NCBI GenBank assembly: GCA_013180625.2
Contig: SNVD02004677.1
Location: 1-64,000 of the forward strand
Source of the DNA: Boswellia sacra
Lineage: Eukaryota; Streptophyta; Magnoliopsida; Sapindales; Burseraceae
Length of the DNA: 64,000 nucleotides
Direction: 5' to 3'
Shown here: one piece after another, positions 1-64,000 of the stretch
Position numbering within the stretch: position 1 is the first letter of the stretch
How the letters are laid out: each line of letters opens with the position of its first letter
Notes under the pieces: model-generated
Told to the model about the DNA's origin: nothing
The model's database searches: none
Seen by the model: only the letters and a program-made list of their open reading frames with translations
Program-made: the position numbers and the translations under genes

Positions 1-568
1 TACTGGCTGAAAGAAAGATTCATGTGGTTTATGGGGGAGGGAGCCTCGGGTTAATGGGTTGTGTGTCAACAGCTGCACATGTAGGAGGTACTCAAGTTTT
101 AGGAGTTATTCCTAAAGCTTTGGCTGTACAAAGTATTGTTGGAAAAAACGGTTGGGAAGGAGTTACAGGTCTCCTCTATGCATGAACGCATGTGGCACAT
201 ATTGCACACATCATATTCAGAGCCTTTATGCAGTTTTACCAGGTGGCTTTGGCACTACTTGAAAGAAATTTTTCAAACTTTGCCTCTTGGGCCACCACTG
301 AAATTCCATCAAAAAAACCCATGTAGGTTTGTTGAATTGTCAAAAATTTCTTTGGATGCCTTTTGATTAAGTTTTTGTTGATGCAGCTGTGAAACAGAAT
401 TTTATCCCTCATTCAGCGAGAAAGATCCTTATTTCTGCCACTTCTGCTGGTGAGCTACTTGACAAATTACAAGAAGTTGAGTATGAACCTGACCCAGCTA
501 GTACTCTAATTAATTGGGCAGGAGGGCAAAACAAAAAGTGCAAATTGGATTTGAATCTCCGTTTGTAA
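1..568 (+). pseudogene. LOG-like cytokinin riboside 5'-monophosphate phosphoribohydrolase, broken copy inside element A
   Basis: LOG enzymes release active cytokinin bases from their nucleotide precursors in the cytosol. The visible part starts inside the N-terminal half with the VYGGGSLGLMG nucleotide-binding loop (from about base 27). It runs through VLGVIPKAL, SSMHERM and a C-terminal block that ends in a TAA at 566-568. An extra A near base 148 shifts the frame, and further small indels hit the region after SSMHERM, so no single frame reads through. The loop PGGFGT, the family PGGxGTxxE signature, is still present near 239-256 just before an indel. No introns are seen. The copy is homologous to the better one at 31659-32309 and sits at the same place relative to its LTR. 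It is a pseudogene; the identification is firm, the substrate is by family only. Confidence 0.88.
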
Positions 569-1319
569 TTTTTTCTTCTTGTCCTTTATTTTATTTTATT
601 TTATTTTATTTTTAGCATGTTATTTTTTGGTCTTTCAGGTGTCATCTCTCTTGAATAAAGAATGCTTCATGGTAATGTCTCCTATAACTTATCTCTCGAC
701 ATTTAAACATTAGACAAATGTTTCATTTGGTTGGGGGGGAAGGATAGTAGGAAATAAGTGTGTTGAAATTTTTATTTTCTTGCAAAAACGAAAAAAAAGC
801 GAGTTAGTAATTAGATTCAGAGTGCGGTTAAGGAGTCAAATCCTCTTTGGAGACGTATCTTGGGTCAGGAATGGCAGAGTAGGGAGGACCAGTGAAAATC
901 TGGAAAAAAACATTCTAAACCAATTTGTCATTTTATTCTTGCATTTTTGAAAGACTTATTTGATTATTAGTCTGATTTGAATTTATAATAAGGAAGGTCT
1001 TCTTCACTTGAATTCATTCAAATCTTATGAAACTATCACCAAACCTTATCATTTAATAAATTGTGTGCTTATGTGCTCATTAAGCGAGTATCTATGAATC
1101 TTTCTTCACACACACACATACCTTGATGTATGATTGTGGGTGGCGAAATGAAATATTGCAATATTTGAGTTTTTTTGTTTTGTTTAGGATAACAACAAAA
1201 GGAAGGGGAAAGTTTAAAAAAAAATGAAATGATGAAAATGAAAAATGAAAGAAAAAAAAAAGAAAGAAAAAAGAGAGAAAGCAATGGTGGATAAGTTTGG
1301 TCTTGTAGCCTCCTTAATT

Positions 1320-1578
1320 CGAGCAATTAAGCCCGAGGGGTGCCTCAACACCTAATACCCTAAGACCAACTGGTTTGGGAGCTATTGGCCCAAAGCTCGC
1401 TACATGGATTAAGGAGAAAGCTTAATGGGATTGAACATTGCACTATTCATAGGTTTTAAAAAAAAAATAAAGCATCGGCAAACCGAGTCGTTAAGCTCGA
1501 AGGGGTGTCTTAACACCTAATGCCTAAGGCCAACTGTCGGGGAGTCCATTACGTAAGCTCTGCTACATGGTTAAAAGA
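1320..1578 (+). repeat. Pair of degenerate direct repeats in the 3' region of element A
   Basis: Units at about 1320-1416 and 1484-1578 share the pattern: AATTAAGC or GTTAAGC, CGA.GGGGTG, CAACACCTAAT, AAG.CCAACTG, then GCTCGCTACATGG. The same pair occurs in C (16351-16608) and D (30658-30918), so it predates the copies. Its role is unknown; an RNA structure or packaging role would be a guess. Confidence 0.7.
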
Positions 1579-1907
1579 AAGCTATTCTTTCATATAAAAA
1601 AAAAAAAAGAAAGAAAAAAAAAAATGTATAAAATGAATGAATATACCCCTATATCAAGGTTGTTTAACCTTTAACCAATATACTATGAAGACCGATTATG
1701 GTATTTCTAATAAGGGCCCCATAGTTCATGGTTCAACTGAGCACAAAAGAAGGTTTGTGGATATCTTGACTGAAGGGTACATGAGTCATTAAAAAAAAAA
1801 AAAAAATCAGATGAGAGTTTGTTTATTTGGATAAAATCAAGGAGAATGCAATAATGACCACCTTGGATGTAAAATTCTATAAATCACTTCTAAATAATAA
1901 CGCTTTA

Positions 1908-1943
1908 ATTGCTAGGGACTAGCAATAAGCTAGTTGGGGGGTG
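1908..1943 (+). promoter_or_regulatory. Hairpin and polypurine tract of element A
   Basis: A perfect 8-bp inverted repeat ATTGCTAG/CTAGCAAT with a 3-base loop (1908-1926) is followed by GTTGGGGGGTG directly against the LTR start. The G-run is the plus-strand primer of reverse transcription. The same hairpin and G-run are found in C and D. Confidence 0.8.
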
Positions 1944-3327
1944 TGATGAAACACTTAAATATGCATGTTTAATAAGAGTTTAGTTCATCATATTGCATTA
2001 ATAGTGTCATTAAATTCCTCAACTTAAGCATATTTATAGCATTTGCATCTTCGGAATTAATTTCTCTTAATTTTGGTTTTGTTACAGGTTCGGTAAAATG
2101 GGCATAACTCTCTATTTATAGATCAGAATGGTGCAATTCTTAATGTTTTGGAAAGCTGATTTAATTGTCTACAAGATTTCATTTCACAAGCATCATCAAA
2201 TTCGGGCTCTTAGTGGACCAAAATTGGGCTTGAAGTGAACCCATCTACAGTCTCGGTCCCAGTCTGACCAGGCCTCAGTATTTGGACCGTATCTCTCAAA
2301 ATACGTATCCAAATTGTGCAAATCAATATGTTCTAGAAAGCTGAGAGAAATATCTACAACTTTCATGAAGACATGTGATTAAAATTCACAACATTTCGAT
2401 GTCAAAATTGATGGTCAAAGTCGTTGCCTAATGATCCCAATTGTCAAAGATATTTACAACTAATATTTGACAATTATGCCCTTGTAATTTGACAAGTTTG
2501 CCCCTGGATGTATCTATAAATAGAGGTGCCTTGTGACCCATTAGGGCATCTTGGCTTTTGCTGGAACATTTTGGCTTTGGCTAGGATCTTGTATTGTGTT
2601 TTGTGTGTTTATGTTATTAATGAATTTCCTTTTTCTTACATTTTATTTTCTTTCTATTATAATGTTCTTCTAATTTCTTTTTGCTAAGGTGAAAGGGTGA
2701 AACCCTTGATATGAGAATAAGGATTCTCTAACCCTTAATATGTGCTTAATAATCTTAATCTTATAATGTTTATTCAATATGATTTATATTTAATTTCTTA
2801 ATCAAACTTGACACCACTCGTAAAGTGGAGGTCTTGATCCATTGTCGACAATCCTTGGCACATCAAATGCTTGGATCCTTTCTAGCTGATGTATGGTTCT
2901 TCCTTACCGACACGAATCTAGTTAGGAACCTTGATTTGTTGTAGACATATGGTGATTGGCACATTGGATGCTTGAACCCATTTACAAGAAGTGGTATAAA
3001 TATTGGTAATGAAACAAATATAATTCATATAACTAAAATGGGTTGTTTATCCTTATTCGAAATATCAAGGGCGGATCCCCTAACCTTAGCTCTCATTATT
3101 ATTGTGTTAATTTCTCTTGTGTTTTAGTTATTTTTATTTATTAACTTGTTCCTTACTTTTACTTGTTGATATTATCTTGTCACCTCTTCGAATCATCCAT
3201 ATCATATTTGCTTAGCTTATAATTTGTAACGCTTAAATTCCCTTCCTTGTGGATCGACCCCGGTCTTACCGGGTTTATTACTTCGACACTCCTATACTTG
3301 GGAGACAATCCTTTTTCGGATGTGTCA
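1944..3327 (+). repeat. 3' LTR of element A
   Basis: 1384 bases from TGATGAAACAC to GGATGTGTCA. A TATAAATA box at 2515-2522 would set the U3/R border. Near the end lies the CCCGGT-CTT-ACCGGG hairpin shared by all five LTRs of this family in the window. The length equals that of the right LTR of element D. Confidence 0.93.
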
Positions 3328-4116
3328 CTTCACACCTACTCAAAACAGATTTTAAGTTAAGTAGACATGAATCAAAAGAATTATAAAAAACAATCAAATC
3401 ATCCATAAAATCCTCCATGCATTTCTCAACCATGTTTCAGAAAATACTAAGCATGCAACATTGAAAAGTAGTTGGTGCATTACATAATCCAAATGGCATC
3501 CTACGAAAAGCATAAATACAAAAGGGCATGTGAAGGTAGTCTCATCCTAATCCTCTATAGCTATCTCCATTTGGTAATATCCTGAGTACCTATCGAGAAA
3601 GCAATAAAAAGGATGGCCGGCTACATGTTCCAAGATTTGGTCAATAAAAGGCAATGGAAAGTAGTCTTTCCGAGTGGTTGTGTTTAATTTTCTATAATCA
3701 ATGCACATCCGCCATCCGGTTACTACTCTAGTTGGAATAGACACTCCTTTATCATTTTGAACCACAGTTACTCCAAATTTCTTAGGCACTACCTGTGTTG
3801 GACTTACCAATTGACTATCAGATATTGCATAGATTATACTTGCATCTAATAGTTTTAAGACTTCTGTCTTTACCACTTCTTTCATTATTGAGTTAAGTCT
3901 TCTATAGGGGTCTCTACGAGGTTGGATACCTTCCTTTAGATGGATTCTATGGGAACATATTAATGGAGAAATACATTTAATATCAACTAAAGTCCAACCT
4001 TGTGCAGACGTATGCTCTTTTAACAAGTTTATCAATTTTTCATCTTGTTGAGCACTATGTTTTGAAGAAATAATAACAGGAAAGGTATCATCTACTCCCA
4101 AGAATACGTGCTTCAA
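3328..4116 (-). pseudogene. Reverse transcriptase, N-terminal and palm part, of element B
   Basis: Copies element RNA into DNA in the cytoplasmic particle. An open frame of 189 codons (4116-3547) covers the N-terminal RT: WTLVDIKCISP, VVPKKFGVTVV, WRMCIDYRKLN and FLDRYSGYYQ. The frame then breaks. Downstream on the same strand, the degenerate PFGLCNA block and the catalytic FMDDL box can still be read at about 3400-3520. The RT ends abruptly at 3328 because element A is inserted there. RNase H and integrase, if still present, lie off-window to the left. Confidence 0.88.
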
Positions 4117-4152
4117 ACCTTTAGGTAGTGGGAAAAGTTTAACTTTTGGTGC

Positions 4153-4443
4153 CTATAAGATAGAGGGTTTTGGCTTCTCTCCTCCACGAGGCAATTCTTC
4201 AAAGCGTGGTGGCCAAAATCGAGTCTTTTTATCCTGCAAGTCAAAAACACCAAACACATTAGTCGTATCATCAGGATAAAATAAATCTTCAAAATCAGAA
4301 TCAAGAAAGTATTCTAAAGAGTCAGAATCTTGTTTTCTATAAGCCTTCTCTAAGATAAATGTACCTATCATATATGAATGGTGGCAGTCGTCCTCCTCTT
4401 GTGGTTGCTTTCCAATATGGAAAATATTCACCTCAAGAGTCAT
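4153..4443 (-). pseudogene. Protease-RT linker of element B
   Basis: This acidic, Phe/Asp-rich stretch between protease and RT has two overlapping open frames (4443-4153 and 4304-4113), which points to a frameshift in one pol linker. It matches by position the 36008-36397 segment of D. No catalytic motif is visible. It is listed because it joins the two pol domains. Confidence 0.5.
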
Positions 4444-4452
4444 ATTCCCAAA

Positions 4453-4869
4453 TTATAATTTCATAAGACCGTTCTTGCAATTAATAAAAGTATTAGTAGT
4501 GGCAAGAAAAGGTCTCCCCAAAATAAGAGGGATTTTGGACTCCATATTAACCACTGACTGAGTATCCAAAACAAGAAAATCAATAGGGCAATAAAATTTA
4601 TCAATCTGTAACAGAACATCTTCCACTATTCCCCATGGTTTCTTGACTGGTCGGTCTACGAATTGTAGAACTACGAAAGTGGGTTTGATCTCTCCAAGTC
4701 GTAATTGTAAGTAAATATAATAGGGCATGAGATTGACACTTGCTCCCAGGTCTAACAATGCTTGACTGAATTCATGTGTCTCAGTCTGGCAGGAAATCGT
4801 AGGACACCCTAGATCTTTATACTTGGGTGGCATTTTCTGTTCAATTACTGCACTTACCTTTTCCGTCAA
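4453..4869 (-). pseudogene. Retropepsin-like aspartic protease of element B
   Basis: Cleaves the gag-pol polyprotein during particle maturation. The open segment of 138 codons has PPKYKDLGCPTISC and then the active-site block LLDLGASVNLMPY. Here DLGAS stands for the usual D-T/S-G-A-S, with the catalytic Asp retained. It ends in LILGRPFLATTNTFINC. Typical Athila/Tat proteases have the same blocks in this order. It is followed downstream by the linker and RT. As an isolated piece of a decayed polyprotein it is not expected to work. Confidence 0.87.
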
Positions 4870-5061
4870 GAATGTAGTCTTCTTGACATGGTGCTTTCTT
4901 TTGATGGTGCATAGATCTTTGATAACTTTGGTGTAAGCTGGAACCTATTTAATTACATGCAGTAACAGAAGTTTCATCTTAACTTGTTCTAAGTGTTCTA
5001 GAATCTCACCTTGAATTTTTTAGTTTTTCCCATTAGATCTGAGAGCTTGGGGAAAAGGAAC

Positions 5062-6260
5062 CTATATCAAAAATTTATTTTCAAGTTCTTTCTCAAAAAT
5101 GTCCTTTTGTGAGGGAACATCTTTATTTTCCGTGGTCGTGTTGATTGGCAATGTAGGCTCATTTAAAATCTTAACACTTCGAGTAGTGATAGCATTTACC
5201 TCTTCGAGATTTTGTGTGTCAGAAGTAGAGGCTTGTGCAATATGATACCCCTTTGGATTAGACTGAGTTTGAGATGGAAACTTACCTCGCTCTTGTATGG
5301 TCAAAGCACTAGTTAGCTTAGTGATTTGACTTTTGATCTCCTTGTTCTCTACCACCACTTGTGCAAGAATTGTTTCAAATTTTTGGTTAGTCTTATTTTG
5401 AACCTCCATAAATGCTTGTAAGGTGTCCTCTAAGGAATTCCTAAGTTGTGGCGCGTTGTATTGAGGTGCTTGATAAGACTTTGGTGATTGTTGTTCCTGT
5501 TTCCATTGGTTCTTGTTTTGGGGGTTAGATTTCCAACTAAAGTTTGGGTGGTTTCTCTAGCTAGGGTTATAGGTTTCAGAATAGGATGAATAAGGCTTTT
5601 TGTACATTCCAAGGCATTACATTGTTCCTTATGCACCCCTCTCATCTCATTATAAGTTGGGCAATCCTGAGCTAAGTGTTCCACCCCTCCACAAACAAAA
5701 CTTGTATCTTGTGATTCAACCTTAGCAACCATATGGGTGACCTTCCTATCTTTGGTTTTCAAGGCTTCCAATTCCCTAGCTAAGACTTCTAATTGGGCTT
5801 TAGGGTTGTCCTCTTCCCTAAGATGGTAAATCATGACCTATTTGTTCTATCTATAGTGCTAGGTTTAGTCCATATGTGGGCTTTTTCAATTAAGTCCTTG
5901 AGGAATTCTATAACTTCCTCAGGGTCTTTTTGAAGGAACTCCCTATTACGTATCATCTCAACAAATTGGTGCTCCCTAATTTTGAGTCCCTTATAGAAGT
6001 AACTAACCAAGCGCCAATGTTCATACCCATGATGAGGACACACGTTTAACAACTCTTTAAATCTCTCCCAAGTTTGGTACAAGGTTTCACTATCTTTTTG
6101 GGAGAAAGAGGAAATTTGTCTTTTTAGGTTGTTAGTCTTATGTTGTGGGAAATATTTGTTGAAAAACACTTGGGTCATTTCTACCCAAGTTCCTAAGGAT
6201 CTCAGCCTCAAAGAGTATAGCCAACTCCTTGCTTCATCTTTTAAAGAGAAAGGGAAAAAA
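5062..6260 (-). pseudogene. Gag of element B with decayed zinc knuckle
   Basis: Structural capsid protein. The 6211-5831 part holds the retrotransposon gag core (FNKYFPQHKTNNLKRQI, then LYQTWERFKELLNVCPHHG). The 5834-5430 part holds a CCHC zinc knuckle whose first Cys is lost: CGGVEHLAQDC remains. The 5409-5062 part is the polar linker before the protease. The three parts lie in different frames. Coding similarity (minus strand) stops near 6260 inside the gag, so the N-terminus is missing. Confidence 0.85.
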
Positions 6261-6962
6261 CATTATATATATTGCTAATTATGAACAAAAAAAGAAAAAT
6301 TAACCAACGACTTAAATTACTATTAGGTAAGTGTCCAATATTAATACTTAATCTTACATGAGGATATAGAAAAGAAATGGTGAAAATTAATAGTTCGAGA
6401 ATTGCAAGAGTCTTACAAGTGATGGGCTCAGTGACGATAGGGGAATGGTAGCGAGAGTAAAGGTAATGATGACGTAGTGCTCTGTGAAGCCAGTAGTAAA
6501 GAAACTCAACCGACCAGCATGCATCAAAAATGCGAGAATTACACTATCTGATCTCCACATGAGCATGTGAGATGCCTACACTAAAATTGCGTTGAAGAAA
6601 TTTGGTCATCCCTGCCATCGACCGACATTAAAAATTAATGAAAATCATTTTTATGTACCGATTATGGTTTTTAATATAAAATAATTCTTATTTAAATATT
6701 TAGTCACTTTCTTGCTTAATTCAATGATTAATAACTAACCATTCTCCACATTATTCTAGTGTAAAAAAGGAATTTAATTTAATAATACTCATTTTCTAGA
6801 GTTATATATTTGATGATGTACGTGCACAAATCAAGACTAACCAATTTGTTTGTTTGTCAACTTGTTCAAATTTAATGGCCCTATCAAGGATCCTGTTACT
6901 AAATTTGGCTGTCCTATAACAAGAAAGACTAATCCAAATCTGATTGTGAAGCACGTCCTACG
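6261..6962. other. AT-rich stretch without recognisable genes
   Basis: No long open frame, LTR end, TSD or known motif was found between the truncated gag of B and the dispersed repeat. The 71-codon minus frame at 6837-7052 has no family features. I see nothing functional here. Confidence 0.5.
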
Positions 6963-7335
6963 AATGTCGTGAATCAGCCAGGAAGCCACTGCTACATACT
7001 GCATGTTAACACATATGAGCAAAACGATAAGAGATTCAGGCAAACAAAACAAGAAACAAAAGAAAGTAATATAAACTAGAGAGAGACAGAGAGGAGTCTT
7101 ATAAGTTAAGGTAAACCTTAGAGGGCCCGATAGACCTTAGAGGGCCCGATAGGCTACCATGGCCAATCAGTGAGACATCCTGGTGTAAAAGCCATAAGTA
7201 CCTAGTTGGAAGTTTGTTACTTTGTTTTCAACTATATTAATTTCTTGCTGTGCAACCTTGCATATGGGAGAGGCCTTATATATTGTAACAAAATACATTG
7301 ATTAGCGGAATCTCAATGACACAATAATAACACAA
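6963..7335 (-). repeat. Dispersed repeat, copy 1
   Basis: The sequence from the GAATCAGCCAGG region to the TATATTGTAACAAAATACATTG region recurs at 10431-10895 in the same direction. Both copies share GAGAGGAGTCTT and GGGAGAGGCCTTATATA. On the minus strand the latter reads as a TATA box followed by a plausible leader, so it may be part of an LTR in minus orientation. Copy 1 lacks an internal stretch of roughly 100 bases that copy 2 has. No terminal TG/CA pair or TSD could be fixed. Confidence 0.55.
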
Positions 7336-7452
7336 TAATCTCATTTATGTCTAACTATATTATGAAAATATTTTTAGTTATAACATGAATGCGTAAATGT
7401 ACTACAAGTTTTAATTAAACATATTTGCTCACATTTATATAGAGGTATACAC

Positions 7453-7505
<53 letters not shown>

Positions 7506-8535
7506 TGTGTGTGTGTGTCTTTCGTTATTTATGGTTTAAATTTGATAGTTGTTACAGTGGTTAGGATCTTTTGGCTTGTTCTTGTTCAACTTTGTTGTTA
7601 TATTGAAAAGTTTGTGTATTAGTTTACAAAAATATTTTTAATTACCACATAAATAATTTTACGAACTTCAAGTTTCAAACTATATATATAAGATAGCATT
7701 TATAGGTACTTGTGATCCTTTCTTATTTATGGTTTAAATTTAATAGTTGTTATATTTCTTGGGATCTTATAACTCATTTCGTTGTTCAATTTGATTTCTT
7801 CAAGAAAAAAATGTAGAAGAAATGGGAAAATTAGAGTGACATAAGAAATAGGAGTCATACTACTATTAGGAATGAATGATTTTACATATACATATAAATA
7901 TAGGTGTTAAGATTTAAATCCAATCATTTGCAAATACTAGATGTAAAAGGTTAAACAAAATAAGCTCCTTTTAGAAATGTGGCAAGAACGTTAAAATAGA
8001 TGTTTAAAGAACATTAGGATTGAGTAGGTAAAATTGAGAATAATTTGAATGACACAATAATAACACAATAATCTAATGCATGTCTATATTATGGCAATAT
8101 TTTTAATTATCACATAATGCGTAAATGTGCTTCACATTTCAACTAAACATATATGCTCACATTTATATATATAGGTATACACACACACACACACATATAA
8201 GTACTGTGTCTTTCCTTATTTATGGTTTAAATTTGATAGTTGTTAGAGTGGTTGGAGTCTTTTGGCTTCTTTTCTTGTTCAATTTGATTTCTTTAAGAAG
8301 TATGAAAAGTAGAAGGAAAAGGAAATTAGAGTGATATAAGAAATAGTGGTCATACTACTATTAAGAATAGAAGATTCTATCTATGCCTAGAAATATAAAG
8401 GCTGAGAATTAAAATCCCATTATTGTGGAGACATTAACCAAATAAGTTCCCCTGTAGAGATGTGGAAAGAGTATTGATAAAATAAGTATTTAAACAACTG
8501 CAAGATTGAGTAAATGAAACATAGAATAATTTCAA
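7317..8535. repeat. Diverged direct duplication with an offset of about 732 bases
   Basis: The block starting GACACAATAATAACACAATAATCT at 7317 returns at 8048, including AATGCGTAAATGT, TATTTATGGTTTAAATTTGATAG and the stretch with CATACTACTATTA. A partial third copy lies at about 7627-7805. The copies carry independent microsatellite growth: (TA)n in the first, (CA)n near 8177-8195 in the second. No coding role is visible. Confidence 0.7.
7455..7503. repeat. (TA)n microsatellite
   Basis: About 24 TA units followed by GTGTGTGTGT. Similar shorter (TA)n runs occur inside elements C (about 16651-16669) and D (about 30614-30637). Confidence 0.95.
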
Positions 8536-9680
8536 GCCTCTATTAGAATTAGCGATCGAGTCAAACATTATGTTTGGTTGTATTATTGTACTCTTATATG
8601 TATGTTATGTTATAGATTTATCTCTTATTTGTAGATGTAGACTGATGATGTGAACCATGTTAATTATAGTATATTTCTATAAAATGTGACTATTAATTAC
8701 ATTTTACTAATCTTGATGTTTAATATATGTTTCCTTGTGATTTTCTTAAATAGTTATATAAGCATTGTTGACCCATAACAATTCAATTAAAGGTCGTTAT
8801 TCTATAAAAATAAACTTGAAAAATGAAAATATGGAAGCAAAATGGAAGGAGTAAATTTGGGCCTCCAAGCCCAGCCTGAAGCTTTACTTGATTGACAGCT
8901 GACCCACCTTAAGCTAAGGCGATAGGGCCCTATTGATCTATCCAAGGTTGGGCAAAATGAAGTTGTAATCCCGAGCCCAACCCATCACTCATTTCATTAT
9001 AATAGAAAGAATAAAAACAAAACAAAATGTCAAGGAAGACAAGAGGGAGGCTAGACACGAGTTAAGGGGAGAAACAAGGAAGACATTTTTAGGATTCTCG
9101 AAGCATGACTAAAAGGTGACCAGCGGGTAAAAGCTTAGAGCGAACCTACTATAGGAGATGCAAGCTTTATGAAGAAGATAATAAGAGAGCGAGAGGTGGA
9201 GAACAGCGAATCAAATGTGCAATCTCAACTTCCTAGGGAAGCAATACTAGAAAAGGAAGGAGAAGGAAATTGGAGGCATCCCAAAAACAGAGACAATGAT
9301 GATAAGTGGAAAGGCCCAAGGGGAACTAGAAAAGAAGAAGGAGATATAGAGAAAGGGCCTCCCTAGGAAAGGGGATCCAAGCATTTTTACCTTTACTTTT
9401 CTATCTCTCTTTTCCCCTCTTTAAGATTTTCTCTGGTTGATTGTTTTTTACTGTTTGATTTTTTGTCCATCGAAAAACTAACTTAGGCATCGGGAGTACC
9501 TTTTGTAGGTACTGCACCACCATACTTGGTGGAGCTCCCTTAGTATCATTCTCGTGCTATAAAGCTACCGTCCAAGTGCTGAAAAAGAAGCAGATTGCTA
9601 CAGCATTAGATGGTTATGGAGATGTGAGTGGGTTGAATACTCGACTAGAAAAGTGAGGAACAGATTTTGAGTCCTTCAAC
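8536..9680 (+). other. Probable upstream and LTR part of a Tat-type element I
   Basis: There is no gene. From about 8840 the base composition rises in G+C. The stretch ends in a primer-binding-like site at 9681 followed by a gag, so at least its last several hundred bases should be an LTR. I cannot fix its left end: no TG start with a matching copy downstream was found. The 65-codon frame at 9169-9366 is Glu/Lys/Arg-rich and probably reflects LTR sequence rather than a protein. Confidence 0.4.
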
Positions 9681-9698
9681 TGGTACCGTCGGTAGAAT
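9681..9698 (+). promoter_or_regulatory. Decayed tRNA primer binding site of element I
   Basis: TGGTACCGTCGGTAGAA differs at a few positions from the TGGCGCCGTCTGTGGGAA form common after the 5' LTR of plant Tat elements. It is followed by a leader and a gag frame, as expected. The assignment rests on resemblance, so it is moderate. Confidence 0.55.
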
Positions 9699-9897
9699 CT
9701 TTTGGAGGAATCGTGGTTTTTTAAGGAGTCTCAAGACATTACTGAACAAGAAGTAACCCTTTGTTCTTAACTCTGTGACTAATGGTGGTCTCAACTCATA
9801 ACACCTCGAAGGTGGAGGAAGATTAGCTCAAAACCCGTGTACAGGTAGGGAGGCATCCTCCCCACCAGAAGGAAACCAAGGTGATACTGACCTAGTA

Positions 9898-10418
9898 ATG
9901 GCAGACTTAAGAAAATAGCTAGAACAAGCTAGGAAGAAAAATAAGGAGCTCCATAGGAAGATGGTAGGGAAAAAGCATGATGGAGAAGAGGCCCATAACG
10001 AGGGGGAGGCCAAGAGTGTAACCAAACACAGGAAAACCCTTCCTACACCAATTCAAGAAGTGGAAAGAAATGGTGGAAACCCCAAACAGAACCCCAACCC
10101 AAGTAGAGAAAATGTCCATGATATGAACCTGGAGATGTTTGACATGGCTATGCTAGAGTTGAACTATATGGTGGAAAATAGGATGAGAGACAAAGCCATA
10201 ACCAACCCACTTACCCTCACTGCCCAGAGAATAAGCCAAACTCGCTTTGCCGACCACATAAACAGCATCCTAAAGCCAAAAAAGTTTACCATGTCCACCC
10301 TAAAACTATTTGACAAGAAAAGAGACCTAGAAAAGTACCTTTTTCAGTACCACCAGAAAATATCCCTAGAAACCCTTGATGATGCATAGCTTTGCAAATT
10401 TTTCATCTTTAACTATGA
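9898..10418 (+). pseudogene. Gag of Tat-type element I, N-terminal part
   Basis: A frame from ATG 9898 (one in-frame TAG soon after) continues in the 142-codon open part 9961-10389. A charged, Glu/Lys-rich, probably coiled N-terminus is followed by PLTLTAQRISQTRFADHI and by KPKKFTMSTLKLFDKKRD. The last block resembles the start of Tat gag cores, where a short target sequence is followed by a 'YDG.KDP' type block. It stops at a TAG at 10387-10389, and recognisable gag ends at about 10418, where dispersed repeat copy 2 begins. Capsid protein by family; not functional. Confidence 0.6.
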
Positions 10419-10430
10419 ATCATTATATAC

Positions 10431-10895
10431 CATGAATCACCCAGGGAGCCACTTCTATGACCTGCATGTAATCACATATGAGTGAAATGATAAGAGAGTC
10501 AAGAAAACAAAACAAGAAACGAAAGAAAGTAATATAAACTATACAGAGGTAGAGAGGAGTCTTCATAAGTTAAAGTAAACCTTAGAAGGCTTGAGATGCC
10601 TCCATGGCCAATCAAAAAGAAATCTTCATTTAGAAGCCATACACACGTAGTTGCAAGCTTCTTACTTTCGTGTTGTGCATAACCTGTATATGGGAGAGGC
10701 CTTATATAGTGTTTCCATATATATATACGCAAGCTATCATGAGGTCCACTATCGGTAAACTGCATGAATTTAATATGTAGGCAACTATCGTTATCATTGC
10801 GGTTAGATGATGAATAAATTATAATATTATGTATTTTGTTATCAAATACATTGTTTGTGAAATCTCAATCAGACAATAATAACATTATATTCCTA
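10431..10895 (-). repeat. Dispersed repeat, copy 2
   Basis: Same family as 6963-7335 but longer, with an extra stretch between GGCCTTATATAGTG and ATACATTG. It interrupts the gag of element I. The following 10896-11063 bases are AT-rich without recognisable features. Confidence 0.55.
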
Positions 10896-11063
10896 AAAGT
10901 GATAGGTATAGAGTTTAATACAAAGTTTGGTGTGCGTATTATTGTAGTTTTTGTATTTATATTGTGAAGTGGATTTGTCTCTCATCCATGGATGTATATA
11001 AGTGATATTGACCCACATTAAATATGGTTTATTTCTGTATGGTGTGATTTATTATTCATAGTG

Positions 11064-11741
11064 AATGGGGCTTCCATCCTACCAGAGTATTTACGACCAT
11101 GACACTGTGTCAAAACCTCTTTCAAGACTTAAAGAAACATAAACGAGCCATGGGCACGTCTAGAGAAATGGGGTCGCCACAAAATTTTTCAATTGGGAAT
11201 GAATGGGGGCAATTCGATCACTCGCTTCAGGACCTAAACTACCCTCATCCATTCAGAGATGGGTTCGGAAAGTTAGGTACGAGCCATTCGTCATGCCCGG
11301 ATCAAAATTTGACATCACTAGGGTATACCAAATAAGAATAACTCATATTGTTATACAGTCCCCATAGAGTTGTTCGTTTTATGCACATATTGTTAATTTT
11401 ATCTTCATTAAACACATGAAGTGATTATCAATCAATACAATTGTATATTCATACATAGAAAGAGGAAGAGAATAGATTACATTTCCTTCAAACATGGGGG
11501 AAAAGGAAGAGGATTACATTGATTGTTCTTCAACAGTAAAGTAATTCTACTTTAAATACTTCAAAAAATATTCCATACAGTCATAAAGAAATCATACATT
11601 TGAATATCAAATATAAATAATCACTTTGAGACTCAATATCTAGTGAATTCCTCACCACCATATGTAGGTCTATTCAAACATGCAATCAGGCCCCTTTCAT
11701 AGCATTATTCAAATATGCATTCAATTATTCTAAGTGATAGT
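11064..11741 (-). repeat. LTR copy 1 (Tat-like family G), left piece
   Basis: Starts TGAATGGGGCTTCCATCCTAC, shared with copy 3 (47603). Read on the minus strand this is the 3' end of an LTR ending in CCCCATTCA. It is split by element C, whose 5-bp duplication ATAGT occupies 11737-11741, and resumes at 18367. No internal gene is evident; the 78-codon plus frame at 11099 is a shadow of LTR sequence. Confidence 0.75.
11737..11741. repeat. Left target-site duplication of element C (ATAGT)
   Basis: The same five bases follow the element at 18362-18366, exactly outside the terminal TG and CA. This proves the borders and a single insertion event. Confidence 0.95.
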
Positions 11742-13139
11742 TGATGAACACTTAAATATGTATGCTTAATAAAAGTTTAATTCATCATATTGCATTAATA
11801 GTGTCATTAAATTCCTCAACTTAAACATGTTTGTAGTCTTTGCATCTTTGGAATTAAGTTTCTCTTCATTTTGATTTTGTTATAGGTTCGGTAAAATGGG
11901 CATAACTTTCTATTTATAGATCAGAATGGTGCAAATATTAATGTTTTGGAAAGATGATTAAATTATCTACAAGATTGCATTTCCATGTACCATCAAATTC
12001 AGGCTCTTAGTGGACCAAACATGGGCTTGAAGTGAACCCATCTACAGTTTCAACCCAGCCTGACCATACCTCAGTATTTTGACTATATCTCTCAGAATAC
12101 GTATCCAAATCATATGAATCAAGATGTTCTAGAAAGATGAGAGAAATATCTACGACTTTCATGAAGATATGTGATTAAAATTCACAATAATTCAAGGTCA
12201 CAATCGGTGGTCAAAGTCGGTTCACCTAATTACCCCAATTGTCAAAGTTGGTGCATCTAATATTTGACAATTATTCCTTTGTAATTTGACAAGTTTGCCC
12301 CTGAATGTATCTATAAATAGAGGTGCCTTGTGACCCATTAGGGCATCTTCGCCTTGGCTGGAATATCTTAGCCTTGGCTGGGATCTTGTATTGTGTATCT
12401 CTTGTTATTTTCTCTCTTGTATTTTAATGTTATTAATGAATTTCCTTTTTCTTGCATTTTGTGTTCTTTCTCTTATAATGTCTTGCTAATTTCTCTCTTG
12501 CTAACGTGAAAGGGTGAAACCCTTGATATGAGAATAAGGATTCTCTAACCCTTAATATGTGCTTAATAATCATAATCTTATGTTGTTTATATGATTTATA
12601 TTTATTTTCTTAATCAATCTGGACACCACTCGTAAAGTGAAGGTCTTGATCCATTGTAGACAATCCTTGGCACATCAAATGCTTGGATCCTTTCTAGATG
12701 TCGTATGGTTCTTCCTTACCGACATGAATCTAGTTAGGAACCTTGATTTATTGTAGACATATGGAGATTAGAACATTGGATGCTTGAACCCAATTACAAG
12801 AAGTGGTATAAATATTGGTAACGAAACAAATATAATTCATATAACTAAAATGGGTTGTTTATCCTTATTCGAAATATCAAGGGCGGATCCCCTAACCTTA
12901 GCTCTTATTATAATTGTGTTAATTTCTCTTGTGTTTTAGTTATTCTCATTTATTAACTTGTTCTTTACTTATACTTGTTGATATTATGTTGTCACCTCTT
13001 CAAATCATCCATATCACATTTGCTTAGCTTATAATTTGTAACACTTAAATTCTCTTCCTTGTGGATCGACCCCGGTCTTACCGGGTTTATTACTTCGACA
13101 CTCCTATACTTGGGAGACAATCCTTTTTCGAAGGTGTCA
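11742..13139 (+). repeat. 5' LTR of element C
   Basis: 1398 bases, TGATGAACAC to AAGGTGTCA. TATAAATA at 12312-12319 is the likely core promoter. Short open frames inside (for example minus 12992-13183) recur in every LTR of the family and are not genes. Confidence 0.95.
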
Positions 13140-13145
13140 AGTTTT

Positions 13146-13163
13146 TGGCGCCGTTGCCGGGGA
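13146..13163 (+). promoter_or_regulatory. Primer binding site of element C, tRNA-Asp type
   Basis: TGGCGCCGTTGCCGGGGA, six bases after the LTR end, is complementary to the 3' end of plant tRNA-Asp as used by Athila-type elements. Element D has the same site at 38780-38797 on the minus strand. Confidence 0.9.
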
Positions 13164-13419
13164 AGGTAAAATTTGGCGTACAAAATTGTAAGTATTTTCT
13201 TTCCCCATTTCTATTTTTATTTTTGTTGCATATGTTCATCTTTTCTTTTCCCATTTCTATTTTCATTTTTCTTGTATGTGTACATCTTTTCTCTCCCTAT
13301 TTCTATTTTTATTTTTCTTGCATGTGTCTATCTTTTCTTTCTCTTTGCATTAGTTTGTAGAATTGTTAGAAGTGACTCATCTTCTTTAAACACATGCGTA
13401 AACCCAACTAAGAACATAA

Positions 13420-15399
13420 ATGGATTGCATGAATCTTATGAGAACTTGTGCACAATCATGCATAGTCTTCCCTCATGATGCAATATATTTCGACAACGAA
13501 TCAGATCTCATTCAATTCTTACCCCACTTTCATGGCCTAGATGTTGAAAATCCATTTTTGCACTTGAGAGAATTTAAAGAGTTTTGCAATACCTATAGTG
13601 ACCTAAATTATAGCATAAACATCTTTAGATTAAAGCTTTTTCCTTTTTCTTTAAAAGATAAAGCTAAAACATGGCTACAAAATCTTAGGTCAGAATCCAT
13701 TATCTCATGGGATGAAATGCAACAAGAATTTCTGAAAAAATTCTTTCCTCCCTATAGAACAAATTCTCTCAAAAGGCAAATCATCAATTTCACTCAAAAA
13801 CAAGGAGAGACCGTTTACCAATGTTGGGATAGGTATAAAGCATTGCTTAATACTTGTCCTAACCATGGTTTGGAAACATGGAGACTAGTTTTAATTTTCT
13901 ATGAAGGTATTACACGTCAAGCTAGGCAAATGGTAGAATTAATGTGTAATGGACAATTTGAAAATAAAGACCCTGATGAAGCCATGGATTACCTAGACTT
14001 GCTAGCAAAACATGCCCAAAATTGGAACAATGTTGGCAACTATGAAGTACCAAGAACATCTAGTAGAGGCATTTATAACTTTAGGGAGAATCATGATCTT
14101 CATGCTAAATTTACATCCCTAGCTAGAAAAGTCGAGGATTTAGAAATGTGGTCTATGCAAGAAATTGTCTGTCACGCTTGTAATTCTGGTGATCATCCAA
14201 CGGATGATTGCCCAATTGTGCCTACCTTTAGGAAAAGCCTCTATGAGCAAACCAATGATTTAAACACTTTTCAAAGGTCAAATCCTAATCTTTACTCACA
14301 GAATTTTGGATGGAAAAATCACTTGAATTCTAATTGGAGGAATGATAATAATGCACAATTTTATCAACCTCCCTTTCAATCATATCAAAATTTTCAAAAA
14401 TCTCATGATCATGCATCTTATGAGGATCTTGAAGAAACATTGAATTCATTCATTGCAAAGTAAGAGGCTTTTAATAGTCAAACTGTTCAGACTATGGCGA
14501 ACTTGAACGATGCTCTTGAAAAACTTGCATTTGCACTTAGTCCTCGTGAGAAAGGTGAGTTTCCATCTCAACTAGAGCCAAACTCCATCAATCCACATGT
14601 GAGTAATCCAAGTGGCCAACATCTAGATGAAGATTCGGTAAGTACTCTTCACGGTGGTAAGGTTGATAAAAAACATATTCTTAGCCCTTATGAGAAAGAT
14701 GATGAATCAATCTCAAAGGGTAAGGAAGAGGTTAATAAACCTACACCTAACAAGGACGAGATCGAATCCTCACTTATGTCCTCATGTCATCATGCAAAGG
14801 AACTTAACCAAAACTTTGACATTAATGAATTTTTCAAGCATGATGAAAGTGAGGAAACTAAAACTAATGTGGAAGACTATATCCAAAATGAGAATTTTTC
14901 AAGTCATTCAGAAATCGGGTTAACTAGCTCATTAGAACCAAGTATGCAACTAGTGCTCATTAATTCTAAAGAATTCTCATTATTTGATTCTATACAGGTA
15001 AAGGAGATTAAGAGTTGGGAGCCATGCTTTGAAAAAAGGCAGAAAGAAACATCCGCACTCAAGAATGCATGCCTCAAGGACAAACAAACTCAATCAGTGG
15101 TAATCTCTTCCATTCTCACAAATAAAGGAAAAAGAGAGGTACCACCTCAATGGCATATTTTTGACCGTGGTAAATTACTTTCAAAGAGATTCCTCTTTTG
15201 GCCTTTTTTCACGACTAACCAAATTTTATCCGTTTGTGCCATATTTTCATTTTTATTCTTGATTTTTGCTATCATTTCTAGTTTGTTCTTATTTTATTTT
15301 ATGTGCTTTTATTTTATTTGTGTGTTTGCATTTTGTTTTCCGGTCAAGTGGCGGATACGGTACTCCGTGACTTTTAAAGTCGGTTTTTCAGTTCCCTAA
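13420..15399 (+). pseudogene. Gag of element C fused to a membrane-like tail; one nonsense codon
   Basis: One frame of 659 sense codons with a single TAA at 14461-14463. Residues about 20-200 are the gag core (WLQNLRSESIISWDEM, NSLKRQIINFTQKQG, YQCWDRYKALLNTCPNHG). A CCHC zinc knuckle CHACNSGDHPTDDC lies near residue 250. After the stop comes a polar, acidic linker, a remnant of the stretch before RT in D, and then about 35 mostly hydrophobic residues (FSFLFLIFAIISSLFLFYF) near the C-terminus that look like membrane segments. The N-terminus is shorter than in D, and the first codons are shifted. The gag core forms the particle; the tail is probably sequence joined by the internal deletion. 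Confidence 0.85.
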
Positions 15400-16928
15400 A
15401 AACTGTTGCTCACCTTGCATCAATTTTCTTTTCTTCTCTCTCATTTTCTTCATAGTCTTGGGAATCTGACTCAAAACGACCCTGTTTGCCAGTTTATAAG
15501 AAAACTGGATGGGAAGCATATCCCCAACTCATAGAAGGTGTTTAAGCCATTTCTGGACGTAAAACCAGAGGAAGATGTGAGCCACAGTCACAACTACCTA
15601 TACATATGCATGTGTGCCATCAATTTTTAAATTTCTTGTCTTTTATTTTATTTGTAGCATTTTATTCTATGAGTCTTTCAGGTCGTCTCTCTTGAATAAA
15701 GAAGCTTCAGGTAATGTCTCCTATACTTTATCTCTCTACATTTAAACATTGAGGACAATGTTTCATTTGGTTGGGGGGAAGGATAGTAGACATAAGTGTG
15801 TCTTGAAATTTTATTTTTTCTTGCAAAAAAAAAAAAAAGAGAGTTAGTAATTAGATTCAGAGTGCGGTGTAAGGAGTTCAAATCCTCTTGAGACGCATTC
15901 TAGGTCAGGAATGGCAGAGTATGGAGGGCCAGTTTGAACTCTTGAAACCCATTCTAACCAATTTGTCATTTTATTTTGATCTTATGAACTCATTTTAGCT
16001 AACTTGATATTATTTAGACTTGATTTTTGAATTTTATAACAAGGAGGTCTTATTCATTTCACTTTGAATTATTCAAATCTATGAACTCTCACAACCTTAT
16101 CATTTAATAAATTGTGTGCTTATGTACTCGTTAAGCAAGTATTCATGAACCTTTCTTCACACACACACACATACCTTGATGCATGATTGTGGGTGGCGAA
16201 ATGAAATGTTGCAATATTTGAGTTCTTTTGTTTTGTTTAGGATAACAACACAAAGGAAGGGGAAAGTTAAAAAAAGAAAAAAAACAAAAAAAGAGGAAAA
16301 AAAGAGAGAAAGCAATTGTGGATAAGTTTGGTCTCGTAGCCTCCTTAATTCGAGCAATTAAGCCCGAGGGGTGCCTCAACACCTAATACCTTAAGACCAA
16401 CTGGTTTGGGAGCTGTTGGCCCAAAGCTCGCAACATGGATTAAGCAGAAAGCTTAATGGGATTGAACATTGCACTATTCACAAGTTTCTAAGCAAAAATA
16501 AAGCATCGGCAACCCGAGTCGTTAAGCTCGTAGGGATGTCTTAACACCTAATGCCCTAAGGCCAACTGGTCTGGGAGTCATTAGCCTAAGGCTCGCTACA
16601 TGGGTTAAAGATGCATTCCTTCAAAAAAAAAAAAAGAAAGAAAAGAAGAATATATATATATATATATATAATGAATAAATGCCCCCTACCTAAGGTTGTT
16701 AGCCTTAACAAATATTAGAACCGATATGGCTTCTTTCTAAAAAGCCCCATAGTCATGTGTTGACTGAGCACAAAAAGAAGGTTTATTGATATCTTGACTG
16801 AAGGGTACATGAGTCATAAAAAAAAAATTGGTTGAGAGTTTGTTTATTTGGATAAAATCAAGGAGAGTGCAATAATGATCACCTTGGATGTAAAATTCTA
16901 TAAATCACTTCTAAATAATAACGCTTTA
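15400..16928 (+). other. 3' region of element C, with accessory-ORF remnant and no LOG
   Basis: 15455-15534 encodes the last 26 codons of the accessory ORF seen in D (SLGNLTQNDPVCQF... to a TAG). The sequence then runs through the GTGTGCCATCA block that in D precedes the LOG cassette and passes directly to the CTTGTCTTTTATTTTA block that in A follows LOG. So no LOG sequence is present. The 95-base repeat pair is at 16351-16445 and 16514-16608. The rest is homopolymer-rich. Confidence 0.8.
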
Positions 16929-16964
16929 ATTGCTAGGGACTAGCAATAATCTGGTTGGGGGGTG
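16929..16964 (+). promoter_or_regulatory. Hairpin and polypurine tract of element C
   Basis: ATTGCTAG/CTAGCAAT inverted repeat (16929-16947) and GGTTGGGGGGTG against the LTR, identical in layout to A and D. Confidence 0.85.
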
Positions 16965-18361
16965 TCATGAACACTTAAATATGTATGCTTAATAAGAGTT
17001 TAATTTATCATATTGCATTAATAGTGTCATTAAATTCCACAACTTAAGCACGTTTGTAGTCTTTGCATCTTTGGAATTAAGTTTCTCTTAATTTTGGTTT
17101 TGTTACAGGTTTGGTAAAATGGGCATAACTTTCTATTTATAGATCAGAATGTTGCAAATATTAATGTTTTGGAAAGATGATTAAATTATCTACAAGATTG
17201 CATTTCACAAGTATCATCAAATTCGGGCTTTTAGTGGACCAAAAATGGGCTTGAAGTGAACCCATCTGTAGTTTCGACCCAGCCTGACCATACCTCAGTA
17301 TTTTGACTATATCTCTCAGAATACGTATCCAAATTATATGAATCAAGATGTTCTAGAAAGACGAGAGAAATATCTACGACTTTCATGAAGACATATGATT
17401 AAAATTCACAATAATTCAAGGTCAAAATTGGTGGTCAAAGTCGGTTCACCTAATTACCCCAATTATCAAAGTTGGTGCATCTAATATTTGACAATTATTC
17501 CTTTGTAATTTGACAGGTTTGCCCCTGAATGTATCTATAAATAAAGGTGCCTTGTGACCCATTAGGGCATCTTGGCCTTGGCTGGAATATCTTAGCCTTG
17601 GCTGGGATCTTGTATTGTGTATCTCTTGTTATTCTCTCTTGTGTGTTATTAATGAATTTCCTTTTTCTTGCAATTAGTTTTCTTTCTCTTATAATGTCTT
17701 TCTAATTTCTCTCTTGCTAAGGTGAAAGGGTGAAACCCTTGATATGAGAATAAGGATTCTCTAACCCTTAATATGTGCTTAATAATCATTAATCTTATAA
17801 TGTTTATTCAATATGATTTATATTTAATTTCTTAATCAATCTTGACACCACTCGTAAAGTGGAGGTCTTGATCCATTGTCGACAATCCTTGGCACATCAA
17901 ATGCTTGGATCCTTTCTAGATGATGTATGGTTCTTCCTTACCGACAGGAATCTAGTTAGGAACCTTGATTTGTTGTAGACATATGGTGATTGGCACATTG
18001 GATGCTTGAACCCATTTACAAGAAGTGGTATAAATATTGGTAACGAAGCAAATATAATTCATATAACTAAAACGGGTTGTTTATCCTTATTTGAATTATC
18101 AAGGGCGGATCCCCTAACCTTAGCTCTTATTATTATTGTGTTAATTTCTCTTGTGTTTTAGTTATTCTCATTTATTAACTTGTTCCTTACTTATACTTGT
18201 TGATATTATGTTGTCACCTCTTCGAATAATCCATATCACATTTACTTAGCTTATAATTTCTAACGCTTAAATTCCCTTCCTTGTGGATCGACCCCGGTCT
18301 TACCGGGTTTATTACTTCGACACTCCTATACTTGGGAGACAATCCTTTTTCGGATGTGTCA
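16965..18361 (+). repeat. 3' LTR of element C
   Basis: 1397 bases, TCATGAACAC (mutated TG) to GGATGTGTCA. TATAAATA at 17536-17543. Followed by the TSD ATAGT at 18362-18366. Confidence 0.95.
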
Positions 18362-18366
18362 ATAGT
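18362..18366. repeat. Right target-site duplication of element C (ATAGT)
   Basis: Matches 11737-11741 exactly. Confidence 0.95.
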
Positions 18367-19612
18367 CCCTCACCACCAATGTGAGTCCACCACCACTTTA
18401 TGGCATCGTACAGTTAAATATGGTATATTCATACATGTGTTCATATCAATCAATTAGAATTCTAACTAAAGCCAAAATCTAGAATCATGGCATTTTGTCC
18501 TATATTGGATATTCTATCATGGTAATTCTAAATATTGCTATTCTAGCATAATTCATATCCTTTTATAATAAATCATGGTATTCTAGCCTAATTCAATCAA
18601 TCAAAATCAAACAATCAAACAAAGCTATTCTAGCTCAAACAAAGCATTCAAGGGCAATTAAGGTAATTTACACCTATTCCATGCTATTTCCTAGCACATT
18701 TCAAAGCAATCATAAGTTCTCCTAGCATAATTCTAATCATGTGCTCCTAAGCATGCTTTTAAGCATTCTTGAAGAAAATAAACCTCTAGACACGACTCTA
18801 ATAAAGAAAGGAAAGCGGACTTGTGTTGACACACTTATCCATCAGGCAAAACAAACAATGGTTAGAACAATTCATAATAACACCTAAACATGCTCCCATG
18901 CATAAAAATAATCCTAAACATGCTAATTCTAAGCATTAAAAAAAAAAAAACCTAATCATGCTTCATTCTAAGCATGAAAAATAAATTAAAAAAAAAGAAT
19001 GAAGAAGAGATAACTGCTCTGACGACGTACCCTTTATGGGTTTAGGGCAATATTAGACACCTGTAAAAATATTAGACTAGAAAGGACTCTTTAGAATTCT
19101 CATAAGTGTGTCCTATAGGGAGTGAGAGAGGATTTCCGGATGACTTGAAAGTAAGAAGGGGGCCTATTTATATAGGAGAGGGTTGAGGCTGAAAAAGGAA
19201 GAAGAGAATGAAATATGGAAGGTTTCTAATGAAATTTTCTATATTCGACGGGATAATAATAGGTCGGTTGTTGCCTACCAGAAGAGAAAGAAATATGCAA
19301 CTTTTCATTGTAGTCCCTTTTGACCTTCATCTGTTTGATCACACATAACTTTTTGAGTTCAATTTTGATTTGCAATCCAAAAATTTGCATGAAAACTAGA
19401 CATCTGTAGCTTCGCAATGGTATATCACTCATCAATAGATTCCTTCTGGATTAACTTTTGTGATTTTTTGAAATCATGTGTCAATTTTCAAGATTCTTGG
19501 TTGGTTTTTTCTAACTCTTCTCCCTTTGGCTTCCAAGGGCATTTTGTCATTTCTATTGCTTGACATTCATCTTCATTTCATTATTGAGCCTCAAATCAAG
19601 TGTTTACATTCA
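18367..19612 (-). repeat. LTR copy 1 (Tat-like family G), right piece
   Basis: Continues 11064-11741 after element C: CCCTCACCACCAATGTGAGTCCACC, the CATGGCATT series, GACGTACCCTTT, and TATTTATATAGGAGAGG near 19164-19177. The last reads on the minus strand as a TATA box and supports minus orientation. It ends at GTGTTTACA, equivalent to GTGTCTACA in copy 3. No clear 5-bp duplication was found, so whether it is a solo LTR is open. Confidence 0.75.
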
Positions 19613-21399
19613 CATATTATGAATTTCTACATTCACTATGCTTCGATGTGATCTTCTTGTAATAGTTGTAAAAACATTTTCATTTAGCAATTAATTAAGG
19701 AGCAATCCAATAAAAGGCCATTTTTCTCTAAAATAAATTTTAAAAATGAAAATATATAAGCTAAATCATTTGATATTTTAAAAAAATTTGCAAATTTTTA
19801 ATATGATTATCCTTGAATAATTTTATTTTCCAAGTGAAATATAATAAAAAATTTATCTCAAATCAAATAATGTGTAATTAATTAAGTACTCTCAAGTTTC
19901 ACTTAATTTGAAATGGAGAACAACTTTATGTTTTTCATCAATCATACCTCTAAAGTTATCTTAGAATCATTATCTGATGTTTTCTGTTACATTTTAGACT
20001 AATGGATAAGGGTGATATTGGAATTATATACCAAATAATTTGGGTTCCAAATTCAAAATTCCAAAATTAAATATTCAAAATCAATTAAAAAAGAAGCAAA
20101 ATAATTTAGCAATCAAGCTTAAAACAAATTAAACAATAAACAACACCACTAAAGAATCTTCCACCAACCACCGCCGCAAACCCAAAATCACACCTCCGCC
20201 TTTCCATCACTACCATCAAAACCCAAAGTTACACTAGAGTGGTCGACAAGAACAATTCTCAAATATCTTCATTTGATAATGTTGATCGTCAGTCCTTTTG
20301 AAGCTTATCTTATGGTTAACTAGCAAGAAAAAAACCAGCCACAAGAAGGCACTAGACCAGTCAATTGTGATTCCAAACAAGATTGGAACCCGTTTCATCT
20401 CTTTTGAATGAAATTCAATCTAAAATGAAGTTAAGCATCTTCTCTCCACTACTGCCATCAAAACTAGCATCATACGTCCACCACCACCATTGAAACCAGC
20501 CACCACCACAAACCCAAATCACACCTCCAACACTATCAAACCCAGCCACCACCATAGACCCAAAATCACACCTCCATCTCCCATCAAAATCGGACACTAC
20601 TATAAACTGAAAATCAAACCTCCACCACCACCATTAAAACCAACCACCATCTTCTATCCAAAATCCCAGCCACACAGAACCACAGTTGCAAGAGTTTCCT
20701 TGTCTCAACCCAGCCGCAAGAGTTATCATCACAAGGAATGAAGAGGCAGGCAATGTTGTCACCATTTAGGTATCCTCTAGTCTGGATAAGGGTTCCATCT
20801 TTGTCGACAAAATTTGAAGAGCACTTGGTGTTGGTTTAAGCCATGAAGGGACGATGATTTTGGGAATTTTTTTTTAAATTTGGGAATTTTGAAATATTCA
20901 ATTAGGGTTTAATTATTTTGAAATTAATATCTATATTTTTAAAATTTTATGAATTTTATAGCAAAAGGTTAAATTTATCTTTACATGTTTTTGTTAACAT
21001 TAAAATTAATGAATAATGATCTTAAGACAACTTCAATGGCGAGATTGATCAAAAAGCCATTAGTCGTTCTCCGCTTGAAATAAAGCCAAAACTTGATGGT
21101 AGTTATTGATATTGTCCCATTAATTAATAAATGATTGACAAATGGAAGGTGTAATGATATATTATACCAAATTGATTAAATAGGATGGTTTTATATGTGG
21201 TGTTACTTTAAATTAATATCACATCATTCATGATGAATGATTCAAAGTAGAATTTTGAGATATACTATGCTAATGCTTAAAAATATAATCAAAAGAGGCA
21301 ATTATTTTTTAAAAAAGAAATAACACTTGTGAGCGAATTTATAGCTAGCTAGAAGTTCAAAGTGCCGTCGGTTGAGCCAATAAGTGATTGGATAACAAG
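19613..21399. other. Gene-free AT-rich DNA with an ACC-rich low-complexity block
   Basis: Most is AT-rich with no recognisable element. 19690-19760 resembles 8785-8835 over a short stretch. 20150-20740 is a degenerate minisatellite of CCACCACCA, AACCCA and ATCACACCTCC words; the frames read in it (83 codons plus, 60 codons minus) are Pro/Thr/His or Gly/Trp-rich products of the repeat, not credible proteins. Confidence 0.6.
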
Positions 21400-22408
21400 T
21401 GTAGTGATAACCAAAAGTTGAATCAATTATTAGTAAGGCATCATTCATTAACTTTGCAAACAGAAAGTTAATCCACTTTTATCATTGACAAATAAAGTAT
21501 AGATTATTATAAGAATTACATCATTATTACAATATGAAAGTTCTGGAGGTATGCAGTCACAAATATCAATACAGTCAACTGTAACGTAAAACAACACAGG
21601 AGGATTTTTACGTGGTTCGGTTTATAAAAACCTACGCCCACGGACAGCTATTGAGCTGCAATTCACTATGCTCTTGTTTGTACAATCTTTAGGACCTTTT
21701 ACAGTGCTGACTCACCCTCACACACAGACCTAATCTTTGACAAACAAAATCTTCACAAAGATTCTAAACACTAGTGAAACTGCTCACTCTCTGTTACATA
21801 TAACTTAACAGCACACTGTTAAGTTAAACTTAACACCCAATATCTGACAGAATAAAAACACTCAACCCTCTAGATTCCCAACTGTTTAATTACTCTCTCA
21901 AACTGAATCAATACCTCATGTACGGTTTTTAATTTTCATACCTGATTACAATGACTCAATAAATCAAAGAAACAAAGTCATTCCTTGGCGTTAAAGCTTG
22001 TCTCTTGTAACATTGCGGAATGCCTTTTACCCGTCAACAATCTCTCTTCTTCATGAAAAGACTCTCCCTCTATGTTGTTGATGTTTTATTATATAATGAG
22101 AGACCTTCATTCAATCTTCCTAAAATCCTGTAAGTATCTTAATCAAGATCTTATTAGGATTAGGATAAAAACATAATAGGAAATACCTTTTGTTAATCTC
22201 CTAAAGAAATAAGAGTATATCAACTTTCTTCCTAGCTTGATTAGGATACAAAATATTATCCTGATCAATAGAGATAATAATCAAGGAACTTCGTATATTA
22301 GCTAGAAACAGTAAAATAGGAATAAAACACTTTACTTATTTTTATCACAAGTTATCCAAAAATTTTGAACATATATATATATCACATGTGTGACGTTTAT
22401 CACCAACA
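21400..22408 (-). repeat. 3' LTR of Sirevirus E
   Basis: On the minus strand it starts TGTTGGTGATAAACG directly after the polypurine tract and ends GGTTATCACTACA. The two ends form an imperfect inverted repeat, which is how I chose the 21400 border. About 1.0 kb, normal for the group. Contains the ACGTGGTTCGG stretch frequent in plant LTRs. The partner LTR is not in the window. Confidence 0.75.
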
Positions 22409-22424
22409 ATCTCCCCCTTTTTGG
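22409..22424 (-). promoter_or_regulatory. Polypurine tract of Sirevirus E
   Basis: Minus-strand AAAAAGGGGGAGAT abuts the LTR start TGTTGG. This is the characteristic Sirevirus tract. Confidence 0.88.
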
Positions 22425-22962
22425 CAACTTGTGATGAAAGCACTTGCCTGTTTCGAAGGATATCACATGATAAAAAAATAAATGTCCATGAACAGTAAGA
22501 CAAACAAATGACCTAAGCTAAATGAGTAGAAAGTTGTTATGTAACTCATAACAGTACACTGTCTTGAGATATATGACAGAACATAGCGCTAAGTAAAGAG
22601 TCATCAGTACATACTGCAAAACAAGAGAAAATGTTTGTTAAGCTCAACAGTACTAAAAAGCATGTACAATCAGTCAGTCAAAATATTGATGCAGAGAAGA
22701 TAGCAAATCATGCAAATGCACACCGCATATAACAGAGTCATTCTCCCCCTCACTTCGTACTTATTCCCTTTGAGAAACAAGAACACAACAAAATTGTAAG
22801 CTGAGATAATAACAAAATAACAGCAGACAAAAGTAGTTCAAAACAGAATAAAAACAAATAGTTCAAACAGCAAATAAAAAGTCCTATCAGCCAAGGTAAA
22901 TTCTCCCCCTTGATATGTGATCAACCATTCTCCCCCTTGATTTCAGCACAAGTAGCCAAAAT

Positions 22963-24805
22963 CTAACCAAGCCTAGGAGACTTCCGAATAGGTGGAGCTA
23001 AGCTGCCAGGGCGTTTGACAGATTTTCGAGCAAAATGCTTAACTTTGCGCTTATGAGGAGACGTTTGCATAGCAGATGTGTCTGGTACTATTGAAGCTAC
23101 AACTGGGGCTGGGTGTGCAGCAGGAGCTGATGCTGGAGGAAATTTAGTGGTATCCGAGGAAGTGGCTGTAACTTCAGCAACTACTCTGCGAATATGTCTT
23201 TCAATTTTTTCCACACTGGTTTCAGTGTTTAGAGCAAGTGGTTGTGAAGATGGGACTGACGATGCTGGTGCTGGTAAAAGAGAAGATGGTGGAATAGGGA
23301 TGTCAACAGCTGCTACAGTTGAAGGAATGTCCAGTGATTCTGTGTCCGCAGATGGTGAAGGCTATTTTGTTTCGGTATCTACTTTTGTTGGTTCATCTGA
23401 TTCAGACTCATCACACAAAGTAGGAGCAGATTTTGCTATTTTCTGTTGCTTCTGACCAGATGACTTTTTCACCATTGTCAATTTCTTCTTTCCCTTGTGA
23501 ACACTGACTGGGACAAAAGTCTTGTTGGATTTTTTAGTTGGCTTCTGTGCTACTGCTTTGTCTTTCTTAACAGCAGGCTGTGTAGCTGGACTTGATGGAC
23601 TTGGAGTTCTGTGCTCAGATGGTGGTGTAGTGGTTTCAGGAATATCAGCAGCTGGTGATCTTGGTGCCATAGGTGCAGGTTCAGTTGCGGAAGCCATTGT
23701 GTGATGTGCTGTGGACTGAGCCTGTCCAAGAAACTAACTTTCCAACACAGATTGCTTGTGTTTAATGTCTTTTAAGTCCTACAAAATTTATGTCAAGGCA
23801 GTATTGATTAAGTCAAGTTTTTCCTCAACAGATTTCATTTGATTCTTCCTACTCTAGTGGGTTTGCAGGGAGATCAGTTTGATCATGTAATCTCTGAAGA
23901 AAACCCTTAGTGATTGATTTAGACAGTACCTCAGTTTGTTCAGAAGAACTGACAGAGACATTGTTCTGAGCAAGGATGCCTTGTATCAGACAGAGAAACA
24001 CAAGCAGATAGCAGTCTGATTGATAAGAACCAATTTGAACAATTGTTCTGTATGCTAAAAGTCCAAAGTTCACAGGCCTTTTAGTTCCTAGACAAAAAAT
24101 GAGTTTTAATCTATCTTCCCGAACCTGATTTTGGTGGGAAGAAGGGAACCGATCAAACTGAGCTATTTTGTGAAGCACACGGTATTTTTTCTTCAGATAT
24201 TTCTGGTCAAGGCCATCTCTAGGTTTCCATTTGATATCCGTTCGACCAGTAACTTCCTTGATAATATCAGCCATGTCAAATTCTTCATCAAGAGAATGCA
24301 TGCTTCCTATAGGAATGTCCATAAACGAATTTATGACATTGGGAGAAAATTTTACAAACTTTCCCCGACAATAGACTCTATGATAATGCATGCTCCTAGG
24401 ATCATCTATGGTGCTTAAAATGTTAGCACAGAATTCTTGAATCAAGGTTTTAACAGGGGGAAGAAAATTTGATACCGTTCGAGTCCAGTAATTGGACTCA
24501 ATCATCTCGCTGACACCATAAGAGTCGAAGTCTGAAAGTTTTACAGGTCGCTCTAGCTGAAGCTTCCTCTGTGAGGTCAACTTGTCGAACTTCTGTTTGA
24601 TTTCAGCCGTGAGAAATTTGTTGTACTTCAGCTTGATCTTTTCTTTGATTTTCTTTATTGGTACTTGCTCGTCAGCGCTCATGGTAGGATCAACTACTGT
24701 CTTGTCTTGTTTGTGTTGTGTTGGAGGTGACTGGCTACTATTATCACTTTCATGACCGGAGCCGTTTGAAGAAGAAACACTTGTTGTTGAGTTTGAAGAT
24801 GCCAT
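22963..24805 (-). pseudogene. Env-like region of Sirevirus E
   Basis: A Sirevirus-type extra reading frame downstream of pol, of unproven function. An intact 318-codon part (24805-23849) has a Ser/Asn-rich start, a Lys-rich helix-forming stretch, and a block with FLPPVKTLIQEFCANI, YHRVYCRGKFVKFSPNVI. That block resembles the 'putative plant transposon protein' domain found in these regions. A frameshift separates it from 23697-22963, which is Pro/Ala/Ser/Thr-rich, ends Lys/Arg-rich (KRKVKHFARKSVKRPG) and has one TAG at about 23359-23361. No clear signal peptide or membrane anchor is visible, so an envelope role is not supported here. Confidence 0.75.
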
Positions 24806-25638
24806 AGCTAGGGTTTCTAAACTGCAAAAATTTTTCAGAATAGAGACAGAGAGATGCGAGACAGGGAAGCAACTGTGGAAGAGGGATTATGTGAACAGGT
24901 AGAAGCCCACAAACTATTTGTTATATATACTAGGCCGATTTTTTAGGAAAATATTGATTTTCAATAAAACTCAATTAATTGTTTTTCCTTTCCAAAAACT
25001 GTCTAATAACTCCCTTCACAATTCAAATCAAATTTGAATTAAATTCAAAAATGGAGTACTAATAGAAAAAGGATTCCCGCAATTGATATTTCTCCCTTTT
25101 AATTCAATAATGCTGACATGGCAAAAATTTGACACATGGACACACAAGTAACTTAATTTTTTGAGAATAAGCACAAAGGATATTGTTATAAAAAAGGTAA
25201 CAGAACACAGTTATTTATATCATAACAGGAATATCTGAATTATCATATTTCTCATTCTAAAGAGCATAATTTTGGATTTGAGGGATTCACACATTTAGGC
25301 TTTATTTTGAAAATATTGAGTAAACAACTAGAGTATCCTTCTCACACACACAAAAGTTAGTCTCAATATAAATTTGCTAAATAATACAGTAGTTTTCACA
25401 CATGTATAGAGGTAGCCCTTTTCCATTTGAGTGGGTGACCTTACCATGTTTCCTAGATACAATGAAGCTACTCTCAATGGATGGCTTTCACACATCATAT
25501 ACTGGTAGCCCTCTCTGTATCTTTATTATTAACTAGTATTAAATTATTCACACAGTTTGTATCTCAACTCAGAAACATGCTAATTTAGAAGGAAAATTAT
25601 GATACTACAGATATCAATAGCATAATAGAATACTGTGT
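24806..25638 (-). other. Spacer between Sirevirus pol and env-like region
   Basis: AT-rich, no open frame worth reporting on either strand. A spacer between pol and the env-like frame is usual in this lineage. Confidence 0.6.
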
Positions 25639-26353
25639 TCAATCATATAACTGACAGATACCTAAGGCTTTTCTTAGATTTTCAAATTTTGTTGTGTCCA
25701 ATGCCTTGGTGAACAAGTCAGCCAGTTGTTTATCTGTGGAGATGTGCTCAATGTGTATCATCTTATATTCCACTAGTTCCCTTATAAAATGGTATCTAAT
25801 ATCAATGTGTTTTGTTCTAGAATGCTGAACAGGATTTTTAGAAATATTTATGGCACTAGTATTATCACAAAACATAGTAATGGGTTTCTGTTTTATACCA
25901 TAATCACTCAACATTTGCTTTATCCACAACAGTTGTGTACAACAACTCCCTGCTGCTATGTATTCGGCTTCAGCTGTAGATAAGAAAATTGAATTCTGCT
26001 TCTTACTGTGCCATGAAACCAAGTTAATACCAAGGTAAAAACAACCTGCTGAAGTGCTTTTTCTGTCATCTGCATTCCCTGCCCAATCTGCATCACTGAA
26101 CCCTGTAAGACAATCATTTGTATTTTTAGAAAACCATTTTCCATAATCATATGTTCCATGAACATACCTGATGATTCTCTTTGCTACTACAAGATGAGAT
26201 TCTTTAGGATTTGCTTGAAACCTTGCACAAAGTCCTACACTAAAGCTCAAATCTGGTCTGCTTGTTGTGAGGTAAAGTAGGCTGCCAATAATGCTTCGGT
26301 ATAAGCTTGCATCAACTTCTTTTCCTGCATTATCTTTTGAAAGTTTTAGATTA
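25639..26353 (-). pseudogene. Pol of Sirevirus E, RNase H part
   Basis: Continues the copia RT after the solo LTR F. The frame shows LYRSIIGSLLYLTTSRPDLS, DADWAGNADDRKSTSA, STAEAEYIAA, FCDNTSAI and KHIDIRYHFIRE, and ends in FTKALDTTKFENLRKALGI before the stop at 25639. These are the standard copia RNase H blocks, with the catalytic D, E and D residues in DADW, AEAEY and CDN present. This segment is itself uninterrupted, so pol decay was late or limited here. Codons upstream of 26354 belong to the solo LTR and are not pol. Confidence 0.93.
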
Positions 26354-26358
26354 GTACT
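26354..26358. repeat. Left TSD of solo LTR F (GTACT)
   Basis: Repeated at 28241-28245 directly outside the terminal TG/CA. Confidence 0.93.
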
Positions 26359-28240
26359 TGTTGACCCAGGTATGGCAACCCAAGAGGGGGGGTGAATTGG
26401 GTTTTTATTTATAAAAACAGATTTAGAAAACTTTTCTTGAAAGATCAAAATTATTTAAATCTTTCCTTGAAAACAAAGGTGAAGAAGATAAAAATAGAAT
26501 GCAATCAAGAGAATGGCAAATAAAGAACAATCACAAGTACAAGTAAATATAAAGAGGAAAGGGATAGAGAGAGTGCAAACTCAATTTACGTGGTTCGGCA
26601 AACCTTGCCTACATCCACGGGCTCCTAGCTCCACGAGCTAAGCTTTACACTAAGTTGTAGAAATCTTTACAACTTGCTTGATGAACAACCTCTCCAAGAC
26701 TTTTTCCTTCAACCTTTGATAACACCACACCAAGAGTTCTTCTTGATGAACAACCTCACCAAGGCAACTTCCTTCAACCCTTGACAACACCACACCAAGA
26801 GCTCTTCTTGATGAACAACCTCACCAAGGCAACTTCCTTCAACTCTTGATAACACCACACCAAGAGTTCTTCTTGATGAACAACCTCACCAAGGCAACTT
26901 CCTTCAACCATTGATAACACCACACCAAGAGTTCTTCTTGATGAACAACCTCACCAAGGCAACTTCCTTCAACCCTTGATAACACCACACCAAGAGTTCT
27001 TCTTGATGAACAACCTCACCAAGGAAATAGTTCTCTCAAGGATAACTTTTATCTTTTACAAGAAAATCTCACTCTCACCACAATACAAGAACAAAGATAA
27101 TTTCTACAACAAAAGTATAACTCTCTTCAAAGAGTAGATAAAGAATATAAAAGCTCTCTAGACTTGATATTTCTCTTGTTTTTTGCTTGATAGATGCTTC
27201 TCTTCACTTCTTGAATGCATGGGAGAAGGGCTCCTTTCATAGGCAAATGAGATGAACTTAATCAAGTGAAGATACCAACTCCAAATTTTCTGCCCACCAT
27301 AAAAATTGTAATCTTATCTGCCATTTTTGTCAATGTTCTGTTTGAAATTTGAAAATATGCAAAACAGAAAAGATCTTCAAAATTGAATAAGCTTTCCAAC
27401 GCATCAAGAACCAAGTCATTTGGATATCTGTATCTCAAGATATAGCCAAAATAGCATTCGGTGCTCATGTGACTTGATTTTTCTTCCACCGACTTGCATG
27501 TGTATTATGTCAGCCTTCCATTTGAAATTTGAATTTCTTCAAAGAATATGAAATCTGTTCCATTGAATCATCTTTCCAATTCCACATAAAACAAGTCATT
27601 TGGATATCTCTAACTCAAGATATGGACAAAACATCATTCGATGCTCATATGAGTTGATTTTTCTTCTCTGTGTCAGTCTACCGAATTGCATGTCAATTAT
27701 GTCAGCATTCCATTTGAAATTTGAATTTCTTCAAAACATATGAAATGTTCCTCATTAAGTCCTCTTTGCAATGCCACAAGAATAAAGTCATTTTGATATT
27801 TCTAGCTCAAGATATGTCCAAAAGGGTATTTGGTGCTCATGTCAACTGCTTCCATTTGTCTTTCAAATTGCATGATGATTTGGACAAGCTTGCACTTGAA
27901 TTTTGAATTTCTTTAAAACATATGAAATGTTATAAATTGAGTAATCTTTCCAAAGGATCAAGAATCATGTCATTTGGACATCTATAGAGATATATATGAC
28001 CAATTGATTGAACATTACTCATGTGTCACATTCCTTGAGTCAAACCTTGTTCTTAAACTTTGGTGCCTTTAACATGTAGTCTTCTCCTTAGCTTCAACAC
28101 TTCATTTTAATAAGCCTTTTCTTGATTTTACAATTATTTCAATGATATTACTCTTGCACATAAATAAACATGTTAGTAAATCTCAATGAATCAATGTGTA
28201 TTGTTATCATCAAAATTATCATGTAGCCTTAAGGCTAACA
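26359..28240. mobile_element. Element F: solo LTR inserted in Sirevirus pol
   Basis: 1882 bases with TGTTGACCC at one end and GGCTAACA at the other, short TGTT/AACA inverted ends, and a perfect 5-bp duplication GTACT. No PBS, coding domain or second LTR is inside, so it is best read as a solo LTR left by LTR-LTR recombination. A short non-autonomous element is the alternative. It contains the CAACCCAAGAGGGGGGGTGA leader known from plant LTRs, a 65-bp tandem array and, at 27280-27960, several copies of a phrase with TTTGAAATTTGAATTTCTTC and TCATTTGGATATCT. It includes no credible gene. Confidence 0.85.
26680..27025. repeat. 65-bp tandem repeat array in solo LTR F
   Basis: Five full units start at 26680, 26745, 26810, 26875 and 26940, and a partial one at 27005. 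Each begins GATGAACAACCTC and ends CCAAGAGTTCTTCTT. The exact 65-base period and few differences point to recent unequal crossing-over or slippage. Confidence 0.95.
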
Positions 28241-28245
28241 GTACT
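28241..28245. repeat. Right TSD of solo LTR F (GTACT)
   Basis: Same five bases as 26354-26358. Removing F with one TSD copy rejoins the copia RT frame. Confidence 0.93.
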
Positions 28246-28948
28246 GATAGGAGTTTTCATTGGTTTTGCATCCTCAAGCCCAAATTTCTTTACAAGATTT
28301 TTGGCATATTTTGATTGAGATATAAATATCCCATCATTCATTTGCTTAACCTGCAATCCAAGAAAGAAATTTAATTCTCCCACCATGCTCATCTCAAATT
28401 CTTCCTGCATCAACTTAACAAACTCATTAATTTTGCTTTTGTTAGTTGATACGAAAACAATGTCATCAACATATATTTGAGCAACAATAAAATAGTTAGA
28501 TGCATGTTTGATAAACAAAGTCTTATCATTGTTGCCTCTTCTATAACCTCTTTTGATCAAAAAAATTTGTCAACCTTTCATACCAAGCTCTAGGAGCTTG
28601 TTTCAAACCATATAAAGCTTTGTGTAATTTGTACACAAAATCTGGATTTTTAGGATCTTCAAATTCTTTATGCTGATCAACAAAAACTTCTTCATTGAGA
28701 TAGCCATTTAAAAATACAATTTTAACATCCATTTGGTACAACTTAAACTCAAGCAAACAAGCAATTGCAAGTAGTAATCTGATTGACTCAAGTCTAGCTA
28801 CAGGTGCAAAGGTTTCATCAAAGTCTATGCCTTCAACTTGTGTGTAACCTTGTGCAACTAACCTAGCTTTATTTCTAACTACTTGTCCACTTTCATTAAT
28901 TTTATTTTTGAAAATCTATTTAGTTTCGATGACATTTGTGTCATTTGG
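28246..28948 (-). pseudogene. Pol of Sirevirus E, reverse transcriptase part
   Basis: Minus frames carry [71 protein letters not shown] (the catalytic YVDD box) and EFEMSMVGELNFFLGLQV. The frame changes in the A-run near 28560, between [10 protein letters not shown] and KRGYRRGN, by a small indel. The upstream end breaks off at 28948 against the LTR of D. The closest match by motif is the Sirevirus lineage. Confidence 0.9.
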
Positions 28949-30319
28949 TGACACATCCGAAAAAGGATTGCCTCCCAAGTATATGAGTGTCGAAGTAATA
29001 AACCCGGTGAGACCGGGGTCGATCCACGAGGAAGGGAATTTTAGCGCTACAAACTATAAAGTAAACAAATATGATATGGATGATTCAAAGGGATGTCAAG
29101 ATAATATCAACAAGTATGAGTAAAGAACAAATTCTTAAACAATAAATAAGAATAACACAAGAGAAATTCACACAATAATAATGAGAGCTAAGGTTAGGGG
29201 ATCCGCCCTTGATATATCAAATAAGGATAAGTAACCCATTTAGTTATATGAATTATATTTGTTTCGTTACCAATATTTATACCACTTCTTGTAAATGGGT
29301 TCAAGCATCCAATGTGCCAATCACCATATGTCTACAACAAATCAAGGTTCCTAACTAGATTCGTGTCGGTAAGGAAGAACCATACATCATCTAGAAAGGA
29401 TCCAAGCATTTGATGTGCCAAGGATTGTCGACAAGGGATCAAGACCTCCACTTTACGAGTGGTGTCAAGATTGATTAAGAAAATAAATATAAATCATATA
29501 AAATAAACAACACAAGATTACGATTATTAAGCACATACCAAGGCTTAGAGAATCCTTATTCTCATATCAAGGGTTTCACCCTTTCACCTTAGCAGGAGAG
29601 AAATTAGAAAGACATTATAAGAGAAAGAACACAAATTATAAGAAAAAGGAAATTCATTAATAACATAGAAATACAAGAGAGGAAAACAATACAAGATCCC
29701 AGCAAAGGCCAAGATGCCCCAATGGGTCACAAGGCACCTCTATTTATAGATACATTCAGGGGCAAACTTGTCAAATTACAAAGGAATAATTGTCAAATAT
29801 TAGATACACCAACTTTGACAATTGGGGTAATTAGGTGAACCAACTTTGACCACCGATTTTGACCTTGAATTATTGTGAATTTTAATCGTATGTCTTCATG
29901 AAAGTCCTAGATATTTCTCTCAGCTTTCTAGAACATCTTGATTCATATGATTTGGATACGTATTCTGAGAGATATGGTCCAAATACTGAGGTCTGGTCAG
30001 ACTGGGCTGAGACTGTAGATAGGTTCACTTCAAACCCAATTTTGGTCCACTAAGAGCCCGAATTTGATGATACTTGTGAAATGCGATCTTGTAGATATTT
30101 AAATCATCTTTCCAAAACATTAAGATTTGCACCATTCTGATCTATAAATAGAAAGTTATGCCCATTTTACCGAACCTACATCAAAACCAAAATTAAGAGA
30201 AAGTTAATTCAAAGGATGTAAAGACTAAAAATATGCTTAAGTTGAGGAATTTAATGACACTATTAATACAATATGATGAATTAAACTCTTATTAAGCATA
30301 CATATTTAAGTGTTCATCA
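28949..30319 (-). repeat. 3' LTR of element D
   Basis: 1371 bases. On the plus strand it runs from TGACACATCCGAAAAAGG to AAGTGTTCATCA. Minus-strand TATAAATA at 29748-29741. Same family as the A and C LTRs. Confidence 0.95.
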
Positions 30320-30355
30320 CACCCCCCAACCAGTTTATTGCTAGTCCCTAGCAAT
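30320..30355 (-). promoter_or_regulatory. Hairpin and polypurine tract of element D
   Basis: Minus-strand GGTTGGGGGGTG beside the LTR; the ATTGCTAG/CTAGCAAT hairpin is at 30337-30355. Confidence 0.85.
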
Positions 30356-31658
30356 TAAAGCGTTATTATTTAGAAGTGATTTATAGAATTTTACATTCAA
30401 GGTGGTCATTATTGCACTCTCCTTGATTTTATCCAAATAAACAAACTCTCAACCGATTTTTTTTTAATGACTCATGTACCCTTCAGTCAAGATATCAATA
30501 AACCTTCTTTTTGTGCTCAGTCAACACATGACTATGGGGCTTATTAGAAAGAAGCCATATCGGTTCTAATATTTGTTAAGGCTAACAACTGTAGGTAGGG
30601 GGCATTCATTTATTATATATATATATATATATATATGTTTTTTTTTAAAGAATGCATCTTTAACCCATGTAGCGAGCCTTAGGCTAATGACTCCCAGACC
30701 AGTCTGCCTTAGGGCATTAGGTGTTAAGACACCCCTACAAGCTTAACGACTCGGGTTGCTGATGCTTTATTTTTGCTTAGAAGCTTGTGGATAGTGCAAT
30801 GTTCAATCCCATTAAGCTTTCTCCTTAATCCATGTAGCGAGCATTGGGCCAATAGCTCCCAAACCAGTTGGTCTTAGGGTATTAGGTGTTGAGGCACCCC
30901 CCGGGCTTAATTGCTCGAATTAAGGAGGCTACGAGACCAAACTTATCCACAATTGCTTTTTTTTTCTTCTTTTTTTTCACTCTTTTTTTTTTTGCTTTTT
31001 TTTCTTTCTTTTTTTTTCTTTTTTTTTAACTTTCCCCTTCCTTTGTGTTGTTATCCTAAACAAAACAAAAGAACTCAAATATTACAACATTTCATTTTGC
31101 CACCCACAATCATGCATCAAGGTATGTGTGTGTGTATGAAGAAAGGTTCATGAATACTTGCTTAATGAGTACATAAGCACACAATTTATTAAATGACAAG
31201 GTTATGAGAGTTCATAGATTTGAATAATTCAAAGTGAAATGAATAAGACCTCCTTGTTATAAAATTCAAAAATCAAGACTAAATAATATCAAGTTAGCTA
31301 AAATGAGTTCACAAAATCAAAATAAAATGACAAATTGGTTAGAATGGGTTTCAAGAGTTCAAACTGGTCCTCCTTACTCTGCCATTCCTGACCCAGAATG
31401 CGTCTCAAGAGGATTTGAACTCCTTACGCCGCACTCTGAATCTAATTACTAACTCGCTTTTTTTTTTTTTTTCAAGAAAAAGAAAATTCAAAACATACTT
31501 ATGTCTACTATCCTTCCCCCCCAACCAAATGAAGCATTGTCCTCAATGTTTAAATGTAGAGAGATAAAGGATATGAGACATTACCTGAAGCTTTTGTTAT
31601 TCAAGAGAGATGACCTAAAAGGCTGACTAAATAAAATAAAATAAAGCACAAGAAAACA
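30356..31658 (-). other. Non-coding 3' region of element D
   Basis: Collinear with 569-1907 of A and 15650-16928 of C: repeat pair (30658-30755 and 30829-30918), long poly-T/poly-C run at 30955-31035, and the block with CAGAGTGCGGCG near 31430. The plus frame at 30911-31153 is only the poly-T run. Confidence 0.75.
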
Positions 31659-32309
31659 TTACAAACGGAGATTCAGATCCAATTTGAACTTTTTGTTTTG
31701 CACTCCTGCCCAATTAATTTGAGTACTAGCTGGGTCAGGTTCATACTCAACTTCTTGTAATTTGTCAAGTAACTCATCAGCAGAAGTGGCAGAAACAAGG
31801 ATCTGTCTCGCCCAATGTGGGATAAAATTTTGTTCTACAGCTGCATCAACAAAACTTATTAAAGGATCAAAGAAATTGTTAACATTCAACAAACCTATGG
31901 GTTTTTGATGGAGGTTCAGTTGGGCCCAAGAGGCAATTTAAAAAATTTCTTCAAAAGTACCAAAGCCACTTGGTAAAGCAATAAAGGCATCTGAATTGAT
32001 GAGCATATGTGCCATGCGTTCATGCATAGAGGAGACTTCTAACTCATGCCCAACCGTTTTTCCAACAATGCTTTCTATAGCCAAAGCTTTAGGAATAACT
32101 CCTAAAACTTGACTACCTCCTACACGTGCAGCTCTGGACACACAACCCATTAACCCGAGGCTACCTCCCCCATAAACCACATGAATCTTTCTTTCAGCTA
32201 GTAGTCTACCAAGATAATTTGTTGCCTCGACAAACTCTTCACTTTTACCTGATCGAGATCCACATAATACACAAATCTTTTGGATTCGATGTTTTGAAGT
32301 TCCCTCCAT
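31659..32309 (-). pseudogene. LOG-like cytokinin riboside 5'-monophosphate phosphoribohydrolase captured by element D; full length with one stop
   Basis: LOG enzymes cleave cytokinin nucleotides to the active base and ribose 5-phosphate. From ATG 32309 the frame runs 216 codons to TAA 31659, close to the normal family length of about 210-220. The only nonsense codon is TAA at 31940-31938 (codon 124). Visible blocks are CVLCGSRSG (residues 13-21), VYGGGSLGLMG (45-55), VLGVIPKAL, SSMHERM, then LPSGFGTFEE (112-121), then GLLNVNNFFD and PEPDP-like EYEPDP near the end. The signature PGGxGTxxE has Ser for the second residue (PSG). No introns, although plant LOG genes have several, so the source was probably an mRNA. 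It lies in sense with the element, 1.3 kb before the 3' LTR. Loss of function is likely but recent. Confidence 0.92.
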
Positions 32310-32530
32310 GTTTATGCAACTCTCTAACTATGTGTGAAGAAGAGAACAAAAGATGTGGTATTTATGGAGTGTAAAAAGGTATGCTAATGATGACATCCAA
32401 ATAGGTAGCTCGGCTGCTTGTCGAAAAATTCAACAATTATGCATAGAAATTCAAAAAAGATGATGAAATAAGACACCATAAGTCAAACAAAAGATACAAA
32501 TTCAAAAATGACAGCTATAAGACATCAAAA
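32310..32530 (-). promoter_or_regulatory. Leader and possible own promoter of the LOG cassette
   Basis: These bases separate LOG from the part shared with element C and belong to the cassette. An ATAAATA box (32365-32359, minus strand) lies about 50 bases before the ATG. Near the outer border ATTCAAAAATGA occurs twice within about 45 bases (around 32480-32540), which may mark the capture junction. Promoter activity is inference only. Confidence 0.4.
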
Positions 32531-32626
32531 TTCAAAAATGATGGCACGCATGCATATGTACAGGTAGTTGTGACTGTGGCTCACATCTTCCTCTGGTTTT
32601 TCGTCCAGAAACGGCTTAAACACCTT

Positions 32627-33118
32627 CTATGAGTTGGGGATATGCTTCCCATCCAGTTTTCTTATAAACTGGCAAACAGGGTCGTTTTGAGTCAGATTCC
32701 CAAGACTATAGCGTTCCTGCTCATCTCGGAATTGTGTCCATAAGTTAAAAATTTCACGCTGCACAAGTCCACAAGAATGCGTCTCAAGAGTCACTCGGAT
32801 ATCATCCAAAGACTCCCTACTCAGTCCATTCTTAATGAACTGTAGTTTATCCTCTCGATTATTAGACAAATATCCCAAGGAGTGGCAACGCTGATTACAA
32901 GTCCATCTTGCACATTTGGGACAAACTTGTAACCTTTTCGCTCTTCGCTTTTTGGCGTAAGAGCTTTTTCCCATACCTGGCATGTGAGAAACAAGATTAT
33001 CTGAAAATTCATAAGAAAATCGAACCTTGGCTTCAATTAACCATCTTACTTCGACAGGAATATCCTTACACATCAACATCCTTAGTCTTTCTGCACGAGC
33101 TTTGTAAATTTTAAGCAA
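32627..33118 (-). CDS. Accessory ORF of element D, 163 residues, unknown function
   Basis: An intact frame from ATG 33118 to TAG 32627, between integrase and the LOG cassette. It is Arg/Lys-rich in the first half (SYAKKRRAKRL), then has a Cys/His cluster VCPKCARWTCNQRCHSLG around residues 64-81 that could bind one zinc ion (C-x2-C-x4-C-x3-C-H), and an acidic, helix-prone C-terminus (LWTQFRDEQERYSLGN). The last 26 codons are preserved in element C. It stands where Athila elements carry an env-like frame, but I see no signal peptide or membrane anchor. Nucleic-acid binding is a guess from composition. Confidence 0.6.
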   Translation of the reverse strand: MLKIYKARAERLRMLMCKDIPVEVRWLIEAKVRFSYEFSDNLVSHMPGMGKSSYAKKRRAKRLQVCPKCARWTCNQRCHSLGYLSNNREDKLQFIKNGLSRESLDDIRVTLETHSCGLVQREIFNLWTQFRDEQERYSLGNLTQNDPVCQFIRKLDGKHIPNS

Positions 33119-33301
33119 ATCATTTGAGGAAGAGAGGGAAAATGTTTGTGCAAATTTGAGAGAATGGTATCCATGTGAAGAAAATGAGAGAGAAGAAAAG
33201 AAAATGGATGCAAGGTGAGCAACAGTTTTTAGGGAACTGAAAAACCGACTTTAAATGTCATAGAGTACCGTATCCGCCACTTGACCGGGAAAAATCAATC
33301 C

Positions 33302-34640
33302 TTAAAAAGGATTGATTAAAGCAATGGACTCTTCGTTTTGGGCAAAATTTTCAAAGAATGGTTTTAACCGTTGTCCATTAACTTTAAACACATTACCATT
33401 CTTTGGGTTCTCAATTTCAACTGCTCCATGAGGGAAAACATTTTTAACAATGAAAGGCCCAGTCCAACGAGACCGAAGTTTACCAGGAAACAAATGTAAT
33501 CTTGAATCATACAAAAGAATTTTTGTGAAGGTTCAAAAGATTTTCTAACAATGGATTTGTCATGAAAAACCTTCATTTTTTCTTTGTAGATTTTCGAATT
33601 TTCATAAGCCTCATTCCTGATTCTTCAAGTTCACTTAGTTGGAGTTTACGTAACTTGCAAGCATCATTCAAATTTGTGTTGAATGTTTTAATAGCCCAAT
33701 AAGCTTTATGCTCAATTTCCACAGGCAAGTGACAAGGTTTTTCATAAACTAGTCTATAAGGAGACATTCCCAATGATGTTTTAAAAGCAGTTCGGTAAGC
33801 CCAAAGTGCATCATTAAGTCTTAAAGACCAATCTTTACGATTTGGGTTAACCGTTTTTTTTAAGATCTGTTTATCTCCCTATTAGCTAATTCAACTTGTC
33901 CACTTGTTTGTGGGTGATAAGGTGTAGAAATTTTATGGGTTATTCCATATTTCTTCATTAAGGTTTCAAATGGTTTATTACAAAAATGCGTGCCCCCATC
34001 ACTAATAATGGCTCGAGGAATTCCAAATCTACTCAAGATATTCTCTTTCAAGAATTTGACAACTGTTTTGTGGTCATTGTTTCGACATGGAGTTGCCTCG
34101 ACCCATTTTGAAATATAGTCTACTGCAACAAGGATATACATAAAACCAAATGACGGTGGAAAGGGTCCCATAAAATCAATACCCTAACAATCAAAGATTT
34201 CAACAACAAGAATGGGATTCAAAGGCATCATGTTTCTTTTTGAAATGGATCCCAATTTTTGACAATTTTCACACGTTTTGCAAAATGCATGTGCATCTTT
34301 AAATAAGGTGGGCCAATAAAATCCACATTGCAAGATTTTAGCAGCTGTTTTTCTAGATGAAAAATGTCCTCCACATGCATCAGAATGACAAAAGTTAATG
34401 ACACTACTTACCTCATTGTCGGGTATGCATCTTCTTATTATTTGATCCGGACAATATTTGAAAAGATACGGATCATCCCAGTAAAATTTTTTCACCTCGA
34501 TTAAAAATTTTCTTTTGTCTTGAGCTTTCCAATGAGGTGGCATTTTCCCTGTCGCAAGAAAATTTACAATGTTAGCAAACCAAGGTACAGTAGCAACAGA
34601 AAATAAAAATTCATCAGGAAAGGAATCATTGATAGGTGAA
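33302..34640 (-). pseudogene. Integrase of element D
   Basis: Inserts the DNA copy into the host chromosome. The zinc-binding HHCC part is visible ([10 protein letters not shown] then [12 protein letters not shown], about 34400-34260). The catalytic core starts at GIDFMGPFPPSFG and carries D (VAVDYISKWVEA), D (AIISDGGTHFCNKPF) and E ([15 protein letters not shown]). The C-terminal part has [18 protein letters not shown] and [22 protein letters not shown]. Lesions: a TAG at about 34181-34183 just before GIDF, a break near 33860 after the NREI block, and frame changes near 33575 and 33510. Motifs fit the Athila lineage, with no chromodomain. Confidence 0.92.
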
Positions 34641-34689
34641 GTTTCAATTAATGTTTCTGTCGTTAGTCTTGAAAGATGATCAGCAACGA

Positions 34690-35933
34690 CATTTTCGGCT
34701 CCTTTCTTATCCTTTATTGTGATGTTGAATTCTTGGAGCAATAAGATCCACCGTATCAATCTAGGTTTTGCATCCAGTTTAGACATTAAATATCTCACAG
34801 CTGCATGGTCAGTGTAAACAATTGTGGAAGAACCAATTAAATAAGAACGAAATTTGTCCAATGCAAATACTACTGCAAGTAGTTCTTTTTCAGTTGTTGT
34901 GTAATTCATTTGGGCATCATTTAAAGTCCTACTTGCATAGTATATCATATAAGGCTTACCTTCTTTTCTTTGTCCTAAGACAGCAACAACGGCGTAGTCA
35001 CTTGCATTACACATCAATTCAAAAGGCAAGGACCAATCAGGAGATTGCATAATTGGAGTAGTTGTTAAAAGTCTAATTAGTGTATCAAAGGCATTTTGAC
35101 ATTCTTGAGTCCATTCAAAGGAAGTATCTTTTATTAAGAGGTTACAAAGAGGTTTAGATATAGCACTAAAATTTCTTATGAACCTCCTATAAAATCCAAC
35201 ATGCCCTAAGAATGAACAGACCTCTTTAACTGTTTTTGGTGGAGGTAAATGGGAAATTAATTCCACTTTTGCTTTGTCTACTTCAATTCCTTTAGAAGAC
35301 ACCACATGACCTAAGACAATTCCCGAAGTGACCATATAATGACATTTTTCCCAATTCAAAATAAGACCTTTTTCTACACACCTTTTTAGGACTTTTTTCT
35401 AAATTTTCAAGACAATTATCAAAAGAGTTTTCAAAGACAGTTAAATCATCCATGAAAACTTCTAAACAATGCTCAACCATGTCACTGAAAATGCTTAACA
35501 TGCATCTTTGAAAAGTGGCTGGGGAATTACAAAGTCCAAAAGGCATTCTTCTAAATGCAAAAGTGCCAAAGGGGCACGTGAATGTGGTCTTTTCTTGGTC
35601 TTCAAGTGCAATGGGGATTTGATAGTAGCCTGAGTATCCATCAAGAAAGCATTAGTAGGGGTTTCCTGCTACTCTTTCAAGAATTTGGTCAAGAAAGGGT
35701 AAGGGAAAATGGTCCTTTCTAGTGACAGCATTTAATTTTCTATAATCAATGCACATCCTCCAACTAGATGAGACACGAGTTGGCAATAATTCACCCTTTT
35801 CATTTTTAACCACTGTGATGCCAGATTTTTTAGGTACTACTGGTGTAGGGCTTACCCACTTACTATCAGAAATAGGATAGATAATTCCCACATCAAGTAG
35901 TTTGAGAACTTCAGCCCTAATGACCTCTTTCAT
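34690..35933 (-). pseudogene. Reverse transcriptase and RNase H of element D
   Basis: The RT begins MKEVIRAEVLKLLDVGIIYP and shows WRMCIDYRKLNAVTRKDHFP, then a stop at about 35652 in the NPY.CFLD block, PFGLCNSPATFQRCM and the catalytic box FMDDLTVF. A frameshift near 35395 separates this from [13 protein letters not shown], the start of a long intact stretch that contains the RT thumb and RNase H ([53 protein letters not shown]). RNase H catalytic D, E and D residues are present. Few lesions for the length, so it was active relatively recently. Confidence 0.93.
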
Positions 35934-36007
35934 GTGTGGATTTAATCTCCTTTGAGGTTGTTGAGATGTTTTGGCATTTTCTTCTAAATGTATTCTATGT
36001 GTGCAAA

Positions 36008-36397
36008 TTAAAGGTTAATGCCTTTTATATCTTTTAAAGTCCACCCAATTGCATTTTTATGCCTTTTAAGCACTTCTATCAACTTAACTTGTTGTTTGCA
36101 TGTGAGGGATGAAGAAATTACCACCGGATATGTCTGATTCTCCCCAAGATATGCATATTTCAGTCCTTCAGGCAAGGGCTTCAATTCTAACTTGGGAGCT
36201 TCATTTTCCTTGCTTTCATTCATTTGCCCCAATTCTTCAAATCTTGATTTTGAGCCTTTTTCCAATACCTGTGCACAATCCAGTGAGGAACACATATTAG
36301 AAAGATCATGTTCTAGTTCCATACTTAATTCTAACGAATTCACTAAACAAGTTTCCAAAAGGTCAGAAGAACTCCCTTTTTGGATGTGATCTTCCAC
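36008..36397 (-). pseudogene. Protease-RT linker of element D
   Basis: A 129-codon frame rich in Ser, Glu and Leu followed by LPEGLKYAYLGENQTYPVVI and WTLKDIKGI, which lead into the RT. It has no own catalytic motif. The part with LVNSLELSMEL is also recognisable in the gag-linker frame of element C, which shows where the C deletion ends. Confidence 0.75.
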
Positions 36398-36503
36398 AAT
36401 AGATTCGTATATTAGCCCTCCTCAATTTCATCTTCTTCTATCATGTGGTTGTTGCCACCATATGAAAACATTAAGTTCCAATGTCATTTCCAACAGATAG
36501 GCT

Positions 36504-36973
36504 TCATGACTCATTCCTGCAATTAATCAAAGCATTAGAAGTAGCTAGAAATGGACGCCCTAAAATAACAGGAATTGAATTGCTTACTTCCACTGGTTGT
36601 GTGTCCAAGACGATAAAATCCACTGGGTAAATGAATTTATCGACTTGAAATAACACATCTTCTACTATTCCTCTTGGTACTTTAATTGATCTATCAGCAA
36701 GCAAAAGAGTGACAGAAGTTGGTTTTAACTCACCTAGATTGAGTTTTTGAAAAACCGAGTATGGAAGCAAATTCACACTAGCACCAAGATCAAGTAAGCT
36801 TGTTCAATTTTATGGTCTCCAATAACACATGAAATTGTAGGACAACCTGGATCCTTATATTTCACTGTATTATTATTTTGAAGAATAGAACTTACTTGCT
36901 CAGCTAGAAAGGCCTTCTTTTTCACATTCAGTTTTCTTTTCACAGTGCACAAGTCTTTCAAAAAATTTTGCAT
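36504..36973 (-). pseudogene. Aspartic protease of element D, one frameshift
   Basis: Polyprotein-processing retropepsin. 36973-36773 carries KYKDPGCPTISC. The active-site block LLDLGASVNLLPYS lies right at the frame change near 36790. 36776-36504 carries LADRSIKVPRGIVEDVLFQV, IVLDTQPVE and VILGRPFLATSNALIN. The catalytic Asp of DLGAS is intact. It is closely similar in layout to the protease of B. Confidence 0.88.
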
Positions 36974-37045
36974 AAGAAGGTACCTGTTTGATCACATCAA
37001 GCAAGGGGAATGTTGACCTTTACCTGTTTGAAAATTTCAAAGATT

Positions 37046-38733
37046 TCAGAATTGTGAGTTGGCTTCTTTATGTGGCAATGCTTGAGGAAATGGAGGCACA
37101 GATGAGGATTTGGTTTCCTCTTCGCTAGGTGTTGGTTTGGCAACCTCTTCCTGCCCTTTAGAGATCGATTCTTCTTCTTTCTCACAAGGGTTAGGAATAT
37201 GTTTTTCAACAACCTTACCATTGCGAAGGGTCATGACTGACTTGGCTTGGTCAAAATAATGGTTATTTGAACTCCCTGCATTTGAGTTAGATTGATCTTT
37301 GGGTTTTTGCAATGTTTGAGAAGGAAATTTTCCCTTCTCTTGGATGCTAAATATAGATGCAAATTTTGCAAGAGTTTCTGATAAATTTGCTAATGTTTGA
37401 GCAGTTTGGCTATTGAAAGTCTCTTGCTTTGTAATGAATGAATGCAATGTTTCTTGAAGGTCATTCCTAGGAGGAGGAGCATATGCATGATCATGAGAAT
37501 TTTGAAAATTTTGTTGTGCTTGAAAAGGGACTTGTGAAGATTGTGCATGATTGTCATTTTTCCAGCTAAAATTTGGATGATTTCTCCAACCAGGATTGTA
37601 GGTTTGGGAATATGGATTGTGATTTGGCCTTTTGAAAGTGTTCAAGGCATTGGCTTCTTCATGGAGACATTCCCTAAAGGCAGGCAAAGTTGGGCAATCA
37701 TCAGTAGAATGGTCATTGTCATCACAGATGTTACAGACATTTTCTTGAATAGATTTCAATTGACCACTCTTTTTCATCTCTAAAGCCTCGACTTTTCTAG
37801 CTAGGGATGCAAATTTGGCTTGAAAGTCATGGTCTTCCCTAAGGTTGTAAATGCCTTTATTGGATGTCGAGGTTAGGGCCTTGCCTGGTACCTCATAGGT
37901 GCCAGCAGTGTCCCAATTTTGTGCCTTTTCTGCCAAGGAATCTAGGAAGTCAAGTGCTTCCTCAGGGTCTTTTTCTTTAAATTCGCCATTACACATTAAT
38001 TCCACTAATTGCCTATCTTGAGGTGTTAACCCTTCATAGAAGTGTGCAACTATTCTCCAAGTTTCAAACCCATGGTGAGGACAGGTATTAAGTAGTTCCT
38101 TATACCTATCCCAACATTGGTAAAGGGTTTCTCCTTGTTTTGAGAGAAATCAGAAATTTGTCTTTTAAGAGAATTTGTTCTATGGGTAGGAAAAATTTTT
38201 TTCAAAAATTGTTGTTTCATCTCATCCCATGAACTGATGGAATTCGACCTCAAATTTTGTAGCCATGTTCTAGCTTTATCTTTTAAAGAAAAAGGAAAAA
38301 GCTTTAATCTAATGGTGTTTATGCTACAATTTGGGTCAGTGTAGGAGCTACATACCTCTTCAAAGAATTTCAAGTGCAAATATGGGTTCTCCATGTCAAG
38401 GCCATGAAAAGTGGGTAGAAGTCGAGCAAAACTTGGTTTGAAATTGAAATGGATTGAATCTGGAGGAGAAACTACACAAGATGGTGCACTAGTCCTTACC
38501 GGATTCATGTAGTCTCTGAGGGTTCTTCGTTGGTTTTGATCATTTTGTTGCGAACGGTTGTCCCCTTCATCCGTGAATATTTCCTCATGATTGTCGGCCA
38601 TGTTTTCTAAGGAAGATGATGTTTTTCTAACAAGTCTACCACTAGATGTTCGTGACCAAATTTTCATGCAAGAAAGAGAGAAGAAGGGAGAGGAAAAGAT
38701 GAACACACAAAAAAATAAAAAATTTAGATCCAA
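37046..38733 (-). pseudogene. Gag of element D, one frameshift
   Basis: Particle protein in two overlapping frames. 38733-38050 gives the N-terminus and gag core (KDKARTWLQNLRSNSISSWD, then NSLKRQISDFSQ). An indel near 38150 moves the frame to 38005-37046, which continues with LVELMCNGEFKEKDPEEAL, the linker EVPGKALTSTSNKGIYNL and a CCHC zinc knuckle CNICDDNDHSTDDC. The true start is probably a Met after the first hydrophobic residues, since MADNHEEIF-type starts occur downstream. It matches the gag of C block by block. Confidence 0.9.
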
Positions 38734-38779
38734 GATGAGAAAAGAGAATACTTACAATTTTGCACGCCAATTTTTACCT

Positions 38780-38797
38780 TCCCCGGCAACGGCGCCA
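38780..38797 (-). promoter_or_regulatory. Primer binding site of element D, tRNA-Asp type
   Basis: Minus-strand TGGCGCCGTTGCCGGGGA, six bases inside the 5' LTR, as in element C. Confidence 0.92.
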
Positions 38798-38803
38798 AAA
38801 ACT

Positions 38804-40187
38804 TGACACATCCAAAAATAGGATTGCCTCCCAAGTATAGGAGTGTCGAAGTAATAAAACCCGGTGAGACCGGGGTCGATCCACGAGGAAGGGGATTTTA
38901 GCGCTACAAATTATAAGATAAGCAAATGTGATATGGATAATTCGAAGAGGTGACAAGATAATATCAACAAGTATAAGTAAAGAACAAGTTAATAAATGAG
39001 AATAACTAAAACACAAGAGAAAATAACACAATAATAATGAGAGCTAAGGTTAGGGGATCCGCCCTTGATAATTCGAATAAGGATAATTAGCCCATTTTAG
39101 TTATATGAATTATATTTGTTTCATTACCAACATTTATACCACTTCTTGTAAATGGGTTCAAGCATCCAATGTGCCAATCATCATATGTCTACAACAAATC
39201 AAGGTTCCTAACTAGATTTGTGTCGGTAAGGAAGAACCATACATCATCTAGAAAGGATCCAAGCATTTGATGTGCCAAGGATTGTCGACAATGGATCAAG
39301 ACCTCCACTTTACGAGTGGTGTCAAGATTGATTAAGAAATTAAATATAAATCATATTGAATAAACATTATAAGATTAAGATTATTAAGCACATATTAAGG
39401 GTTAGAGAATCCTTATTCTCATATCAAGGGTTTCACCCTTTCACCTTAGCAAAAGAGAAATTAGAAGAACATTATAATAGAAAGAAAATAAAATGCAAGA
39501 AAAAGGAAATTCATTAATAACATAAACACACAAAACACAATACAAGATCCTAGCCAAAGCCAAAATGTTCCAGCCAAGGCCAAGATGCCCTAATGGGTCA
39601 CAAGGCACCTCTATTTATAGATACATCCAGGGGCAAACTTGTCAAATTACAAGGACATAATTGTCAAATATTAGTTGTAAATATCTTTGACAATTGGGAT
39701 CATTAGGCACCGACATTGACCATCAATTTTGACATCGAAATGTTGTGAATTTTAATCACATGTCTTCATGAAATTGTAGATATTTCTCTCAGCTTTCTAG
39801 AACATATTGATTTGCACAATTTGGATACGTATTTTGAGAGATACGGTCTAAATACTGAGGCCTGGTTAGACTGGGCTGAGACTGTAGATGGGTTCACTTC
39901 AAGCCCAATTTTGGTCCACTAAAAGCCCGAATTTGATTATGCCTGTGTAATGCAATCTTGTAGACAATTGAATCAGTTTTCTAAAACATTAAGAATTGCA
40001 CCATTCTGATCTATAAATAGAGAGTTATGCCCATTTTACCAAACCTGTAACAAAACCAAAATTAAGAGGAATTAATTCCAAAGATGCAAATGCTACAAAT
40101 ATGCTTAAGTTGAGGAATTTAATGATACTATTAATGCAATATGATGAATTAAACTCTTATTAAACATACATATTTAAGTGTTCATCA
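38804..40187 (-). repeat. 5' LTR of element D
   Basis: 1384 bases. Minus-strand TATAAATA at 39619-39612 is the likely promoter for the element. The outer flank is CTTAG, not the TTTGG found on the other side. Confidence 0.95.
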
Positions 40188-41526
40188 CTTAGAAAGGGTG
40201 GGCAAGTACAAGCTATAGCTAAATCCGAAGAAGTGTGTTTTTGGAGTCACCTCAAGGAAGCTATTTATATTCATAGTTGGCAAGAAGGGGATAACAGTAG
40301 ATCTAGACACGGTTAACGCAATTACAGAGATGCCATCACCCAAGATTGAAAAAGAAGTTCGAGAGTTTCTTAGGAAGATCTAGTATATCAGTTGGTTCAA
40401 TACCAAATTGATAATAATTTGTGCACCAATCTTTAGGTTTCTAAAGAAGGATCAACCAGTGGAGTAGAATGATTAATGTCAAGAGGCATTTAAGAATATT
40501 AAGAAGCACTTGCAGAATCTGCCACTCTTGAGACCGCTGAGACCTAGCAAAAATTTGATTCTTTACCTAGCTCTTGAAGAGGAGGCCACTAGTGCTATGC
40601 TAGTACAAGAAGATAAGAATGGTGTGGAGCATGCCATCTATTATGTTAGCAAGAAGTCGCTACCACATGAGCTAAAATATAGTTACATGGAAAAGACTTG
40701 TTTAGCCATGGTATGGCTCTCAAAGAAGTTAAGGTATTAGTTTTAGTCTTATAAGATTAATGCTATCTCAAAGAAGGATCTAATAAAGTATCATTATGAA
40801 GCACCATCATTGGTAGGGAAGCTAGCAAGATGGCTGGTCTAGTTGTCAAAATTTGTCATTGAGTATGTCACCAAGAAGGTGGTGAAAGGAAGAGTAGTCG
40901 TAGAGTTTTTGGTCATAAATCTGGTCGATGATGATGAACCATGGGAGTTAGATTTCCTAGATGAACATCTAGGGTTAATCTTGGTAGAACAGAGTTGTCA
41001 ATAGAAATGGTGTTGGAATAGAAGTTATTCTGCTCTCACTAACTGAAGAAGTTATCCCTTTTGCTAAAAAGCTGGAGTTAGAGTGACCAATAATATGGCT
41101 GAGTACAAAGCCTATGCCTTTGGGTTGGAAGTTGTGATTGTAATGGGTATTGATAAAATAGAAGTGTTAGGAGACTCGAAGATAGTCATCTTTCAAGCGA
41201 ATGAAGATTGGGATTTGAGGGAAGGAAGGTTGAAACCGTACCTTGAGTACATCAAAAGGTTGATTGGGAGGTTCAAGTATTGTACCTTCACCCATCTTCC
41301 TAGAAATAAGAATCAGATGGCTGATGCTTTAACCTCTTTGACATCAGTTTAGGTGAGTACTCAAGAGTTGTTGGTGAAACCAATAGTGATATCACAAGCA
41401 TGGGGTCCTTGTTATATGGAACCCCATGTAATAGAGGTCGAAGTGGATGAGAAGCCATGGTTCTATGACTTGAAGAGATACCTGGAAGAGAGGATTTTGC
41501 CAGATAGGGCTAATAAGAAAGACAGG
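40188..41526 (+). pseudogene. Element H: Tat-type gypsy pol fragment (RT end, RNase H, second archaeal-type RNase H)
   Basis: A plus-strand fragment without LTRs. It reads NPKKCVFGVTSRKL and ITEMPSPKIEKEVREFL (RT thumb), then LALEEEATSAMLVQEDKNG and YYVSKKSLPHELKYS (RNase H). After a degenerate link follows TNNMAEYKAYAFGLEV, VLGDSKIVIFQ and LPRNKNQMADALTSL, the second RNase H that marks the Tat lineage. The end, EVDEKPWFYDLKRYLEERI, leads towards integrase but is cut at 41526 by LTR copy 2. Several stops. The left side is cut by the LTR of D. Confidence 0.88.
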
Positions 41527-43345
41527 TGTAAATGAGGCTTTCATACGACTAGAGCGTTTACGATCACGACATTATGTCAAGCCTCTTTTGAGACTTAAGG
41601 GAACACAAACGAGCCATGAGCATGTCTAAAGAAAGGAATCGTCACCCAATTATTCAATTGGGAATGAATAGAGGCAATTTGATCCTTCTCTTCGGGATCT
41701 AAACTACCCTCATCCCTTCAAAGAGATGAGTTTGAGAAGTTAGGTAGGAGTCTTTCGACTGGCCTCCACTTGGGAAATCCCAAATAAAAATAGCTCGTGT
41801 TGTTACTTAATCCGCTTAGCATTTTTCATTTTAAGCACACATTTCCATTTTATCTTTATTAGGCATGTTAGGTGATTATTCAATCAAAAGAGTTGTATAT
41901 TCATATAAATAAAGAGGGAGGAGAATAGATTGCATTTCTGTCATACATGGGGGAAGGGGAAAGGATTACAACATTTTTTCTTCAACAATAAAATAATAAA
42001 ACATTCCATACATTCATATATTTGAATATTCATTCTAAGTAATGGTCCCTCACCATCAACGTGAGTCCACCTTTACTTTATGGCATCACACAATTAAACT
42101 TCTTAATATACAAACATTCATATATAAACAAAAAAATTACAAATAAAGCCATAATCTAATATCATGGCATTCTAGCCTAAATTTTGATAAATCTATCATG
42201 GCAATTCTATCTATTGCTATTCTACCATAATTCATATCAATTACATGATATTTCTAGCCTAAAACATGATTCTCGTGGCATATTCTTGCTTAATTAAAAC
42301 AATCATCATCAATCATAGCATTCAGGGGCAAAATGGTAATTCTTACCTATTCTATGCTATTTTCTAGCATTCATCAAAGCAAGTAAATTTTTCTAGCATG
42401 ATTCTAATCATGTGCTCTTAAGCATGATTCTAAACATGTGCTCTTAGTCATGATTCTAAGCATTCGCAAAGAAAGTAAATTCCTAAGCATGTTTCTAATA
42501 AAGAGAGGGATTGCAGACTTACATTGACATGCTTATCCATCTTGCAAAATCATAATAATCATATAGATGCTCGTAAGCAAAAAATTAAATCTTAAACATG
42601 CTTCTTCTAAGCAAAAAAATAAATAAATAAATAAATAAATAAAAGAGAAAATGGGAGGGAGGAGAGAATTCTGCTATTAAGACGTACCCTTTCCGGTTTA
42701 GAACAATAAAATGACTAAAAATCTTTATACTAGAAAAGACTTCTCGAATTCTCAGGTGTGTCTTTAAGAGAAAGAAAACATGATTGTATTTGATAATTGT
42801 TGTGTCCTGTAAAGTGAGAAGAGAGGGGTTTACATAGGAGAGGGGTGAAGATGATAAAGGAAGAAACAAAACAGAAAAGGAAGGATCTTAATGCTAATTT
42901 TCGCAAATACACCAAGAAGGGCTGGCTGACAATCTCCAAACGGTCCGGTGGCTATTTGATAGCCAGCTGGCCATCACCCAATAGTCAAGCGGCTGTTTGA
43001 TGGCCGACCGTCAATATCTCTTCGGCCCTTTCCTTTTTTTGGTTATCCTTCGATGCAGTCCTTTCAGACCTTTGTTCCTTCGATTGCACATAACTTCTTG
43101 GATTCAACTCCAATTTATGATTTGTAAATTTTTATAAAAATTAGACATTCATAGCTTCGCAACAGTATATAACTCATCATTAGATTTCTTCTAGATTAAT
43201 TTATGTGATTTTTCAAAATCACATGTTAGTTTTCAAGGCTTTTCACCAACTCCTTCTCAAGGGCATTTTAGTCATTCTCTTTGCTCAACATTTATATTCA
43301 TTTCATCATTAAGCCTTAAAAATTCAATGTCTATAGCTTACCCCC
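41527..43345 (-). repeat. LTR copy 2 (Tat-like family G)
   Basis: About 1.82 kb collinear with copies 1 and 3. On the minus strand it starts TATAGACATTGAATTTTTAAG (TGTAGACA in copy 3) next to a purine tract and ends near CCTCATTTACA. The minus-strand TATA region is mutated here (TATGTAAA). It cuts element H. The plus-strand frames 42585-42939 are LTR shadows. Confidence 0.75.
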
Positions 43346-43362
43346 TACTTTGGAGAGGTTTG
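43346..43362 (-). promoter_or_regulatory. Probable polypurine tract next to LTR copy 2
   Basis: Minus-strand AAAGTAGGGGGTAAGC abuts the LTR start, which supports reading copy 2 as the 3' LTR of a minus-strand element. Confidence 0.55.
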
Positions 43363-43494
43363 TGAGACACAAAAGTCAACAAAGTATTCTTACTTCGTCA
43401 TTCTTTCTTCTTCTTTGACATCTTCGCCTTCGTCCTCCTTCTATCAGACTTTCTTATCATCTTCCTTCTCTCCTTCTTGCTCTTACAAAATGTT

Positions 43495-44012
43495 TGTCCA
43501 TTTAATGACTAGTGTGCCCATTCAAAGGCTAAAAGTTCCCATCTAAGGGTGAATGTGCCCACCTAAGGCCAAATATGCTCGTGCAAGAGTGGATGTGCCC
43601 ATCCAAGGGCTAATGTGCCTGTTCAAGGGCCAGAAAGCATCCTTATGATGGTACGATAAAACAAACAATCTTAAATGCATCTACTTTTTAGGGTTTTTAA
43701 TAGTCTGTAGTGCATCTACTTTTTAGGGTTTTTAATAGTCTGCAGTGCATCGACTTTCTAGGGTTTGGTAACACTCTTTAGTGCGCCTATTCTAAGGGTT
43801 TAAAACATTCTTAAGTGTACCTACTTCCTAGGGTTTTCAACACTCTTCAGTATGCCTCTTCTTAGGGCTTGTGCCTATTCTAAGGACTTAAAATTCTCTT
43901 AAGTGGACGTACTTCTTAGAGTTTTTAACACTTTTCAGTGCTCCTTTTCTTATGGCTTGTGCCTATTCTAAGAGCGTAAAACACTCTTAAGTGCACCTAC
44001 TTCTTAGGGTTT
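43495..44012. repeat. Two minisatellites in the 3' region of the Tat-like element
   Basis: 43495-43640 repeats words such as TGTGCCCATCCAAGGGCTAA at about 24-30 base spacing. 43674-44012 repeats units of about 40 bases built as AGTGCATCTACTTTTTAGGG plus TTT and ACACTCTTA. Tandem arrays between pol and 3' LTR are common in Tat elements. The following 44013-44844 is mixed sequence with a CT-rich run (44480-44600) and no gene. Confidence 0.8.
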
Positions 44013-44844
44013 CCTTCTAATGCATGCCCACTGGAAAACTTCTAGCATGCACTGCTTTACAATCTTTAGACCTTCTCATTCTTCATGCTTTGGCTAAGTA
44101 ATCTTCATTCTTCTTTGATCGCTTTAGTCTTTACATTCGCTAGGTTTCATGAACCTCTTTCGAGTGTTCTTGCTTCTATTCTCTATTTATTCTGGTCCAC
44201 TGGGGAAATCTCTTGAGTTCTTCATTCTTGTATTCATGTTGTTCAACATTTAACTCACTAGGAATCTTTCCCTTGTCTTTGCAAATTCTTGCAAGATTTA
44301 AACGTTTCTAATGTAAAAGCAATTTAAGTTTTATTTGGAGGAATTCTTCCATGTGATTCCTGTTGAGGATTCTATCAACCAAAGTTACTCTTCTTTCCTT
44401 GTGAGTTGCTAAACCATTGTCATGGCTGAGTGCTTGTCACTGGTTCATTCGAAAATTCTTTCGATGTCTCAAGCTCAATGTAGAGTTTTCCTTCTCTTCT
44501 CTTTCTTCTCTTTTCTCTCTTTCTCTCTTCTCTCTCCTCTTTCCCATTTTCTCTCTCTTTTTTCTCTTTATTTTTCTTTCTTCTTCTTTTCACTTTTCCT
44601 CTTTTACCATTTTGCCCCTCATTAAAAGGGATGGCTGACCAACTATCTGATAGCCCCTGGCTATCTGATTGTCGCCCAATGGTTGGTCAATGGCCACCCG
44701 TCTCTCTAACTATCGGTTGACGGTTAAGGGGCTCTATAAAGCCTGCTCGTCCTCTCACAGCTTCATTTGCACATAACTTCTGTATTTTTCATCTGAATCG
44801 CTCTTGGTTTTCTCCCAAATCTTCGTCTCAACTTCCTCTTTCCA

Positions 44845-46990
44845 ATGGCAGGCCATCCAGTGTACCTCGACGTAAATGAGACTGAGCCAGTCTGGAAGTT
44901 GACGTTGAAGGGTCTTTCGAAAGACCAAGAGGTGCCGATTATCTATAACATGTCTTCATACACGATCAGTCTGGTATGTAGTTTCTTCATTCTTTGCTTT
45001 TCTATTTTCTTTGAATCTTTTTAGGATTGTATTCATGCAGAAACTTTAATTTCTCACTTTAGGACTATCGTGAGAGCATGATGTGTGGGGCATTTTCTAG
45101 AGCCCATAGTTGGTTCCTTAAGATAGAGAATGATGCGGTTAGGAGTAGGATTGCTGATACCGATTGTTATGAGTTCATCACATGTCTTCCACGTGCCCAA
45201 CAGTGTACCAATCGTCGAGCATTAGTTGCTTTATGTGAAAGGGGATGGATACGACCCACATATTTCATTTTTGATTGATGAAATGACTATCATGCCTTTG
45301 GATGTTGCTTCCTTGACGAGCCTTCCATACAGTGGTAAGCCAATTCCTATTAATGCCTGCATTATGGATTCGAGGGATCAGCAAAACTTGATCTTATAGC
45401 TTTTAGGGTGTGAGATGCATGTTAAGAGTAAAGTTGCCATTCGATATGGTCCCTTGTAACGAATATTGGAAATGGAGGTCCAATCTAACCCTAGTCAAAG
45501 TGGACCAGTATGCTAGCAGCTTCGTGGTTTATCTACTAGGTACAATGCTATTTGCCAATGCATCAAACAACACTGCTTTAACTTTACTTCCTGGCCTCCA
45601 GGATCTCGATCTAGTGAGGGATTTCAACTGGGGTCACACTACTCTCGGCCAGCTGTATTTTGGTTTGGATCGAGCCTGTCAAGACATTGTTAGGGTCCCT
45701 AGACATTCTTCTCTACACCTCGTGTCTTATCTGTATGACTTCCATTTCTATTCCTATACCATCCATGATAGATGTGGGCGTATAAGTTAGGAGTTCTACC
45801 ATCTCCTCTTCCCGCTTGTGAGGATTCTTCTTTCCCTTAGATGAAGAGGTGGGCTGCATGTCATACAGAGCCTGAGAGATCTCATGAGCTAGACTTCTTT
45901 CGTGATTGCATTCATATGCTAGCCTGGGATAAAGTAAAAAGTCATTATAGTTAGCATTTCATTTATACCATACTCTTACCATAATTATTTGTTCTTTGTA
46001 GATTCATTCTGAGTGGTGGGGGCCTGAGGAGAACTAGTCTGCTACTATAAGGGTTGCTTCTCCCTTCAACTTATACCGCATCCTCCTTCCTTGTGTTAAA
46101 TGCATGATATGGTATCTGGTTGATCACATGTGGGATTGGTTTAAGGGCTCGACATATAGTTTGATTCCTCCTTCACCACCAGTTTTGATGATGGATTTTG
46201 CTGACTTGGCCATGGAGCCAGAGGTATCCGACCACGCGATTGGGATTCACTTGAGTGCCATCAAGTTCCCATTGATGATGACTTCTTACATCAACTGGGC
46301 TTGAGCCACCCTATTTTACACTAGGCCTAGCCATCTGTTGATGACATTCCTCACCCTCCGATGGTGTCTAGTTGATCTGGTATTTCTTCTGCCTGTCGTT
46401 GGAAGAGATCTAGAGCCTCCTCTTTAGGCATTGCCATGTCAGCTTTATTTTTCTACAGTGGCTTAGCAGCCACCTCCTCCTCCAGTTTCTTCAGATGCCC
46501 CGGCTATTCTAGCAGGTCATGTGATTGGTGACCTTCAAGCTTACCTCAGTAATGTCGTCTACACGTGGGATGACAATGGGTCGATCCATAGCCATTTGAT
46601 CATTGAGGATTTGAACAAGCCCGTTCTTTTGTTCCATAGGACATTACTTTGGTAAGTTTCTTGATTGTTCGTGTCTCAAAATTTTCTGTTATTTATCACC
46701 AATAAAAATGCAATGTGATACAGGTGCCACGATCTTCTATGGAACTGGTTTTTCGTATGTAGGTTGCTTCTCACGGATATGTTTTGCAGATGTCTCATAA
46801 GTATCAAGTAAAGTACCCTTCTATGCTTCATGTATGCATGATTTCTATCTTAATAGTTCTTTTAACTATATGATTCTCTTGCTTGGTTAGACGAGTCGTC
46901 AAGAAGTTACTCGTCTATAGCGTGAGGTTGAGCATCTCTAAGCTCAGGTCGATGCTTTCTCTTTTGACATTGATAATGATGATGATGAGT
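44845..46990 (+). pseudogene. Plant mobile domain (aminotransferase-like) gene, antisense inside a Tat-like element
   Basis: The plant mobile domain occurs in MAIN/MAIL proteins and in many transposons. Exon 1 (44845-44973) starts MAGHPVYLDVNE and ends at a good donor (CTG/GTATGT); exon 2 resumes after TTTAG at 45063. Exon 2 has LPRAQQCTNRRALVALCERG, then after a frameshift near 45240 the block DEMTIMPLDVASLTSLPYSG, where family members read 'GEMT.TL.DVA.L.GLP..G'. Next, 45410-45790 shows SFVVYLLGTMLFANASNN and LPGLQDLDLVRDFNWGHTTLG, typical of the second half. 46104-46304 is a further piece, and an Asp-rich tail ends at about 46990. Stops and frameshifts make it a pseudogene. Its strand is opposite to the host element, as known for antisense ORFs of Tat elements. 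Confidence 0.75.
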
Positions 46991-47602
46991 GAGGATTGTC
47001 ACCACTGGCTTCTATCATGATTTCCTTTCATTTTTGCTTCCATGTATGAACTTCTATCATGTACAATAAATGTAAATAGTTTTCAGAAACTTTAGTGAAA
47101 ATTTTCTATTTCTGATTCTATACACTTTGCATATCGTACCAAATTTACATCCAAATTTGTTTAAATTTGTTTCTATATCACCATTTATTCAATTCTGAAT
47201 AAAACTACAAAATTTGGAAGTCGCAGGCTCGAAATCATTCATCAGTCCAGAGGTTGAAGGATCGCACGGAAGGAGGGCCGATGGGCTGTTTAGCCCTAAT
47301 AACCGTTGGCCAGCCATCAAATTGTTAGACGACTGTCAGATAACTAGGCAACTATCAAATAGTTAGTCAACTATCATGGAACATCGATCGGTAGTCAAAT
47401 AGCCGACCGACGGTTCTTCGACAAGTCTCCCCTTTTTTATCTCGGTTTGTGCACTATTTAACTATTTTTACTCTTTGCTACTTCCTTGCACCTTTTCTCT
47501 CATTTCTCGAGATTCCTTTGTCACATTTTTCAACACCTTTTTGCGTCATTCAGCATGTTTGAAGCTTCTTTCCAGATCTTCCAACCTCTTCTAAGGTCTG
47601 TG
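46991..47602. other. Non-coding stretch between PMD gene and LTR copy 3
   Basis: No frame of interest. About 47270-47420 is built from words such as GGCCAGCCATC, CAACTATC and TAGTCAAATAGCCGACCGACGG, which also appear inside the LTR copies (42940-43010, 48980-49110) and at 44630-44720. So a minisatellite-like motif is spread over this element. Confidence 0.55.
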
Positions 47603-49451
47603 AATGGGGCTTCCATCCTACTAGTGCATTTGCGACAATGACATTGTGTCAAAGCCTCTTTTGAGACTTAAGGGAACATAAATGAGCCATGGGCACATCT
47701 AGAGAAATGAGTCACCACCCAATTATTCAATTGGGAATGAATGGGGGCAATCCGATCCTTCACTTCGAGACCTCAACTACCCTTATCCCTTCAGAGATGG
47801 GTTCAAGAAGTTAGGTACGAGTCTTTTGACACGCCCGGATATAAATCCGGCCTCCATTTGGGAAATACCAAATAGAAATAGCTCGTATCGTTACTTAGTC
47901 CACTTAAATTATTCGTTTTATGCACACATTTCTGTTTTTATCTTCATTAAACACATGAGGTGATTATTCAATCAAAAAAATTGTATACTCACACAAAGAA
48001 AGAGGGAGGAGAATATATTACATTTCCTTTCATACATGGGGGAAGGGGAGATGATCATAACAATTATTATTCAACAATAAAGTAATGAAATAATCCATAC
48101 ATTCATATGTTTGAACATTCATTCTAGGTAATGGTCCCTCAACATCAATCTGAGTCCACCATTATTCCATGGCATCACACAATTACACTTCTTAAAACAT
48201 TCATACATAGACAAATAAGTTATAAATCAAATAAAGCCATAATCTAATATCATGGCATTCTACCCTAGATTTTGATAAATTCTATCATTGCAATTATACC
48301 CATAGCTTATTCTACATTAATTATCATGGCATTTCTAGCATAACATATCATTCATGGCATATTCTAACCTAAACATGGTATTCATGGCATATTTTAGCCT
48401 AATTCAAGCAATCATCATCAAAAAAGTAATTCAAGGGCAAAATGGTAATTCTTACGTACTCTATGCCATTTCCGAGCATTTAGCAAAGCGACTAAATTTT
48501 TCTAGCATGATTCTAATCACGTTCTCTTAAGCATGATTCTAGGCATGTACTCTTAGGCATGATTCTAAGCATTCGCAAATAAAGTAAATTCCTATGCATG
48601 ATTCTAAAAAAGAAAGGATTGCGAACTTACCTCAACACGCTTATCTATCTCGAAAAACAAATTGGGTTCGTACAATTCATAATAACCCTAAATATACTCC
48701 TAAGCATAAAAAACAAATCCTAAACATGCTTCTTCTGAGCGAGATAAATAAAAGAGAGAATGGGAGGGAGGATAGAATTCTGCTCTTAAGACGTACCCTT
48801 TTCGGTTTTAGAGCAACAAAATGCCTAAAAATTCTATACTGAAAAAGAGTTTAGAAAAGGTGATTATATTCAATAATCAGTGTGTATTACAAAGTGAAAG
48901 GAGGGGGGTTTATATAGGAGAAGGGTGAAGATGACAAAGGAAGGTTTTAAGGCTAATTTCAAACATAAGCCACAGAGGGCCGGGCGACCATCCCCAAACG
49001 ACCGAGCAACTATCTGACAGTCAGCTAGCCATCAGCCAATGGTTAAATGGCTATCAAATGGTCAAGCAGCTATCTTGGATAGCCATGTGGCCGTTTGATG
49101 GCCAGCCAGTTAATGTCCTTTCAACCCTTTCCTTTTTCGTCATCCTTCGATGCAGTCCCTTCAGACCTTTATTCTTTTGATTGTGTATAACTTCTCGAAT
49201 TCAACTCCGATTTATGATTCATAAATTTGTAGAAAAATTAGACATCTATAGCTTCACAATGATATATGACTCATCATCAAATTCTTTTTGAATTAATTTA
49301 TGTGATTTTTCAAATTCACATGTCAGTTTCTAATACCCTTCACCAACTTCTTCTCACCCTTCTCTTCTTGGCCTTCAAGGGCATCTTGGTCATTTTCTTG
49401 CTCGTATTCATCTTCATTTCATCATTGAGTCTTAAAAATTCAGTGTCTACA
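47603..49451 (-). repeat. LTR copy 3 (Tat-like family G)
   Basis: About 1.85 kb from TGAATGGGGC to GTGTCTACA. A minus-strand TATATAAA at 48917-48909 gives the direction. With copy 2 it flanks 43346-47602, so the two may be the LTRs of one non-autonomous element. Copy 3 could equally be the 3' LTR of the Tat element whose integrase end lies at 50990-51240. No TSD decides it. Confidence 0.75.
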
Positions 49452-50989
49452 AGGCTTTTGAAGGATGAGGACTGGAAATGACTTGAGTCCGTGTCGGTCT
49501 CTATCATCTGAAGTTCCTTTGTCATGTTAAGCTTGATATTCATTTTCTGAAGGATTACACAACTTTTTGGGACTCGTATGATCACATCTTCTGTTTTAAT
49601 GGGTAAGAGCTTTGCCCCTGCATGATGAATTTTTCGCTATACTTGGTTATCACTCATCTAGTTCTGAGAGCCTCATTCTTCTTACTATCTAGGCACCATT
49701 AGCATCTGATTTAGCCCACTTCTTGAACTTCCTAATTTATATCATAGGCATTCACACCAGGGGTGATAGAGTGATATTATCTTCCACCATGCCTTTGCTC
49801 AAAATGATGGATAGGACTTCATTTGGTTGGCTTTGCCTTATTCAGTTTTGCCTTCTCACACAATTTCTACTGGTCTTATCGCACGGTCTCGGAGATCCAC
49901 ATCTTGTGACCATTATACCTTAGATGGGACCTGGTTCTGTATTTATTCCCTTGATTCTGGCTAAGACATTGATTAGACTGGACCGAGCCAAGGTTGACCT
50001 AAGTTAGCAGTTTGGTGGCAGTCTTCTACTTTTTCAGGTTCTTTCTTGGTCATCATTTTTTTATGCTCTAATTTTTGCCTAAGTTGCCCTTTTTTGGTTT
50101 TTTGACTTAGCAAGCTTGCCCTAGCTTTTGCGTGAGCCACCCTTTTTGAGTTTTCAACTCAGCGGGCTCTTCTTTTTTCTCATGCCCTAACTTTTTCCTA
50201 CACTATCCTTTTTGGGTTTTCAGCTTAGAAGATTATCTTAATTTTTACCTAAGCCACCCTTTTTAGGTTCTTTACTTAGCAGGCTTCTTTTTCTTTTTCT
50301 TTTTCTTATTTTTAATCTTATCAGATTATGTTACAAGAGAGATTATCTGTTCTAGCACTGCCCAAAGAAGACATTTCCTATTATAACCCTTGGCTTCATA
50401 TGAGAAGGAGGCTCGCAAGACGTTCCTCTTTGGATTGATTGGCTTCAAGTCATTCCTGATACTCAGATTTGCTAGCACTATCCATGCTGGAGGCTGGAGC
50501 ATGTGACAGTAGGGACATATATTGCATGTGCGCCTCTAGCAAGTTTCACCTATAGTTCATTCTATGATCCTGCCAAACTGTGTTGACAGTATGGTTAAAA
50601 GCAAAGGATCGTGGATGGATTCATCAACTGCTTTTGGTCTTGAGAGACTATTCGCTCGTTTCTTGAAGCGTATGTAGGATTCTTGGCCACATCGCACCAT
50701 TGAGAGGAATTTATTTTATGATTCTTATTTCGACATAGATGATCGGTATAAGGATTGGGTGGCCTTTTAGGCTTCTATTCTTGATCTTGACATTCGGGCT
50801 AGACGGTGCTGTGAGCGATACAGTGAGCCTATTCGTAGTCCATCGAAGAGGTAGAGGCGACATTGTTAGTTTCTTAGATGTTTGATATTTTTCTTTTGTT
50901 GTTATGCAAAAAAATAAGACGTTTCGATAGGCATATTTGTTTCCAAACAATTTCATTTCATTAATAAAAGTACAATTTTTGTTCTTCGA
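49452..50989. other. Degenerate stretch, possibly another antisense ORF of a Tat element
   Basis: Its place, between a minus-strand integrase end and an LTR, is where Tat elements have an antisense frame. Plus-strand pieces such as 49723-49923 and the Asp-rich end near 50700-50850 (DSYFDIDDRYKDW) look protein-like, but I recognise no domain. 50040-50330 is a repeat of words like CACCCTTTTTGGGTTTTC with TTAGCAGGCTT. Function unknown. Confidence 0.35.
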
Positions 50990-51240
50990 ACAAAATGTGC
51001 ACAATGAGACAACCCTATCATTAATAAGCCATTTCTGATTGCTTATTCTTCTCTCACTCCTCTTTTTTTTTAATACATAATACTTCTTTAGCCTGTCCAT
51101 GTTGATAGGCTCAGTGAACTCATTCCCTTGCATGTATGATAGTATTACGGCTCCACCGAACATGACCTTTGTTACAACAAATGGACCCTCCCAATTGGGT
51201 TTGAACTTCCCTCTTCGATCAAACATAACTAGTTTTGCTT
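50990..51240 (-). pseudogene. C-terminal end of a Tat-type integrase
   Basis: On the minus strand the sequence reads KLVMFDRRGKFKPNWEGPFVV, GGAVILSYMQGNEFTEPIN and LKKYYV, the usual C-terminus of Tat/Ogre integrase. It is cut at 51240 by the CACTA terminus. The rest of the pol should lie beyond the CACTA element. Confidence 0.85.
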
Positions 51241-51740
51241 CACTACAAGAAAAACACTCATATTTGGCGGTAAAAAAAATGACACCAATGGCACCGCCAA
51301 ATATAGTCTATTTGACGGTCGATCAAAATGCCAAATATATTCACAACCATATTTCTAACATAAAAGTGTCAAGTATAATAACATAAAAACTGTAAAAAAA
51401 ATACCATATTTGTCGCTTTTTATTGTCAAATTTGGTAGGTTATAACGGTTATATTTTTGAATTTTGTCATATTTGGCGCTTTTTGAACGATAAATATGGT
51501 TTTGTAACGGTTAACTTTTTTGAATTTTGTCATATTTGACACTTTTTGAACGATAAATATGGTTCTATAACAGTTAACCTTTTTGAATTGTCATATTTGA
51601 CGCTTTTTGAACGATAAATATGGTTTTGTAATAGTAGAAAAATTTTTCAACTTGATAATATTCATCACTTCATGAACGATAAGTATGGTTTTGTAATAGT
51701 AGAAAAATTTTTCAACTTGATAATATTCAATGCCAAAACA
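51241..51740. repeat. CACTA 1 terminus and subterminal repeats
   Basis: After the terminus, four to five units of about 75-80 bases share CATATTTGGCGC or CATATTTGACGC, TTTTTGAACGATAAATATGG and TGTAACGGTTAA. Such subterminal motifs bind the element's own TNPA-type protein in En/Spm relatives. TTTGGCG words would be the best candidate sites. Confidence 0.8.
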
Positions 51741-52042
51741 CAGTAGAAAATCAAGTGATGCTCTCAAATCAAAATATTCAAATTAAGCACCACACGAACT
51801 ACGACATTCAAATCACTTCACTAACATCCAAGTCAAATTGAAATCCCTAAATTTTAATTTTATTCCTAATTATAATATAATGAGTTCTACGTCAATAACT
51901 CTAAGCATGTCAAAATAATAACATAGGTGGACTTTATACTTTAAGGCAAGTATGCAGTTGTAGCCAGCATTTGTATTCTATCACAAACACAAACATGTAA
52001 ATAGCAAAAGATAAACATCATGCACTTCAATATGTACAAAAG

Positions 52043-52557
52043 AAAAATTTCCTACAAAATGGTCCAACAATCTAGTCACTGTGAAAGCATTATCACCATA
52101 TGCAACTGGCTCTTCATTAAAAGCTTGCCAAGAGAATCCTCTATGCATAGGAACACAAGTCATTTTCATCTGTGAGCTTTGCGCACCAACCTAGACAAAG
52201 ATTGGAAGTAAATGTCAGCATTTGGTTTATTATGAAATTCTAAGCAAGGGAAAAACTATACTTTATGATACCTATTGAAAATCACAAATTCTTGTCAAAG
52301 TAATGTGATTAATACTAGAATAAGAACCAATAAATACATGTAAGCTAGCTAACTAAAATGCAAAACAAAGTTCATTGGAGGTCTTTTCTCACCGTTGCAG
52401 TGTTATATATAGTGTTCTTACAGTCAGGTAGAATACTAATAGACCAAGGAGGTAAATTATAATGCTGATTTTCGAAGGACACCTTTGCAAAAGATCTCTG
52501 GTTGTAATTTGCAAGGAATGCAGCACAAGCACTAGACTTTAACTTGAACACATGAGC
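52043..52557 (-). pseudogene. Beta-galactosidase (GH35) gene fragment, two exons with intron
   Basis: Plant BGAL enzymes act in the cell wall on galactosyl side chains. Exon 52557-52393 (55 codons, acceptor AG and donor GTGAG intact) reads [38 protein letters not shown] and [10 protein letters not shown]. After a 202-base intron with AG acceptor, the second exon starts at 52190: VGAQSSQMKMTCVPMHRGFS and NEEPVAYGDNAFTV. These lie in the middle of a typical BGAL of about 800-850 residues, outside the catalytic core. Similarity fades near 52043. Both exons are open. It sits on the same strand as the topoisomerase fragment upstream. Confidence 0.9.
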
Positions 52558-52940
52558 CTATATCAAAATAATTTAGGAAGTGAGGTCAAATTTTCTACAA
52601 CCATTAGAAAGAAGATTTTTCAGATCAAAAGCTTTAAATTAGTAAGGTGCATTCGAATCAAGTATTTATACAGACTATAATGCATCATTATATGTTCAAC
52701 AAGGAAAAAAAATTGAAAACAAACACTCCCAAAGTTCCGATATGCGAAAAAAGAAGACATGGAATTTGGTGTCTTAACAAAAGATTTCAACCCGAAGCAG
52801 GGGAAACTAGCACTTTTTATTTTCTTCCACAATTTAAAAGACAAGAAAAGTATAAAAAGGAGACCAAAGTGGTAGAATTGTAGCATCGATTTCTTTAAAG
52901 ATGAAACGGGCCATAGTTTCTTCATGATCATCGATAATAT

Positions 52941-53771
52941 ACAACATCACCTTCTTTAGTTCCTTTATTCAACTGTCACAGGCAAAACAATTCAAAAGGG
53001 ATTAAATAATAACAGGAAACTGAACCGTAAACTCTTATGCAGAGCAAGCTTAATAAATATTACCGGAAACAACTTAATGATGTTGCGTTACATGAAGCCA
53101 GTCTGCAGCTGACAACTTACCATTTGATCCAACGTGATGGAGGCATTATATGTTTAGAATACTTTTGCTGTACGGCCAGGCATGAGTTCCTTCAGAAGAG
53201 CATTCAATTTAGCTTTATCCAACTTGTCAAAGAGATCATCTCCTTGCTTCTTTGCTAGAAAAAGGAAAACAAATTCAATGGCCTAGGTCTTACACGAAAG
53301 ACATGTAATCCAATTTGAGAGGTCACTTACTCACCAGTTTGAAACTGCCCAATTGCCTTGTACACAGCAAGCTCGACTTCAACTGTGTTTACATATTGAA
53401 TTGAATCTTTACCAAGGAAGTCAAACTGAATAATCATCAACAACCAAAATTGTTACTACTTATAATTAGCTAGAATGAGTGGAAATGGAACATAATTAGC
53501 TAGAAAATGTAGATTTAAACTTTTACAAACTTCATTAAATTAATAAGTAGAGAAAGCAACCAACATTTAACACCAAACCAATTTATAACTATTTACAACT
53601 CTGCTCTTACAATTTGCCAATCTTGTAGCTAAGAAAATTAAATTGCAGAAATCTCAACACTCTTATGCTGGTGAGATAGGAGGTCATTCCTTCAATTTAT
53701 TTTGGAGGGATACACTATACATTCCCTACTTTCAATGTACAACAACCAACAGTATCAGCTTCTTCATCATC
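52941..53771 (-). pseudogene. DNA topoisomerase I gene fragment, four exon pieces
   Basis: Topoisomerase I (type IB) relaxes supercoiled nuclear DNA. Exon a (53771-53690): DDEEADTVGCCTLKVGNV, a stop, then CIPP with a 1-base frameshift. Exon b (53425-53335): FDFLGKDSIQYVNTVEVELA and YKAIGQFQT. Exon c (53254-53121): KKQGDDLFDKLDKAKLNALL, KELMPGRTAKVF, a stop, TYNASITLDQM. Exon d (52972-52941): LNKGTKEGDV, after which similarity ends. Splice sites AG/GT are intact for most junctions; the donor of exon a is changed. The region is the core before the active-site Tyr, which is absent. It is a transduplicated fragment, not a gene. Confidence 0.9.
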
Positions 53772-54670
53772 CTGTAGGAAGTAAACCACAAAATGAAGAA
53801 AACCTAGAAACATTCTAGAAAGAGTTGTATATAAGCAGGACGTATGGCTAACGACTATTGTAAAATGTATAGTTGAAAATAAAGAAATAAATGCAAACAC
53901 CACAAGTAGCACAGTGGCACATGTCATAAGAATAGATATTGAATCACAAAATTAGTCATGACTCATAATTTTGTGAGTGACATAAATCATTACTTATTTC
54001 TTTCTTCCTTAACCAAAATGATGTACACAGGTGACAATAATAATCCGTATCATGGTCTCAAATACCACACTTGCACATGATTAATTCTACATTGAAATGT
54101 TCTACCAATATATTTCTTTCTCAGACAAAAAGTCTGGCAAGCAAATAAGCCACAGAAAAGTAAAAGAATTCGAAATAAAGGGTATTATAACTCATAAAGT
54201 GGACAAAAAACAATAATAAATTCTCGTGAATTTACGTCTATACTTGTAAAGTTTTGCATACTAAGTTTAAACAAATATAGTTTATGTTCTATTCTATACT
54301 TGGATTTGAGAAAGAATAAGACAATTCATATGCACGAAAGTTCCTTTTCATAATTAATCTGGTTAGTTTATTGTCTTGCAACTAAGTCATTGCTGATGTG
54401 ATGTGCCATAATCCCAACATAACAAACAAGCACAAAGTTATACAAGGAAGTTTGGTTTCCTCTTCAACTAAATCTTTTTCGAATGTTCTATCAGGTCCGA
54501 CCAAGGTGCTTATCAATGCAAGTGTTGCATAACCTAAGAAGACTCCATTTTATGTCATGTTATTGCAAACTGAGCCTATGGCAGAATGTTAGAAGTAGAG
54601 TCAAACAGGATTAATTTTCCCATTTATATATGCACAAATCTATCTTAAAGAAAGTCAATTTTCAATGTTA
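53772..54670. other. AT-rich rest of CACTA 1
   Basis: No recognisable exon. On the minus strand it ends in TTTACTTCCTACAG, the acceptor before topoisomerase exon a, so at least its near part may be a captured intron. Confidence 0.5.
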
Positions 54671-54790
54671 CACTACAAGAATCAGGGGCGTATACTGCGC
54701 CCATCTGCGGCGGTTTTTAAAAACCGTCGCATAAGGTCGACATACAACGGACTCTGCGGCGGTTTTGAAACCACCGTTTAACTGGGTCAA
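54671..54790 (+). repeat. CACTA 2 terminus and subterminal palindromes
   Basis: GCGGCGGTTTTTAAAAACCG continues as a near-perfect palindrome, and TGCGGCGGTTTTGAAACCAC is a second inverted motif. They differ from the TTTGGCG words of CACTA 1, so the two termini come from different CACTA families. Confidence 0.8.
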
Positions 54791-57149
54791 AAATCCCCAA
54801 AATTGTTTTGCTCTAAGAGCGGGAATTGCGTGAAATTATTTCGATCTCCCTCTCATCTCTCTCCCGTTTTCGCCCTCTCATCAAATTCTTGTATTCCCTC
54901 TCATTTCTCATCAAATTATTTTCTAAATAATTGCGGGAATTGCAGGAATTGGTCGTGCCAAGCTTCCCTATTTCGGATTTCCATTTTCTCCGCCAAGCGA
55001 ATTCTAACTCCATACATCTTCCGCTTTCTTCCGCTGCTGAGTTTGCCAAACCCATAAGGGATTGTCGAGGCACTTTCTTTCGCTTTCTTCTGCTTTGCTA
55101 CTGGTGAGCTACTTCAACCGAGTCGACGAAGATTGTGGCGAGGGAAATCTGCTGACACAGTTTGCCTGCTTTCTTCCGCTTTGCTACTGGTGAGCCACGT
55201 TTGCTATTGCGTTTGCTATCTTATGTCTGCGTTTGCTATTGCGTTTCCATGGCTTGTTGTTGCTGTTTGCATTTCCATGATGATTTTTTTGTGATCGACT
55301 TCCATTAATTTTCTTTGGGAAATCATAGATTTGCAATAGACATTGTGGATTGCTGTGTGATTTTATATTTCTAGTTGAACTTTGTAATTCATCATTCTTT
55401 TATCATCATACATCGACATTTTTGTGCAACTATTTCATAGATATCAAGACATGGTGAAATTTTTGGAGGCAGTATTGGGTTACTACTCGTGATTTTGGGT
55501 GCCTCTACCTAGTTCTTGGTTAACTAACTTTATATGGCTTATTAATGTATCATTTTGTAAAGTTCTGTGCCCTCTCAGGCTAGTCCTTCTTTAGTGGAAT
55601 GCTTGATATACCTTGTATAGCTATTTTATTCTGATACAATTTGAAAAGTTTCTTATCAAAAATAAATGGGAAAGAGTGACTGCTTTCTAGAAAAGCTCTA
55701 AGGTTAGCTCATAACAAGCATCTTACAATAGCCAAGGCACCGATGAAGCTAGCTGATGGCTGGGCTGCCAGCCCAAATTTAAAAAATAAAAAGATTGTAT
55801 TTAAGTATTTCTAAATACTGTCATTTATATTTCCTTCCTATCAAAAAATATATAATCTCATATATTTCCCAACTGTACCCCTTTTGAAAGTGATATGATA
55901 GACAAGCAAATAAATTATAAACTACAAGCTATTATTAGTACCACTATATATATAACACAAGTTATGGCCACAATCAAAGCCCATCAGATTTTGTCACAAA
56001 AGATCAAAGTTAGAAAAGATTTGCTCAGATCCTAATAAATAATTGTTAAAAACTTATGGAGATCAAACAAGAGTTTGTTTTATAGCATAAATATAAGGAG
56101 CATGTAATTAATTAAATATTCAAAGTCTTTATCTCCAATCCTGTATGTTGAGATAAGATCAAATCTTGTATGTTGAACTTATGTTGCACTTTATTATAAA
56201 TTTCAGTCACAAAGAAACTTACCAGTAATATTGAGCCACTTTTTTGCGAACTGTCATTGATTCATTTCATATGCACTGCTTGTTCATTTCATTTCATATG
56301 CATTGCTTGTTCATTTCATTTCATATAAATTTACTTACCAATTATTATAAATGGATGTTTCATATGCTAAGAATGTGGCTATTTTTGCGAATGAAGAATT
56401 GATTCATTTCATATAAATTTTAGCTTTTCTTGAACATATTGTATATGTAGTAAGTGTACATGAAATGCTCTTTAAATGATCAATCAAGTGTATAAAGTAA
56501 TAACTCTATGGTCCTTGTAAATAGGAAGTGTTGATGGAAAATAAGCAGAACTTGGGCTAGAATTAGTTTTTCTGTGTTGAAAAACTGCTGTAACATTCAT
56601 ATGATCGAAATTTGTAACATTTGATCGAGAACTAGAGTATTTTCTAGCAGCCATGTAGTAGTAGCTTGGAGACTGATTTGCAGTGACCAAGACGTCCATT
56701 GATGAGGTGAATGATGCATCAAAAACTGCATGTGAAGCTAGTTAAACGTGTTTCCATCCCTTTGTATGGCTGCCTGCCCTGTTTCTCCCTTCAAAAACTG
56801 CATAAAGCTAAACACATGCCATGATCACCACTGCCTGTTAACATGATTTTCGCTTGGCTTCGCTCGATTATGCGGCGAATCACACCTAAACAATGGCAAT
56901 CACCCAGTTTCTAATGTTAAATACTGTCTGAAATAAATTGTAACATATGGTTAGGGAATTTTTTTTTGTTTTAAGTGTCGTAGAACCACTTTGCAAAGAA
57001 TTGTGTTGATCGCTTTCCCCTTGGATTAGATTCCTTTGCAGTTCATGGACTGTGCTTTCAAATTCTTCTCTATACATACTGTTTTGAAGATAAATTACGA
57101 ATTTAATCACAATGTAGTTATCTTATATGTTATATCTTCCTGTCAACAG
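54791..57149 (+). other. Leader region of CACTA 2 with a duplicated splice-donor-like block
   Basis: No coding gene recognised. A 27-base block ending CTTTGCTACTGGTGAGC occurs at 55083-55109 and 55169-55195 with one difference. Each ends like a 5' splice site (CTG/GTGAGC), and GCTGACACAG between them could be an acceptor, so this may be the duplicated 5' exon of a transposon transcript. 56240-56340 holds three copies of a TTCATTTCATATGCATTGCTTG phrase. 56699-56723 repeats 25 bases of the transposase gene. The minus frame 56484-56699 is unassigned. Confidence 0.5.
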
Positions 57150-57284
57150 GTACAACTTTTTAGACAAATCCATACTCACGTGCCATTGCATGTTCCTGGG
57201 ATTGAAGGTTTGGTCATTCCTAGTAAAACTGGAGGATGTATTTTGAAAGTATTTGGTGGCAATACTGCACTTGTACGTTGGGAG
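57150..57284 (+). pseudogene. Orphan exon of 45 codons, source gene not recognised
   Basis: Exactly 135 bases, open in one frame, bordered by CTGTCAACAG upstream and GAG/GTAAAT downstream. It reads VQLFRQIHTHVPLHVPGIEG, LVIPSKTGGCILKVFGGN, TALVRWE. The polypeptide looks like part of a folded host protein, and both splice borders are good, but I cannot name the family. It lies 315 bases before the glutathione transferase fragment on the same strand, so it is probably another captured host exon. Confidence 0.55.
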
Positions 57285-57599
57285 GTAAATGTTCAACAGT
57301 TTCTAGACCTTTCAAGTTGTTGAATCTTTCTTTACTTTCCAAAATGTTAGCCAAATTTTGTGGGACTCTACGAGTCTAGGGCAGTTTTAAATAAAATAGT
57401 TATACTACATTTGTCAAGGAATTGAATCATAGAAGTCACTTTTCAGTTTTTTCATAAAATAAAATAATTGAATCATAAAATAAAATAGTTATGCTAAGCT
57501 TAATATGATACCTGCAATGGCAATGCAGCATTTTTCAGTTTTTTCTCTTTTATCGTGAGTCGCCTCTGTTTCAATTGAAGTCTATAAAACCTTGTGCAG

Positions 57600-58185
57600 G
57601 AGAATTTATGCTAAACTGTATTCTTACTGGAGGAGTTCATGTTCTTGGCGTGTCCGAATTGCCCTCAACTTGAAAGGTTCACTCTTCTATCTCAACTTGT
57701 TTTCTTCTTGTCTTATTGTTCTTTATTTGAGGGAAAACAAAAAAGTTGAAACTTCAGTCAATTTATTGCAGGTATAGAATATGAGTACAAAACAGTTAAT
57801 TTGGTGAAGGGAGAGCAGTTCAGCCCTGGTGAGTGTTTGGTTAAGGTTTTTGACGATACTATATTACCCAATTCATTTAAAGTTGAGTTGTGTTTCATTT
57901 CTTTTTCTTTTTGATGTTTGTTTTTCTAGAATTCACAAAGCTTAATCCTTTGGGTTATGTCCCGGCGTTGGTTGAAGTAGATTTTGTTCTTTCTGATTCC
58001 TTTGCTATTCTATTGGTTAGTCATGTGATTCATTTTAATTTCCTTTTTATTCTTTCCTTCTTTTATTTCATAAAAATGATTTGGTTTTTCGCTATTAACT
58101 GTGTTGTTTACAGTATCTAGAAGAGAAATTTCCTCAACACCCCCTTTTGCCTTCTGAGCTTAAGATAAAAGCCATCAACTACCAA
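57600..58185 (+). pseudogene. Zeta-class glutathione transferase / maleylacetoacetate isomerase fragment, first four exons
   Basis: GSTZ isomerises maleylacetoacetate in tyrosine breakdown, in the cytosol. Exons 57600-57676, 57772-57828, 57930-58015 and 58114-58185 join in phase through intact AG and GT sites. They encode the N-terminal thioredoxin-fold domain: LYSYWRSSCSWRVRIALNLK (the SSCxxRVRIAL active-site signature), GIEYEYKTVNLVKGEQFSP, EFTKLNPLGYVPALVEVDFV with SDSFAI, and YLEEKFPQHPLLPSELKIKA. No stop or frameshift is seen. The C-terminal helical domain, roughly half of the usual 220 residues, is missing: after NYQ only intron-like sequence follows. It should be read as a fresh transduplicate inside CACTA 2. 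Confidence 0.93.
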
Positions 58186-58964
58186 GTTAGTTCCATTTGC
58201 CTTCTTTTGTTTGGTTCGCCTATCCCTTGGCTTGATGTAGTACAATTTTCGCTGTGATTTATTTCCACCATTATTTAAGAAGCCTCTACGTACAATTTTG
58301 TATTGTTCTTGCTGATGAAGTGCGTATTTCGCTGTGTTTTAATTTGTAAACTACTTTTAATCACAAATACATGAGTTAGTGCTTTTATTCTTCTGTGTGT
58401 GGGTATGGCTTTTTCATATTTTTTCCCCTTTATGTGCTGATTGCAGTTCTGCAAGATGTTGCTTGCTTGCTGATTAGACATTGTTTTGCTGTTAATTTGG
58501 TTTTGCTGATTAGACATTGCTGATTAGAATTTCCTTTTAATTTTGTTTTCCTGTGGAATTTCTGTTATTAAACTAAACTAATATTTTAGGCAGGTGGTAT
58601 CACGGAGTAGTAATATTTTAGGTCTGGGATAAATATTTCAGACCCGTAATAGCTAAGCCTAAATATTTTTGTGAGACGAAATTCAATACTAGATGTACCC
58701 ATGTCATACCCGAACATAGAACAATATCAAATTAAAATTATATGAGCATACACAACAATTCTAAGATAATAATTAAAAAAAAAGGCTTCGTGACCTATTG
58801 ATGATAAATGTAGATTTTGAACCATTCTTTATTCTTGCAATTTTTGTAACAAAAAATTTTCTGTTATAAATTAAATGAAATAATGATTGGTCAATTTTAT
58901 TATATAGGAAACTCATTGCTGTGGAAAAAAGGACAACAAACTATGAAACCTAATGAAAATAGCC
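58186..58964 (+). other. Intron-like and AT-rich stretch after the GSTZ fragment
   Basis: Starts with the donor of GSTZ exon 4 (GTTAGTT). No further GST exon was found. 58622-58645 holds a GGTCTG/CAGACC hairpin. Otherwise nothing recognisable. Confidence 0.5.
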
Positions 58965-59740
58965 CAAATTGCCTTAAAAAATTGCAAGAATAGCCCACAT
59001 GCTAGGTTAGCCTTAAAAAATTGGTAAATGGGCTGGCAGAAAATAGCCCACATGTTAGGTTAGCCTTAAAAAATTGGTTAATGGGCTGGCAGAAAATAGC
59101 TCACATGCTAGGTTAGCCTTAAAAAATTGGTAAATGGGCTAGCAGAAAATAGCTCACATGCTAGGTTAGCCTTAAAAAATTGGTTAATGGGCTGGCAGAA
59201 AATAGCCCATTCATGCTAGGTTAGCCTTAAAAAATTGGTTAATGGGCTGGCAGAAAATAGCCCACATGCTAGGTTAGCCTTAAAAAATTGCCAGCCCATT
59301 AACCAAAAAAAGAATGACACCAGCCCACCAAAATAGCAAAATATGCCAGCCCACTCAACAAAAGCCCACAAAGCTAAGGAAAATGACCAGCCCATTAAAC
59401 ACAAAATGCATGACACCAGCCCACTAAAATTGAAAAATATGCTAGCCCATTCAACAAAAGCCCACAAACCTATTCAACATTGCTAGCCCATTAAACGCAA
59501 AGAATGACACCAGCCCACTAAACTTGAAAATTCTGCCAGCCCACTCAACCTTTAGCCCACAAACCTAAGGAAAATGACCAGCCCATTAAACACAAAATGC
59601 ATGACACCAGCCCACTAAACTTAAAAATTTAGCCAGCCCACTCAACCTTTAGCCCATAAACCTAAGGATAATGACCAGCCCATTAAACACAAAATGCATG
59701 ACACCATCCCACTAAACTAAAAAACCTTTGCACGTGAAAA
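58965..59740. repeat. Tandem array rich in AGCCCA / TGGGCT
   Basis: 58965-59290 is about six units of some 55 bases: TAGCCCACATGCTAGGTTAG, CCTTAAAAAATTGG, TTAATGGGCTGGCAGAAAA. From 59285 to 59740 the motif order changes to CCAGCCCATTAA, ATGACACCAGCCCACTAAA, GCCAGCCCACTCAACC repeated in units of about 110 bases, so GGGCTGGC of the first half faces GCCAGCCC of the second. It ends about 260 bases before the transposase ATG. Confidence 0.88.
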
Positions 59741-60001
59741 AAATGCCACAACAAAAGCAAATTAGGCAACCCATAAAATCCAAAAAATTATAAAATAAAA
59801 GACACCACCCCACTAACCCTAAAAAGCAAAAAAAAAAAAAAGAAGGACAACTTATCCAACAAAAATACCTACAGTCTTTGTTAATTATTATCGTTATTTT
59901 GTTTTGTCTATGTTTGTTATTCATGCTTAGAAATTGTTCAATAGTTATTAGTTGACCTATCTTGATATGGATTACATCTACTTTCTTCAAGGAACATATC
60001 T

Positions 60002-63000
60002 ATGGATAAGAGTTGGATTGACTTACAAAATCGATGTTGTCAAGCATATTTTAGAGGGGTTGAGGGATTTTTAACTTTTGCTTTTGGCAATCTAGTTAAT
60101 GATACTAGAATTTTATGTCCTTGTAAGAAATGTCACAATCGATATCGTTTGGATAGATTCACAGCAAGAGAGCATTTAATTTGTAAAGGGTTTCTTAGAA
60201 CATATAAAAGGTGGACCTTACACGGAGAACAATATACACCACCTGAGTCTGACCAACCCAACCAACCCAACCAACATTTTGAGGTTGGTTGTGATTCCAC
60301 TGTAGGTGATGATATGGTTGAAATGATACATGAAGCCATTGGGATTTCGAATAATGATTTTGGTTAAGGTAGTAGTCTTCCATTGGATCAAGAAACTGAG
60401 AGATATTTAAAACTTCTTCAGGAGGCAGAGTGTCCCTTGTATCCAGGTTGTGAGATTTTTACTTCACTTTCATTTACTGTTCAACTTTTGCAACTAAAAG
60501 TGTTGCACGGATGGACGGACACTTCAATGACAAAGTTACTAAAACTTTTGAAGAAAGCCTTTCCAGAAAAATCCAAAATTCCTTCTTCATATTATGAGGC
60601 ACAAACGATAACTACTGACTTGGGGTTTACATACCAGTCTTGGGATGCTTGTCCCAACAATTGTATATTGTTTAGAGGTGAGTTTGGAAATTTGGACAGG
60701 TGTTGCATATGCCATCAATCTCGATATAAGAATTTTGATGAGGTGAATGATGCATCAAATCCCAATGGTAAAATTGCTGCAAAACAAGTTAGATACTTTC
60801 CATTAATTCCTAGGTTGCAAAGATTATTCATCTCTTCAAAAACTACTTCTTTAATGCGATGGCATGCAGAAGATCGTATTAAAGATGGTGTACTAAGACA
60901 TCCCGCTGATAGCCCTTGTTGGAGAACTTTTGATGAAAAGCATCCTGCTTTTGCTGCTGATTCTTGTAATGTCAGACTTGGATTGGCAGCAGATGGATTT
61001 AATCCATTCAGGACTATGTCCATAGCATATAGTACATGGCCTATTGTGTTGATGCCATACAACTTACGTCCTTGGTTGTGTATGAAAGAAACTTTTTTCA
61101 TTTTATCTGTGCTAATAGATGGTCCAAAAGGTCCTGGAAATAAGATTGATGTCTATATGCAGCCGTTGATTGATGAATTAAAACAATTATGGAGTGAAGG
61201 TGTAGTAACCTATGATGCATCGTGTCAACAAATGTTCAAGCTACATGCAGCATTATTATGGACTATCAATGACTTTCCAACATATGCTAATCTATCGGGT
61301 TGGAGCACTAAAGGTGAGAAAGCATGTCCCTGCTGTTTGGAAAATACGGTATCTAAATGATTGTCTCATGGTAGAAAATTCTGTTACATGGGTCATCGGC
61401 GATACTTGCCCAGTACTCATAGATTTCGAAGGGATAGGATATCGTTTAATGGGAAAGCGGAATTGGGACACCTCCAACTTGCTTGTCTGGTGTTGATGTA
61501 AAAAGACAATTAGAAAATGTTCTAACCGAATATAAGATGGAAGACCTTCAGAGAAGAGTGAATCATTCTGAAATGACAAATCAAGCAAACATTTGGAAGA
61601 AGAAAAGCATTTTCTTTGAACTACCATATTGGGAGCATAACTTGATAAGACATAATCTTGACGTCATGCACATTGAGAAGAATGTATGTGATAATATACT
61701 CTGGACATTGTTAGGGGATTCGAGGAAATCAAAAGATTCATTGAAGGCTCGACTTGATTTGGCGGAAATGAAAATTAGGAGAGCACTGCATCCTCAACAA
61801 CGCGGTGCTAACAAATTGTATTTACCTCCTGCATGCTTCTCAATGAACAAAGATAATAAAGATGTCTTTCTGAGTATGTTGAAGAAAGTGAAGTTACCAG
61901 ATGGTTATGCATCAAATATTCGACGGCATGTTCACATGAAAGAGTGGAGCATTTTAGGTTTGAAAAGTCATGATAATCATATTTTGATACAACAATTGCT
62001 TCCTCTTGCTGCTCGAAGGGCTTTGCCAAAAAATGTTGTTACTTTGATTGAGTTAGCAAACTTTTTCAAGCAACTGTGCTCCAAAGTGAATACTGTAGAT
62101 GACTTAAACTCTATTCAACATCGAGTTGTGCTTACACTCTACAATCTTGAGAAAATTTTTCCACCTTCATTCTTTGACATAATGGAGCATTTGCCCATTC
62201 ATCTTGCTCAAGAGGCATCTTTAGCGGGACCGGTACAATTTCGATGGATGTATCCTATTGAAAGGTTTTTTTAAATCACATGTTATCTAATGTTATTTTA
62301 ACTTCCATTCTTATCAACGAATATATATTTAGAAATCTTTCAGATTCTATAGGTATTTACTAACTTTGAAGAGATATGTGCGCAATCGTGCACACCCGGA
62401 GGCTTCTATTGCTAAGGGATATCTACTGGAGGAGTGCATAAATTTTTGTTCAAGATATCTTGATGAGGTCGAAACTAAAATTAATCAAGGACCCCGAAAT
62501 AAGGATGGTACCTCAAGTGAAGGAGAGCATTTTGAACTTGATCATGTATCTTGGGTTCAAGCACATAGATATGTGCTAGTTAATACACCTTGTATTGATC
62601 CCTTTCGAGAGTAAGATATGCATCATCATTTCTTTTTCTAAGCAACTTAGTGAAGTTGACTTGCATAGTTAGTAATGTCTTTTGATGTCTTCTGACACAG
62701 GAAGCATCTAAATGAACTTCAACGACAAATGCCCCGTTCTACTATTCATGAAATCCATAAAGAGCATAACAAAACCTTCCATGAATGGTTTCGAAGTTAT
62801 GTAAGTGTTAGCTATCTATTGAAGTGCTACCATTATACTGACTTTCGATTCTAACTATGTGTTCGTATAGGTTCACTCCTTACAAGAGACCTCAAATGTA
62901 TCACTGTCCAAGGAAATCATCAATTTAGCTAATGGGCCTAAATCGGGCGCACATCGCTATAAATCTTATGTTGTTAATGGCTTCAAATTTTGAACCAAAG

Positions 63001-63572
63001 ACACGGATAAGCACAAGACAACTCAGCAATGTGGTGTTATTTTGAAGGCTGATACCATAAGCTATGCTAGTGGACGAGATAAAAATCCTCTTTCAGGTAG
63101 TGTTACATTTCTAGGAGTGTTAACAGATATAATTCAAATTCGTTATGTCAATGACATGACTTTTATGTTGTTCAAGTGTGATTGGGTTGATAATCGGATT
63201 GGAAAGACGTGTGATGAATTTGACTTCACGATGGTTAATTTTAATCATCTATTATATAAAGATAATCATGTGGATGATGAGCTTTTCATTTTAGCAGAAC
63301 AAGCTGAGCAAGTTTGTTATATTCAAGATCCAATGGATGAAGATTGGCATGTTGTGCTTAAAATGACAATGAGAGATACATATGATTTCAATTCCAAAAG
63401 TTCATCTACTGCAAACATGGTGCCATAAGTTGAGCTATATACACAACAAGAATTTGATGAAAGAGGTTATTTTCGTGAGGAAGATGTTCAATGGGTTCGG
63501 CAAGGAGTTGAAGGCACAACAATTATCATCAATACAGAAGACAACGATGATGAGATGGACGATATTGATTGA
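60002..63572 (+). pseudogene. TNP2-type (En/Spm) CACTA transposase, nearly full length with several lesions
   Basis: Cuts and joins the element at its CACTA termini in the nucleus. ATG 60002 opens a transposase-associated zinc domain (CPCKKCHNRYRLD). The TNP2 core follows: LKVLHGWTDTSMTKLLKLLK, CPNNCILFRGE, CCICHQSRY, AADGFNPFRTMS, LLWTINDFPTYANLSGWSTK, and LDVMHIEKNVCDN. The DUF4218-like part (NVVTLIELANFFKQLCSK, IMEHLPIHLAQEASLAGPVQ) leads over introns 62265-62343, 62611-62700 and 62801-62870 to the DUF4216-like part (FLGVLTDIIQIRY, LFKCDWVDNR). Lesions: TAA 60365, TGA 61358, a frameshift near 61465, TGA 62991 and TAA 63426. Splice sites are intact. Gene order and domains match autonomous CACTA elements. 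Confidence 0.93.
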
Positions 63573-63818
63573 CTACTCTTTTGGGCATGCTCTTTTTTTC
63601 TGTCATTTTGTATCTTATTCTGGTTTTGCTGGGCATTTGTCATATATCCTCCCTCGAATGGGTGTAACAATAATTTTCTTTGAATGAAGTAAATATTTTG
63701 TTCTTTTTTGTTTTTCTTAAACGGATTGTGATTTTTTTTATATGCATATGTTTCATATTGTGATATATACAAAATGATGTTAACATGGTTATCTATTTTT
63801 GTTTTTTTGTAGGTAACT

Positions 63819-63931
63819 ATGCCACCAAAGATACATCGAGACATTTCAATGGAGAGTATAATACAACGGGAAGCAGAATCTTGACGACAATCGACATCTT
63901 CCCAAACTCAGACAAATAATGGAGAGCAAGG
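63819..63931 (+). pseudogene. First exon of a second CACTA gene (TNPA-like position)
   Basis: ATG at 63819 after an AG-rich acceptor (TTTTTTTGTAG) begins MPPKIHRDISMESIIQREAE and meets an in-frame TGA, then a Gln/Ser/Thr-rich stretch to a donor GTATCT. A second, TNPA-like gene is expected after TNP2 in this order. No domain can be seen in so short a piece. Confidence 0.45.
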
Positions 63932-64000
63932 TATCTACATAAATAACATTTCTTTACTAATTAATATGTAAATTTTTTTTCTCATTTGTTTATTTGTTTT

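Follow-up and report, generated by a model that had tools for sequence, protein, structure and literature searches.

The window analyzed here, a stretch of 64,000 nucleotides of Boswellia sacra DNA, contains a LOG frame within an LTR retrotransposon. The locus raises the question whether this gene is a host sequence that was caught by chance or one that is kept by a family of elements, and what kind of activity its product would have. The coordinates of the relevant features are compiled in Table 1.

Table 1. Features of element D and of the related elements A and C in the window
Feature	Position	Strand	Remarks
3' LTR of D	28949..30319	-	K2P 0.082-0.083 to the LTRs of C, closer than to D's own 5' LTR
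Polypurine tract of D	30320..30330	-	GTTGGGGGGTG; just before the 3' LTR
LOG frame of D (PF03641)	31659..32309	-	216 codons, one internal stop, C-terminal KLDLNLRL tail
Gap, NABP-like stop to LOG start	32310..32626	-	by eye
Virus-NABP-like zinc-finger frame	32627..33079	-	between integrase and LOG; 150 codons open from ATG
Integrase core and C-terminal part of D	33302..34183	-	three broken frames (33860-34183, 33573-33878, 33302-33532); motifs by eye
RNase H and integrase zinc-binding domains of D	34184..35398	-	one frame, single RNase H; Pfam
Reverse transcriptase of D	35292..36014	-	two broken frames; motifs by eye
Aspartic protease-like frame of D	36504..36803	-	motif DLGAS by eye
gag of D	37046..38751	-	two overlapping frames (frameshifted); Pfam
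Primer binding site of D	38780..38797	-	TGGCGCCGTTGCCGGGGA; read beside the 5' LTR
5' LTR of D	38804..40187	-	closest to the 3' LTR of A, K2P 0.040
Second LOG copy (element A)	1..568	+	truncated at the start of the window; carries 10 small insertions compared with D
3' LTR of element A	1944..3327	+	LTR comparison
Element C	11742..18361	+	LTRs 11742-13140 and 16965-18361, target site duplication ATAGT, gag frame

The LOG frame of the element designated D extends on the minus strand from an ATG at 32309-32307 to a TAA at 31661-31659 and is interrupted by an internal TAA at 31940-31938, which corresponds to codon 124. Both halves match Pfam PF03641 (2.4e-16 and 1.2e-12), and the whole sequence, with X at the stop, matches the solved LOG structures of Arabidopsis LOG3 (2a33, E 7.8e-59) and also LOG8, so that a chance frame is excluded. 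The gene lies between D's LTRs, in sense with and 3' of the integrase, whose core is located at 33860-34183 and whose tail ends at 33302. Thus, the Pfam and structure matches together with the LTR coordinates confirm the arrangement given in a preliminary description of this DNA, namely a 216-codon LOG frame with one stop, in sense and 3' of integrase within the LTRs of D. The frame is devoid of introns, while host plant LOG genes consist of several exons. Some 50 nt ahead of the ATG, the sequence shows a TATA-like CCATAAATACC, noted by eye as a pattern only. The residues Arg98 and Glu121 are kept, PSGFGT replaces PGGxGT, position 99 is occupied by Met, and Leu119 of the LOG relatives is Phe in D. 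An intact PGGxGTxxE in a full frame is accordingly absent from D, which has PSG for PGG and the stop at codon 124. Membership in the LOG family is given by the PF03641 domain in D itself and by a LOG fold read solely from the model of the relative P0003.

The domains of D follow the order gag, protease-like frame, reverse transcriptase, RNase H with integrase zinc domain, integrase, NABP-like frame, and LOG. Gag, RNase H, the integrase zinc domain, the NABP-like frame, and LOG were identified by Pfam, and protease, reverse transcriptase, and integrase core by eye. D has one RNase H, located before the integrase, and no second one; a second RNase H has been described as the mark of Tat elements, with Athila elements lacking it, and extra ORFs have been reported for most OTA elements (both in excerpts of PMC6317226). 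Such extra forward ORFs, the NABP-like and LOG frames, are also present 3' of pol in D. On the basis of RNase H count, domain order, and extra ORFs, D can be placed as an Athila-like Ty3/gypsy element. ATHILA ORF-1 (PF03078) found no match among the D-family and other window frames scanned by Pfam, and this ORF has been reported in only 16% of Athila elements (available part of PMC6317226). A tRNA gene search of the 64-kb window found none. The primer binding site of D may be of the tRNA-Asp type, a non-Met primer site.

D is a mosaic and not a clean LTR-bounded insertion. Its LTRs of about 1.4 kb differ from each other by a K2P of 0.103, as against 0.040 between its 5' LTR and the 3' LTR of element A, and its 3' region is 94.4% identical to element C and 82.4% to A. 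Moreover, the flanks of D, CTAAG and CCAAA, do not match, while C is flanked by the target duplication ATAGT. The LTR distance of D does not date its insertion because of this mosaic state. In Arabidopsis, Athila elements are known to recombine with one another (PMC2410132, in the part available). The placement of the LOG inside the LTRs of one element therefore holds in so far as the gene stands between two LTRs, but these are not a sister pair, the flanks differ, and D is a composite. Since pol is broken in several places, D is unable to move by itself now.

Two further members of the family are present in the window, and the LOG is found in two of these three elements (A and D, but not C). 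Element C has a 347-aa gag frame and a perfect 5-bp target duplication and is apparently a non-autonomous derivative of the family; no pol was seen in it, the NABP-like frame has lost its 5' portion, and the LOG is missing altogether. Given that pol and a portion of the NABP-like frame are gone from C as well, C probably arose by deletion and is no test of the value of the LOG. For the same reason, C is less likely to represent an ancestral LOG-free state, the deletion reading itself being unproved. The LOGs of D and A show a dN/dS of about 0.61, which is not significantly below 1 (p 0.085; 179 codons, a single pair, with A decayed). If a host LOG had been caught by chance and were carried neutrally as a passive passenger, element copies would decay; the broken state of both the D and A LOGs, the movement of C without LOG and with a clean target duplication, and a dN/dS not clearly below 1 are in line with this.

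Apart from this family, the window holds a frame with a Transposase_32 Pfam match (9.3e-23) at 23849-24886 (-) and Transposase_21 (tnp2) and DUF4218 frames at 60368-62274 (+), presumably of a CACTA-type transposon. Diverged direct repeats at 41527-43259 and 47599-49356, which are about 80% identical, are probably the LTRs of a second element, and tandem arrays are located at 26677-27024 (65-bp unit), 58989-59290 (53 bp), and 59284-59724 (about 96 bp).

A protein search with the D LOG yielded 2502 matches, the best 120 of which were used as relatives. Named sources among these include Xanthoceras, Diplodiscus, Reevesia, Populus, Melia, and Parasponia. As the relatives are predicted proteins of a limited length range and the best 120 of 2502, decayed copies are under-counted. 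Host LOGs were sampled as the best 120 of about 7998 matches in a search with an AtLOG3 segment; those with numbered names are LOG1, LOG3, or LOG4-like, and AtLOG8 was added. In a FastTree tree of all 243 sequences, the 120 relatives and D stand apart from the 120 host LOGs with a support of 0.909. An IQ-TREE analysis of 50 of the 243 sequences separated 35 element-type tips including D from 13 host LOGs and AtLOG8 with a UFBoot value of 97; this value is 100 for the 32 tips that are left without P0001, P0002, and P0119, and 99 for D together with P0003 and P0005, and AtLOG8 falls inside the host group. In these trees, the LOG of D thus belongs to a clade separate from the host LOGs sampled (LOG1/3/4-like and AtLOG8). 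Mean identity to the 120 host LOG proteins compared is 47% for the D LOG and 50% for P0003. The Xanthoceras proteins P0001, P0002, and P0025, which have duplicated parts, canonical pocket residues, and no tail, are found at the base of the clade and are perhaps a link to the host donor.

Residence of the relatives outside the window in elements is judged by copy number, equal-size contigs, and published reports for Citrus and Populus. Among the 120 relatives, at least 23 cluster rows from Reevesia are spread over 12 chromosome labels and at least 9 from Diplodiscus over 8. Such a scatter is in line with an element gene. Three scans of viral contigs found no plant element loci with these LOGs; five viral-contig loci with 32-35% identity to LOG were set aside as too distant to be these element LOGs. 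With LOG in two of the three window members and many relatives in other plants, the idea that LOG is a repeated passenger of such elements is supported.

A second gene appears to accompany the LOG. Scanned from stop to stop, the NABP-like frame of D matches Carla_C4 with 28.1 bits (cut-off 20.9) and Viral_NABP with 24.9 bits (cut-off 23). It has 329 relatives at an E-value of 0.01 or better, many of the listed ones with a length of about 182 aa, and the best 120 include proteins from Xanthoceras, Rhamnella, Populus, and Orobanche. Among 34 aligned relatives, 31 match Viral_NABP and 30 match Carla_C4 at E<=0.001; the predicted structure of one relative (P0121) is poor, with a pLDDT of 61. The frame resembles the NABPs of betaflexivirids in its basic stretch, its Cys zinc-finger block, and its Pfam matches above the curated cut-off, but it occurs in a plant LTR element and among proteins of plant genomes. 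No report on a carlavirus-type nucleic acid binding protein in retrotransposons, Athila, or gypsy was found in the portions of the literature available, and matches for PF05515, PF01623, Carla C4, or Viral NABP were discarded, as they concern glyoxalase genes by title and abstract and not this gene. Contigs of equal size and with the same source tag occur above 2 kb in both the LOG and the NABP results in two cases (8723 and 2128); for the 26 LOG and 32 NABP contigs compared in this range, two or more matches are expected by chance with a probability of about 0.0008 (simulation). Under 100 kb (77 LOG and 111 NABP contigs), four such pairs were found versus 1.14 expected (p 0.025); the pairs at 905 and 1018 were set aside, since contigs of such size have no room for both frames. 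This suggests, without proof, that the two frames share contigs elsewhere.

These data also bear on the view that the tailed LOGs are an ordinary subfamily of host LOGs, which was captured by elements several times independently. Some Populus members are indeed named 'probable LOGL10' in NCBI records, and a host sample made up of LOG1/3/4-like proteins and AtLOG8 leaves room for such a subfamily. However, many dispersed copies in single genomes, the two cases of NABP-like and LOG frames on equal-size contigs, and a published screen in which LTR elements of Citrus and Populus turned out to contain LOG (sections available of PMC9289625) argue against it, and we consider it rather unlikely.

Selection on the LOG was assessed by parsimony changes per alignment column inside three groups, with conservation judged on the remaining relatives. 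Columns were regarded as conserved at 95% or more and as variable under 70%; inner and tip branches were counted, and residue mutability was uncontrolled. Changes per conserved and variable column amounted to 0.73 and 1.45 in the Reevesia group (permutation p 0.001), 0.34 and 0.76 in the Diplodiscus group (p 0.002), and 0.85 and 2.58 in the Populus-like group (p <0.0001), with the middle columns in between. In the sequences compared, changes in amplified families thus avoid conserved sites, as under purifying selection. A similar pattern is found in D: its 39 private residues relative to the four nearest relatives fall into 3 of 60 conserved columns and 36 of 156 others (Fisher p 0.0014). This supports the earlier suggestion that the D LOG was functional until recently, as private changes that avoid conserved columns fit function until fairly recently. 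Furthermore, the relatives keep frames of 216-217 aa and their catalytic residues although their pairwise identity averages about 65% (38 of the 120 compared). Neutral drift is not expected to keep such frames and residues at this divergence, nor to make changes accumulate preferentially in variable columns, as seen in the three amplified families, and C, as a likely deletion derivative, does not speak for a dispensable LOG. Neutral carriage of a passive passenger is thus improbable.

The element-type LOGs differ from host LOGs mainly at the C-terminus and in the substrate pocket. An LxLxL motif in the last 14 residues is present in 100 of the 120 listed relatives and in 0 of the 120 listed host LOGs, and a basic stretch in the last 20 residues in 107 of 120 relatives versus 1 of 120 host LOGs. 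Presumably, basic stretch and LxLxL tail represent a nuclear signal and an EAR-type repressor motif. For the LOG from Corynebacterium, Arg99 and Glu122 have been proposed as catalytic residues, and the prenyl site seems to be made up of Met96, His97, Lys100, Glu125, and Trp129 (excerpts of PMC4979012). Equivalent residues in the relatives were assigned by alignment to this protein. Among the 120 listed relatives, the catalytic Arg98 is kept in 114 and Glu121 in 117, and Gly114 of the PGG position in 111; 12 of 120 have a broken core residue. Regarding the prenyl pocket, Met95 (112/120) and Trp128 (118/120) are mostly retained, His96 is found in 52/120, and Lys99 and Glu124 are each found in only 5/120. 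The latter two are both replaced in 114 relatives, both kept in four, and mixed in two; of the four that retain the pair, three come from Xanthoceras and one is P0119, and none of them has the tail. The predicted structure of P0003, a relative of D and not D itself, has a LOG fold with a mean pLDDT of 78 and a tail of very low confidence, and its best PDB match is 2a33 (TM 0.90 by target). Compared with AtLOG3 (2a33) and AtLOG8 (1ydh), the relatives share fold, PGGxGTxxE, and catalytic Arg/Glu, with D itself having PSG and a stop, while the element LOG is intronless, has Lys and Glu of the prenyl pocket replaced in most relatives, and has gained the LxLxL tail.

Ordinary cytokinin activation is therefore doubtful for the LOG clade of D, given that 114 of the 120 listed relatives carry other residues at both charged positions of the prenyl pocket, and the same finding casts doubt on the label of a hormone-activating gene used in the preliminary description. 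That the element spreads a normal cytokinin-activating LOG would agree with the LOG fold modeled for a relative and with the retained catalytic Arg and Glu. Residues alone do not settle activity, since the activities of wheat LOGs vary even where the known residues agree, and these residues did not explain which of the enzymes make iP and which iPR (passages available of PMC11593424). On the other hand, the charged pocket residues are mostly lost, the pocket His is kept in less than half of the listed relatives, and D has Met at position 99 and a stop at 124. In our view, a normal cytokinin LOG has only a small probability.

Carriage of LOG by retrotransposons is known. Steinbauerova et al. 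2011 reportedly described two Athila-like elements with similarity to LOGL4, in which the LOG is located 3' of pol. YgdH (LOG) domains have also been found in LTR-element consensuses of Citrus sinensis, C. clementina, and Populus trichocarpa, the latter only under a relaxed filter (available sections of PMC9289625, which cites Steinbauerova 2011). As LOG/YgdH gypsy elements of Citrus and Populus are thus published, the system is not a new one, in contrast to what had been proposed for this locus. What D has in common with these elements is a gene with a LOG domain within a Gypsy LTR element; the separate clade, the tail, the altered pocket, selection, and the NABP-like neighbour are absent from the account in these sections of PMC9289625 and are additions beyond the print found. 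A LOG or cytokinin gene was not found mentioned in the accessible part of a 2026 review of gene capture (PMC13317346), nor LOG or LOGL4 in that of PMC7264820, nor LONELY GUY, YgdH, or cytokinin in that of PMC7145672. A comparable case is the AlkB-carrying Gypsy of Phalaenopsis, in which a host-type enzyme gene is likewise kept as an independent frame in a Gypsy lineage; this AlkB is an m6A demethylase with activity in vitro (PMC9289625, in the part available), while the element LOG is known here from sequence.

Taken together, we consider it the best explanation, with a probability of roughly 0.6, that D is dead, a mosaic copy from an Athila-like family in which working members possess an NABP-like and an intronless LOG gene 3' of pol, the LOG having been captured once and kept because it is useful. 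The capture would have occurred long ago, as a spliced copy of a host LOG, which may since have been inherited with the elements because it is helpful to them. It is probable that the element LOG protein still removes the base from a 5'-ribonucleotide, with a substrate that may be other or broader than prenylated AMP. Through its basic stretch and LxLxL tail, the protein could reach the nucleus or be linked to a co-repressor. As to the benefit, the most plausible one would be an altered local cytokinin or nucleotide state in dividing cells leading to the germ line, where new insertions would be inherited. The LOG of D itself would have lost its function after D's last insertion or recombination.

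A further-reaching proposal, which we put forward tentatively and at less than even odds, is that a rosid-wide Athila lineage keeps by selection a two-gene module of a virus-related nucleic-acid-binding protein and a re-tuned LOG-derived hydrolase with a nuclear, repressor-like tail. If true, a plant retrotransposon would possess a set of accessory genes in the style of retroviruses, which acts on the hormone or nucleotide state of the host. To our knowledge, few plant LTR elements with host-derived enzyme genes have been studied beyond detection. Caution is also called for in annotation, since some genomes may list element genes of a different activity under names such as 'LOGL10' or 'cytokinin riboside phosphoribohydrolase'. 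A selected LOG branch with a changed pocket and a virus-like neighbour would show that host-acting accessory genes exist in plant retrotransposons, as they do in retroviruses.
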